Assembly: GCF_041381155.1 (NCBI RefSeq)
Contig: NC_091143.1
Coordinates: 27,150,331-27,214,330 of the forward strand
Direction of reading: 5' to 3'
DNA: 64,000 bases
Origin: Argopecten irradians
Lineage: Eukaryota > Mollusca > Bivalvia > Pectinida > Pectinidae
Shown here: piece after piece, positions 1-64,000 of the stretch
How positions within the stretch are numbered: position 1 is the stretch's first letter
How the letters are laid out: every line of letters begins with the position of its first letter
The notes under the pieces: generated by a model
The model's database searches: none
What the model was told of the DNA's origin: nothing
The model's input: the letters and a program-made list of their open reading frames with translations, nothing else
Position numbers and translations under genes: made by a program

Positions 1-2406
1 AAGAATGAGATATGTGTGTTGTTTACGACTGCAGATGTCGGATGGAATCCACAGTAAACTTTCACATCTGTTCTAGGAGAATACTCCGTTAGATAATTTT
101 GTGTTTATTTAATTTTGGTAAAAGCATTAGTTCCATGTGCTGTTAATTTACTTTTCTTCAATCACATTTTCTGTATACTATACAGTGGAGAAATGCCAAG
201 GTTGTGTACAGAAATCTTGGATAGATTTTCCACTGCCAAGCTCAGTAGTATAGTTATATTGCAAGACAGGTTATACGAGAACAATGCCATTTGGATACCT
301 ATGAATCTATGGAGGGGCCAGCCGGGGAGAGTGGTACATCATTGTACATATGTTGTCCTTGCAATTGTCTGTCGATCCCAGCCTAATGCCCCCCATTTTC
401 TATACAAGTTTCGTTTACAAAGGTTTAATTTTGGGATTCTTAGAATTCCTCGAACTATTGTTCTGAAGTATATGTCAATGGATTTCTGAAATACTTGTCT
501 GGTGTTTTTTTTTAGAATTATTTGGTTTCAGTGAAAACGTGAATATAGCGAAAATAAACCACTCACAAAATTTTACACAACAGAGTATGGAGGTGTAGGG
601 ATTTATGTGTTTAATTACAGGCATTTCTAGGTACTGCTAGCCGGTAGTAAACACACAATGTTATGTGATAGCAGGAAAAATCACACAAGAAACGCTTTAT
701 TATAGGATATTAACCGATTTTCTGTGTGCATGAATTATTACATAATTTTTGTTCTTTACTAAATTTTAAGACAGAGGCTTTATGAAATTAAACAAGTAAT
801 GAGGAAAGGAAATAAATAATTGGTTCAATTCTAAGGAACAGTTTTATATGAGAGTAAAAATATGTTTGATTTGCCAAAAGGTTATAAGTCATGAGGATAA
901 AATGAGAAAGTTAGGCAAGGTCATTAATTGTATATAAATGGTCGTACTGTTTATTTACCATTGCAATTCGATATACTGATGAAAATACCGATAAACAGCT
1001 ACCCTAAAACATCCCTAATTTTTTAAGCCTCGTAATGCCAACATTTTCTCGGTACCTGATATTGCAAGCACCATCTGTGGGAGCCATTTAGGCTCCGAGT
1101 TCACCTAAATTTCATACCTTTGAAATTTGAATGGCTTTTATTTCTGTTGGCAAATTCTACAAGCTGCACTTGATTGACTAAACGGAAACTACGACGGAGG
1201 GAAATTTATTATTGTACCTTCTGTTATCTCAGAAACATTTCCTGCTGCAAGAAATAAAAAAAAAAAAAAAAAATAAAGGTGTTTGCACTTTTGCCATCCA
1301 ATGAGAATGTAAATTTATTTTCTCTGTGTTAAAATGGTAATAGGTGAATTTGTATCTTGTATGGGTATATATTTCATTAGATAGAGAAGAGGAAAGCCCT
1401 GATACATTCGACAGATGCAGTATTTAACATGGACAGAAAGTGTATATGTATTTTCTATTTATGCTTTAAATCAATATCTGAATCAATTAATGTTTATCGC
1501 ATGCGATTGGTTGCCTTACGGTAAATGTCCATATCCAAGTCCCTTGTACTGCGGGTATTCTCATCATTTAGATTAGTACTGTCGTCCTGAGAATCCTAAT
1601 TACGTTAATTGAGCGAACAATACAATTAAAAGATTTGCTAATTAAATAGAGTCTGAGAGTACCTGGTATGTACAATTAGGAGGTTTTTTATTGTTACATT
1701 GATTAGGTTTTTGGTGGAACATGCATTTGTACATTTTGCATTGTAATTTTCTTCCTTTGAATTATACTGTTTCTTTGCAGATTACAGTTCTGTTCAGTAG
1801 AAATGCAAATCGCTTAATACTATTAAGGTCTTTTGTCATTCTAGTTTAACAACTGCTGTAATTTTGTACATACTGTCTCTAAGACAAAGGGTTGAGAGAA
1901 AATTGGTGAAATTATACAGATAAAAATGTTTATTTACAACTTATATACTAGCTAATGCCTTAGCGACCACCTGATCATTATGACCACTTTCTTAGGTTCC
2001 CAAATGGCCATTTATAAAAAAAAAACTTGACTATAAAGACCACTTTTCTCTTGTGCCTTGGGTGATCTTTTATAGACAGATTTTACTCAAGGCTGATATT
2101 TTAAATTTTAAGCAAATATCAAATATAGGACGTACATTTTATCTGCATTCAAGTATAATTAGATTTATCATAGATAGGATGTCATAAAATGGAGGGGAGG
2201 GGCGTCATATGCATGTCTTGTCCCTTTCTGTCCCATCTCGTCCCATTCTCTCCTGTCTTGATCTATGCTGGCGTGGACATTTATGTCTTACAAGCATTTC
2301 TAGTCTCTGGATAATTTACAACTTTTGTATTCTTTGAAGTACTTATTTGGTATATATATATATACATTAAGGTATTTGTTTTTACATATTTTTCTTTGTT
2401 TTACAG
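1..2406. other. Intron sequence upstream of the first visible Homer exon
   Basis: No exon is recognised here; the first half of the Homer EVH1 domain was looked for and not found. The open frame at 115-489 on the plus strand has no recognisable domain and is treated as chance. Visible items are an A-rich run near 1256-1274 and a dispersed repeat near 1952-2095. A polypyrimidine/AG acceptor precedes 2407. Confidence 0.6.
1952..2095 (+). repeat. Dispersed repeat, 'unit of GACCAC' type
   Basis: This stretch repeats the words GACCACC / GACCACTTT / TATAAAGACCAC at short intervals and resembles the segment near 44105-44215, which begins with ACAGTAAAACCTGTCTATA. The shared wording suggests two decayed copies of one interspersed repeat. 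Boundaries and family are not established. Confidence 0.35.
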
Positions 2407-5400
2407 GCAATTATTAATAGTACCATCACCCCAGGGATGACCTTTACAAAGACCTCACAGAAGTTCGGACAGTGGTCAGATCCTCGGGCCAACACTGTTT
2501 ATGGGCTAGGATTTACATCAGAGGCAGACCTTGCCAAGGTATTAAATTTATTATGCAAAAGACAGAGCAAAAAAAGTTTGGGGGAAACATTGCTGAAAAA
2601 ATCTAATGTGAAGCAGTTAGGTCTCATATAATAAAGAAATATTATATATCTTAACATATGACTGTTTTATGAGACACAAATTTTATTACTCCATGAATTT
2701 ATTGAACAGCTTGCAGTATGTATTTGTTTCATATACGGTGGGGTACTGTAAATGCTTTGTTTTATATACCATGGGGCACTGTAAATATTTTGGGTTTTAA
2801 ATTTATAGCTCAATTTAAAAAGAAAATATCCAAGAGGATGCTGAAATAAAAATTGTAGAAAGCTATTTGTGGTCTCATGCAAACTGGTAATCAAATTAAA
2901 CTATGAGGAATTAAACAGGAAATTCTCTTGATGAAGAAAAGGAAAATTAAAAGCAAGATATATCACAATTTATTTACAAAGAAATTATGATGAAGATCAT
3001 AGATAACAAGTATCCAGAGTTCTATGGCCCTAGACAAAGTAGATATTTATGGTCCATGCCCAGCAATCAAGTGCAAAATGGTTTTTTTAAAGATATTCCT
3101 TTGAATATTTTAGGATGCTACAAAATGAAATCACCTTAATTGGATTACTGTAATTCAATTTCGGGCAAGTTTATTTCAGCACAAATTTGATTAAAGAAAC
3201 AATGGTGTTTAATAGTTGAAACATTTTATACCACGCCCTATATAGCTATCCAATGATATAAAGTAAGGCGAGAGATGTGATTTTAACTTGGTCATGTGAA
3301 TTTGAAATGAGATCATTTGAAACCTGGCACAGTAAATTAAATGAGTGCCCTGTTATATGGTCAGTGAATATTTGACACGTCTCTTTAAAAGTTAATAGAT
3401 ATTATATAATTTTGTCAGGTGGAATACCTGTCAGATCGGAATTTTAACTTGAACTGTCCACTATCATTGACAAGAAGATAGCGCAAGACTTATACCTGTG
3501 GTCATTTAGAAGACTGGACAGTGGTCAGCTTGGATTTACCTTTATATTATGTCCGCGGATACCCAGATAATTAACAGTTAATCAAGTGTAAATTTTATCT
3601 TATACCTCCCGAGGACATGTAAACTATAGGTCTCTATCCTAATAACTACTGAATCAGCCACTCCTCACTCTACGGCCAGTTTTCTGTACACAGATTTTCA
3701 CACACAACAATATCATTGTGGAATCTTCCAATAAAATGATTGCGGTCGCACTTGATTAAACTCAGTCTAAAATGTGTTTAAAATGGATAGTTAAAGAAAA
3801 ATCAATTGAACGAGAGCAAACAATCAGTATTTTGACATGACAAATATTTCGAAGGAAATGAAACAATTGTACATGGACTCCCAGATTTCAGTTTGGAATT
3901 CATGGAATTCCTAGATTTCCGACATTATTGTCACGGTGACCTTTAATGATAAGAGTATAAAATGAAACACTTGGAAGAGGAGTCTCTGACTCAAAGTGTT
4001 ATCGACTCTAAATAAAGTCTATTATTATTATTATTATTTATAAATGGCGGGGAAACACTTGGTATACAAAGCATATCAATAGTACATGTATTTTCATGCA
4101 TTAAAAGATATTTCAAGCCAAAACTTATAACAAAACAGTATTCCAGCTTTTTATCATGAAAATTTATTTACTCTTGTAAGTAGGAGGGATTTTTAAGATT
4201 TCTGCTGTTCTAGTTCTCACAAAATTCAGCATACCTATTGAAATCAATTAGATGTACCGGTGGAATGAAACCCTAAATCTAATTAAAGTTTCTGGTAGTT
4301 TTATGCTTGATCTTGTAGTAGCTGTATCTTTTGAGGTTATGTGAGATACCCGCTAGTCCCATGTTTTACATATTATACAGGGACCATTTTCAATAATGTC
4401 ATACTTAAGAACTCTGTGACTACATTTTATCATTATATTCCAGTTTATAGAGAAGTTTAAGGAGGTGAAGGAACTGACAAGGCAGCAGGTAACCCAACAG
4501 AATGCTCAGGTCAACGGTAACGGTAGCAGTGAGGATGGACATGGCACCCCGGGGACGCCTCAACAGGGGAGACAATTCCTACACACACGCAGCTCCAGTC
4601 TCTCGGCCATGCAGGTTGGAGATGGACAGGTAAATTATCCATCAAGATTTCAGCCATTTTCAACATGATAAATGTGAATACTGGATAGATCAAGGAGATG
4701 ACCTAGCACCAAATCTTAACACATTGAAGGTTATATAAGTAAGTCTGTCTCTGTGGTAATGTATTACAGCAGGCTTGACAGGCTAGAAGTCATGTATACA
4801 GTGAACCCTTGATAATCTGGATACCTTTGCCCCCATTGTAAATCGTCTGTTTCAGATATTTTCCCGACTACCAAATTCTGTGTCTTAGTTAATATGTGAC
4901 TTTACGATAATCTATTTCCGTCTGGACTGCAAGTTTTTTAGACTATTGACGTCTGGATTATCGGGGGTCCACTTTATTAAGGTTTGAATTTAGCAGATCA
5001 TATTTGAAAATTCTGTTTTCAATAAATTATGTTAACTTTAGTAAAATATTTATTTTTAGGGACAAGGGCAGGAGAGCCGTGAACCAGTGAATCTTAGGGA
5101 ACGTCGTAACTCCTTCAATACTCCAGGCTCTCCTCAGTCAAACTCAGCCGACGGCCAACTCAAATACGAAAACGACAGACTCAAATTAGCTCTAGCTCAA
5201 AGGTTAGTTCCTTTCAGAAATGATAGGATGACATTTTTGAAAACATATTTGGGTAGTACCAAAGGGCATGTGTAAAGCTAGGTTTTAATTTTGTTACCCT
5301 CCTGAAATGGAGATACATTAAGCAAATTTAAGGAAAGATTGCATGCATCCTTAATACACATTTCAAAATTTAAAATTTGGTTTTCTTATTCTTCAATTAG

Positions 5401-8400
5401 AGTCCTTTTTCTACCACAAAGTTGCCAGAGGCATTTAATATTGCCTGTCATTTGATTTAATCTCAATTTGCAGGGAAAGCTTTCCAATTAATGATGGAGA
5501 TCTGTAATGTTGATACCATGTATTAAGGTTCCTTTATAAGATCAAAATTCATTTAGTACAGTCAAATTAAATTTCACCAAAATTTTCACACATTCTGAAT
5601 TCTGATTTTGCATCACTCAACTTCTACTGAAAATTAGAGTGCAGAAATGCGTGTTTCATTAACAATTGTCCAGTTGTAACTTAGAGCATCAATAATTTGA
5701 TTCCTGGTGTAATTTACAGCTCAGCGAATGCCAAGAAATGGGAGATAGAACTACAGACTCTGAAGAACAATAATGCACGTTTGACAGCGGCTCTTCAGGA
5801 AAGCACGGCCAACGTGGAGGAATGGAAAAAGCAACTCGCTGCTTACAAGGAAGAGAGTACTCGCATGAAGAAAAAGGTAACAGGGCCAAAGTTGTATAAA
5901 GTAGTTAAAGGGTTAACTATGGTCTGTTTAATGTTCATTTGAACCTCTGAGCTTTTACTCAAAAAGATTTTTACCATAGTTAAAAAAAAATGCTAGAAAT
6001 ATTTAGGTTTTGAAAGGACCACTGTATATTCCATATTGAAGTTGATATTATATTAAGATCATTTTCTCTCATACCCAGCCACTTTCCTGATGCTGCCGTC
6101 CCTTAATTACAATAACTATTGGATAATATGTCTATGCTTAGTTATAAGTGCATCATTTATTATTACCCCAGGGTACAAGAATTGAATTTCTGAGAAGAAA
6201 ATCAGCACTTGCAATTGGTGTGATGAGAAAATACAGAGAAAAAAGTTTTGCCTCTACTCTCCAAAATTACCAATAATGTGATTTATAATAGAATCTTATA
6301 GTCATAGTTATGTAATGCAGAATTACTCAAAATCAACAATTTTGTATCACACCATTCACTTGCGTAGGCTAAAAGCTAACGGCATAGCAACTCACTGTTT
6401 TGTTGATTAAATTTCATATAATATTGCCATGCATGTAAGATTCTCTATGTGTCATAGTTCTATTGTATGAAGTTCTAGAATCATTGTTCATATAATTTTA
6501 CATATAAATTTTAATGTTGTTCTAATGTTAACAGATAGTTGAGATGGAGAAGCAACAGAATTCATCAGAGCAAGTCGGGGCTCTACAGGGGGAACTGTCA
6601 CAGCTGACCGAGCGCTTAGAACGGGTACAACTCGACAATCAAGATAAACAAGATGTAAGTCTAACCATGCTGTGTCAGCTTATTGATGCTGATTATGGGG
6701 CGAGATTCATTGTTTTCTGAGCTCTAATCGCTTTGTGCTCTTCTAAGAGGCAACTTCTCAGAAGATCTTGCAGCATATAAACGGAAAAGCTTCCAGAAGT
6801 AGAAGAGTTACAAATGGAATGATTGGAAGTTTTATTCTAAAGGTACAAAAGGGCAAATCGAGTTAGGCTCTGAGAAATATCTTCAAATTTTTAACAAAAA
6901 TGCAGATTTACAAGTCATACTCAGATTTTCACTTCACATACAGGTAAATTGTAAAAAAAAAAAAAAAAAATCAGGTAACAAAAAACTACTTTGAATTTGT
7001 AAAAATTCAAAGGGCAGACAACTGTAAAAGTTTCCCACATGATACTTTTCCATGTACAAAAACATGACAGAAAAATATTTAAGTATCTTGTATCTTGATA
7101 GATTGGGTTGATTTTAAATGAAAGGAGTCTAGTTTAAAATAATAATGATTAATGTATTAGGGAGTGCAGATTTTCTGTATAAAACTTATGAATATTTCAA
7201 TTCATTGCTCGTTATATGTTGTGTAACTTTTTCAGCGTTTCAATATTCGTAAGATCTTACAAGTGAGTTATCACGCTGTCTAATACCTTAATTTCTCCTC
7301 CTGTACTACTTATTGCTGTTAAGATGTAATTTTCAATAATGTATATTTCCTGAAGTACCCTAATGCATTGAAGTGGAGATTCTAAAATTTGTCTTGTGAT
7401 GATCTGAGAAAATGTTTTGAATTCAGATTAACAAGGCTTTCCTGTATATATATCTGTATTAAATGATTATTCATACATACTGTCTGGTTTGCTACAAACT
7501 GTCACTGAATTTGAAAGTCTGAAGTGAGGATCTAACTTGGGTGTCAGAGAATTTTGTTAGGAAGACTGAATTATCATATGTTTTGTTACAAATAAGTTTT
7601 AAAAAGATAATTGAAGCTCATCACAAAACATTTGTAGTAAGTCAAATTGTTCTTATACATGTAAAATATTTACTGTTGGTATTCATGATTTTTAAAACTG
7701 AAGTCTATACAGGTAGATCAAGAAACCATGAAGCTGTGCGGGAATATTTTTAATTTGAAATCTTTATTTTATCTGCCATTTCTTGCATATCTTTAACATG
7801 AATGTTAATCTAAATTACACATATGGTAATTCACAATAAACCTTAAGCATCTATACCAGAGACTATAAACTGCTTTCATTTAACTTTATTCCTACTTGAT
7901 GCTTCGTATGATACACGTACAGTGCTGATATTGCTGTTATATGACCATGTTTCAGCAGATGACGATAAGTACCTGGTTTGATGCTCTATAATTGTCTATG
8001 TGGAGATGTTGAGAATCAGACTTGTCTGTGCTATTGTGGGTACAACTGAGAACAGAATACTATACCGCTATTCCTCAGTATTCCGTACATTATACATTCC
8101 TCAGTTATATATGTTCCAATCATTAAAATGGGAGAGGAAGTCATATAGCTGTAGCCATAATAGTCCTAGTCATATTTTAATTCAGTAGAACTGGATAATT
8201 TCATCAATTGTCACATGAAGGAGGGGGCATTAATGTCTTTTAGACGTTTTCTTGTTTTCTCTGAGATAGCATAGGCTACTACAGGGAGACTACCTCAAAA
8301 TTACCTTGACTGTTCATTACGTCAAACCCAACATTCTATCGCAGTACTCCTGAAGTAAATGTGACAATACCAAATGATTATTGTGCAGTGTATTGATAAT

Positions 8401-9856
8401 ACATTGTTGATATCTCTAACCATCTCATTGTATCCATTGATTATATATATTGAAGTTATTTGAAAATGTCTGATTTATTGGTGTTATTTTTTGTCTTTCT
8501 AATATATGCATGTACATATTCTTTAATTCATGGGAGATACACCTATTAATCATTTGTATTTTCTGATATTCTACGTAATAAGATACCAAAGACAAGTATA
8601 GAAGATGTATGCCTATATATCAACTGTACTCTACAATATTCCATGTAATAAGATACCAAAGACAAGTATAGAAGATGTATGCCTATATATCAACTGTACT
8701 CTACAATATTCTATGTAATAAGATACCAAAGACAAGTATAGAAGATGTATGCCTATATATCAACTGTACTCTACAATATTCTATGTAATAAGATACCAAA
8801 GACAAGTATAGAAGATGTATGCCTATATATCAACTGTACTCTACAATATTCCATGTAATGAGATACCAAAGACAAGTATAGAAGATGTATGCCTATATAT
8901 CAACTGTAATATTCTATCTAACCAAAGACAAGTATAGAAGATGTATGCCTATATATCAACTGTACTCTAACCAAAGACAAGTATAGAAGATGTATGCCTA
9001 TATATCAACTGTACTCTACAATATTCTATGTAATAAGATACCAAAGACAAGTAAAGAAGATGTATGCCTATATATCAACTGTACTCTACATTATTCTATG
9101 TAATGAGATACCAAAGATGATAATATAGTGACTGTGACCTGGAATTTTGTATACATTTCTCCTTCTGTTTGCAGGAGATTAATCAACTAAATATGAGATT
9201 GAATGACATGGCAGTGAAGGAAACGGCAAGTTCTAGTCTACACGGTCGAATTCAGGTAAGTGGGCTACTGAAGGTTAAACAGGACTATTTCTCAGTTAAT
9301 TACGAAAGAGAATTTTATAGTTTATTTTGGAAAGTAAATTGGTAAGATGGAAATGCAGTTTACTGGAGTAAACTGTATTTTTTGCCAAATCTAAGAATGA
9401 AAATACGTTGCTTTGGCCTATGTGAATGATGTTACATGTTATCTTTATCACATTAACATACCTGGCCCCAAGATCATGAGATAGTCTTAAGTATAAATCA
9501 GTCATAAGTTTAGACTTAACCAATCACAGATGAGGTTATAAAAATTGCATCTTTCCTAATTGGCCGAGCAAAAATTGAAGTCTAAGACTGTTTCATAGTT
9601 CTTGGGCCTTGTTCCCAATCCCATTACATTTTGTATTTCATTTATTTCTTTTTTCCAGACATTAGAAGATGAAAACCAATCACTAGCCCTAAAGGTGGAG
9701 GATTACCATCGGCAGTTACAGGAGTGTAGAATGTCACATGATCAGGACTCGAATGACCTCCTAAACTTACAGGACCAGCTTGGCTCCAAAGTGACAGAAA
9801 TGTACGAAATACACGAACAGATTATATCATTAATACGCAAGGAGTCCAACAGTTGA
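2407..9856 (+). CDS. homer: Homer-family postsynaptic scaffold protein, 3' seven exons (5' partial)
   Basis: Homer proteins bind PPxxF-type ligands (group I mGluR, IP3 receptor, Shank) through an N-terminal EVH1 domain and tetramerise through a C-terminal coiled coil. Exons: 2407-2538, 4444-4629, 5060-5202, 5720-5876, 6535-6654, 9175-9255, 9659-9856 (TGA), all with AG/GT borders and compatible phases (1017 nt, 338 residues). The first exon gives the second half of EVH1, with [13 protein letters not shown] and ANTVYGLGF nearly as in vertebrate Homer; the next starts with the last EVH1 helix ([11 protein letters not shown]) and continues into a Gly/Ser/Thr-Pro linker. Exon 4 carries the family signature [19 protein letters not shown]. 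Exons 5-7 are Leu/Glu-rich coiled coil ending SLIRKESNS. About 58 N-terminal residues, including the start, lie left of 2407 and probably outside the window. Introns contain a 70-bp minisatellite, two dispersed repeats and a possible 27-nt microexon. Family identity is secure; the paralogue is not assignable. Confidence 0.95.
4021..4037 (+). repeat. (ATT)n microsatellite after AATAAA
   Basis: A short TAT/ATT trinucleotide run directly follows AATAAAGTC. A polyadenylation-like motif followed by a simple-sequence tail is what the 3' end of a small retroposon would leave, but no body of an element was recognised upstream. Confidence 0.4.
4797..4978 (+). repeat. Dispersed repeat (GATAATCTGGA type)
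   Basis: The segment begins with ACAGTGAACCCTTGATAATC and ends with GGATTATCGGGGGTCCACTT. The two ends are imperfect inverted repeats of each other (GGACC/CCTCGATAATCTGGA wording). A related degenerate copy lies near 23688-23800. This looks like a small palindromic interspersed element in a Homer intron. Family not assigned. Confidence 0.45.
6735..6870 (+). repeat. Dispersed repeat family R1, copy 1
   Basis: About 135 bp that recurs, diverged but collinear, near 10030-10175 and 20195-20345, all on the plus strand. Shared words are TTCTAAGA/TTCTCAGAAGA, AGATCTT, AGAAGAGCTACAAATT, GGAAGTT, TTCTAGAAGT and GGGCAAATTGAGTTA. It lies in a Homer intron. No coding capacity or terminal repeats were seen; a SINE-like or MITE-like origin is possible. 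Confidence 0.5.
7236..7262 (+). CDS. homer: Candidate 27-nt cassette microexon of Homer
   Basis: Inside the intron 6655-9174, a 27-nt open segment encoding RFNIRKILQ is bordered by a good acceptor (ACTTTTTCAG) and a consensus donor (GTGAGT). Both neighbouring exon junctions are phase 0 and the segment is a multiple of three, so inclusion would add nine residues to the coiled coil without a frame change. No transcript evidence was available, and a chance match of short splice motifs in AT-rich DNA is possible. Confidence 0.35.
8571..9118 (+). repeat. 70-bp minisatellite in a Homer intron
   Basis: Tandem units start at 8571, 8641, 8711, 8781 and 8851 with an exact 70-bp period. Each holds AAGACAAGTATAGAAGATG and CCTATATATCAACTGTACTC. 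After 8880 two units carry internal deletions, then two near-full units follow, for roughly 8.5 copies. Low divergence between units points to recent amplification or ongoing homogenisation. The array ends about 55 bp before the exon at 9175. Confidence 0.9.
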
Positions 9857-10029
9857 TACTAAGCAATAATACCTACATTCATGGTCTTCCTAATCTCATC
9901 ATTATTATTGTTATTTTCGCTGCTTCTTCAGTTGCCTGTGTTGGAAGTTGTAGAACTTTGTCTGATGCCTATGCAGCAGTTCTTACCTTCTCGAAGAAAT
10001 TCCTGGTGTCTGATCATGAGGCCACCTTT

Positions 10030-10175
10030 TTTTGTGCTTCTCAGAAGAGAAGTCCTGTTCAAAGATCTTCAAGATCTTAAAAATAAGAGGAAGCAGTATC
10101 GCTCAGCAGCAGAAGAGCTACAAATTAAGTGTATATTCTAGAAGTGAAAGAGGACAAATTGAATTGGTCTCTGGA
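10030..10175 (+). repeat. Dispersed repeat family R1, copy 2
   Basis: Second copy of the family described at 6735: CTTCTCAGAAGAGAAGTCC, AGATCTTCAAGATCTT, AGAAGAGCTACAAATT, TTCTAGAAGTGAAAGAGG and ACAAATTGAATTGG are recognisable in the same order. It lies just after the Homer stop codon, so it may be part of the 3' UTR. Confidence 0.5.
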
Positions 10176-12899
10176 AACTTCATTTTTGGAAGATCTTTAC
10201 TGTTGGTAGTGCTAGACTACCAACTAAGGGATAATCTGATAATGAATGGGATTAAATTGATTTTGAATCAACTACAGAAATTAATCTGGAATACAAAGTT
10301 TTTTCAGCCAAACTTCAAGCCAGCCAAAACAACTACATCATATAGACTAAACAGGAAATTAACGTTAATTATATTGTGTTACATGATATTACATATTCTA
10401 AGGTTAATAAAAGCAGAAGGTAATTCCTCTTGTCAATCTGTTACAATGATTTGATTTTATGAAAAATGTGTTATTATGAAGTATGTTGTATGTTTCTGCC
10501 TACATCTACATTTGGTTTTAGATTCAATTTGTCTTTACGTGTTTTATCATGTATGGTGGTTGAATTGAGAGACTAAAAATATCGGGATATTTCTGTTTTA
10601 TGGTGACACAATCTCACAAAAAATGTTACTCGGTATGTATCTGAACTATATAAAGAAATAATGAACCATTCCATGCATCAAATATAGCAAGGTGACAAAT
10701 ATGAACATCAAATTTTCCATTGTAAACTACTGAAATATCTTTCCTTGAAAACCTATGATGTTTTCTATCTAAAAGGCTATAATCATCTTCAGAGAAACGT
10801 GCATCCTTTAACATTTTGTTGTAATTAATCATTTCTGGTGGTAATTTTTGGTTGTTTGGTATCTCATAAAAAGTATTTTTTTCATGGTATGATTTGAAGC
10901 ATGTTGTTAAACAAAACTTCAGAAATATTTGTTGTTTGAAAAAGCACGGATCAGCCTGTACACATTGGTGGTGAAACTATGCATTACTTTTCCAGAGTTT
11001 GCTCGCATTTTTCTTGAAATTTGAATCTTGTGTATATTGTTAAGGTATTTTCATACCTGTAACAGTATACACCAAGAAATTCCATTTGGTTAAAATCATT
11101 TAGATATAAAATTAATGGAGATAATCTTACCATGCAGATAAGCCAAGAAATAGTCAAAAATGTATGGTACAATTATTGCACACATTACATGTAGTTAAGT
11201 TTCCAGTTATGAAAATGTTGTTACAGAATTTTATTTGAATGTTTATAATTGATATTGAAATCAGTTAGTTTCTTAGTTTGTTAATTGATAGACAATTGAT
11301 GTTCATTATTTTTGGTTATTTTACTAGATCTGACACAAGATTTTAACTCTCTCTTAATAATTTCGAACTTTTTATTCACTACTCAGTATTTTTGTTCCCG
11401 AGTGATATGTAAATTAGTCTGGCCCCTATGACTAAAGCATTATTACAAATCACATACAGTGATAAACTCAGGAAACTGATAAAACATTACTCAAAAGAAG
11501 TATTTAAATCAACTCGTGTTTTCTCGCTTCCTACCTATTCAACATCTTCATTTTACCTGTAATACTTTGAAGCTCTGGTAGATGTTTAGCGAATACATTG
11601 TACAATTATATGCTGCTACATTTTGTGTAAGAAAGCTGTGAATAGAGATATATAATCTGTGTATTGTCAGTTTGTGAATTAATTATTTTCTCTCCCTTTG
11701 TTTGATAAATAATAGCTAGAAGGCTTATGAACTCTATTGAACAGGCCAGTATTGAATTTCAAAGTTTATTTGAAACTTGTCAAATAATTTTAAAATCTTT
11801 GAAATATTCTTGTAAGCTATGAATGTAAGATATTAACGTGTACACAGGTATAATCGTACACAAGACAACAAAGATCTAGAGTTCCGGGTAAAGATAAAAT
11901 TATACATTTTAACTGTAGTTAGAGGTCAGATGTTTTATAAAAGACTACAATTATTCTTTCATAAATCCAGATTGTTTTGATATCCAAGATTTTTTTAAAA
12001 TTTTAACCTGGATTAGTAAGGATTTTGTAATTTGTCCATAATATATACTTTTAACTTTTTATTATTTTAAAATTATATATATTTTTTTCAAAGTTTTAAA
12101 ATCCCTGGCAAAGGGAGCATGATTTTAAGTCAATGGTGCTGAAAAAACAAACCTACAAAGTAATTAATTTAGTAGTGAATAAATTAATTTAGTTTTTGAA
12201 ATCCAGGAGAAAAATGAACATTTTGTTCTGCAATTCTGTTAATTTTTCATACTGCTACAAAGAGGTTGTTTCTTTCATTTATCCAAGGTTTTAATTTAAA
12301 ACTTGAACATACCAAACCAGTCATATTTAAAATATTCTTCTAATTAAATGTAGGAGTAGAAGTAAAACCTTTTTATTTTTCAAATTCTACAAAACACAAG
12401 TTGATAGATGTTCTGTAATTGTTGATTCTTGTAACATTTTCTTATTGATGACACACAGGGACTTTACAACATGATCATTTCTATGATGAATCAACTTACT
12501 GTATAATTATACGGTAAAACAAGGAATTTTAGAATTCATCAAGGTCCTGTGTGCCTGAATAGTTCATTTGCATTTTATATTAAGGTTGAGTTTAATTTTG
12601 TCTTTTGTCTTTAAATAATCAAATTCTTTTATCCCCCGTGATGAGGTATATACATTGGTATATGTTACATATGTGTACAGCTGAATTGTAAAGCTAGGTG
12701 GTGTTTGCATTTTGTTAATTTGACCTATATCCGTCCTGTCCCCAATGTTGTCCATTTCCTTGATATCAATTTCCTTAATCCCTCCTACCATGACCACAAA
12801 GTGCCCCCATGGTGTTTCCTCATCCTTTTTTCCCCATCCTTTTACCCCTAGACATGAAGCCTTGTTGTCCCACATGACCTAAAACACTGCCTTATACCC

Positions 12900-13092
12900 G
12901 GTATTCTGTCTTTGCAGATTACAGAGTTACCTCCCTTGCGGTTAGGTATTGATTATTGGGTCATTATTTTGTGAGCAAAATTAATGTTGTTTCCTCTAAA
13001 AAGTATGGTGTTATGCTCACAAACATGTGGTGTCACAATCAATACCTACCTGCAAGGGCAGATAACTCTGTATTGAGTAAATACAGAATACT
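12900..13092. mobile_element. MITE-like inverted-repeat element, about 190 bp
   Basis: The left end reads GTATTCTGTCTTTGCAG, then TTACAGAGTTACCTCCC and TAGGTATTGAT. The right end, reverse-complemented, reads GTATTCTGTATTTACTC, then ATACAGAGTTATCTGCC and TAGGTATTGAT. The terminal inverted repeats are thus about 55 bp, imperfect, around a loop of about 80 bp with no coding capacity. No clear target-site duplication was found, so the superfamily is unassigned. The phrase AGAGTTA(C/T)CTCCC also occurs in the palindrome near 51440. Confidence 0.7.
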
Positions 13093-14704
13093 CGCCCATG
13101 TCCTCTGATGTTGTGCTTCCAATGTTTACACTCTTTTGCTGCTATCGGGGTTATTTTATTAATTTACTTCTTCATTCAGCTGTATAACTTAAAACTCTTG
13201 GTTTTCATCCTCTTTATAGGTAAATGATGGCTGAGTTTAATTTACTAATGGTATAAGGTTCTTTCAGAGGATATGGTCCAAAATATTTTAACATTCATAT
13301 ACACTGTATTGTTAAGGGTATTGATTTATGTTCAGGAATTTCCTATTGTCTGTGAGCTAGTCTTTATGTGTACAGTATTTAATGTTCTTTGCTGAAGATT
13401 CGACAAATTTTGCATACTTGTCTGAGAACGTAGTTTATACTTGAGGAATTTTATGATTTATGTACATTGTATTCTCTGTTGATTGCAATAATCAGATTTT
13501 AAAAGGTTGCTCTCTATATTTTATTGTGTTTTAAAATTATTCGGTTGTTTTGTGTGTTGAAATGTGTTAGTGACAAAACTGTGTAAAGATATTATTAAAA
13601 TTGTTATTTCTCAAAGAAACTGCATGAGTATTGAGTAGTAATGAATGCTAGTGGAAATGAAAGAATGTGTTTTTCAAAGTTTTATTTTATCTTGGTATTT
13701 TGAAAGCGTTGTACTGAGCTGATAGGCCTGTGTCTGTATATATGCTTCAACATATCATTTTAATGTATAGAACATACATTTAATATATATTTATCTCATT
13801 GCCAGGATTTGTGGCTCTATCTCAAGTGTTGTGTCTATCTAACATCTGGCACAGGGGCTATTATAAATCAATGTAACAGGTTCCTTTGCTTTATTAAAAC
13901 ACTGAACAAATTTGGGTTTTAATAACACATGTAGATCTAGTTGTCTCTGTATTTCTGTTTTAGTTCACAAAATCTCAGATAATCTGTTCCTTTATATTTA
14001 GATCTGTCATTATCAATTTTATAATTTCTATTTTATGTATGTAAATTGCCCAATCTTGTCAGGATTCAATCCGCATCAAGCAGACTCAAAATACGTAAAT
14101 ATCTGTATAGAAAAAAAATGACATAGATAGTGGTAGCTATAGTTCCATGTATTCTTCAGTATATAGCATTAAAACATTTTTATTTTTCTGGGAAAACTTT
14201 ATGGACACAGAATAAAACTTACACCGTTATACATTTATAAGGTTGGTGAATTTCTGTAAGGTTGTTGAATTTTTTATGTTAGTGCCCAAACGACATTTTA
14301 GGTTTATAACATGAACAGTGATGGGGAGTGACATATGCTGATCTGTTAACCTGTGGAGTAGCCAAATTAATTACAATTTATTTCGCCTTTGTAGATATAA
14401 CAGGTATACATATTTACTTTATTTATTTATGATATATATATCTATGCAATATACACGTACAAATTTTATTTCAGACTATGTAGTGATAAAAATCAAACAT
14501 CAGACAATTGTTCCTGATGAAAAAATACATATATCTAAAAATAAAAAAAGGAAAATGGCTTTATGTGTATTGTGTTTATTTGTCAGCATATCAATATATA
14601 TAAAGATGCAATTCATCACAACATTCTATCACCATTTTGACTTCATATCATGATGGCAGGTAAAATATACCTTATTCAACACAATAAGCTCACAGGATGC
14701 TTAA

Positions 14705-15855
14705 ACAAGAGATCCCAGAGGGATCTTGGCACCCACCAAAGAATGATCTATGTCTGACAATGGAAAGATGGATCTTTTCTCTACTTTTAAAACTTTTTCA
14801 AACATACTACACATAAAATTTGAGAATGATCCATTCAATACTTTCTGAGAAATAGCGACATCAAACTTTTAACTATCAAAATCCAAGATGGCTCCTTGTT
14901 GGCCATCTTGTCGATCAATCAGCCCCAAATCGCAACATGCACAACTAGGGCCCTAGGGGAACCTACATGTGAAATTTGAGATAGATCCATTCAATACTTT
15001 CTGAGAAATAGAGATAACAAACTTTAACGATCAAAATCCAAGATAGCTGCTGGTGGCCATCTTGTTGACCGATTGGTCCAAAAATGCAAAATGCACAACT
15101 AGGGCCCTAGGGGAACCTACATGTGAAATTTGAGACAGATCCCTTCATTACTATCTGAGAAATAGCGATAACAAACTTTATCAAAATCCAAGCTGGTGGC
15201 CATCTTGTTCACCGATTGGTCCAAAAATGCAAAATGCACAACTAAGGCCCTAGGGGAACCTACATATTAAATTTAAGAAAGATCCCTTCAGCACTGAAAA
15301 ATAGTGATAACAAACCTTAACTATTAAAATCAGAGATGGCTACCTGGCGGCCATCTTGTTTTTCCGATCAGCCTCAAAATCTATATGGCACAACTAAGGA
15401 CCAATGGAATCCTCCATGTGAAGTTTGAACAAAATCCCTTCAATAGTTTTCAAGAAATAGCGATTACAAACTTCACTGCCAAAATCCAATATGGCCCCAG
15501 CAGCCATCTGGTTTTACCGATCAGCCTCAATAACTGTATGGCACAACTAGGGACCAAGGGTACCCTCCATGTGAAGTTGGAACAAAATCCCTGCAGTAGT
15601 TCTCAAGAAATATTAATAACAAACTTCAACTGCCAAAATCAAAGATGGCTGCCTGGTGGCCATCTTGTTTTTTCAATCAGCCACAAAATCTGTATGGCAC
15701 AACTAGGGACCAAGGGGACCTTCCATGTGAAGTTTGAACAAAATCCCTACGGTAGTTTTTAAGAAATAGTGATAACAAGCATTGTTTACGGATGGACGAC
15801 GGACCTTGGACTCGGGGCGATTTGAATAGCCCACCATCTGATGATGGTGGGCTAA
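14705..15855 (+). mobile_element. Pearl-like (Helitron/HINE-type) tandem-core element, copy 1
   Basis: The left end has AACAAGAGATCCCAGAGGG with a small GATCCC/GGGATC hairpin. The body is about six or seven diverged units carrying ATCAAAATCCAAGATGGC, GGCCATCTTGTT, ACTAGGGCCCTAGGGGAACC and CTGAGAAATAGCGATAACAA. Near the right end is an ACGG-rich stretch (GGATGGACGACGGACC), then the inverted repeat AGCCCACCATC/GATGGTGGGCT followed by CTAA. Mollusc pearl elements are known to have this plan: about 160-bp core repeats plus an ACGG-type microsatellite; hairpin-CTRR ends are known from Helitrons. The open frame at 15385-15762 is a by-product of the tandem units. It lies between the converging Homer and TRMO genes. 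Confidence 0.8.
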
Positions 15856-16114
15856 AAATGAAACAAAAACTGGGTGAGCTTAAAGAATCAAACTTGGACT
15901 AAACACTCATAACAACACTGCACAAAGAAAGTCATAAATTAATTTGAAAAAGAAATCAAATTTCAGTCTACAAAGTTTACAAATCTGCACATTATTTACT
16001 ATTTCGAGAATTAATTTTTCACGATCATTAGGTAATGTAGAGTGAAACCATGAACCTAACTCCGTGAAAATTACCCGCTGTAGGGTATACCACAGGTAAT
16101 AGATCTTAACAGTT

Positions 16115-18826
16115 TCACTTAGAGTTTTGTAAATGTTTTACTTGCAACACTGGTTTAATTCTAACAACTTCCACCAAATTCTCATCAAACCAACAAGTCA
16201 CATGTACCTTGTCTACAACAAAGAAATACAGACTATCTGGACAACTCTGTCGCCGGTACACTGACCTTGGGTCCTCAGTCAAAATCTTACATATAGCACT
16301 GTGGGCTTCATTCGCGGATTCTAAGAACTCTAGTCTGTAATCCAAATCTTCTGCACTCGTGCTGAAGTTAGAGAGTTGTTTTTCTACAGTTTGTGTGAAT
16401 CGTACAGTTAATGTATCTATAGGAGGTTTTTTCACCCAATTTGCTGTTTTAATTGAACTGCCAGGAACTGACGACTTTGAAGCATCATCTGTTTCTTTAG
16501 GGTTATTGTTTTGAGTTCGATTAGATTTAATAACGGAATTTTTGGATAAATCTATAGAATCTCCTGTGATATCCACTTTACCCACAGAACATTTTGTATC
16601 ATCTATTGCTTTTGTTGTAGGATCATCACTTGTAGGAACTTTACTAGATAAAGAGACTTTAGTATCATTCATTTTTCCTGTTTGCTCACCACTTAAAACC
16701 TCAGTGTCTATTTCTGTTCTCAATTCACTGTTTCCAGAAACTGTTTCTTCAGTACAACAATCTTTTCTAATGCCACACACTTGATCTTGTTTCTGACAGC
16801 TCAGAACCGTCCTGCTATTATCATCTACTGATCGGTCTAAGTTCCTGTCATCTGCACTGGCGTCCACGGCTTGGTCATCATCACTAAGGTCACAGTGCTG
16901 GTCAGTATCTCCTGCGGTCATTGTGGGGGTAGTGGACGCTGCTGTGGACAGCCCTGGAGAGTCATAGCTGGGTATGTAGGGCTTGATGTCCAGAACTGGG
17001 GAACCATCCAATATATCTATACCTGATATATGGAGTTTGGCACCTGAAAACAGGCAGTAGCATTTCTGTACACAGGTACATCATAAATAGTATAAAAAAA
17101 TTTGATATACTGAATCTACATAGATTTTCTAATGAATTGGAGTACCAAATTAAGTTGCCATGTAAATTAACAATTAGTGAAACTTAGGTATGAATCATTC
17201 ACCTGCCACCTGGTGATCAAGGTGGATGTGTTAGTCCCAAGATATTAAATTAGAGTCATAATGTATAAGAAATTGTTCAAATATTTTCGCCTATTTGATT
17301 CCCGTGATCGTGAATGAATGTCAAAGTTATTCATTTGAACAAACTTTGTCGCCCTTCATCCCAGTATGCCACAGGCCCTATATCAGGTCACTTGACAAAA
17401 ACCTGTTACATATGCAATATCATGACTCTGGTTTTTGAGAAGTTAAAATTGAAAAAAGAATCTATAAATTTGTGCATGGCATGATGAACATACCATATGG
17501 CATCACTATACGATATATACTGTTGAACAGTGGTGGGGGCTCTCACTCATAAGTAATAGTGTATTCATTTTACTTACTTTCTCAATTTTGGCTTTTAATT
17601 CCAGGGGAATTTTTACCCCCAATAAATCAGTAACACATACATTATATTTTCAAGAATACTTTGAGTCAAGAAGTTTCTCTGGCTCCTAGTACAGAGTCAA
17701 ACTTTTTCTCGTGTCTTCTTTTTACGCTAACACTAGAGTCAAGTTGCTTCTTCACACTTCTGGGGAGTCAAGCTTCTTCTCTATATATGCTTAGCCATCT
17801 CTTTTTATACGTAAAGTCAAGTTGCTTCCCTGAAGTTCGGCAGGGTCAAGCTTCTTCTTTATGTAGTTCTATATTTAGAGTCAAGTCGCTTCTCTGGAGT
17901 TTCGACAGGGTCAAGCCTCTTCTCTATTTATTATTTTAGTTATGTAAGAGTATGTTATGTATATAGCTATGTATTGAGTGAGTAGCCCCTGATTGCCAAA
18001 ATTTATGTTTACTGTAGTAATAAAAACAGGTAAACTGTTGATTGCGTTTTTGTTGCATATAAACTTATATACTGTTGAACAGTGGAACAACATGATCATA
18101 CATATAAACTGGAGCACTTTTACCCTACCTCAACAAAATTAACTGGGGACTATAAATGTAAACAATACAATTACCCACCTTCCACCCTTTCCAGTTTTGC
18201 CAGGGTAAGCCCGATAGGGTTTGGTCGGTATGGTGACCTAGTAGAGAACAGTCCTAGTAGTCTTAACCCGATCGGGTTTGGTCGGTATGGTGACCTAGTA
18301 GAGAACAGTCCTACTCTCCTGCCATCCAGCCGTGGAGGTTTGACCTTGGCCTTGGTGTACTGGTTGTTGTTTTTGTGGAACTCAAAGATTATCCTGAAAT
18401 CATCACACAAAATATTGGCAACTTCCAGTAATACCATTGGTACAGATTTGTTACAATTTGTTTTAGCAGGAAAACACATTCTCAATTATTTGTAACATAG
18501 AATGTTTCATTTTGACAATACATGTATAGTTCAACTGAAGTTTCGCATTAAAGTTTGCATTAACTAAATTACAACATTGATAAGTGTTTAATGTTCAGTA
18601 GTTAAACTTTTACTTTACTAAATATGGAATATCACCTCTGACCTTACCAAATATGGGAGTACTGTTGGATGCCGTCTAGGGAGTGTTCAGGTGTATTGAA
18701 GATCTCCTTACTGATGGTGATACTGCCTCGAGCCATGTCACAGACTGACGGCTGACGAGGGGTTCCATTCTTATAGGTAAATAGTGAATTCACCACCCCA
18801 ATGGGCTTCATGTTCACAGATGAGAA
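16115..18826 (-). CDS. TRMO: tRNA (adenine-N6)-methyltransferase TRMO (5' end unresolved)
   Basis: TRMO/TrmO methylates t6A37 of ANN-decoding tRNA to m6t6A using S-adenosylmethionine. Exons in transcript order: 18826-18648, 18393-18179, 17043-16115 (stop), phases consistent, 440 residues. Exon 1 seen here carries KPIGVVNS, NGTPRQPS and FNTPEHSLDGIQQYSHIW; the next has IIFEFHKNNNQYTKAKVKPP and the RSPYRPNPIGL motif; the last has SGIDILDGSPVLDIKPYIPS, a long Ser/Asp/Thr-rich disordered insert, then the C-terminal TRMO module DPRSVYRRQSCP...VHVTCWF. All match human TRMO in order. Odd: the RSPYRPNPIGL motif is present twice, by an in-frame 57-bp duplication. The first visible exon opens at phase 0 (FSSVNMKPIG), so an upstream exon is expected unless the internal Met starts translation. 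Introns hold minisatellite-like DNA at 17663-17935. Confidence 0.93.
17285..17430 (+). repeat. Core-repeat family R2, single-unit copy
   Basis: One unit related to the arrays at 55600-56358 and 54670-55030: GAATGAATGTCAAAGTTATT, TTCATTTGAACAAACTTTG, CCCTTCATCCCAGTATGCC and ACAGGCCC are shared in order. It sits within the TRMO intron 17044-18178. Confidence 0.55.
17663..17935 (+). repeat. Imperfect GTCAAG-CTTCTC tandem array in a TRMO intron
   Basis: A motif of the form (G/A)AGTCAAGnnnCTTCTC occurs eight times between 17663 and 17925 at intervals of about 30-47 bp, with a higher-order unit of about 65-75 bp (GAAGTTCGGCAGGGTCAAG near 17835; GAGTTTCGACAGGGTCAAG near 17900). It runs open in one frame on the plus strand, but nothing suggests it is translated. 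Confidence 0.65.
18208..18314 (-). repeat. TRMO: In-frame 57-bp tandem duplication inside the TRMO motif exon
   Basis: The block 18218-18257 recurs at 18275-18314 with only a few differences around it (CCCGATAGGG versus CCCGATCGGG), a period of exactly 57 bp. In the protein this gives GLFSTRSPYRPNPIGLRL then GLFSTRSPYRPNPIGLTL. Known TRMO proteins have one such motif. No frameshift or stop results. Confidence 0.92.
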
Positions 18827-19445
18827 CTGAAATGATGAAATAATTATGGATAGAGAAGTATGTCACAATCACGGGGAAGTACTTAAATGATGTTACTATT
18901 ATATCTAATGACTGCCATATTAAACTTCCTTCCCCATTTAGATCAGATTGTAGAATTACATATGTTACCCTTCTTCATATGATACACCATAAGTATTCTA
19001 GAGAGTGAAGAACTTCTCAATTTCTTCCATAGAGAAATCAAAGTGGTGTAGTATGTGAGTACTTGTAGGGTTGGTTTTATTGCATCAGACATGTAGGATG
19101 TACTAGAGCTTAAAGGTGGAGGACCTGGAGAAAATCAATACACTATACATGTATTGGCAATACTTGGCAACTTCTTCAAAGGTTTTGGACAAATGTAACA
19201 CAGAAGTGGAGGGTAGTGGACAAGTGATAGAAAGTCAGACATCTGAGCAGCATCTCGGCCTTTGTGCCTCTTTCCAACTCCTTCCCAATTTGTGTAGATT
19301 TTAAATGCAGGGTAAGTTCAATAGCATTAATTGAAGACAATCATCATTCATTTTCTGTATCTTTGCAGTCAGAAACCATGTCAAAGCACAGAGGAATCTG
19401 CTTATTTCCATCTCCTTTGTGAGGTTATTGTTTACATCTCTTCGG

Positions 19446-19656
19446 TTTTATTAGTTTAACGTCCAATTAACAGCCAGGGTCATGTAAGGACATGCTAGGT
19501 TTTTTGTTGGAGGAAAGCCAGAGTACCTGGAGAAAACCCACCAATCAGCGGTTAGTAACCAGCAACTGCCCCACATGGGATTCGAACTCACGACCCAGAG
19601 GTGGATGGCCTGTGGTAATATGTCGAAACATCTTAACCACTCGGCCACTGGGCCCC
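19446..19656 (-). mobile_element. tRNA-derived SINE, molluscan type
   Basis: Read on the minus strand the element starts GTGGCCGAGTGGTTAAGAT, which resembles a tRNA A box, has a B box (GAGTTCGAATCCCATG) about 50 bp on, and then the conserved body TTTTCTCCAGGTACTCTGGC, TTTCCTCC, CATGTCCTTACATGACCC and GGCTGTTAATTGGACGTTAA, ending in AAACTAATAAAACC. A RNA polymerase III promoter and no coding capacity are expected for a SINE. This is the best preserved of the copies in the window. Confidence 0.85.
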
Positions 19657-20194
19657 AAAATTGTACATCTTGTCAACATTCTATAACATATATATATAAA
19701 TACTACATGAATAAAAGTTAAACAGATAAAACATTTTTACTTGGAGTAAAAAACATAACTACTATAACCAGAGATAATACGACATACAGGAAACTTTCTC
19801 TATACATATAGGTCAGAGCAGTCAGAACTCAACAAGAAGAAACAAAATTGTCTCCATCCAAATCAATATTTTCAGTCCAAAAAAGTTTGCTATAAACTTG
19901 TTTTAATGTAATTGCTATTAATTGAAATTACTTTGTAATAAAGTTAAAGGGAAAATGTTAAAAGCATTGTTTCCTCCAAGGCATAATACAACTTTTATGT
20001 TCAGTTTTACAACCACTAAAACACCAGTAGTATGTATATAATAACATGTGACTCCGCTATTGTTATTGTTTAATTTTTTGTTATTTGTATAAAAACCAGT
20101 TCAGAAATGGGGATACACATGACTAAAAGCATTCGAAATACTCAAAAACTAGAGTCCTCATATTTTCCATAGAGTCCAGTCTTGCCAGAGCTCA

Positions 20195-20345
20195 ACTCGA
20201 TTTCCACTCTTCTAAGAAAAGCAGATTTCTCAGATCTTCAACCTCATAGATGGAAGAGCTTCCAAAAGTAGCAGAGCTACAAATTGAGTGTCTGGAAGTT
20301 ATGTTCTAGAAGTAGTAAAGGGCAAATAGAGTTAAGCTCAGGTTC
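20195..20345 (+). repeat. Dispersed repeat family R1, copy 3
   Basis: Third copy of the family at 6735 and 10030: ACTCTTCTAAGAAAAGCAG, TTCTCAGATCTTCAA, TAGCAGAGCTACAAATTGAG, TCTGGAAGTT, TTCTAGAAGTAG and GGGCAAATAGAGTTAAGCTC. It has the same orientation and word order. Confidence 0.5.
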
Positions 20346-21757
20346 TAAGTGCATGCTGGTGGTGTTTCTCCAGTACGTTAACTCAGCTTTTCTTTCACCA
20401 TCCAAATTTTTCAAGTTCACATTTACAGGTATTTCACAAAACAAATAAATCCAGAGCAATTTCCAAAGTACTGGCATAATCAACATCAGTTCATGAAAAA
20501 TATATCCATAAAGGCATTGAAAATATTTATCCGCTGTTATATTCCATCCATACATAATTCTAGGCTTTTTGTGAAAATCTACATTTAAATAATATCAGCT
20601 GTCATATCTACACTTATAAAATAGATGACTTGGCATGTAATAAAATTAGAGTAACTCCAACAAATAAAATCTTGATTTAAATTATTGTTTTAAACATCTT
20701 AATTCTTAATTAACTACCAATGTAAAATTGACTAGTATGATATCATATATTTTTTACAAATATATTTTTCATCACTGACAATCTATTAGTTTTTATTGGT
20801 GAATTTATTGCGCTATAAAAGAGAAAATTCTACTTGCCTGAAGTATTTTACTGTAATAACTTAGAAGTACCAGTATCAAATGATTTAATTGACTCATACT
20901 ACCCCTATAAACTATACATATTACTATTCATAATTATCTACACATATCTGTCCTTAAAGCAACCATATTACTCAGTCAATAAAACAAACCAAATCTCCAT
21001 TACAGACATACATTACTCAGTACCAACAAACATTTAAAATCTAACATAACTGTCTAGCAGTCATTAAAACTTTGGTATATATATTTAAAGATTAAATCTT
21101 CAGACTTCTAAATGTTAATAAGACATGTCTTACCTCCCTTTGTGCTTAATCATTCTGGAGTCTTTGAAACTGTTAAGACTTACTACAACAGGTAGCCGAA
21201 GTGCTAATTTGATAGCCATTTTAAACACTTCTGACTACTATAGCTGACAAAAGATCGGCCCGATAAAGTATTGTTTGTAATATATAGGTGGTATCATCGG
21301 ACCACATCAACTAAGATCGACTGATAGATTTTACCAAACTTAAGCACTATTATTGTATTCCGATAGGTGTATACACATAACATTATGTTTTCAGTGCACA
21401 TTTTCGTTCAGTTTTAACACAGAATAGAATGTAGTCACCACAGTCTGTGAAACAGCTACAGCTGACATGAAACGATGGATGATATTTTTAAAATCCATCA
21501 AAAAATGAAGTGGACATTTTTGCAAATGAAATTGGGATTTATCAGATAAGTGTTTTCTTCTACATCTGGATTTTTACATTGAATGATCTGTTCCTGAAAT
21601 CACCATGGTACACAAACGGGTGACAACCTATCGCAGACCCAGGTAAGATATTTTTGTAATGGACTTTTCACATGTGAAACAAACAGATAGATTTGCTTTG
21701 ATAGAAAAATAGAAAATGCAATTCGATGCAGAAAATAGTGGTAATCAAACTAAATAA

Positions 21758-22206
21758 CCAGGGGGATCTTGTCGCCCACCAAAGATTGATCTATATCTGA
21801 CAATTGCCAGATGGATCTTTTCTCTCGTTTTCAAACTTCAACTATCTAAATCCAGGATGGTGGCCTGTCTGCCATCTTGTTGTGACCAATCAGTCCCAAA
21901 ATGCAATATGCACAACTAGGGGTCTAGGGGAACCTACATATGAAATTTGAAAATGATCCCTTCAGCACTTTTTGCGAAATAGCGATAACAAGAATCGTTA
22001 ACTTATCAAAATCCAAGATGGTAGCCAGGCGGACATCTTGTTGACCGATTGGTTCCAATTTCAATATGCAGGGGAACCTACAGATGAAATTTGAGAAAGA
22101 TCCCTTCAGCACTTTCTGAGAAATAGTGATAACATGAATTGTTAACGGATGGACCGCTTTGATTTGAATTTGAATAGCCCACCATCATCAGATGATGGTG
22201 GGCTAA
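21758..22206 (+). mobile_element. Pearl-like element, copy 2 (short)
   Basis: Same family and orientation as 14705-15855 but with only about 2.5 core units. The left end is GGGGGATCTTGTCGCCCACC with AAAGATTGATCTATATCTG; core words are ATCCAAGATGG, ACAACTAGGGGTCTAGGGG and GAAATAGCGATAACA. The right end has GTTAACGGATGGACCG, then AGCCCACCATCATC/GATGATGGTGGGCT and CTAA. The ACGG microsatellite is reduced to a trace. Confidence 0.78.
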
Positions 22207-25200
22207 AAAAACACTGACTGAACTAAAGAAGCATGCTCCTTCAGCTTGGTGACGGACACTTGTATTTAACAAACACTATGTACAAACCACACCAACCTGC
22301 TCCATTTACTCACATTTTTGTAAATCCCATTTGTTTATCATCATTACTGCAATAACGTGATCATTTTTAGTGTAACAGAATTTTTATACAGAACAATATC
22401 CATGTATTATTGTTGGGCAATTTAAATTTTTACCAATATATTAATTGGGGTATTTGAGTAGCTTTCCAAGTTTATTCAATTAAAGATTTCCATGAAAATT
22501 TCATTTTTTTCTCTATTGCAACAACCCATTAGTATTTTTTCTTCATCAAGTTAACTTTATCAGAGTAATCACATTTCAATGTAATTCATCAAGAAGATTT
22601 TAGTTGGGCTTTTATGATGCTATCCGAAAAGTCAAAATTTCTTTTTAGCATTGAATTTTGTAAATTATCTCAAAGAATCTAACAGGGTGTGTATTTTCAT
22701 TCTCAATTTCTAGTAATCTGATCTTCCAATTTTAATTAATTTTGTTAAGATTGCAGATCATTCAAAAGGTAAAGTAAAAATTATGAGAAGATTTTAGAAA
22801 ACGCTAGAAAATTTCTTTTAGATTTGAACTTTGAACCTAACACAGTTTCAACAAATATTTACAGGTCAGTGTCATGACTTTTTCTCTCTAAATGTTTGAA
22901 TATAATTGTCTGAATAACAAAATAAAAGTAAAAATTTTGTAGTTATGTTTATTTGATAACTGATCTTTGAGGACAAGGCCATGGAGACCTACAGCTAATA
23001 ACAATCTCAGTTTAAAATGACAACAAGGGAAACATTAAGACTCCCATTAAGAAGAAAGTATACTTCTGACACATGGATACCCTTGATGGCACCCCACTTT
23101 TTTACAAAGTTCAATTGCTTATGCAGCAAAATGTTGTTTACAAGACCTCATTTATAAGGAACATATGTGCTAATGCATATATAATATACAAGTATTTTTT
23201 TTTCCGATGAACTATGTAGGTACAGATCTGTTAGAAGGGAGGAAAGGGCAAAAGGCAATTAATTAGATAATAATTTTAAGAGAGAGAAATGAAATGACAA
23301 AAACTAAGGTTCAAAATGTTCATTTTAAATAATTGAGGTTACTGCATCAAAATCAAAAACTGAATTGTTTTGAATTATGTTTATTCAAAAAATACTTTAA
23401 TGCAAACAACTATGGAATATAACATCACAATACATTATTTTTTCTAGTTCTCTTCTGTGATACACCACAATGTATTATCAGGCATAAGTAGTAAGTTAAA
23501 GAGCAGTTCTTGATACTTTGCATGCAATATTGAAGCGAAAAGTCCATATCAAAGTTAGATTACCAGTATGGATACTTGTCTCTATATAATGCATAAAATG
23601 GACACTGAGAATTCTTAACAGCATATTAAAACAACCATTCTCAAAATCAGTGTGTTGATTTGTATACATTGACATGTACGATTTGGACCCTCGTTAAATC
23701 TGGAAACCATTTGTTCCCAGCCTAAACCGTCCAGATTACAAATTTTACGGACTGCCGAATTTCGTGTACCCTAGTCAATATTGAAATTGTCCATGTACAA
23801 GTATACTCCCTATGACCTTGTAAATCCAATGATCGATTTTATATGTTTATACGTACTAACATAAATTCGTTTATTGATTATGTTTTTAAGGTTTTCTTTT
23901 CCATATGCATTATGTTATGGAAATAAGAAATGTAACGTACATGTTAATCACACATTATTGAGGCCAAATTGTTGTTAATGTCACATTTCTTACACATGTT
24001 TTATACATGTATTTTGGTAACAAGATCAGAAGACAAGAGGTTGTTAAATAACATTTGATAGAGGCCCATCAACTAATGGGAACAACCAATGGGCTATAGT
24101 CAACCCAGAAGCGTTAAAATATTTGTTGTCATTTTGTGTGAACACACTGCAGCAAAGACTACAAGTTTAAACTGTTATATTATGTTTCTGTTGTAGGCAC
24201 TATTAAATGAATGTACTTCCATATACAATGTACGTCCATTATGGGCAGTCGACCACAGATGTGGAATTCATTGAAATATACATAGTAAATAAGGATACTT
24301 CAGGCTTGATGATGGGTAAATAAATTATCAGTTTATATCATAAATTGTAGGATACTTTCTATATATATCTAAATGCAAAGTTATCGCGATACACGCTAAT
24401 TGTCATCACTTGATGTTCTTGCAACATTTACTGTCCAATGGGACAGAATTTGTTGTTCTGATAATGACCGTCATGTCAGAGAACAAATATAGTATGTTTC
24501 ATTCAAGCCAAGATAACTCATTCCTAGTTTGTTATGGAATATAACAACAATACAGAAAGACTAACATGTGAGTCAGTCTGTGAAGTAAAAAGTTTTAAAC
24601 ACCTTTCTAATCTCTCCACAGATTGATAATCAATCGGCAGTATGTCAAAATGGTCGTCAAACTCTTTGCAAAAGTAGCAAAATATTCTAGGAATTACTTT
24701 TATGTATTTTTGTGTATTAATGGGCATTACGAAACATTGCGAATGAGAATTGCGCCCAATCCATATGCTTGATGTCCTGTGCTACCTGTATCGATGTCGC
24801 AGCTAGATTCAATAATATGCCTAGGTAGTCATCCTTAGATCGCATTTTCTCTGATTCAAAATTAATCACAGATAATCTCCAGTACTTCAACTATTATGAA
24901 TCTGCTTCAGATGGATCTAGCAATGAGTCCTTGTAATTGAATAAAATTTATACATATATATCAATATTCTTAATTAGTAATAAAAAAAGTTACTAGAAAT
25001 CATCTTACAGGATGACAAAAGGAAGAATTTGGACTCGTGTACACAAGTACTTTGAGTTAAAGATTGCTCCACCCGCACGAAAGAGTATAAAATGATATTC
25101 ATCATTTTGAACAATAATTAGTGTATTATTCGTGTATGACATCTAGTCTAAAATCAACAACAAAAAGATAAATATAAAATAATTAATTTTGCCATTGGTG

Positions 25201-26152
25201 TCAAGCGCAATCAGTATACTTAATTCCATATAGGATAAAGTGGCCTACAGAATTTTTTCGGGAATGCAATATATTATATTTATTTATATTTTTAACTTTA
25301 AAATGAAACTTGGAGCTCAATACGTCTTCAACGAGGCAGGTATAGGAGTAAAGTAAGTAAAACTTTTGTAACTGAAGAAAACTACACTAAATTGTCTGCT
25401 GCCGTTTTTGATAGTGAAAATATACCATTTTGTCCGCGGTGAAGGCATCATTAATTATAGTTAGCATCAAAAATAATTTAGGTCCTACTATACCTTATAT
25501 ACATTGACTAACATACAATGTTTTTTTATGACTAGCAAAACTTACTATTAAACCAATTACTGTAATATTGAGCAAGTGTAAATTATACCATGTATGATCA
25601 TATTACAGTGCCACAGGTTGATTGTTTTATCCTTTTGGTAAGTGTTTATAATAAAATCTCTGAAATCCCTGATGTTATTATATGTAGTGTGACTGTTTAA
25701 TCGCTGTTTATATAGTTTCATACCGCCAATTTCGAAATTCACCAGATATTTAATTGTCATAAATATATCTAGCAATACTATTCTTATATTTATACTAAAT
25801 AAATTCGCTGTTTTCCACATGTGTAATACACACATATGTACGATATTGTGTATGGTTCTAATATCATGCCATTGTTTTATGCCTAACACAATAAACTCTT
25901 TCTTTGTGATGTTTATAGAAATATTGGACAATCTGAGTAAATTGACTATATGCATTAATAATTAAATTTGATGTCATTCGCCATTTGAAAAAATAATACC
26001 AATAAATGAATCTGGTCAAATGCTCAGTATATACAGCGGTAACAACTAAACAACTTCCAAAGGTACCATCTTTCACGAACATGGGATATTTTTGCCCCAC
26101 CGAAGCAATTTTATTGCAAATTAAAATGTAATTATGTAGCAATATAAATACA
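22207..26152. other. Gene-free intergenic DNA
   Basis: AT-rich sequence between TRMO and CCDC87 with no convincing exon. A degenerate copy of the 4797-4978 repeat lies near 23688-23800 (GACCCTCGTTAAATCTGGA). Short open frames on the minus strand at 24524-24727 and 25557-26142 have no recognisable domain and are rejected as genes. Confidence 0.5.
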
Positions 26153-29100
26153 ACCCTTTTGAAATACGTTAAAAAAATTTCAAATGGTCCAGGGGCACTG
26201 TGCTATGGCCAAATTATTGTTGCCCAAGTAGTTGGTGTATGACCAGGGTTCCCTTTTTGATCAAAAATGGTATAAAAATAATGTTTTAATGGTCATAAAA
26301 CTGTTTTAATATTCTGAAGAGTATAAATTATTCCAGAATTATGATCACAAATATGTAGGCAAAATGGGAAACAAATAAAATTTTGGCTACATTTTAAAGA
26401 CAGAATATATATCGAAATTTTGGGTGTTAATTTTCGGCACCATGTCAATTATTAACAATGGTTGTTTCACACCACATCCAGTTTGAGTGCACCAAAAATA
26501 TATTTTCTTAAAATGATGTCTAACTTACCCTGAAGTAAATATTAATGAAAATTTCTAGTAACAATTGTTGCGACCGGTAAATTAGTCATTTTTTGTCGTT
26601 ATATGTTTAAAGGTTATAATATAGCATGGGTCTATTTTTATTAAACGTAACACATAATGATTAAGAAATATGCGTTTATTTTGGATCATTTATCACGAAT
26701 CTAACGGTGTCAACATTGAGAGGTATAATCCAATACTCATCCTGTAAACGCTTGATATGATTATCAAATTGATTTAATTTAAGTGATACTTTGTAATGAA
26801 ATAATTTACGTTTTACCATAATCAAAAATTACAAAACATTTGTGGGTGTTTTATGACCACGCAATAAGCATGATTTTGGCATCTGAAGTAGCCGCCACTA
26901 TTTAGTCCTTGGGTTGTTTTATAAATAGATGTATTTTGTATTTATAGAGCATATATTCCAGTGAAGAGATTGATTAAAATGGGATTCTGTAACTGTGTGG
27001 TAATGGTGACGGGAAGGAGTTACCAGGTTTACACGGGTACATAGTGTACAAACCTAACAAGTAGTTCAATTAATTTGCAGGGCTACCACTTCTGAGATGT
27101 ACATTTTAAGTTTATGTTGATTGATGCTAAAAAATGCAAAATCTCATCCACTTTTTAACGCTATAGGTTTTAGATCTTTAAAGTTATAATTTTTTATTAC
27201 GGGAAACTCCTTGATGTCTCATTATCAGATTAAGATAGCATTAATGGAAAATCACTTCCTATTAATCTTTTTGGGAGCAAAATTAACTAACTGAATGCTA
27301 GCCAGTTTTAATTAATGAAAATTAGACATTAACCTTAATGTCGTCATCATCTAACACTTGATTTATCTTTATTGTCAATAATGCAATTTAGAATTCCATG
27401 TTAATAATTAGTATATATATATAAATTAGAAAAATTAAACAGCTTTACTGAGGTTAATAGACACTAAAAGAAACCCGGCTTTCGATCACACAGTACCAGA
27501 GAACGATGAGTGTATCTTCCGCCGAGGTAAAGAGTCTGTGTGGCGTATGAAAACCGTTTTATTCCACCTATACTAGATAAACTGACTTTAGAGTTTAGAA
27601 TAATAAGAATTTTATACAGTAATTAGTAAAGTAATACCTGTCATGTGATACATAAAACCATCTCTTAAAAATCTCTAATTGATTGGCGATATGGTACCTT
27701 TATCGTAAAGAGATTATTGGACGAAAACGTCAAACATGGAATTGAGAAGTGTCTGGTCCAAAGTCGGAAAGTCAATTTAAATGCTGTGTATTGCATATAC
27801 TTTATGTTGCACTTAGCTTTGGTGTCACGTATAAAGTATTTATTTACTGTGGATCCCCCAATGACATTTATAATTCATTGTAGTGAGTAACCCCAATTTC
27901 CTTATAAAAATCATTTTTATTTTACCTGAACTTCGATAACAACACTCTTATGCCATTTTGATTGATAGTAATGCAGTGTTTTACGGATGACACAAAGCTA
28001 CTTATGAAAAATTATTAAACTGTGGACCTCAAAAACACGTTTGACATGTTTCACTTAACCATAAATGATCGATGTTATTTTTTTTAAATGAAAAAAAAAA
28101 ATCTTAGTTAACTTTTATGGAATTCATGAAAATTCTAAATGAAAAATTACAAAAAAAAAAAACTACGAAATCAATTCGTCCAAGTTGATTGATCACACTC
28201 TGTTTCATGATCAATCTAAATATTTAAACACTGGAGTAAGAAATAACTTCTTTAGTAAAAATTCATACATTATTTTGAACCGAAAAAAAAATCATATATC
28301 TATTTGTCTAAGTTTTTTTAACATCAAAAACTTGTTAATGGTTGTGATTTTGAATGCCATTTTGCCAAAACACTTTGAAACAGCACCATATTTTGAAAAA
28401 CAACAACATTATACATTTATGACACTAATAATTCGGATTGTTTCGAATATTTGGTTAAAAAAAACTTAATTCATCTTACATAATACATCTATCTTCTCAC
28501 CACACCCATTGTTTTCTAGATTGTTGTGATTATTTTTACTTTATATGCCTATTCAGCGGTAAAATAAAAAATAAAATTTCTAGAGAACTGCTGTTGCAAA
28601 CATTCATTCTAGTTTGAACAGGTGAATGATTATGCCCTAAATATTCCGAAACAATACTTTGTTATTGATGACTTCATATATTTTGATTAATCTACAATAG
28701 ATAAGGTTATAAACATCATAAATTAATTTAAATCTAATGTAAGCTAAAGAAAGTTATTAATTAGGATTAAGAAAATTAGTATTCTTTGTCTTTATCAGAT
28801 TTTTATGATTGAAAAGGGGCCGTGGTGCAACACACACGGATGTAATTCTGCTAAAAATTAGACCTATGCCTCATTAAGACCTTTTAAACGACAAAAATTT
28901 TACCGGTCCACAATTTTTATGAAATTTCGCCACAATATTTTAACCTTCAGGTCACATGAGCCAAACTGATTAGAACATAATTTTTGGATGCACATACATA
29001 ACTTGGAAGTTGCGTTGAATCCCCCCACCCATTGGTTTAATAATTGAACTGGCCCGAAAATAAAACCCAAAAATTTCGATATTTTTCTGTCTTTTTAAAA

Positions 29101-29345
29101 TGTAGCCAAAATTTTATTTGAACCCAATTTTGCCTACATATTTGTGGTCATAAATATGTAATTATTTAATACTTCTCAGGACATATAATACAGTTTTTTG
29201 ACATAAAAACATTATTTTGGATACTAGTTTTGTGATCAAAAAGAGGAACCCTGTCATTACACCCTTACTGGACCACAATAAATTTTGGCCACAACACAGA
29301 TCCCCTGGAACGCTGATTGGATTTTTTAGCGTATCTTCATAGGGT
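26153..29345. mobile_element. 3.2-kb segment bounded by about 350-bp inverted repeats
   Basis: The left arm (about 26153-26505) starts GAAATACGTTAAAAAAATTT and continues CCAGGGGCACTGTG, TATGGCCAAA, GACCAGGGTTCC, TTTTTGATCAAAA, AATATGTAGGCAAAATGGG, AAATTTTGGCTACATTTTAA and GTGCACCAAAAAT. The right arm (about 28980-29345), reverse-complemented, gives the same words in the same order: GATACGCTAAAAAATCC, CCAGGGGATCTGTG, TGTGGCCAAAA, GACAGGGTTCC and so on. The interior shows no transposase-like frame. It is either a decayed non-autonomous DNA transposon with long terminal inverted repeats, or two inverted copies of one repeat. Confidence 0.6.
27506..27526 (+). CDS. Candidate first coding exon of CCDC87
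   Basis: An ATG followed by seven codons (MSVSSAE) runs into a GTAAAG donor at phase 0, which fits the phase-0 acceptor before 30342. A TATATATATAA run lies about 85 bp upstream. Against it: vertebrate CCDC87 has about 85 residues before the part matched by the 30342 exon, and the candidate sits inside the inverted-repeat segment 26153-29345. Weak support only. Confidence 0.2.
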
Positions 29346-30341
29346 TTGCTTTAAGAATGTATAGCACATGTAACATTTAGATTTTTTTAATAAAATTGGT
29401 TCGTGGGCAAATTTTCCATTGTTCGTGTGAAAGAGGGTCCTTTAAAGTAGTTATTCAAATTTTGATGCGTAGTAATAACGTTAAAACGTCGATTATATGG
29501 ATGTTTAGCAGGAATACACACATTAACTCATGCTGTTGTTAAGTTCACTTCATGTTCCGTATGGTCTGTCATATAGTCTCATATAATAATATTCCGACCC
29601 ATTTATAAGGCATATATAGGCAAAGAATACAACAACGCAATGAAACTTACGATTTCTCACTGCTTCTGTCCTCCAATTACGAAAATGAATTTCGTAGTAT
29701 TACTAAGACAAAGTGGGCTTGCAACAATCATTGGCAACAAGCAGGTGGTTCAAATAATTCTTCTAGTGTTTTTCAGATATGAGGAATGCCACTTATTTAC
29801 GCTACGAATAATTATTTGGAAAATATATTTCTTGACTTGCAAGTTTAACATCACAGGTCCTACATTGCGTGATGACGTCTTTGCTTCCATTCGGCCGATT
29901 ACACAAATGCTGAGTGTAACGATATTTCATTGTATCTGTATCCGTGTAATTAAATATTCCCTCGTTAATGAAAGGATGCGTTTGTTGACAATCCGTGTGA
30001 ATTGATAAGGAACCAGCGTACTTTTCATAATTTATCGTGTTTGTTTGCTTCTGCAATATAGATCACCCAGACGCTTCGACGCGTACGTAGTTAACAAGCG
30101 ATTCTGTTTGAGTGAGGAACTATGGTTAAAGCATCATTTGGGACCAATCGTAATGACATGATCACAATACGAACGTACCTGTTCTCCACAAAATGACTAT
30201 CAATTATAATACAATGTAAAAACAAACAACTCCCCTTTTGTATTTCTTCCCTCTTTTAAGTCAGAATAATAAATTTTTACCTGCATTACCACTCGATATC
30301 ATGCTCTATTCATGAAAATCTACTGTTTTTGTAATCAACAG

Positions 30342-33300
30342 GCAGGAATTTTGATTGGAGAAGTCTCACTGATCTGGCCAGAAATTATGAAGCAGATTGA
30401 CGATCCTTTCCTGGTAAGCAATTGTTTACGTCAAGAAAAGTTACTATAATAATTTGTTTCACTTTTTTTCTTTGAATTATAACCTGTGATAGATTTATTA
30501 AGAAAAACTAAGAGAATGATGGCATTACAACTTTTCTATTTGCAGTCTACTCTGGAAAATAAAGAATTGAATAGACGGATATCGGTGCACATAGTAACAG
30601 TGTGTGAAAAACTCTTTCATCATTACTTGAAAAAGGCACAAGGTAAGCATGAACTGTTTTAACTTTTGATGGTGATGTTTGTTAACTGTTAGATACTGGT
30701 TCAATAGCAGCTCTGTAAATTTAATGTTTAGATTTTAATTTTATCCTACAAAACTTCAATGGCAGTGTTCACCCCATGATTATAATATTATTTATATACA
30801 CTTGTTGGTGAATCAAGAAGAATCTGCTATAAATTTGTCGACACATTTTTAAAGAAAACAATGTAAGTAACTATATCTTATTGAAATAGACAAATTTAAG
30901 ATAAAGGATGAATATTTGAATAAAATTATTGATTTTAATAGCAAATATGAATGTTTATCTTGACAGTCCTGAATGAGAGAGGTATATTCAGTGGCCCCGC
31001 AAACATGAGTAGATTAAAGGCACAGCTGGCTCTGGATGCCAATAAATTGTAAGTAATCAAATAAAGAAATTAGTTGTTTATTTCTTTGTCATATTATTCA
31101 GGGTTAGGGTGAGGGTTAGGGGTTGGTTGAGTTGTTAAGAAGTCCTGACATATTACCGCAAGCCCTACACGTCTGGGTGAAGAGTTCAAATCCAATGTGG
31201 GGCAGTTGTCAGGTATTGACTGCTGGTTGGTGTCTCCAGGTACTCCGGCTTTCCTCCACCATCCAACCTGGTACATCTTTAAATGTCCCTGGTTGTTAAT
31301 AGAATGTAAAACTAAATAAACCAAACTGAAATTTTCATTCAGTCAAAGTGTTGCCTCTCTTGGATAATTATTCACTTGTTCCATATTAAACTATATATCT
31401 TCATATTTTCTTCATTTTTTAATTTTTTTTCAACAGTTTAAATGTGTTGACCATTCGACGATACATTGTGGCTGATATACGAGGGAAGGATGATTCTGAG
31501 GGTGATGACATGGATACATTCACAGCCAAGTTTTCTGGGAAACAGGAAATCAGCCATCCGCCACTGTCTTTCCAAGGGATGGTAAGTACTTGGTAGGAGT
31601 TTCATTGTCAATGGATATGATATGATATATGATAATGAAATTGCATTGAATAACAAAATCAACTAAAGTGATAAATACATGAAAACAGTAATATTATGAA
31701 CCTGAAAATGTCTTAGACCATTAAAGGTGACAGAGAATCTGTAATGCTTCTTCTTATAGATTCAAAGTAGCCGTCCAAAGTCTAGGATCAAGAAATACCG
31801 CTACAAGACAGCAGAACAGGAGGCAAAAGAAGTAAGATCTTTATTCTTTTTAATGTCATTCATATTTTTGTGTCTTTAATATCATACATATATATATCTT
31901 ACTGATAAATCTTAAGATATTTAAAAATAATATTATAGCTTAATATTGTTAAAATTAATTCTCTTATGATAAGTGTTTGAAATACAGGTACTTGTACTTG
32001 AGGTCTATACACAAGTGTGATGAAAGAATTAAGGCCGATATTTTAATTTGTAATTCATTGGAGATGATATCGCTGTGGTTACCATGTGGTCAAGCCACCC
32101 ATGTGGATCAGTTGTTCGATACTGACAGAAAGTTTGTGGTTTTCCTCTGGGTACTCCAGCCTTTCTCCACCTTCTTAACCTGACACATCCTGTTAAACCC
32201 TGGCTGTGAATTGGACATAAAACAGATAAACTGAAAAAATTTGTAAATATTTTCTATTCATAATTTGCTGACGTCTAACCTTTGACCTTTTAGATCTCAG
32301 AAGCGATGCCTGCACTAGATACTAACAAACTTATGGGGCTGGTGGCTGATATGCCGGACAGAGATTTACAAACACCATCTCAAGGTACAGTTAATATATA
32401 TATATATATAGTTACAATGCATATCAAAGAGCTGTTTGTATACATACAAGAATGATTGGCTATTGTTAGCTGAAACATTTTTGTAATCAACACCAAAACA
32501 TTAATTAAAGTAAAAGAATTTCATTTAAAAATTATTTTCATATTTGTTTTTTTTTTCCTGAATGTTGCCAGCAAGTTCAATACTCTAATCATTCAAATTT
32601 TACAACAGTTCAACAACCCTAAGATAACAAGGTTGAACTGTAGCTGCTTTTCAAATCCAGTACTGAAAAATAAATAAAGTTTATATAAAGATCCTGTTTT
32701 GCTGGAAAAAAATTAATATTAGTTAATGCCTTGTGTAACCTACATTTGCATTATTTGTTGGTATATAGTTGTTTATGATATTAATTAACTATTGGTTGTA
32801 GAATCGGAGGGGTTCATGTCACGAGCTGGCAAGCAGCATCTTACTTCAGAGTAAGTAAATGTTGGGGTTTTTTTTGTGTATAAATGAATGACAATCCTTT
32901 TGATTGTCTTATGTAAGGTTTCTATTTGATGTGAAAATTTGGTTATCTGAAATTATCTTAAGAACTCTACACTTTTAATAATTTGCATCACAAATGGCAC
33001 AAAAGAAATTTGACATTAACCATATGAAATACACCTTAGTTAGCTATCTCACAACTTTCTCACAGTACTTTTTCACAGTATTCTGTTAGAAGTTTGATGA
33101 AAGTTGGTAATAAATTAATTAAAGTATTTAAATTTTTGTTTTTAGAGTTTCTATGGAAATGTTATCAGTTAAAAAGATATTACTCAAGGTAAGGTCCTTT
33201 CTTGTCTTACAAAACATTATCTTATAATCAATGTTGAATACAACATTGTTAGCTTAGTCAGTCTAAGGATTATCAAAATAATTAGATAGAAATTTATTAG

Positions 33301-35655
33301 GTTAAGATATGAAAAAAACATGGCATGAATTGATGTTATTAAACAACCAACGATCCCCAAGTCAGATTTTCATTTAGAGAAATGAATGTGAAAAATCAAT
33401 GCCAAGAAATAAAGTATCACATAGTGCTATTTTGGCATTAACATGGTTTATTTCTGTATGAACAGAGGTCAAGGTCAATGCCTCAGCTACAGATTGGAGA
33501 AAATATCTTAGAGGAGATTGGAATAGATGCCAACAAAGTCCGACGGGATGAGTTAGAGGAAGTGGAGATTGCAATGCTGAAACGAAACAACGAGGCCCTA
33601 GAAAGGGTAATTATCGTAATACTTTATATTTAAGTTTAACAACAAATCAATAACTAAAGTCATTTAGGTCCGTTATTGTAATGCAGATTTTTTTATATGG
33701 ATTTTTTTTTAGAATGCTTTAAGGTTTTGTGTTATTTGTATGTATTTATGTTTATGTTTTAACAGAAGAAAAAACATCCTTTAGTGGAGGAAGGGCCACA
33801 GCCTGGAACTCGAGAGTATGCCCAGAATGACCTGAAACGGTTGATGTCTCGAGCACAGGACAAAGACGTGGGAAAAATAGACGAGGATCTACCACCTCTA
33901 TTACAGGTACAATGGGCATTTTGATATTATTATTCTACTGTCTGTTTGCTTGATAAAAAGTTAAATTTAAACTACTGGTAGACTTCATTATGTTGTTCAT
34001 TATAATTCTATGATTGCAACTGGAAATTATTGCTTCTTATTTAGGCTCTGACAAGGAGCGCAAAACATGATGGGATGAAGAAGAAAGTAGAACAAAAGAT
34101 AAAAGAACTTGAAGAGAAAGAAAAAAGAGAAATTGAAAAGGAAAAGTAAGCATACTTTAGATAGACGATCTTTGTCTCCTGACAATTAATTCTTGTTTAT
34201 TAATAACAAATTTACATTAAAAATTTGGCTAATACACTTTGATTATCTTAATAAATCACAGGAAAATATATGCAAATAAAAATAATTTGAAAATATAAAA
34301 CATTTCAATTAATGAATGTGTGTTATCAGTCAACAAAAGAAGTGTTTTACTTGAAAGTTGTTGGATATATTAAGTATCTGGTTATTTTTCATGGCATTAA
34401 TGTGTTTGAAACTGAAGCTCTGTATTATTGTTCATTCCATGTATTCTAGTATACCTCTGCGTGAGCCAACCCAACCACAGCCAGCTACTGTCAGCGCCAA
34501 GCTCCCCGGGGTAGGTACTCAAGGGTGAGACTTAGGAGAAATAATCCCACTGAAGTATCTGTTGTAATATCTTTGTTTTCACTATGTGTTTGTCTTATGT
34601 ATTACTGTATATTTCTGGTAGGAATTCTGTATTGGTGGATGTTTATTTCAGATGACGGTGAGAGCATCGGATATTCGTGTATCAGAGAGAGTCTGCATGT
34701 CCTCCATTACGATCGACCGATTCTCCACAGTCTTCAATGATCTTATGGATGAGGTAAGCTATAACATTCAAGGACAACTAAGTGTGGAGAAATTAAAAAA
34801 AATCAACATAAAAATTTCTTTTGAATAATATTCTATCTTTCACGATTTTTAGTTAAATTGTTCATTTTATATTTTAAATGTTGTACTCGGTTGTTTTATC
34901 GAGAGTAAACCCTTGTAAACTGATTGTGTGACCTATTATTTCCTGTTAACGAAAGAACAAATATAAACAGTGCTCTTATTTTAATTACCCGTCTTTGTAC
35001 CCCCAAGTAATTTAATGTTCACTTCCATGTTTATCAATTCTAAGATTAAGATTTTGATGTAAACAGATTGACCCGGTCACAGTGAAGAACCTTGACAAGA
35101 ACCTGTTCCTTGGCGAGGAGATCACAGAGGTGTACAGAGAAATCATGAAAACAGTCCCCACTACACATCTCCGTCTTGACGATGTAAGTACATTTCATAC
35201 ACAAAATATATTATTTTGCTGCAATTTTCCATACTATTGCATAAGTTGTAAACAGAGTCTTATTAAAATTACTGTAGTAGCAAGCTAAAAACTTCAGGGA
35301 ATAAGCCAAGTTAAATTACCTCTTTCTTCTATGTTTATAAAAGTATTCAAGGTAATCTAGAGTCGGGATCAATACAATTTCTATATGATACAGGATGTGT
35401 ATGTTGTCCCGGCGGCTGATTCTGTAAACCTGTCAGGTACGATGGCATCAGCTACACTGAACAAAAGGAAGTCAGAACGTGTCATCAACCCAAAGCTTCG
35501 GAGTCAAAAACAGCCACCATGGGGAGCCGATGATCCGAAAACTTGGGTCAAGACGTAAGTCCTTCTTTGCCAACATGGCCTTGATATCAAACTTGTTTCT
35601 AGGTAAAAATCTAATGAATTCAAAATTTTAGCTAAAATTAAATTCAAAAAGGATT

Positions 35656-35707
<52 letters not shown>

Positions 35708-38700
35708 TTAAATTTCTTTTTAGGTGTAATAAATCAAAATACTATATATACTGTAGCGAAATACTTTCATTCTTATTTACTTTCAATATTACTATCACAC
35801 CTTTTCTCAACCCCATACTCATGAAGATAAATCTTTTTTAGCCATTCAAAGTGGATTTTTTATTGAAATAAATTCATTGAAGCGGAACATTTTTTTTCCT
35901 TCGTGATAATTTAAAACTTTATTATTAGATGTTATAAGATAAATTATTTGTTGTTCTGCCAAGGTATTTCTTTCTTAAACAAGCTATTTATGGAATATAT
36001 GCCACTGATTCTACCCTGGTAATATATATGTACAAAATTGTCCCTGTAGACCAAACAACCCACCTAAAAATTTCCTGGGAGAGGACATCTTTCAGCCAAC
36101 AGTAAGTAATTTCAAATTGATTCATAGAATAAAGAAGAGTTGGAAGAACTTTCATGACATAGCTATTATATAGAATAAATGTTATATTCTAAAATAAAAC
36201 TGAAAATTGTTGTTCAAAAAGTATTATTTCGGCATTTTCTTTCAGTTATACTTACTTGTCAAAATATTCAGATTTAAGATGATTTGTAGCATTTTTTAGC
36301 CCACCATCATCAGATGGTGGGCTATTCAAATCGCCTTTCGTCCGTGGTCCGTCGTCCGTCCGTCCGTCCGTCCGGTCCGTTAACAATTATTGTTACCGCT
36401 ATTTCTCAGAAAGTACTGAAGGGATCATTCTCAAATTTTATATGTAGGTTCCCCTAGGACCCTAGTTGTGCATATTGCATTTTGGGACCGATCACTCAGC
36501 GGCCATCTTGGATTTTGATAGTTAAAGTTTGTTACCGCTATTTCTCAGAAAGTACTAAAGGGATCTTTCTCAAATTTCATATGTAGGTTCCCCTAGGACC
36601 CTAGTTGTGCATATTGGATTTTGGGACCGATCGCTCAACAAGATGGCCGACCAGCGGCCATCTTGGATTTTGATAGTTAAAGTTTGTTACCGCTATTTCT
36701 CAGAAAGTACTGAAGGGATCTTTCTCAAATTTCATATGTAGGTTCCCCTAGGACCCTAGTTGTGCATATTGCATTTTGGGACCGATCGCTTAACAAGATG
36801 GCTGACCAGCGGCCATCTTGGATTTTGATAGTTAAAGTTTGTTACCGCTATTTCTCAGAAATTACTTAAGGGATCTTTCTCAAATTTCATATATAGGTTC
36901 CCCTAGGACCCTAGTTGTGCATATTGCATTTTGGAGCGATCGCTCAACAAGATGGCCGACCGGCGGCCATCTTGGATTTTGATAGTTAAAGTTTGTTACC
37001 GCTATTTCTCAGAAAGTACTGAAGCAATCTTTCTCAAATTTCGTATGTAGGTTCCCCTAGGACCCTTGTTGTGCATATTGCATTTTTGGACCGATCGCTC
37101 AACAAGATGGGCGACTGGCGGCCATCTTGGTTTTGATAGTTAAAGTTTGTTACCGCTATTTCTCAGAAAGTACTGAAGGGATCTTTATCAAATTTCATAT
37201 GTAGGTTCCCCTAGGACCCAAGTTGTGCATATTACATTTTGAGAAAGATCGGTCAACAAGATAGCCGACCGGCTACCATCTTGGATTTTGATAGTTAAAG
37301 TTTGTTGCCGCTATTTCTCAGAAAGTACTAAAGGGATGTTTCTCAAATGGCATATGTAGATTCACCTAGGACCCTAGTTGTGCATATTGCATTTTGGGAC
37401 CGATCAGTGAATAAGATGGCCGACTGGCGTCCATCTTGGATTTTGATAGTTAAAGTTTGTTACCGCTATATCTCAGAAAGTACTGAAGGGTTGTTTCTCA
37501 AATGTCATATGTATGTTCCCCTATGACCCTAGTTGTGCACATTGCATTTTTAGACTGATCGGTCAACAAGATGGCCGCCAGGCAGCCATCTTGTATTTGG
37601 ATAGTTATCACTATTTGTCTGCAATTACTGAAGGGATATCTCTCATATTTCATGCATAGTTTCCCCTTGGGCTTTAGTTGTGCATAGTACCTTTGGAACT
37701 GATTGGTCAACAAGATGGCCAACCTGTCGCCATCTTAGATTTCACAGCTGATTCTCAGAGAACAATAAAGCGATTTGTCTTAAATATCATATGTTGTATA
37801 TTTGAAAAAGTTTGAAAAGCAGGGAAAAGATCCTTCTTTCCATTGTCAGACATAGATCATTCTATGGTGGGCGCCAAAATCCCTCTGGGATCTCTTGTTT
37901 CCTTTCAATAGAGGCCAGTATAATTATTTTAAGTTCTGTAAATTTAACAAAAAGACATTACATGTACTTGTATTCCATTGCATTCAGAATTCTTAAGTCT
38001 ACAATGCACAATCATGTTTTTCAGTACCGGTATGTTATGTAGATTTATGGTTGGTTCTTGATCAAATTTCCGTTGATATAGATCTGAAATCTAAACGGTC
38101 CTTTCTGAATGTGTGAAATCCAAGTTGCAAAGAATAAACCATAACTTTTATGAAACGAAATGATAATAAATTTGTTTATTTTCTCTGATGCCTAACAGTG
38201 GCTTAGCAACTTAGTAAGTAATATAAGGAGAAAGTGTGTAGACCAGAGAGTATATAACCAGGTGTTGAGCATGATCACTTAACTTATTTGTGTCATATTC
38301 TATAACTTGTCTATAATCTTAATGACGTTAGAGTAGAGGAATGGACATAATGGGTGTTACATGACAACTCAGTTGTTAAGGGTGTTTTGCCAATGAAGAA
38401 GATCTTAGGTGCTATGTTCAGTATTCCCTACCGATGATAGGATTTTGATAAACAGGCCGGTCTGGGCTGCTGTAGGTAAGACAATGTTAAACAAACTAGT
38501 CGAAGATTAAAAGAGTCTTAAACAAGTGGTTAAGACAAGATTATGTATTTAAATACATGTCTGTCTATTTACAATTAATAAATCAAATGTTAATATTGTC
38601 CTTGTATAGACTTTAACAGTTAGATTTATATTTGTTTCCTTATTAACTGAATATGATCATTTGTTAGTATGTGTGTTTGTTTGCAGCATGAGATGTTGTA

Positions 38701-41700
38701 TGACAGCTAGAATATAACACAGAATATAACACAATTAAAATAGTAACTTGAGAATATTAAACTAAATTCTGTGGAACAGTTGATCTTAATTATGAAAATT
38801 TATTCATGAAATGCATAAAACAAATGCATGTGTATAATTTCTGTTTGAATTTTCATGTATATTACATATACCTGTGTTTTTACTATGAAATATATTTATG
38901 ATTTGTGTTTGATTTATAAGGGAATGTATGTGTTATAATATAACTAAGATGTGAGTCCTCATAAATTGTGATTTTGAAAATTACTGATTGGTTTAGTATC
39001 TTAATTAACTATTAAACTGTCTGTATAATAACTACGTTTTTGATGTTTCTGAATCATAATTATCAAAAACATCTAATTTGCTAAATGACAACCTTTTATA
39101 TATTGTGTTTTCAACTACAAGAGATGATTGTTGTAACACATGAATTTATTAATGCATTATGTACATACGTCTTTTATTTAATTTTTTTATAATTTTTTAA
39201 AACATCATATTTATAAACATTCATAATTAATGTGGTGAAAGGGCACATTGATAGATAATGGGAAATGGTCTAAAAATCTCAATATTTCCTCGATTGAAAT
39301 ATTTCTTTTTCTGAGTTTTGTCATTGAAGTATGCAACATTGAGCATATTATCTGAGGGAGAAGATTATCTGTAACACTGATTTCTATATCCATAATTTAA
39401 AAATCAACTTATCTTTATATATTCAAATTAAAAGCTGATATTTTGATATTTCATATGTAATAAAGGCTACTCAAGGCAAATTTTTGCATTTGTGTAATGC
39501 AACAATCTTAAAAAATAGTTTAAAGACTATGCATTTCGACAGAATGAGATTAAACAAGAATTTCTTTCGTCAGATTTTACATGTTCATTGTTGCATACTG
39601 TATATTGAAATGTACGTGTATTATAATCAATATTATAAACATTAACATGATAATATGGCATTGAGTAAAAACAAAATTAATTTAAGTTGATTTTTGGAAT
39701 GATTTTCTTTAGACTCCAAATATGGAACGTGTTCACGATGCCATGCACAACCCTGGCAAGATGTCACAGATGTTGCAGGGGGATAACATGCCAAAATTTG
39801 TAGCAGAAAAGATGGCACGTACATATGCCTCATGGCTTCAGTGGTGGAAAAGTACTGTGACGAGCGACGATTACATGAAATACCTGTCGACCACGGTACA
39901 GATTTTGTAGTGTTTAGAGTGTAGTGGTGACGGTTGTGTCCTATAGCATGCACTAGTTAGCACCTGGTTTGGACTGCAGTGATACTCATATCAATATCAT
40001 AATCTAAACATCACAGAAAGAATTTCACTCGGGAAATCCAACTCTATGTTAGTGACATATTGGCTGAAATTTCATGGAAATATTCTTAGTATTAGTAGCA
40101 ATTGTAAAAATTTGTTATCTCAAAAATCAAAGGACAGTCAAAAATATTGTGACTCATCCGAAATTTGACTCAAACGAATTGTTGAAATTAGGTTGACAAT
40201 ATCGATTTCAGGGCAGTCATTAAGAATATTGCCTGTACTGATATTCTGCCTAATTTTGGCCTGAGCATTTAAAAGATTTCTTCTGATTTTATCAATTGCA
40301 TAAATAAAGATTCCCGTTGGAGTCTGTTTCATTCTCCAGAATGAATTTCCGTGATTGTGAAGTGATTTCTGTTTGTGACTTGACTAACTTTCTCTTTATT
40401 TCAGCCTTTTTCTGTTTTTCTCTTTCAGCCTAGCCTGTTAGTACTTACATTTCTCTCTAGCTAGTCACTAGTGACAACTTATACTTTTGTCACACTGTCA
40501 AATCTGTCTCAGTGAAAATTGTTTTGAAACACAAAATATTTTGAGTTATGAATTCATATTTCTAGTAATTTAATACAAAAAAATCTTCTTGACAGATTTG
40601 AATGTACTAGTACAAAAACGTGATTAATATATAGCGTTCCTTCAGCAAACTCTCAAAATTCAGAACCTACTCATCGTAACAAAACAGATGACAGTTTTAG
40701 CTACAATCATGTTAAGCAAAAAGCATTTTCAGATCAGAAATCTTTCGAGATTTTTGTATAAGAATTCCAAACTGAATACTGAATAAAAACTCGGAAACAT
40801 TGCAATTTCAACTTATAAATTAAAAAATGAGTAGAAGAATTTTCAGAGGGTATGTGTTTCTAGTTCATTAATAACATAGTGTGTGTTTATCATGGCATTA
40901 ATCCATCTTGCTTTGTGTATCTTTCTCTCTATCATTTCTAAAAATAGGGGAAACTTGTTCCAGGCGTTCTAGAATTTTCCGCTACTCCTTCAAACAGTAG
41001 CTCTGTGCAGGAACACTCCTCTAGCACCAGATCCTTGAGCTCGGACAAATTGGCCATTCTCAGTCTTCCTTCTATGGATTTAAAACAAGTACTGGAGTAT
41101 TACCCAATGGACCAAAGTTCATATTATATTCCCGCTGAGGACAGTGTCCTGTCTGAAAAAAAATCAGCAAATAAATGCTACCTAAATACACCAGATGGTC
41201 GTCCAAGTCCGTCCATCCTGAAACGTGCGGGGCAAAATCGTATTAGCAATGGTACAGGAGGTGACCACAAGGATAGCCAAACACTTTTGTTACCAAAGAT
41301 ACCACTGACTCATAGCGTGCCATCCTTACTGGCAGCCAACCTCTCCAATGTTACGATAGTACAGGTAAAATAATAGCATGTCGCCGTGTTCATATTTATG
41401 TTAATTCAAGTTGAATTAAACCTTTTGTTGCAAATTAAAATTATCATAATGTTTCAGACTACAAAGCATATGTGGCTATATAAACAAACATAAAAGATTG
41501 AGACACCATTTATGAGTCCTTGTAACTCTGACTCCCAAATCATATTTGGTACAATTCAGTTCCATAAATTGCTAGACCGTTATTGATTCTTATTAGTTAT
41601 TACCAGCAGTGAAAAATAATATCTTGAAATCCTACCAAAGACTATGAAAGGAATATAAACACAATTTTTTTATTTTATTTTTTTCGTGTGAAAACAAATG

Positions 41701-44700
41701 TTTGATTTTGATTCTGTTTCCCTTATAGAACGTTTCTGTTTGTGAGTTAACTAATGTCTTTGTTTTAATATTCTATGCATGCTATAACACATTGTGGTTA
41801 TCTTGAATAACTAACTTTTACAACATACACATATATTTTGTTCAAGATTTCTACAAGAATATATTCTCACTTATTGGTGACACTTGAATTTAATATATCT
41901 CTATATTATGTTATTTTCAAAATAGAAATTAAATTCTGGGCTTGACTTAGATCTAACCAGGGGAGATTTAAAGTGATATGTTTGAAATTTTCCATATTTT
42001 GTTCTTTCTTTCTTCTTTTGAAGGGGAGATGTTATAGAAAGATATGTTAAGGCAAACCAATTTTATTAATTAGTCTTATACTAATTAACATAAAACACAT
42101 ACCACCTCACTTTGTTTCATTTATCTTAAACTTCATCTGTCATATTCACAACAAATATTCACTCCGTTGAATACTTATTCACTATTGAACATTGCCACTG
42201 ATTTTATGTCGATTGCTGTAATTTTATTTCATTTTTCTCATTGTTTCAGGCCAATGTAAGATTCTTTCAGTACTTATGTTTTTGTCACTGACAACTTGAC
42301 GTACGTGGAGTAACTGTGTCATGTGTCAACTACGTTAAAGTTTACTGACAAGCTTACAGACTTAATCTTTCATATATAGACAGGGATTTATCATAACCTT
42401 TACTTCCATGATCAAACAAATTCATGACAAGATGAAATAACCTTTAGATTAAAAAAATAAATAAAAGACAGTGGTTTCCAACGACCTGTAGGTATTCCAT
42501 GATTTATAGGTGTGTCAGTTCAACCTACAAAAAGAGAAATTTCTGAAAAATATGTATACCCTAAAAAAAAACATAGTTTTACATCATAAAATACCAAATC
42601 ACACATATTTTATCATTCTTTATATATCACATTCCTTTTCGAGGACTTCAATAAATAAAAGTAATACCATGTTTACAATATGATGAAATTAGAAATGTGT
42701 GTCACCTTACTTCAAAATTATATTCAATGTTGAACTCTGATGTACAATGAAACGGAAGTGTCACTCAGATATCTATTTGATGTAATACTCATAAGTTCTC
42801 CTTTAATAGAACAAAGTTTCGTACATTATAATTTTTATGAAAAGTATTTCTGTCTTAATTAATTAAGAAATTTGAATGAAAGGTTTTGATTACATTAGCT
42901 CGTTTCTGAAAGCATTTTGATAAATCCCTGATATATGTATCAGTCTTTCTGTGTAATAGGATTGGGGAGTAGCATTGAGTTGTCTTTGTCAGATTTTATG
43001 GGTTCTGGAATTCAGATTTTATGAATAAAGTGTTTTATTTTAACATCTTAGAATTGTACCTGTCCCTGATAACGGTAAAATGGATTGTGTTAACGTTTTG
43101 TTGACTGGTGTGAGGTATTTGTATACATGACCTTGTTAACATAATTGTCCAACATTTAAATGTCGAACGTAAGATGACCAAAACTTTTTTGAAAATTGCT
43201 CAACTGAATTATAACTGAAATATTAAGGTCAAAATATAGTACCAAAGATATAACTGTAAATTCAAGGTTATCGTCTGTTTCAAGATGGTGATCTAGTAAC
43301 TCTCATAATTAAAGGTCATTTCGGGGTCAAGGTCATCATACAGTAAGATTCTGATTATTATACACTCAACCTTTAAGGTCAAGGTCATTATCTATTGAAG
43401 GTAAATATGATGCTTCCTAGTGTAGGTGATTGTGTGGATATGTTGTTTATAGCTAGTGCACATATATGGAGAAGATTTTTGCTAGTCAAATTGTTTGTGT
43501 AGTGGTATACTGGTGCCAAGTATGTAATTCATTTTCTCCTTCACTGCCAGTTCTCATAATCATAATGACATTTTTTGTTATCAGTGTTAAAAAGAGAATA
43601 CATTTTGTTGCTTTGTAAAGATAAATTTCTTAATTTCAATTTAAAGTTGTTAATATTTTACATACCTCAGTAGTAATCATAATATGTTATTTGAAAGTGT
43701 TAATTATATATACAATTGCCAAAATGTTACAGTAATTTCGTAATTTCATATCATATCATGTACGTCTCATTATCAAGATCAAAAGCAAATTATGATATAC
43801 TTGACAGCGTAAAATAGCTGATGATATAAAGAGAAAATGAAAATGTTTTACTTTAGATTCTATCAATTTTATAACTAGGAAAACGACTATCTTGGTGCCA
43901 CATTCCACTTTTTCGATTCCGATGACGAAGATGAAGAAGATGAGGAGTCGGCGGCCCCTCCAATATCAATCTACACACACTCCATTCCTCAGCCGAGTCA
44001 CATGACACTGTCAGGTGTACCCAAACCTCCGAAACCACACTCCAGCAAAGTTTCAGAAATGAGGTATGAAGGTCTTTTTTTTTTAACTTTTGGTTTTACT
44101 AGATACAGTAAAACCTGTCTATATAGACCACCCAATGGGAAAAGGTCTTAATACAAAGATCAAAATCTACTTTTTAGACTCCGGGTGGTCCTCACACAGA
44201 GGTTGTAACTAAGATAGGTTTTCCTATTATGCATGGTGTCAGCAATTCATTGATATTCAATCACAAAATTCAATGGAAGAATTTTGCAATAAGGATGCAT
44301 TGTGTTTACATAATTATTGTCTTCAAATCCCTTTCACAATAATTTTAGGATTACCTGATATAATAAACGCATGTATATAAAGTCCCGACCATAATTTTAT
44401 CTTTAAAGTTTGTGATAAATAACAGCATGTTTTTTTTGTATGGATTTTTTTCCAAGTGCATTGTATCATATGGTGCATCATCTCTATCACTGCATCTGAA
44501 AATAAGATAAATAAAAAAAAAGTGACATTGTGGTAAAGGGCTAGGAATTTTATCACATAATTACCTTACAGGAAACGCCATAAGGGAGAGGTGTAAGTAT
44601 ACTGGTAGTTGTGTAGATTTTCGCCTAGATACATCGCTAATCGGCAGCATCATTTTATCATCCTGATGTTTCCATCTCTGTCCATCATTGCTATATGTAG

Positions 44701-47700
44701 TGTGCAAATTTAGGAGTAAACCCAGCAAATTTTGGCTTACCGATAGTAGCATTGGTCATAATGTGCATTTCTTTACATAGAATACACTTGTAGTTAATAA
44801 TTAATGAATTTTAATATTTTCATATAGATCATTGTCTTGTTCTAGATATCAGAATTAGCTGTAGAATGTAGCTTAAAGTATCACTTTTAATTTATTTATT
44901 TTAATAAATGACATCTTTGATTGTTGTCAAAGTTATTAACTGCAAAAATAAAAACAATGAAGTGGGGATTTTTTACGAAAAAAAAAATAAACAGAGATGG
45001 GAGATGGGAACTCTGTCTGCATTAAAGATTATTCAAATTTATTTCAGTTGATTTGCATATGCATTGCACATATGCTTCTTAAAATTGAATCAGACAGTCA
45101 AGCTCTGACTGTATTTGGTGAAATTATAAATATTTCAGCACAAAAGACCACCCGACCATCCATTTTTGTATGTCATATTTCAATATACAGTAGAAAAATC
45201 TTCCCGGGGATAAAAATAAATTATCATGTAAGCTTTAATTGTTACTGTGAATGTTGGCATCATATATGTATGTAAATTATGTTAATTCTGCAGTGCTCTT
45301 AACAACAGGTGATGGAAAGTTTGAAAATTGCCATGGCTGACCATTTTATTTTTTTCGACAACTTATTAATAATGATCATTTTTATGAAAAAAGAGGGCTA
45401 TGTTGATAAAGTGTGACCCGTTTCTAGTTTGGTGGTGGTGGCAGAAAGATAAAGGTGGCAATATATAGCTTTTTATCTCAGGGGCTTGAGTTTGAAACAC
45501 ATATCCTGACCCTAGGTTGATTAGTTTTTATTTGATACTCTGGGTTTCAAATTAATCAGGACTTTAATGTGAAGTAAATAATAAAAAAAAAGACAGCAAG
45601 TGAAACTACCAAGAAATGAAATTGTATCTTACATCTTTGTGTTACCCATCAATTCACCTTATCAGCGATAGATTATTTATTCACCCCTTCATTGTAGATG
45701 ATACTTGTTATTTATGTTGTAAGTTAAAGACATTAAGCATTAAGAAAATAGCCCAAAGTTTTTATTTTCTTTTCAGTATGAGTAAGTTCTCTAAGAACGG
45801 GATTTACTTTACCTAACTAATATTCATGAACAAAATGATATATGAAAAACATTGTTTAACTTCTTATTCAGATTTTTTTTGTTTAGTTTTGAATGAATTA
45901 GCTTTGACACTTTCAGGGTTGTGCAAAAGGTCTCATTAAATGAAAATAAACGTTGACTATTAATCACCTGGTATACACTGATTTTAATTTAAAACTTATT
46001 TTAATAAAAAAGCGATTTAAACATTTCCTTTTTTATTTTATTTTTCAATTCCCCCAGATATTTTTACTAAAACATATAATGATACGAAATTCCTAAATAA
46101 AGCCTGCCTAAACAGTTAATCATTTTATGAGTTTTGTCCATTTATGTCATTTCTAGGTTTTGTATTTGTTACTGAATATCTAATTAGATTTGTGATCACA
46201 TTTAACAGGGAGCGAGAGAGAAAGATTAATGAACTGAAAGAAGTAAAGAACAAATATGAAGAAGGAATGTGGAATGTTAACACAATTCTTATGGGAGGCC
46301 TCGGCAAGGACCCAGCACTTATAGATGGTAAGCGATTGTTACTGTAGGGGAGGTCTAGACAAGGACCCAGCACTTATAGATGGTAAGCGATTGTTACTGT
46401 AGGGGAGGTCTAGACAAGGACCCAGCACTTATAGATGGTAAGCGATTGTTACTGTAGGGGAGGTCTACGGCCAGACCACAGCACACTTATAGATGGTAAG
46501 CGATTGTTACTGTAGGGGAGGTCTAGACAAGGACCCAGCACTTATAGATGGTAAGCGATTGTTACTGTAGGGGAGGCTAGCAAGGACCCAGCACTTATAG
46601 ATGGTAAGCGATTGTTACTGTAGGGGAGGTCTAGACAAGGACCCAGCACTTATAGATGGTAAGCGATTGTTACTGTAGGGGAGGTCTAGACAAGGACCCA
46701 GCACTTATAGATGGTAAGCGATTGTTACTGTAGGGGAGGCTGGCAAGGACCCAGCACTTATAGATGGTAAGCGATTGTTACTGTAGGGGAGGTCTAGACA
46801 AGGACCCAGCACTTATAGATGGTAAGCGATTGTTACTGTAGGGAGGTCTAGACAAGGACCCAGCACTTATAGATGGTAAGGGATTGTTACTGTAGGGGAG
46901 GTCTAGACAAGGACCCAGCACTTATAGATGGTAAGCGATTGTTACTGTAGGGGAGGTCTAGACAAGGACCCAGCACTTATAGATGGTAAGCGATTGTTAC
47001 TGTAGGGGAGGTCTAGACAAGGACCCAGCACTTATAGATGGTAAGCGATTGTTACTGTAGGGGAGGTCTAGACAAGGACCCAGCACTTATAGATGGTAAG
47101 CGATTGTTACTGTAGGGGAGGTCTAGACAAGGACCCAGCACTTATAGATGGTAAGCGATTGTTACTGTAGGGGAGGTCTAGACTTATAGAGGCTGTTACT
47201 GTAGGGAGGTCTAGACAAGGACCCAGCACTTATAGATGGTAAGCGATTGTTACTGTAGGAGGTCTAGACAAGGACCCAGTAAGCGATTGTTACTGTAGGG
47301 AGGTCTGACAAGGACCCAGACTTATAGATGTAAGCGATGTTACTGTAGGGGAGGTCTAGACAAGACCCAGCACTTATAGATGGTAAGCGATTGTTACTGT
47401 AGGGAGGTCTAGACAAGGACCAGCACTATAGATGGTAAGCGATTGTGTACTGAGGGGAGATGTTACTGTAGGGAGACAAGGACCCAGCACTTATAGATGG
47501 TAAGCGATTGTTACTGTAGGGGAGGTCTAGACAAGGACCCAGCACTTATAGAATGGTAAGCGATTGTTACTGTAGGGGAGGTCTAGACAAGGACCCAGCA
47601 CTTATAGATGGTAAGCGATTGTTACTGTAGGGGAGGTCTAGACAAGGACCCAGCACTTATAGATGGTAAGCAATTGTTACTGTAGGGGAGGTCTAGACAA

Positions 47701-50700
47701 GGACCCAGCACTTATAGATGGTAAGCGATTGTTACTGTAGGGGAGGTCTAGACAAGGACCCAGCACTTATAGATGGTAAGCGATTGTTACTGTAGGGGAG
47801 GTCTAGACAAGGACCCAGCACTTATAGATGGTAAGCGATTGTTACTGTAGGGGAGGTCTAGACAAGGACCCAGCACTTATAGATGGTAAGCGATTGTTAC
47901 TGTAGGGGAGGTCTAGACAAGGACCCAGCACTTATAGATGGTAAGCGATTGACAAGGACCCAGCACTTATAGATGGTAAGTGATTGTTACTGTAGGGGAG
48001 GTCTAGACAAGGACCCAGCACTTATAGATGGTAAGCGATTGTTACTGTAGGGGAGGTCTAGACAAGGACCCAGCACTTACAGAAACTTCCCTCAACTATA
48101 GGTCGAAGTTCATTTTTGTTGTATTTTTAAGTTATAGATCATACTGTTACTAGTGACATAAAACTTTTTTTTTGGGTGCAACTTTTGCAGACCAGGAATC
48201 AAGATGGCTGCCACGGCATGTAATTGGTCAAAATTGAACAAAAAGGAACAAGGTTGAGAATACAAATCTAATACAATTATAGGCATTGCTGTGCCTAATA
48301 TATTAATTTTAAATAATGTGACTTTTCAAAAAGCATTTTTCTTCTGCGAAATAAATTTATTTTAATATTGGTAAAATAATGTCATGCCATCATTCAGGGG
48401 ATGTTACTCTTGTCAAATTAGGCTCTGTGGAGATTGGGGGAAATTTATGTGACGGCACCGTCACAATTAGATCTTGTTTAAGCTAGTTTTTGTAGATTAC
48501 TGATCTTTGACAGGTAAAAACAGGTAAACACCTAAAACTCTGTGCACTCCCACATTGTACCTGCCAGATTTAAGATAATTTTGCCATTTTCTAACAATTT
48601 AATACTATATTTTCTATTTCTTATACAGAAGATGATGATGCTTCCTCCAAAAGACAAAAATCAGCGGACACTACAAAGTCTGCCAAGACTTTACAGGAGC
48701 GTGCTGCAGCTCGCCACTCAGCAAAACTACAGGAGAAAACATCAACCAGGTATAGTGACTATCTTATACTCACACTACCAAGCATGGTAATGTTTTATCT
48801 ATGGTAACAGTATCTAGGAGCACACAAGTTTGCATGGTCACAAAAAAAAGGATTAGGAAAAATGACCATATCAATATCATGCCTATATATCCAGATTCAC
48901 ATTGTGATGGTCAAAGTTTCATATATACACTTGTCGGTATATCTTTCCAGTTATTTTAGTTTATAGTTTTGACAGATATTTTTATTGATGCTGTCATTAT
49001 TGATGGGAGTGGGTGTGGGGGGGAGGGGTCATACAGGGTTGACCACATCCATCCTGTCACATTCCAATTTTCATATGGAGGTGGGGATATTTTTGACTTG
49101 CAGAAACTTTGAGTTTTCAATCTGTTGATTATTTTTTGGACAGAGATTTTATACAGTCCAGACAGTCGAGACAATCTAAGGTGACGTCTGTAACTGGTAC
49201 CATGAGCAAAATGGACACGGAGAGGTCAGAAGAGGTATGTGGCTGTTAGATATAATAGAAATAGTCGAAAGTTCTCCCTGAAATATTTGATCTATGTCTT
49301 TGTATAACTCTTTCATGCATAAATTTCATGTATATTTACAACTTCTGTGAAAATTTATGAATGGCTTATCTTTGGTTAATATTTTTTTTTTAACTTAGAC
49401 CTTTTTCATATGATACCATTAAACAATAAATTTTGTCATAAATGTAGTTCATTTTTTTCCAGACTTTCAGTGAATTTTTCGGGATTAAATGATAATCAAT
49501 TCGTTTATGTGTTACTTTCAGAGTGCAGGAGCAGATGCACCTCTGTCACCACAGGATCGATTGGAAAAAGTCTGGAAATCGCTGGAAATGCCGGACTCTC
49601 ATCGACTGGATATGGCTATCAAATACAGCTGTAACGAGTTCTACTCACGGCTGTTTGAGGTATCCTAATCTGGTATTAATTCCTGTCCTCAAAAAAATGC
49701 ATGTAATCTTTTTCCAATTCAAATAGCTAAAATTTCTGAAATAAAACCAAATTCTTTTTTTGTATTCTGTTTAGGTGATTGACCGCTGGGAGAAAGTAAC
49801 AGAATTCATATTAAAAAGAGAAGATTTATTGGCAAAACTGGAGAAATTTGAACGTAATGCCTCAGATCCAAACAGATTTTTTGAGAAAGGTAAAGTACAG
49901 CATCTATGTCCATCATGAATTTAACCTTGTCAATTTATTCTACATGTAAAAGTTAGATGTAGGGTTGAGACCTGGTTTGCATTACATGTGTGTGCTCTTG
50001 TACATAATCCTGTCTTGCATATAGCATGATTTACCACAAAAATTTATATTACCAGGTACGTAATACCAAGGCTATCATTTTACTTAGGCAAGGTATATAC
50101 CATAAATAGGTCACTGTGACCTACTTTTTCACCACTGATTAAAACAGAAAAGCTTTCTTAAGGTTACACGACTTGTCATTAGATCTGGATACTAAGGTCT
50201 TTGATTTACCTCCATAAAGTGGCTATCATGGTAAGAATAAGGCACTTTGACCTTTATTTTAACCTTTGACCTACATGCAACAATAAGGGGTCTACCCCTA
50301 GTATGTGAAAGGAGTCTTTCAAAAGGTATTTTGTGTGTGCATGGGCATTTTCTTGGATATGATAAAATTATATACTTGTATATATGATGTTGGGATAGAA
50401 AAGTGGAATATTTTGAATTTTTGTGAATAGCTTACTTATAAGTGTTTTTTACTCCCATACAGGTAACAAGGGCAGTTCAGTGAAACGACTACAGGAGGCC
50501 AAACAGAGAAGTTTCTATTATAAGGCAAGTCCAAATGAGAAATACATCTATACTTCATTAAAAACTATATGTCATGTGGAATATTGAATATTGTGAAAAA
50601 ATTTCAATACCACAGTGATTATTAATATTGTAGAATAAACGTTGATCAACTACAATGCAGTAGATTAGAATGGTGTTATCTGCTTCTGTAATTACTTAAA

Positions 50701-52152
50701 TATCATTGCAGTTCAACAATTGATGGTGTTTAGATGTTAATGCTATATCTACTTGCTGGTTCATAGATAGACCCTGTGGGTTATCAGTGCAAATAAAAAA
50801 AATCATGGTACATGTGTACTGAAGCGACCTTAGTGACCTGTCACCTTTCACCCTGAATGTGATTATCAAGCTGTAATAAACGCCATCCATCATCAGTACC
50901 AGGGTCTCTCTGTAGATTAGTACACTACTAAAAATGCAGGCCCTCATAATTCTCATGTCAGCTCAGATAGACTTACCTCTATGTCCATATATAAATGTCA
51001 GGGTATTTAGGTCACATTGATGTTTTGCTTCATCAGCAGTTTTAGCAGCTGTAACTATTAAGTTACTAAATGACCCAGATCATATTTTCACCATAATTAT
51101 GCCATCGTTATGAAATGAAGTGGGGATTGACATATAAATTGTAATATCTCATCAGTATCTCATCAGTCCAACATCATTGGAAAGCCATATTTGGCTTATA
51201 TAGATATATGGTAATATTTACATACATTTTGTAAATGGTTAAAAGTTATACATGTGATTGCGTTTACATATGTATATATAACAGTATTCATGTCACCAAT
51301 GCCCATACCATCCTAGCCTATCAGTCCATTCCTATTACGGTATGTCTCGTCTGGCTTTGATATATGGAGTGATTTTGATCTATCATTTACTTTCCTTTGT
51401 TTCATTCTGTCAGTACAGTACTGATAAAATGAAACAAAGGGAAGTAACTCTGATAGATCTATATGGGGCATGTGTGTCTTACACTTCACTTCATCCATGA
51501 TAAGAGGAGCACCTAGTGTTAGCCCCTTTGTGTCCTCTCCCATCCTGTCCTATTCTGATGCCAAATAGAGGCGGGGCATTTATGTCATATGTCCTTTATT
51601 TCTTTTTCTTTTTTTCTTATTAATAAATATACTAATAATAACTCTTTTTTTCTACAGAGAATTGACTATTACGACCGTGAGATTAAGATTGAGATAGATT
51701 ACATGACACAACACTTTCAAGATATTATCACATATAAGGTAAGTATTATTATTCTGTATGGTTGGTTATTTTTGCAGGAATTATATCTTTGGGATTTCAT
51801 GAGACCTTGTTTTGAATAATTTTATCGGCCATGTTTTGAGAATTGAATGGGTCAAATAGACCTTGAAAGCCAGATAATAATTTCTCTACATCTATATATA
51901 CATGTAATTTCTGTCCCAAGGGCTGATCATATGAGGATAATTTCCTAAACATGTACTTTCTGTCCCCAGGGTCGGTCGTATGAGGAGAAGATGAAGTGGG
52001 ACAGGATAGAGATGCTGTATTGGTTACAGGAGGAGAGGAAACAAAACGCTCTAAAGTACGAGGCCATGATGAAACAGCAGGCAGTGCCAATGAAGGTCAA
52101 GACTGCTCACCTTGACCCAATAACACCGCCTAGTACAGCACAAGTTAAATAG
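30342..52152 (+). CDS. CCDC87: CCDC87-like coiled-coil protein, 27 exons (N-terminus incomplete)
   Basis: CCDC87 is testis-enriched in mammals and linked to sperm function; its biochemistry is unknown. Exons: 30342-30413, 30546-30642, 30967-31048, 31437-31581, 31760-31831, 32294-32384, 32802-32850, 33146-33188, 33466-33606, 33766-33906, 34045-34145, 34450-34510, 34652-34753, 35067-35183, 35394-35554, 36050-36101, 39713-39895, 40948-41364, 43879-44063, 46209-46327, 48629-48749, 49144-49234, 49522-49659, 49775-49889, 50463-50524, 51658-51738, 51970-52152 (TAG). Every phase agrees; 1073 residues. Landmarks shared with vertebrates: RSRSMPQLQIGE, DPVTVKNLDKNLFLGEEITE, ERVINPKLRS, WWKSTVTSDDYMKYL, MWNVNTIL, PDSHRLDMAIKYS, DPNRFFEK and IEMLYWLQEER. 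The acidic/charged middle is divergent. Odd: a 139-codon extra exon, one GC-AG intron after 50524, and a minisatellite grown from the donor at 46327. AATAAA at 52205 suits polyadenylation. Confidence 0.93.
31103..31126 (+). repeat. Short telomere-like GGGTTAGGG run
   Basis: GGGTTAGGGTGAGGGTTAGG and a following GGTTGG sit at the head of the SINE at 31120. It is about three imperfect TTAGGG units, far too short for an interstitial telomere, and may simply be a decayed SINE head. Confidence 0.4.
31120..31328 (+). mobile_element. tRNA-derived SINE in a CCDC87 intron
   Basis: Plus-strand copy of the family at 19446. A degenerate A-box region (GGTTGAGTTGTTAAGAAGTC) and B box (AGAGTTCAAATCCAATGTGG) are followed by TCTCCAGGTACTCCGGC, TTTCCTCCACC, TGTCCCTGGTTGTTAATAG and the AT-rich tail AAACTAAATAAACC. 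It lies between the exons at 31048 and 31437. Confidence 0.8.
32085..32233 (+). mobile_element. tRNA-derived SINE, decayed, in a CCDC87 intron
   Basis: The tRNA-like head is hardly recognisable, but the body is clear: TTTTCCTCTGGGTACTCC, CCTTTCTCCACC, ACCTGACACATCCTG, CCCTGGCTGTGAATTGGAC and AAACAGATAAACTG. It is more diverged than the copy at 31120. Confidence 0.65.
35651..35706 (+). repeat. Long poly-T tract in a CCDC87 intron
   Basis: About 55 bases that are almost all T with a single C. It could be the tail of a minus-strand retroposon, but no element body was recognised to its right. Length is prone to assembly error. Confidence 0.7.
36296..37902 (-). mobile_element. Pearl-like tandem-core element, copy 3 (longest)
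   Basis: This copy is inverted relative to copies 1 and 2 and lies in the CCDC87 intron 36102-39712. The plus strand begins with TTAGCCCACCATCATC/GATGGTGGGCT, then the microsatellite GTCCGTCCGTCCGTCCGTCC (36342-36371), which is (ACGG)n on the other strand. Eight clear core units follow, with GTTACCGCTATTTCTCAG at 36392, 36531, 36685, 36841, 36995, 37149, 37303 and 37459: a period of about 154 bp, plus one or two degenerate units. Each unit carries AAGATGGCCGACC/GCGGCCATCTT, itself a palindrome. The far end is GATCCCTCTGGGATCTCTTGTTTCC-like, matching the start of copy 1. Low divergence among units suggests it is younger. Confidence 0.85.
37903..39712. other. Remainder of a long CCDC87 intron
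   Basis: AT-rich intron DNA after the pearl-like element. No exon or repeat is recognised; the open frame 39211-39393 (minus) is treated as chance. Confidence 0.5.
40948..41364 (+). CDS. CCDC87: Large symmetric extra exon of CCDC87 (139 codons)
   Basis: This 417-nt exon is phase 0 at both ends and open throughout, from GKLVPGVLEF to NLSNVTIVQ. It lies between the exon ending DDYMKYLSTT and the one beginning ENDYLGATFHFF. In vertebrate CCDC87 the equivalent text runs straight through (KYL...TDFLHVIFQ), so the exon is an insertion relative to them. It is Ser/Pro/Leu-rich, without a recognised domain, and looks disordered. It could be skipped without frame change, so it may be alternatively spliced. 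Confidence 0.75.
41365..43878. other. Long CCDC87 intron without recognised content
   Basis: AT-rich. Short AAGGTCA / TCAAGGTCAT words recur near 43230-43400, the same vocabulary as core-repeat family R2, but no full unit could be delimited. Confidence 0.45.
44105..44215 (+). repeat. Dispersed repeat related to 1952-2095
   Basis: Starts ACAGTAAAACCTGTCTATAT, then GACCACCCAATGGG, and ends GACTCCGGGTGGTCCTCACA. GACCACCC and GGGTGGTC are inverted repeats. It lies in a CCDC87 intron just after the exon ending at 44063. Confidence 0.4.
46294..48081 (+). repeat. CCDC87: 55-bp minisatellite made from a CCDC87 exon end and its 5' splice site
   Basis: The unit is GAGGTCTAGACAAGGACCC, AGCACTTATAGATG, then GTAAGCGATTGTTACTGTAG, with a 55-bp period (donors at 46327, 46382 and on). 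The first unit is the real 3' end of the exon 46209-46327 (coding GGLGKDPALID) plus the first bases of its intron. About 32 copies keep GTAAG; a cluster of shortened, diverged units lies at 47165-47480. Reading past the first donor meets TAG at 46345-46347, so use of any later donor would truncate the protein. Units are nearly identical, so the array is recent or homogenised and copy number is likely to vary. Confidence 0.95.
50525..51657 (+). other. CCDC87: GC-AG intron of CCDC87
   Basis: The exon ending FYYK at 50524 is followed by GCAAGT rather than GT, and the downstream exon 51658 (RIDYYDREIKIEI) is preceded by TTTTTTTCTACAG. With AAG before it, the GC donor matches the strong consensus that known GC-AG introns require. 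Moving the border to a nearby GT would break the frame. The intron also holds the palindromic element near 51355-51470. Confidence 0.8.
51355..51470. mobile_element. Palindromic MITE-like element in a CCDC87 intron
   Basis: CTTTGTTTCATTCTGTCAG and CTGATAAAATGAAACAAAG form a near-perfect hairpin around TACAGTA (51390-51437). Flanks extend the symmetry: TTGATCTATCATTTACTTTC on the left against, reverse-complemented from the right, AGATCTATCAGAGTTACTTC. It has no coding capacity. AGAGTTACTTCCC resembles the AGAGTTACCTCCC word in the element at 12900. Confidence 0.65.
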
Positions 52153-54669
52153 AGACTGTCTCAATATTTAACACAATGTATTTGTTTATAACTTTACAGA
52201 AAAAATAAATATTAATAGACTGGCCCCAGTGAGCAATACCAGCTATTTGGGTTGTAAAAAAAAAATCAATGTTCATCTTTGTATAAATTGTTCAAAGTGC
52301 AAACAATTCCAAGAAGAGGATGAATTTTGACCCGTATCATTAACCTATGTTGAGGTAAAAATTACCATAGTACAAGCAAGTCTTTAAAGAAGGTGACCTT
52401 TGACCTGTATTATCATCAACCTTTGCTAAAGTCAGAGTCATAAAAAAGATGAACTTTTGATTCTGTAGATAATCGGATGTGCATGTGGTCAGCATTGTAA
52501 ATGTCACTTCAGTAACCGATTGTAAGGCCTTCAATGATTCCTGGTTCAATAATTAGTACATGTACAGCATGGTGTCACTGTGATAGTTTTTTTTTGTATT
52601 TTTTAACACCTACATGTACTTTTTATCCTTATAAGGATAAATAAAATAATAATCCTTGTTATATGATATGTATTAATATAAACATATTATAGTTTTGGGG
52701 TATTTTTGTATTCCAGAACTGTTTTGATTTTACTGTCAGAATATATATTTATGTTATGTTTTACTATCTAAAAAAAAGTCTGGTGTATCCATAAACAAAT
52801 TGTAACATTCCTCAGATTTGCATAATTCAATGTTAATTTATTTTGATTGGATGGTTTCAGTGCTATAGACAAGTTAGCCAATATTACACAGTATATAGTT
52901 CTTTAAATCTGTGATATTCACATATTTTTTTAGCTGATTTGCTGTTATTTAAAAATCTGTGATGATTACATTTCTTACAGAAAATTTGAATTAATGATAG
53001 ATATGCAACTACATACCAGTATATAATACTAAATAGGTGACAAGCCGGTGGTAACAGACATTCTGATCATTAACCCCCTTCCACATATAAGTACAAAGGA
53101 AAGGGCCCCACATGTATTTTACTTGAAATTTTGTTCATGAATTGTCAGTGTTGAAACTTTAGATAACAGATGTTGTCTTTTTAGGTCTGATGACACTAGT
53201 TATACATCAAATCTGATAGACATTAAATTTAAGTTCATAGTTTTTAAATATTTGCTGGTTATGACCGATACTATTTAAAAAAAAAAAACACTGCATAAGT
53301 TGATGTCTCGAACCATATACACAATAGATAGGATATCACTGCTTGTTACCAGGTGTATAATAATGACAAGAATGCATTGTTTTGTCTTAACTATTCACTG
53401 GTGGCATGAAATACTATGCTGCAATTTTCTAGAAACTTGGTTAAACAAGATACATTTGTCTGTCATGTTAGTGGTGAAGAAGATATGTTTAACAGATGTC
53501 TGCTTTTCTATTTTTGGTCAGAGATTGTTCATAATTATTCATCAGATATAAGAGCATTATACAATATATTTATAAAAGTCTCTATACTATAAAAAAAATT
53601 CAGCATTATCAGTAATAATGGTAATCTGTCTCACTTTTGATTCCTATCTTCTGTAAAAGGACCACAATTTTACTGACAAGATTAGAGAACTCACATTTGA
53701 ACTTATTTAACCTATGACCTCTAATGGTGACTTCTGACCTCTAGTGATAACCTCTGACCTCCGGTGACCTGACATCTGGTGAAGATTCCATGGTACCCAA
53801 TACCACGATTATTTATCAGGGATGCTGAGAAACAGACCAGTCTGTGTTGTTGTGTTTGTGCCTTGTTGATCTTTGAAGAAAATACTAATTACATGAAGAA
53901 ATATCTGCTTTTTTTTTTTTATTTATCATGAAATCTTTTTATTCTTTATAGTTTTGTTTCTACAATAATATGTTGTGGAGTGTTTTTGGTTAAAGAATTG
54001 AATAACAATAAAATTTTACATGGAATTGAAGCTAAACAAATGGATTTTTCAGTTTATTTTAAAGCACTCTGTCTTGGAAATTATCATTCATTTCATTGTA
54101 TTAAACACAACTACGGACTTGATGTATACTGTCAGATGTAATGTATGGGATTTTACTGTACACTTTTTTATGATTACTCCAAAATAGGTTTCTTCTACTG
54201 TATGTAACATTATAGCATTCCTAACCACATGCTATAATACATGGCAGAGTATTTGCTGAAAGCCTGTGATACAATTTAAAACTGTGAATATTTTATTTAA
54301 AAACAAGCGTTGTTTATGAAGGTGGTAAATGATGTATTATTTTATAAATTAAAAGCCGTCTATTTTAGATAACTTCCTTTACATTAGTTAGTTAAGTCAA
54401 TGTACTTTAACCAGGAAATTATAATGGAGACAAACTAAAATGTCTTTGATAACTGCTGAATTTGTGTCAAACTGTTCTGTTATTTAAAACCTGAATTATT
54501 TTATTGATATTTCATTTTGTGTTTCTACAAAATACAAACATGTTTTACATGTGTAGCTATGACTTAATATGATGTCATGCTCACAAAATTGTGTTTATAA
54601 AAATAAAACAGATTTAAGAAGCAAAATTTGAATTGTGTATTCCTGTATACTTCTGTTGATCAAATACTA
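52153..54669. other. CCDC87 3' UTR and flank, no gene
   Basis: AATAAA at 52205-52210 is about 55 bp past the stop codon. Further AATAAA words occur downstream (for example near 52639, 54009 and 54603). An imperfect array of about 20-bp units (TGACCTCTAATGGTGACTTC type) lies at 53705-53780. Nothing else is recognised. Confidence 0.5.
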
Positions 54670-55030
54670 CACAACTGCCTCCTGATATATTAGCCCTACA
54701 ACATGCTGGGGTGAAGGGCTATCAAGTTTGTTCATATCAATGACTATGACCTTCATTCAAGGTTAATTAGCTGAAATATTTTGAATGACTTGTTGCCAAC
54801 AAGTAAAAGGCCTAGATACCAGATATTGGGCCTGTGACATGGTGGGATGAAGAGTTATTAACTACAAGTTAGTTCACATGAATTACCCTGATATTCATTC
54901 AAGGTTGGTAGGTTGAAATCTTTGAACAGAAATTTTTTTCTGTACCATGCTGAATTGATGGGCTACTAAAGGTGTTCAAAGGAATGACCTTGACTTTCAT
55001 TTCCTAACGTTATTTTGGTCAAACATGGAA
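54670..55030 (-). repeat. Core-repeat family R2, inverted array
   Basis: On the minus strand this holds two or three units of the family seen at 55600-56358; on the plus strand they read GGGCCTGTGACATGGTGGG, ATGAAGAGTTATT and GACCTTCATTCAAGGTTA. With the plus-strand array at 55600 it forms a large inverted pair, with a SINE (55086-55303) between. Confidence 0.6.
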
Positions 55031-55085
55031 AATTCTGAAATGTCTATCATTAGCCTATATTGTGCATCCTGATCACCATTAGCAA

Positions 55086-55303
55086 GTGGCCGGGTGGTTA
55101 CTAGTAAGATGCCTTGACATACATGTATTACCACAAGTCCTCCACCTCTGGGTTGCAAGTTCAAATCCCATGTTGTGTCAGGTACTAACCACTGCTCAGT
55201 GGTTTTTATCAGGGAACTCCGGTTTTCCTCCACCATTTAAACCTGTAACATCCTTAAATGACCCAGGTCGTATTAGAATGTTAAACTTATCAGACCAAAC
55301 CAA
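55086..55303 (+). mobile_element. tRNA-derived SINE
   Basis: Head GTGGCCGGGTGGTTACTAGT (A-box region), B box AAGTTCAAATCCCATGTTG, body CAGGGAACTCCGGTTTTCC, TCCACC, CATCCTTAAATGACCC and TATTAGAATGTTAAACTTAT, AT-rich end. Same family as 19446 and 31120. It lies between the two opposed R2 arrays. Confidence 0.8.
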
Positions 55304-55599
55304 AAGTATTAGGTGAGCGATGTGGACTAATTGAGCACTTTTTCTACAATTATTACAAAAAAGGGAACCTACCTTATATTCCTTGCACTTCAGCTATCCA
55401 CAATAGAACAACATTTAATTGTTGATAAATTTATTTCATATGAAATAAGTGTGACAAAATTGATAAAACTTAATATCACAACCTCCTCAAGTTTTATATC
55501 ACAGTCCAATTACAAGCAATTATAATATTTCATGATATTTCAATTTTCCCTGAGAAACATGATTAAAGAAAAATGATATTCACATAACCCATCAAAAAG

Positions 55600-56358
55600 A
55601 CGCCCCATGGGCCTTAATGGTTATGATCATCTGACTATTAATAAAATATATGAGAGAACTGAAATACACAATAAGTTGTTTAAAGATTGTAGCATTTTTT
55701 TACCCTTGTGACTTTGAATGAAGATCAAGGCCATTCATTAGAACAAACTTGGTAGCCCTTCATCCCAGCATGTTACAGGCTCAATATGATTACCCTGGGC
55801 GTTTTGGTTATTGAGAAGAAGTCATTTAAAGATTTTAGCCTTTTTGACCCATGTGACCTTGAATGAACGTTGAGGTCATTCATTTGACCAAACTTGGTAG
55901 CCCTTCATCCCAACATGCTACAGGCCAAATATGATTACCCAGGTCCTTTTGGTTATTGAGAAGTCATCTAAAGATTTTAGCCTTTTTGACCCCTGTGACT
56001 TTGAATGAATGTCAAGGTCATTCATTTGAATAAACTTGGTACCCTTCATCCAAGCATTCTACAAGCCCAATATGATTACCTTGGGCCTTTCTGTTATTGA
56101 GAAGTTAAAATATTTAACCTTTTTGATACCTGTGACCTTGATTGAAGGTTTAGGTCATTCATATAAATAAACTTGGTAGCCCTTCATGTTGGCATGCTGT
56201 GGGACCAATATGAGTACCCTGGGCCTTTCGGTTATAGAGAAGAAGTCAATTGAATGAAAAGTTTACACATGGCGTACGTGCGTACGATATACGACATAAG
56301 ATGACAGATGATACATGATGACGATAGGTCATCCAGACCCTTCGGGTCAAATGATCTA
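55600..56358 (+). mobile_element. Core-repeat family R2 element with terminal hairpin
   Basis: Four units carry AACTTGGTA(GC)CCTTCAT at 55747, 55891, 56033 and 56170, a period of about 137-144 bp, with TGACCTTGAATGAA, GGTCATTCATTTGA and GAGAAGTCA in each. The left flank has GACGCCCCATGGGCC. The right end has the hairpin GACCCTTCGGGTC (56336-56348) and CTAA at 56355. Tandem cores ending in a hairpin plus CTRR resemble non-autonomous Helitron-type elements, with the same plan as the pearl-like copies but unrelated sequence. No coding capacity. Confidence 0.6.
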
Positions 56359-56785
56359 AAAAGTATAAGGGTATCATAAAATTTATGTATTGGTTATCTA
56401 TCATGTTTGTCAATTTTAAATACAATATGTTTGTACATGTAAATACATGTATCGGCATTCAGTTTAAACTGACAAAGGCATGAATAAGTCAAACGTTTTA
56501 TACTGCATAGAGCGAAACACATCATGATTAGGTATGAATATGTTTTGCACAAACCCAATTAACAAACCTGATTAGTTACTCAATTAGTATTTGTTTCATT
56601 ATCAAATATTCTATTTTTTTTTTTAAAGAATACACATGTACAGTATATATAAAGTTCAACATGAAAATCATTTCTTAAAAAAGCTTAACTTATTACATTT
56701 AGTTACCAAAACTTCGAAGACATAAAATACATTTCTTTACAAATCTATAATTTAATCTCTATGATATTGTGTACAGTTTTAATCA

Positions 56786-57916
56786 TTAAGATTTTGTTTG
56801 GTCTGTGATGAACTCAATCCTCCTTGTTACCCACTTAAGTTCCTCCTCCATTTTGTGTTCCTTGTAGAACCCTGCAAGTTTCTGGTATCTTTCAACGATG
56901 TCAAATCCCACCAATGTCTGTAACTTATGTAGATCAACAGGACACAGGTGCATGGGCTGCCTGAAATCTTCAGACAAATGGCCAGAGCCGTTCATACAAC
57001 AGTCATAGTATATACAATGGTCAATGCCTAACAGGTGGCCAATTTCATGGACAAGAAGCTTGCAACTACGTTGAAGAATAAGTTTTCTACGCTCACTAGC
57101 ACTTATGGTGCTATCACATGTGATATCATACCATTTCTCAATGGAGAAACTCAGAGCGGGATCATACCGATTGAAACTAAACATTGCCACACGATGGTTG
57201 CCAGCAGCCATTCCAGCAACAAAGAGGTCAGTGTCATCTCCATAGAGATCATACATCGTCAAACCGACCATACAAAGGGCGTCTGTTGGAATGAGGCTTC
57301 GCAGGCGTAACAAGGTCTCGTCCATTTTTAACTGTATACGGTTTGTCCCTGGATGATATCTGGAGTTTATTTCAAATTTTCTCTTTCGAGAACTTGATCT
57401 TGCACCATGTGTTGGTCGATCTTCTGGATTTTCTGTCCAGAAAATTTTATGATTCTCTTCCTCAAGAGCAATTCCAGGTAGTTCAACCACAGGTAATCCC
57501 AAATATATCTGAGCAAAATCTCTCAAAGATTTGAATTTGACACAATTTTCACCACTGAAGTCTCCAACAGGTAGAAGGTATATTTTGCCATCTGGGTATT
57601 TCTCCAAAATGGTTTTGCCTTTGCTAACAAATTGTTGAGGCATGTATTTCAGCTTTCTTTTTGATAGCCATGGACATTGTCGCTGGTAATCACTGTACGA
57701 TTGTCCTTCCTCGACATACTGAGCTAACCAGTCATCAATACTGGTAGGCCGGGGAATCGGTGGGAAAAAGCCAAACCCTTTAAAAGACTGTGGGTCCAAT
57801 GCTGGAATCATCGGGGAAGAGCCAATTGCCTTTCTTTTTTCCTGTTCGGAAGGTATTTTGAAACCAACAGCAAATGGCAAATACCTATTTTGCTTCTTTG
57901 ATTTTTGTTTTGGCAT
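56786..57916 (-). CDS. AMZ2: Archaemetzincin-type zinc metalloprotease (AMZ1/AMZ2-like)
   Basis: Archaemetzincins are gluzincin/metzincin-like aminopeptidases with an HExxHxxGxxH catalytic zinc site and a second Cys-rich zinc site. This single-exon frame (376 residues) has HEIGHLLGIDH at 290-300 (His290, His294, His300 ligands, Glu291 catalytic), then Cys301, Cys306 and Met308, and LCPVD at 324-328. Upstream blocks VGLTMYDLYGDD and VAMFSFNRYD and downstream GFDIVERYQKL match AMZ1/AMZ2. Odd: the last residue of the usual CPxC is Asp328. The ATG at 57916 is preceded by 21 open nucleotides back to a good acceptor (ATCCACAG at 57938), so coding could begin in an upstream exon. AMZ1 versus AMZ2 is not resolved. 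Convergent with CCDC87. Confidence 0.92.
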   Translation of the reverse strand: MPKQKSKKQNRYLPFAVGFKIPSEQEKRKAIGSSPMIPALDPQSFKGFGFFPPIPRPTSIDDWLAQYVEEGQSYSDYQRQCPWLSKRKLKYMPQQFVSKGKTILEKYPDGKIYLLPVGDFSGENCVKFKSLRDFAQIYLGLPVVELPGIALEEENHKIFWTENPEDRPTHGARSSSRKRKFEINSRYHPGTNRIQLKMDETLLRLRSLIPTDALCMVGLTMYDLYGDDTDLFVAGMAAGNHRVAMFSFNRYDPALSFSIEKWYDITCDSTISASERRKLILQRSCKLLVHEIGHLLGIDHCIYYDCCMNGSGHLSEDFRQPMHLCPVDLHKLQTLVGFDIVERYQKLAGFYKEHKMEEELKWVTRRIEFITDQTKS

Positions 57917-58129
57917 GATTTCAGGTGATAGAGCTCTCTGTGGATAAAGAATAAAACAACATTTTATAAATTTTCCTAAAAAAACAATTTACATTAAAAT
58001 ATATGTCATTTCAATTGTTAAGTGTGTTTCCTAATTGGAATATCAATTTGTCAAATTCCATATTTTATTTGATTGGTTCAAAATCCTAATTTGATCCTCG
58101 ATACTCCAGGGGTTACTTTCACTGCCGTT

Positions 58130-58280
58130 ACCCCTGGACTTTATGGATGTGCCAGGTTTAATAGCAAAGAAAAGTTGGAGTATCTAGAGAAAAACACCCA
58201 GCTAAGATCAGTACATACCTGGCAACCTTAAAACCCAGAGTTGGAAGCTTATATGTTTGGACATATTGACAAGTTGGCCA
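58130..58280 (-). mobile_element. tRNA-derived SINE, strongly decayed
   Basis: On the minus strand GTTGGCCAACTTGTCAATAT-like head words (plus-strand TTGGCCA at 58276), CCAACTCTGGGTTTTAAGG, TTTTTCTCTAGATACTCC and AACTTTTCTTTGC follow the order of the SINE at 19446. Many changes make this the oldest copy recognised. Confidence 0.45.
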
Positions 58281-58666
58281 TCGCAGTCTCTCTAGTATTC
58301 CAGATTATATAACATATTCATGTACATAATTATTTTATCTCAAAAATTACCACTACACATTTTGTCACACATATTTAAAAGTAATAAGTATGAAATCACA
58401 ACTACCGTAGATAAACATATAGTTGAACATTTTTAAACAGGGGAGATAATCTGACTAGTCTGGAATAAACCCAAGTACTTTCTATAATCCTAGGCAAGAA
58501 CAAGTTTGCTTTTTAGAAGCAAATCATGAATGAGAAAGCAATATCATATTTATATATTATCATGAATAGATAAAATTACAAACTGATAAATTTCCTTCTG
58601 TTACTCAACTTAGCTCATCCAAGATGTATGTGGCAGGCCGAGGATAATTAAATCAACGACTGAATG

Positions 58667-58888
58667 TCAACTCAGAATCAACTCTTTATAAAAATTTAAC
58701 TCATTCATCCCTAAAAATGATAATAAACTGTTCCAGTCTGTCAAACCAAAGAGTTCAAATGAGTCTTCCGGGTGAATGTGTCTTATATCAATGAAGCTGA
58801 GTGCTATAATATCGCCAAATACTGATATCATCATTTCTATTTCAGTGACATTGCTGACGGAAGGATTTAGCATTAATCTGGTAATCAT
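58667..58888 (-). CDS. Unrecognised short open frame, possible exon
   Basis: 73 codons ending in TGA, with a polypyrimidine-poor but usable acceptor (ATATGCAG) just upstream of its ATG. The peptide (PSVSNVTEIEMMISVFGD, LFGLTDWNSLLSFLGMNEL) has a protein-like composition with alternating hydrophobic residues, but I recognise no family. It could be an exon of an unknown gene or chance. Confidence 0.2.
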   Translation of the reverse strand: MITRLMLNPSVSNVTEIEMMISVFGDIIALSFIDIRHIHPEDSFELFGLTDWNSLLSFLGMNELNFYKELILS

Positions 58889-58994
58889 ATCACTGCATAT
58901 TTACTTACCAGACATCATCCCTATTTATATCAAACAATAGAAATAGGCTACCACAGCATTTTGTAACATATTGACTTATGAAACTAACATAAAA

Positions 58995-60010
58995 TTGACA
59001 TCATATTTATTTTATATAAATTTCTTTTTATGTTTATAAATTTCTTTTTATAATGTTGACATCATATTTATTTTATATAAACTTCTATTATAATTATAAT
59101 GTTGACATCATGTCTATTTTACATGAACTTTTTATTATAATGTTGACATCATGTCTATTTTATATAAACATCTTATTATAATGTTGAAATCATGTCTATT
59201 TTATATAAACTTCATGTTATAATGTTGACATCATATCAATTTTAGTATAAACTTCTTATTATAATGTTGACATCATATCTATTTTATATAAACTTCCAAT
59301 TATAATGTTGAAATCTTATCTTTTTTAATAAACTGATATAATATCTTTTTATTACAAAGTTGACAATGTGTATGTACTGTAGCTACATTGTACTCTTGTA
59401 GCAGAAAAGATATATATGATATCTTTTCCGCTACAATAGTAGTTATATGTACAGCACATACATTGTACATGTAATACGGGTCTTAAATATTAACCACTTT
59501 ATTTATAGATTACTTCCATGCCTAAATTTAGAGAGATAAAGAAAATGCTGACAGTGCACTGTATTTGAGACAATGTAAATTTATCAGACAGTTGCTAGGT
59601 ATTGTGGGCGATCAATTTTCTAGTTACCTTGCAATGGGTGTATAAGAAGTCGGCAATATCAACACATTGTTTGCAAAGAACATAAGAAGTAATCATTGAC
59701 CCTTACCAAAAGGAACCTAATTCAACAGTCAAATTGAGCTGAAAACGTCTGCATTAGTTGTTTTAGTTATAATGTTGACATCATATCAAATTTAGTATAA
59801 ACTTCTTATTATAATGTTGACATCATGTCTATTTTATATAAACTTCCTATTATAATGAAAACATCTATTTTATAAAAACTTCATATTATAATATTGACAT
59901 CATATCTATTTTAGTATTTTATAATAACTTCTTGCCATCTATTTGGTATAAACTTCTTATTACAATGTTGACATCATATCTATTTTATATAAAGTTCCAA
60001 TTATAAATTT
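58995..60010 (+). repeat. About 41-bp tandem array (TTATAATGTTGACATCATAT)
   Basis: Units of TTATAATGTTGACATCAT(A/G)T-CTATTTTATATAAACTTC recur about eight times at 58995-59330 and about five times, interrupted, at 59765-60005. The two blocks flank the first copy of the larger duplication, so the array was probably duplicated together with it. Confidence 0.8.
59396..59436. repeat. Hairpin-forming palindrome, copy A
   Basis: TTGTAGCAGAAAAGATAT and ATATCTTTTCCGCTACAA pair with one mismatch around ATATG. Outside it, ATGTGTATGTACTGTAGCTA and TATGTACAGCACATACATTG add imperfect pairing, for a palindrome of about 110 bp (59364-59475). No gene product is implied; it may be a MITE remnant or a cruciform. 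Confidence 0.85.
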
Positions 60011-60096
60011 GAAATCTTATCTTTTTTAATAAACTGATATAATATCTTTTTATTACAAAGTTGACAATGTGTATGTACTGTAGCTACATTGTACTC

Positions 60097-60139
60097 TTGT
60101 AGCAGAAAAGATATATATATGATATCTTTTCCGCTACAA
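60097..60139. repeat. Hairpin-forming palindrome, copy B
   Basis: Duplicate of the palindrome at 59396 with one extra AT in the loop (ATATATATATG); the arms are unchanged. Confidence 0.85.
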
Positions 60140-60762
60140 CAGCAGTTATATGTACAGTACATACATTGTACACGTAATACGGGTCTTAAATATTAACCAC
60201 TTTATTTATAGATTACTTCATGCCTAAATTTAGAGAGATAAAGAAAATGCTGACAATGCACTGTATTTGAGACAATATAAATTTATCAGACAGTTGCTAG
60301 GTATTGTGGGCGATCAATTTTCTAACTTAGTTACCTTGCAGTGGGTGTATAAGAAGTCGGCAATATCAACACATTGTTTGCAAAGAACATAAGAAGTAAT
60401 CATTGACCCTTACCTAAAGGAACCTAATTCAACAGTCAAATTGAGCTGAAAACGTCTGCATTAGTTGTTTTCACCTGAGCTGTCACTATCATGTGCAATG
60501 TCCACCGGATGTTTATATCGATACACTAATTTTAGAATATTTATTAATTATTCCGTTTTCCGGAACATGACAAGGAACTTCTACTGAAGCATAAACTCTT
60601 GGCTATTAGTTAACTTTATTAAAAGTTGATTTAAATAAACAAGTTTCAAAATACAAGTGACAAATAAAATATATAAAAGCCATGCCAAAGGTTAGTTACA
60701 AACAGAATACATTGTAGTATAGGATGGTAGCTCTCCATGTACATGTGTACATACATTTTGCA

Positions 60763-60773
60763 ACCCCCCCCCC
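60763..60773 (+). repeat. Poly-C run
   Basis: Eleven consecutive C residues, unusual in this AT-rich window and a likely site of length polymorphism or sequencing error. Confidence 0.7.
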
Positions 60774-61039
60774 CTTCCTTTTCTTAGTGCAGTGTTTTTC
60801 CACACAATTCAACCAAATTGAGTGTTTGAAAGTTATTTGTCTACTTTAGAACTGCGTATATATTTCCAGATTCCATATTCTATATTTCTGGTACAACGTC
60901 GAGTCAAATTTAGTAAAATTCGGCGCAAGTTCAACCAACCGAATTTCATTATTAGAAACATTGACATATTTGATGTTATTGTTGGTCCTTTTGCCAATAT
61001 ATGGCTTGAAACATAATGCATTCATCAGGATAAGCTTAA

Positions 61040-61439
61040 AGGGCCACTACCTTTCCGAAACGGCTTTTAATTTTTAAAATAGGAATGTAAAACGAGATCG
61101 ATAATTTGGTAGAGTCGCAGAAGTTATTAACTATACGTTTACTAGCACACTTATCATCACCTTCAGAACTGTTTCATTAGAATAAATAAAATGTTAATTT
61201 TCATAACGCGGGTCGTTTTATGTTTCCCGCCGTCGTCCTAAATGCCGCGCGGTAGTTGACTATCACTGCGCCAGACGACAAAACAGCGAAAGAATCTCCA
61301 CTGTTATCGTACATTATACAGGAAATCTTGCATATGTTTGGTGTTGTAACCTCATCTTAAGCCATCGACATATATTTTCTTTTGTTATTAATGTTTTTAA
61401 GAAACCTTTTAAATTTTGCTCCGGAAAGGTAGTGGGCCT
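61040..61439. mobile_element. 400-bp MITE with TTAA target duplication
   Basis: Left terminus AGGGCCACTACCTTTCCGAA; right terminus reverse-complemented AGGCCCACTACCTTTCCGGA, 18 of 20 identical. TTAA flanks both sides (61036-61039 and 61440-61443). The interior is non-coding, partly GC-rich (CCCGCCGTCGTCC). TTAA duplications are typical of piggyBac and Kolobok transposons, and an AGGG start suits Kolobok-like elements; the autonomous partner is unknown. Confidence 0.82.
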
Positions 61440-61443
61440 TTAA

Positions 61444-62600
61444 TAAAATCTAATGATACATTCTGTAACTGTATAGCAATACTGTATTTGCTGTATAGCC
61501 ACCCCAAATTAATATCAGCAACCTTCGTATTAGCAAAACTCACGTTAAAATCTTCAAAATGCAATGTTTTAGCTAGAACTTACTTTATCTTTATTTGTAA
61601 AACGGTCGCTAAAGTTTTATTAGCCATATTACCTATTGAAAAGCTGGGTTCTGGTTACGTCATGATCAGTTACCACCTTGACCAAACAGTAGAATATGCG
61701 GCGTTTGTTCATCCATATAAGGCCCGGTCCCACTGGCGTTTAGGAAGATTTGCGAATGCATTGCGCACAAAATTGGCTGACATTCGCTTAACATACGCAA
61801 TATTCGTAAATTGTGCTTGTATCTGTCGCCCAACATCCACACAGGTCAGGAATTATCCGCATTGGCGTGTTTATCCGTTCCCAGGATTTTTATATCCTCA
61901 TAGCTTACATGCTTATGATATGCGCTGTACATGTATATCCGCTGTTATTCGTTGATGTATCCGGAAACTGACAGGGTTTTGATGCTTTTATAGCAAAACT
62001 GGACCAGAAATCAAAACGAATATATAGCGTACCTATCACGATTTGATTGATATCACGTTTTCATAACGCGGGTCGTTTAAAGTAGTTTGTTGCGAATGCA
62101 CTATTAGTTCAGCATTTGTGTATTAAGTCTGCTTTGCATTTGAATTGAGAATAATTTGCAGCAATTAATGTATAATATAGCAAACGTGTTGCATAAACAA
62201 TAGAGTTCGTCAAACTCCTGTGCGTAAACCAACACTACTGTATGAATATGGCAGAACTTGACATATTCGTCTATTATTTCCAGTCTGTCGAGAAGTACAG
62301 ATGTAATAATCGGGTCCTCGGCCATGATACCAATGCAGCATAACAATGGTATCCAACAACATACCAATCAACTTGTTCAAGTCATGAAATTGTTTCAAAG
62401 ACAGAGAAAATGTCTGCTAAAACAGACTGGACCTTCTTTTTATCTGAGAGGAGGTAGGATGAAAGTTGTAGCTTGCTCATCTGTGTTTCAGTCGTGTTGT
62501 TGTGAAAGGCGATACCGAAAGGCCCGAGCGCGCTTCTTTTACCACCGCAATCCATATGCTCAACACAAAAAGTTTTGTTTGAATAATATCTAACAAATGT
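61444..62600. other. GC-richer unassigned DNA
   Basis: The 179-codon plus-strand frame 61416-61955 begins in the MITE end and has no recognised domain. From about 61720 the text GGCCCGGTCCCACTGGCGTT is a distinctive start that looks like the edge of another repeat, and CATAACGCGGGTCGTTT occurs both at 61204 (in the MITE) and at 62060. No matching far end was found. Confidence 0.35.
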
Positions 62601-62609
62601 CATTTTTGA

Positions 62610-63029
62610 TCAGGTCTTACCCTCTGCCGCCATTGTGGTACCATTCCGTGTCAAGTGAAGAGAAGGTCTCTGTGGAAACCCTCCGAGTCCAGAAAAAGGG
62701 ACAAAGCCAACTTCGAGGAGCGTTCAAAAGCAATGAGGTTATTCCACTATGGCCTGGAGCTGTCCGTGGTCCTGACCAAAGAACTGCCCCGAGATGACCA
62801 CTACTGTCAAAGAAAATTCGTGACAAATTTGAGGAGAAGCACATGGACCTCTCTGTATCCAGCGCAAAATAAACAACATGTTTCCTGTTCCTCGCTAAAT
62901 TGTGATGATGACGAAGAGGAGAATGAGAAGGAGGTAGTAGATTATGATGAAGAGGAGGACGACGAGGAAGAGGAGGATGAAAGGAGGTCATACAAAGTAG
63001 TGATGAGGATGTCTTTAAGAAAAGGATGA
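62610..63029 (+). CDS. Possible exon fragment with acidic tail, unrecognised
   Basis: After an acceptor-like TTTTTGATCAG an open frame reads LTLCRHCGTIPCQ, then a basic stretch (KRRSLWKPSESRKRDK), then a Glu/Asp run (about 62905-62985) and ends at 63029. Base composition is closer to coding than its surroundings. The Cys pattern CxxC...C hints at a zinc site but is too short to name. It may equally be a pseudogene piece or chance. Confidence 0.25.
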   Translation, partial: SGLTLCRHCGTIPCQVKRRSLWKPSESRKRDKANFEERSKAMRLFHYGLELSVVLTKELPRDDHYCQRKFVTNLRRSTWTSLYPAQNKQHVSCSSLNCDDDEEENEKEVVDYDEEEDDEEEEDERRSYKVVMRMSLRKG

Positions 63030-63180
63030 TTGTGATGATGATGATGATGTCGATGATGATGATAATTGCTGCTGCTGATGATGATGATCATGTAGTCATT
63101 ATGATAATGTACTTTATATGGATGATGATGATGATGATGATGATGATCATGATTATCATGATTGATGATGATGATCATGG
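63025..63180 (+). repeat. (GAT)n microsatellite cluster
   Basis: Interrupted GAT/ATG trinucleotide runs, purest at 63121-63147. Together with the GAGGA-rich stretch just upstream it makes a purine-rich tract of nearly 300 bp. Open frames across it on either strand are low-complexity. Confidence 0.85.
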
Positions 63181-63203
63181 TCATTAATATGATTTACTTT
63201 ATA

Positions 63204-64000
63204 GACAGACAGACAGACAGACAGATTCTTTATTTCCTCAATATTGAGATTACATGTCTTACATGAATGAAATGTTATAACATAAACTCGATTGAATCAA
63301 AGATAACATGGTGACTGGTGCATAGATTACATATTTTGTGATAAACAATGCAGCCATATTCAATACACACATAGTCAATTGGTCAGTTTAGCTGACATTT
63401 CAGATAAAGTGTCACTTTGTAAGAAGGAAATTTACTTCAGAGAGCATAAGCTCTACGTATCGGGCAACTCCGATGATGCAGCTTTCCCACTCGTCATTTT
63501 CTATTTCCATGCAAAGTCTACTACCAAGAAGAAACAAATATCGATCATCATCTTCGAGTAAGTCAAATTCCACATAGTCACTAACTTTTAACGTATTTAC
63601 AAAATGTTCTAACAATGCTTCCCTGAATTCGTATAAGGATGGACACTGTATAAGGAAGTGCTTAGCAATGTTATCCGTTTCTTTCCGACACAATTTACAA
63701 ATGACACTATTCGTTTCTGATCTGTATGAAAGTTTTTCCTAATTCCGCAATAGCCCATGTCTGTTTCGGAAAAGATTTGGGCCAATGTTCGGATGTATAC
63801 ATTTGTAATGCCTCAGTAGTACACTATGATCACATTCACGGCACCGTTTATTGAAATAATAATGTTCTGTAACGTTTTTAACGAAAGTCTTCCATTGTCT
63901 AGCACTACATTTCACCGATGATAGGACAAATTCGAGGAGAAACAAATGTATTTCAAATTTCAGCATTGTCTCTGCTATATCCTTTAATGAAGCTGGTATT
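63204..64000 (-). mobile_element. 3' end of a LINE (non-LTR retrotransposon), runs off the right edge
   Basis: On the minus strand the sequence encodes the tail of a LINE ORF2 with the C-terminal knuckle CKLC...H....C (C-x2-C-x9-H-x4-C, about 63645-63705), followed by HFLIQCPSLYEFREALLEHF and a stop at 63412. Upstream in the same frame 63966-63742 gives RCRECDHSVLLRHYKCIHPN. One in-frame TAG at 63739-63741 separates the two parts, so this copy is not intact. The 3' end has AATAAAG followed by (TCTG)n (63204-63225), a microsatellite tail as seen in CR1/L2-like LINEs. Clade uncertain; the reverse transcriptase lies beyond 64000. Confidence 0.75.

Follow-up and report, generated by a model that had tools for sequence, protein, structure and literature searches.

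In the scallop Argopecten irradians, the end of a coding exon and the 5' splice site that follows it are amplified into a 55-bp tandem array carrying 32 GTAAG donors, and similar arrays recur at donor and acceptor junctions of further genes in this genome. Arrays of this kind are known as mirages, minisatellites built from an exon-intron boundary, and have been reported from both 5' and 3' junctions in amphioxus genes (PMC3087553, PMC3902484). The scallop array is very probably a tolerated mirage derived from tandem duplication, with the exon-side donor used and the remainder spliced out as intron. The kind of array is thus already known; what is added here is the scallop host and the recurrence across its genome.

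The array, its exon and the reading frame

The window, i.e., the whole stretch of 64,000 nucleotides that was analyzed, holds the following features.

43879..52152, + strand: 3' half of the host gene, a 364-aa joined frame ending at a stop
43879-44063, 46209-46327, 48629-48749, 49144-49234, 49522-49659, + strand: host exons 1-5 of the nine
49775-49889, 50463-50524, 51658-51738, 51970-52152, + strand: host exons 6-9 of the nine
46209..46327, + strand: coding exon of 119 nt; its final 35 nt belong to unit 1 of the array; acceptor TTTAACAG, phase fitting both adjoining exons
46293..48083, + strand: 55-bp tandem array of 34 units or part-units with 32 GTAAG donors
46328..46333, + strand: first (genuine) 5' splice site, ATG/GTAAGC, with an open frame into 48629
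46345..46347, + strand: in-frame TAG within unit 1, met by any transcript passing donor 1 for a later donor
47170..47518, + strand: units 17-23, indel-rich and without substitutions; possible consensus error or slippage
48050..48083, + strand: last part-unit (unit 34), donorless and cut off within the exonic half (CACTTACAGA)
48099..48478, + strand: interspersed repeat 15 bp past the 3' end of the array, in the same intron
48629..48749, + strand: next exon; acceptor CTTATACAG at 48620-48628, phase fitting

Tandem Repeats Finder reported a period of 55, 29.8 copies and a score of 2586 over 46293-47951, with further rows up to 48083, and the unit and donor counts listed above were obtained by wrap-around alignment of 46293-48083. 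The 32 GTAAG sites fall within 1.8 kb, compared to a density of 0.85 per kb elsewhere in the window on the + strand, and 28 of them share the context ATGGTAAGC. The consensus unit, matched to the letter by 17 of the 34 units, joins the last 35 nt of the exon (GGGAGG...GATG) to the first 20 nt of the intron (GTAAGC...TGTAG); a G where the two parts meet allows the split to be read as 34-35 plus 20-21. Unit 1 contains the genuine end of the exon at 46209-46327 and departs from the consensus by three substitutions, which all lie in the exonic part. Proximal units 4 and 9 share with the exon its G at consensus index 12, which fits growth of the array outward from the exon. Since unit 34 breaks off before its donor, the 3' border of the array does not coincide with a clean unit end. 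For the interspersed repeat downstream, at least 42 further genome matches with 82-92% identity were found (40 scored among 271 candidates). The 55-bp array itself was located at one place in the one assembly examined.

Seven of the eight host introns in the 3' half are GT-AG and one is GC-AG, and a genome search found no second copy or paralog of the host locus. The predicted host protein showed a weak similarity to MAP65/PRC1, with PRC1 chains at E 2e-4 to 5e-4 in a PDB search and 25.0 bits (E 1e-5) for Pfam PF03999, under the curated cut-off of 26.9. No CCDC87 entry was present in the Pfam and PDB search results for this protein, that name coming from an earlier sequence-only reading, and a 110-aa piece gave no match in a PDB search.

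The original prediction that an exon end and its 5' splice site, in about 32 copies, abut the real exon was borne out by these data, as was the acceptor at 48628/48629, where the phase fits. It had further argued that donor 1 alone gives the full protein, as 55 is not a multiple of three and each donor is followed by a TAG at +18. The outcome held: donor 1 joined to 48629 was the only one of the 32 donors to give the full-length frame, and all 31 decoys (46382-48030) terminated at the TAG at 46345-46347, yielding one truncated product. The argument from the unit length did not, because every decoy reaches this TAG in unit 1 and the remainder of 55 divided by three is therefore irrelevant.

Predicted accessibility was low at all 32 donors (0.000 to 0.046), and the value for donor 1 (0.005) was close to the median of the others (0.006). 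Donor choice would thus have to rest on position. Selective masking of the decoys, but not of donor 1, by RNA structure was rejected, given that all 32 donors are predicted to be poorly accessible and donor 1 is not distinct among them.

We propose that a short tandem duplication across the exon-intron junction could have grown, by slippage or unequal exchange, into the 55-bp minisatellite. The exon-side copy would have remained subject to coding selection and retained the working donor, and the other 31 donors would be intronic. The spliceosome would take the most upstream donor, which exon definition or 5'-to-3' scanning would pair with the real 119-nt exon, and the array would leave with the rest of the intron. 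Any decoy used by mistake would lead to the same TAG and probably to nonsense-mediated decay. The array would then be a mirage that is tolerated rather than adaptive.

Arrays at other splice junctions of the genome

A 41-bp array with 44 GGTAAG in 5.45 kb begins where a 29-codon enolase exon ends. At a guanylate cyclase gene, the exons on either side of the array, once joined, matched Pfam Guanylate_cyc (E 2.4e-24) and, over 69 columns, aligned without gaps to an atrial natriuretic peptide receptor; the 38-aa piece alone gave no match in a PDB search and matched after joining to the next exon. Since the cyclase exons flanking the array join into a Guanylate_cyc match, donor 1 is the fitting donor there too. 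We also sampled 40 kinase-domain exons, chosen by domain coordinates and blind to repeats. Five of their 80 nominal edges (two donors and three acceptors) fell within arrays in which the copy at the border forms the exon edge.

Among donor arrays selected by motif, 5 of 17 passed a coding test and 12 failed, so that many of them lie away from any recognizable exon. The L057, L067, L071 and L075 peptides matched no Pfam family, and a PDB search with the L075 exon was without a match. The array D exon matched V4R (E 0.012) and L073 matched laminin G (E 0.0035), both under the Pfam cut-off. These exon calls therefore rest on frame and splice signals. For L071, the best-scoring frame in the coding test differed from the frame first read by eye.

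A further reading is that splicing- or transcription-linked mutation makes splice junctions favored seeds of tandem duplication, an idea we regard as possible but doubtful. In its favor, the word AGGTAAGT gave 10953 pairs 28-58 bp apart for 52563 single matches, compared to 1383 pairs and 45462 singles for the reversed word, and GGTAAG triples were 2.8-fold more frequent than in the reversed control. However, long arrays contribute most of these matches, and the figures cannot be read as numbers of arrays. Moreover, 2628 pairs were counted for the permuted word AGGATAGT and 4126 for its reverse, so that the controls themselves vary threefold, and the acceptor-like TTTACAG and the donor GGTGAGT reached just 1.9 times their reverse. 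At exon edges, 5 junction arrays were seen where 1.2-2.4 were expected, but the test rests on these five cases, with P from 0.007 to 0.10 depending on the assumed unit length. The view that arrays favor junctions over plain intron has weak support. The broader proposition is, in our judgment, unlikely: scallop splice junctions would be preferred birthplaces of minisatellites, several per cent of exon ends would carry amplified splice sites, duplication would be coupled to transcription or splicing, and the genome would constitute a natural library of how a spliceosome picks one site from up to dozens that are identical.

Middle units, assembly and protein output

Units 17-23 (349 bp) carried 28 indel events and no substitutions, compared to 19 indel events and 6 substitutions for the other 25 inner units (1354 bp; Fisher 1e-8), although the event counts depend on the alignment and one long deletion may be split into several. 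These units had originally been taken to divide two expansions. That claim was not supported, as the middle units show indels without substitutions and the blocks flanking them have one common consensus; slippage, or a long-read consensus left unpolished, is no less likely a source of these units. If units 17-23 are an assembly error, the copy number of the array may be wrong. It is very unlikely, on the other hand, that the array or most of its copies are absent from the animal. The middle units do look like unpolished long-read consensus, but the outer blocks are mainly letter-perfect, with clean single variants in units 6, 9, 11, 26, and 32, and independent arrays of differing sequence, some with just 2-2.5 copies, are found at other junctions.

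Very unlikely, in our view, is the suggestion, also made originally, of a device tuning the output of the gene, in which decoy copy number would set the rate of splicing failure and hence the amount of full-length protein: 32 near-equivalent donors, one premature stop common to 31 decoys and 608 nt of exon sequence from the acceptor to the last junction, with decay predicted from this stop and distance, would suit such a device, but no graded donor strengths were seen, and regular splicing was reported undisturbed in the closest studied cases (PMC6627357, PMC3087553, PMC3902484). With near-identical donors, uniformly low predicted accessibility and like architecture at unrelated genes (enolase, guanylate cyclase, and kinases), nothing points to gene-specific regulation, and the alternative view of a tolerated decoy field was supported.

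Relation to known boundary minisatellites

In the available text of the sources, boundary minisatellites were previously reported from a few amphioxus genes (PMC3087553) and one human gene (PMC6627357). The amphioxus mirages comprise Adh3, the globins Gb6 and Gb9, and troponin C, with similar repeats in PGBD5; many units contain splice signals, concerted evolution excludes the edge unit, and regular splicing was reported to be undisturbed. Unit lengths in the Adh3 mirage are 10-72 bp, and the two Gb6 haplotypes have 3 and 6 units of 150-160 bp (PMC3087553, PMC3902484). Mirages were considered possibly general in cephalochordates (PMC3087553). In the accessible parts of the open-licence literature, including PMC3862624 and PMC12460157, we found no report of mollusc boundary minisatellites.

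Like the amphioxus mirages, the scallop array has a unit spanning a genuine exon-intron boundary (the exon being backed by phase over nine exons), is head-to-tail and minisatellite-like, and has homogenized inner units from which the divergent edge unit is excluded. It differs in having its 32 donors in near-identical 55-bp copies, compared to the 3 and 6 units of Gb6, and in scallop the recurrence across unrelated genes was estimated from a sample. As the host is a scallop, the narrow, cephalochordate-bound sense of the term does not apply; taken anatomically and judged from its sequence, the array is a mirage. In keeping with a scallop host, the octopine dehydrogenase encoded in the genome departs from PDB 3c7a, the Pecten maximus enzyme, in about 12 of 386 columns; the assembly has 16 chromosome-size contigs, and a COX1 search of it gave no match. 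The arrays at the enolase, guanylate cyclase and kinase genes, together with that of the host gene, suggest that at least one more phylum has boundary arrays as a common class. They are a hazard to gene prediction and short-read polishing.

Intron 7 of human F7 (coagulation factor VII) contains a variable number of donor-bearing 37-bp repeats, the first of which holds the genuine 5' splice site, and in the normal condition the most upstream 5' splice site alone is used (PMC6627357). The scallop array likewise has multiple donor-bearing repeats with the genuine donor in the first, but gene, unit and phylum differ, and splicing was tested in F7 whereas it is predicted from the frame in the scallop. 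Arrays with at least 30 near-identical donors offer a direct test of whether the first site wins by position. Duplicated AG/GT splice signals in genes have been proposed as raw material of intron gain (PMC3087553), for which boundary arrays are likewise candidates. The scallop array has duplicated splice signals in common with that process, but it contains no new intron, and the frame needs the original splice.

Anatomy of the array and its host gene

Window positions 46293-48083 consisted of a head-to-tail repeat with a period of 55 bp, each unit comprising 35 nt of exon end and 20 nt of intron start. Splitting the array on its own consensus gave 34 complete or partial units and 32 GTAAG sites; 17 units matched the consensus at every base, and unit 1 was the real exon end. 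The original prediction, that an exon end and its 5' splice site had been amplified about 32 times in an array directly joined to the genuine exon, was thus borne out. Unit 1 differed from the array by 3 substitutions, confined to the exonic half. The proximal units 4 and 9 still share with the exon a G at consensus index 12, a pattern that fits growth of the array outward from the exon. The last unit ended within its exonic half, 15 bp short of an interspersed repeat at 48099-48478.

It had also been proposed that shortened units divide two expansions. However, the blocks flanking units 17-23 share a single consensus, and units 17-23 carried 28 indel events and 0 substitutions per 349 bp, compared to 19 indel events and 6 substitutions per 1354 bp in the 25 other inner units (Fisher 1e-8; event counts are alignment-dependent, as one deletion can be split into several). 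We read units 17-23 as unpolished sequence or slippage, rather than as a border between two expansions.

Exons of the host gene, from the joined reading frame (window coordinates)
43879-44063, exon
46209-46327, exon whose end is unit 1 of the array
48629-48749, exon
49144-49234, exon
49522-49659, exon
49775-49889, exon
50463-50524, exon
51658-51738, exon
51970-52152, exon

Joined, the 9 exons gave 364 codons and a stop, across 7 GT-AG introns and 1 GC-AG intron. As predicted, the continuous frame paired the first donor of the array (46327|46328, donor 1) with the acceptor 48628|48629. The GC-donor intron (50525-51657; donor AAG|GCAAGT, acceptor TTTCTACAG) was demanded by the reading frame. The host protein showed weak similarity to PRC1/MAP65 (E 2e-4, PDB), with a Pfam score for this family of 25.0 bits, below the cut-off of 26.9. 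The name CCDC87 was not confirmed by the PDB and Pfam searches, and a search of the genome revealed this gene at one locus only.

Decoy donors and splice choice

The expectation that only the first donor yields the full protein held, since the frame from 31 of 31 later donors (decoys) ran into one TAG at 46345-46347, in the intronic half of unit 1. The argument given for it, that 55 is not a multiple of three, did not: with a single shared TAG, any decoy gives an identical product, and unit length modulo three is irrelevant. Because 608 nt of exon lie between the acceptor 48628|48629 and the last junction, decoy-spliced transcripts are predicted to undergo nonsense-mediated decay. Predicted accessibility from local folding was 0.005 for donor 1 and a median of 0.006 (range 0.000-0.046) for the others; with values uniformly low, donor 1 included, selection among donors would have to rest on position.

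In human F7 intron 7, with its 37-bp repeats, solely the most upstream donor is reported to be used in the normal condition (PMC6627357). In amphioxus, tandem duplications of intron-exon boundaries of both kinds have been named 'mirages'; they apparently leave regular splicing undisturbed and are proposed as a route to intron gain (PMC3087553, PMC3902484). The scallop array shares the anatomical features of the mirages, and we regard it as a boundary repeat of known type in a phylum that is new as far as literature searches reach. The octopine dehydrogenase on contig C9 places the genome with the scallops: it departs from PDB 3c7a, the Pecten maximus enzyme, at about 12 of 386 columns by our count.

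Boundary arrays elsewhere in the genome

Genome-wide, GGTAAG triples with gaps of 20-50 bp numbered 60558, against 21791 for the reversed word. AGGTAAGT gave 10953 pairs 28-58 bp apart and 52563 single matches (reverse, 1383 and 45462), another permutation, AGGATAGT, gave 2628 pairs (reverse, 4126), and GGTGAGT and TTTACAG were each found at 1.9 times their reverse. As long arrays dominate these counts, they serve as a lead only. Donor words within arrays do not prove a junction either: a 48-bp array on contig C1 (L051, C1:1098001-1099500), whose unit holds AGGTAAGT and the inverted words ACCTAA and TTAGGT, had no exon at its edge.

The 5' edges were read for all 17 donor-motif arrays among the matches listed for the start of C1 (6 from the GGTAAG-triple search, 1 and 10 from two further motif searches). 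A coding test (p<0.05 against 491 null sites) was passed by five (A, D, E, L067 and L071; 0.85 expected, binomial 0.0012), and by 0 of the 6 control-motif arrays scored; control loci L063 and L064, wholly within an array, were left unscored. Among the 12 that failed, L057 and L075 end exons by eye and L073 had a laminin G match below cut-off. Donor-like arrays with 5' edges at C1:847258 (L043) and C1:2348488 (L054) had no coding exon there; these edges could be untranslated first exons. One donor array adjoined an enolase exon (Pfam 2.5e-9, also a PDB match), and in a guanylate cyclase the exons flanking the array joined ungapped against an atrial natriuretic peptide receptor; judged by these sequence matches, both identities are sure.

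C1 about 1195200-1195830, also given as about 1195220-1195920 (L076 520-1000, L077 1-320), acceptor-side array, exon DHGCKDW..., DHGCKDWVFVDE...

Here, the intron end and first exon codons formed a head-to-tail repeat whose final copy was the real exon. About 1.3 kb further on, in L052, the exons of this gene appear again, one of them bearing donor-side array D.

From 142 kinase-domain rows, 40 exons were chosen by coordinates, independently of repeats, with 350 bp fetched per side. Five of 80 edges (nominal, because some match edges need not be exon edges) lay within arrays whose edge copy was the exon edge (95% interval 2-14%), and 3 of the 5 arrays had <3 copies.

Junction arrays in the kinase sample
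L113, donor array, 39 bp, 9.5 copies in view
L133, donor array, 95 bp, 2.3 copies
L116, acceptor array, 46 bp, 8 copies
L140, acceptor array, 85 bp, 2.5 copies
L127, acceptor array, 50 bp, 2.1 copies

Arrays in L142 and L134 end short of the junction and were excluded. Nine wholly intronic arrays (period at least 20, score at least 80) in the same 28 kb gave an expectation of 1.2-2.4 junction arrays, against 5 observed (P 0.007-0.10), which is suggestive, not proof, of a preference for junctions. Evidence from this small sample suggests that boundary arrays are common in this scallop genome.

Other features of the window

Minisatellites and neighboring genes (window coordinates)
2371-9342 (+), Homer-like exons by eye, upstream
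8566-9117, minisatellite, 70 bp
14816-15778 and 36497-37607, opposite strands, ~155-bp arrays, apparently related and a family of longer minisatellites by eye
55679-56242, minisatellite, 145 bp
56789-57988 (-), intronless archaemetzincin-like frame by eye, downstream
59035-60035, minisatellite, 41 bp
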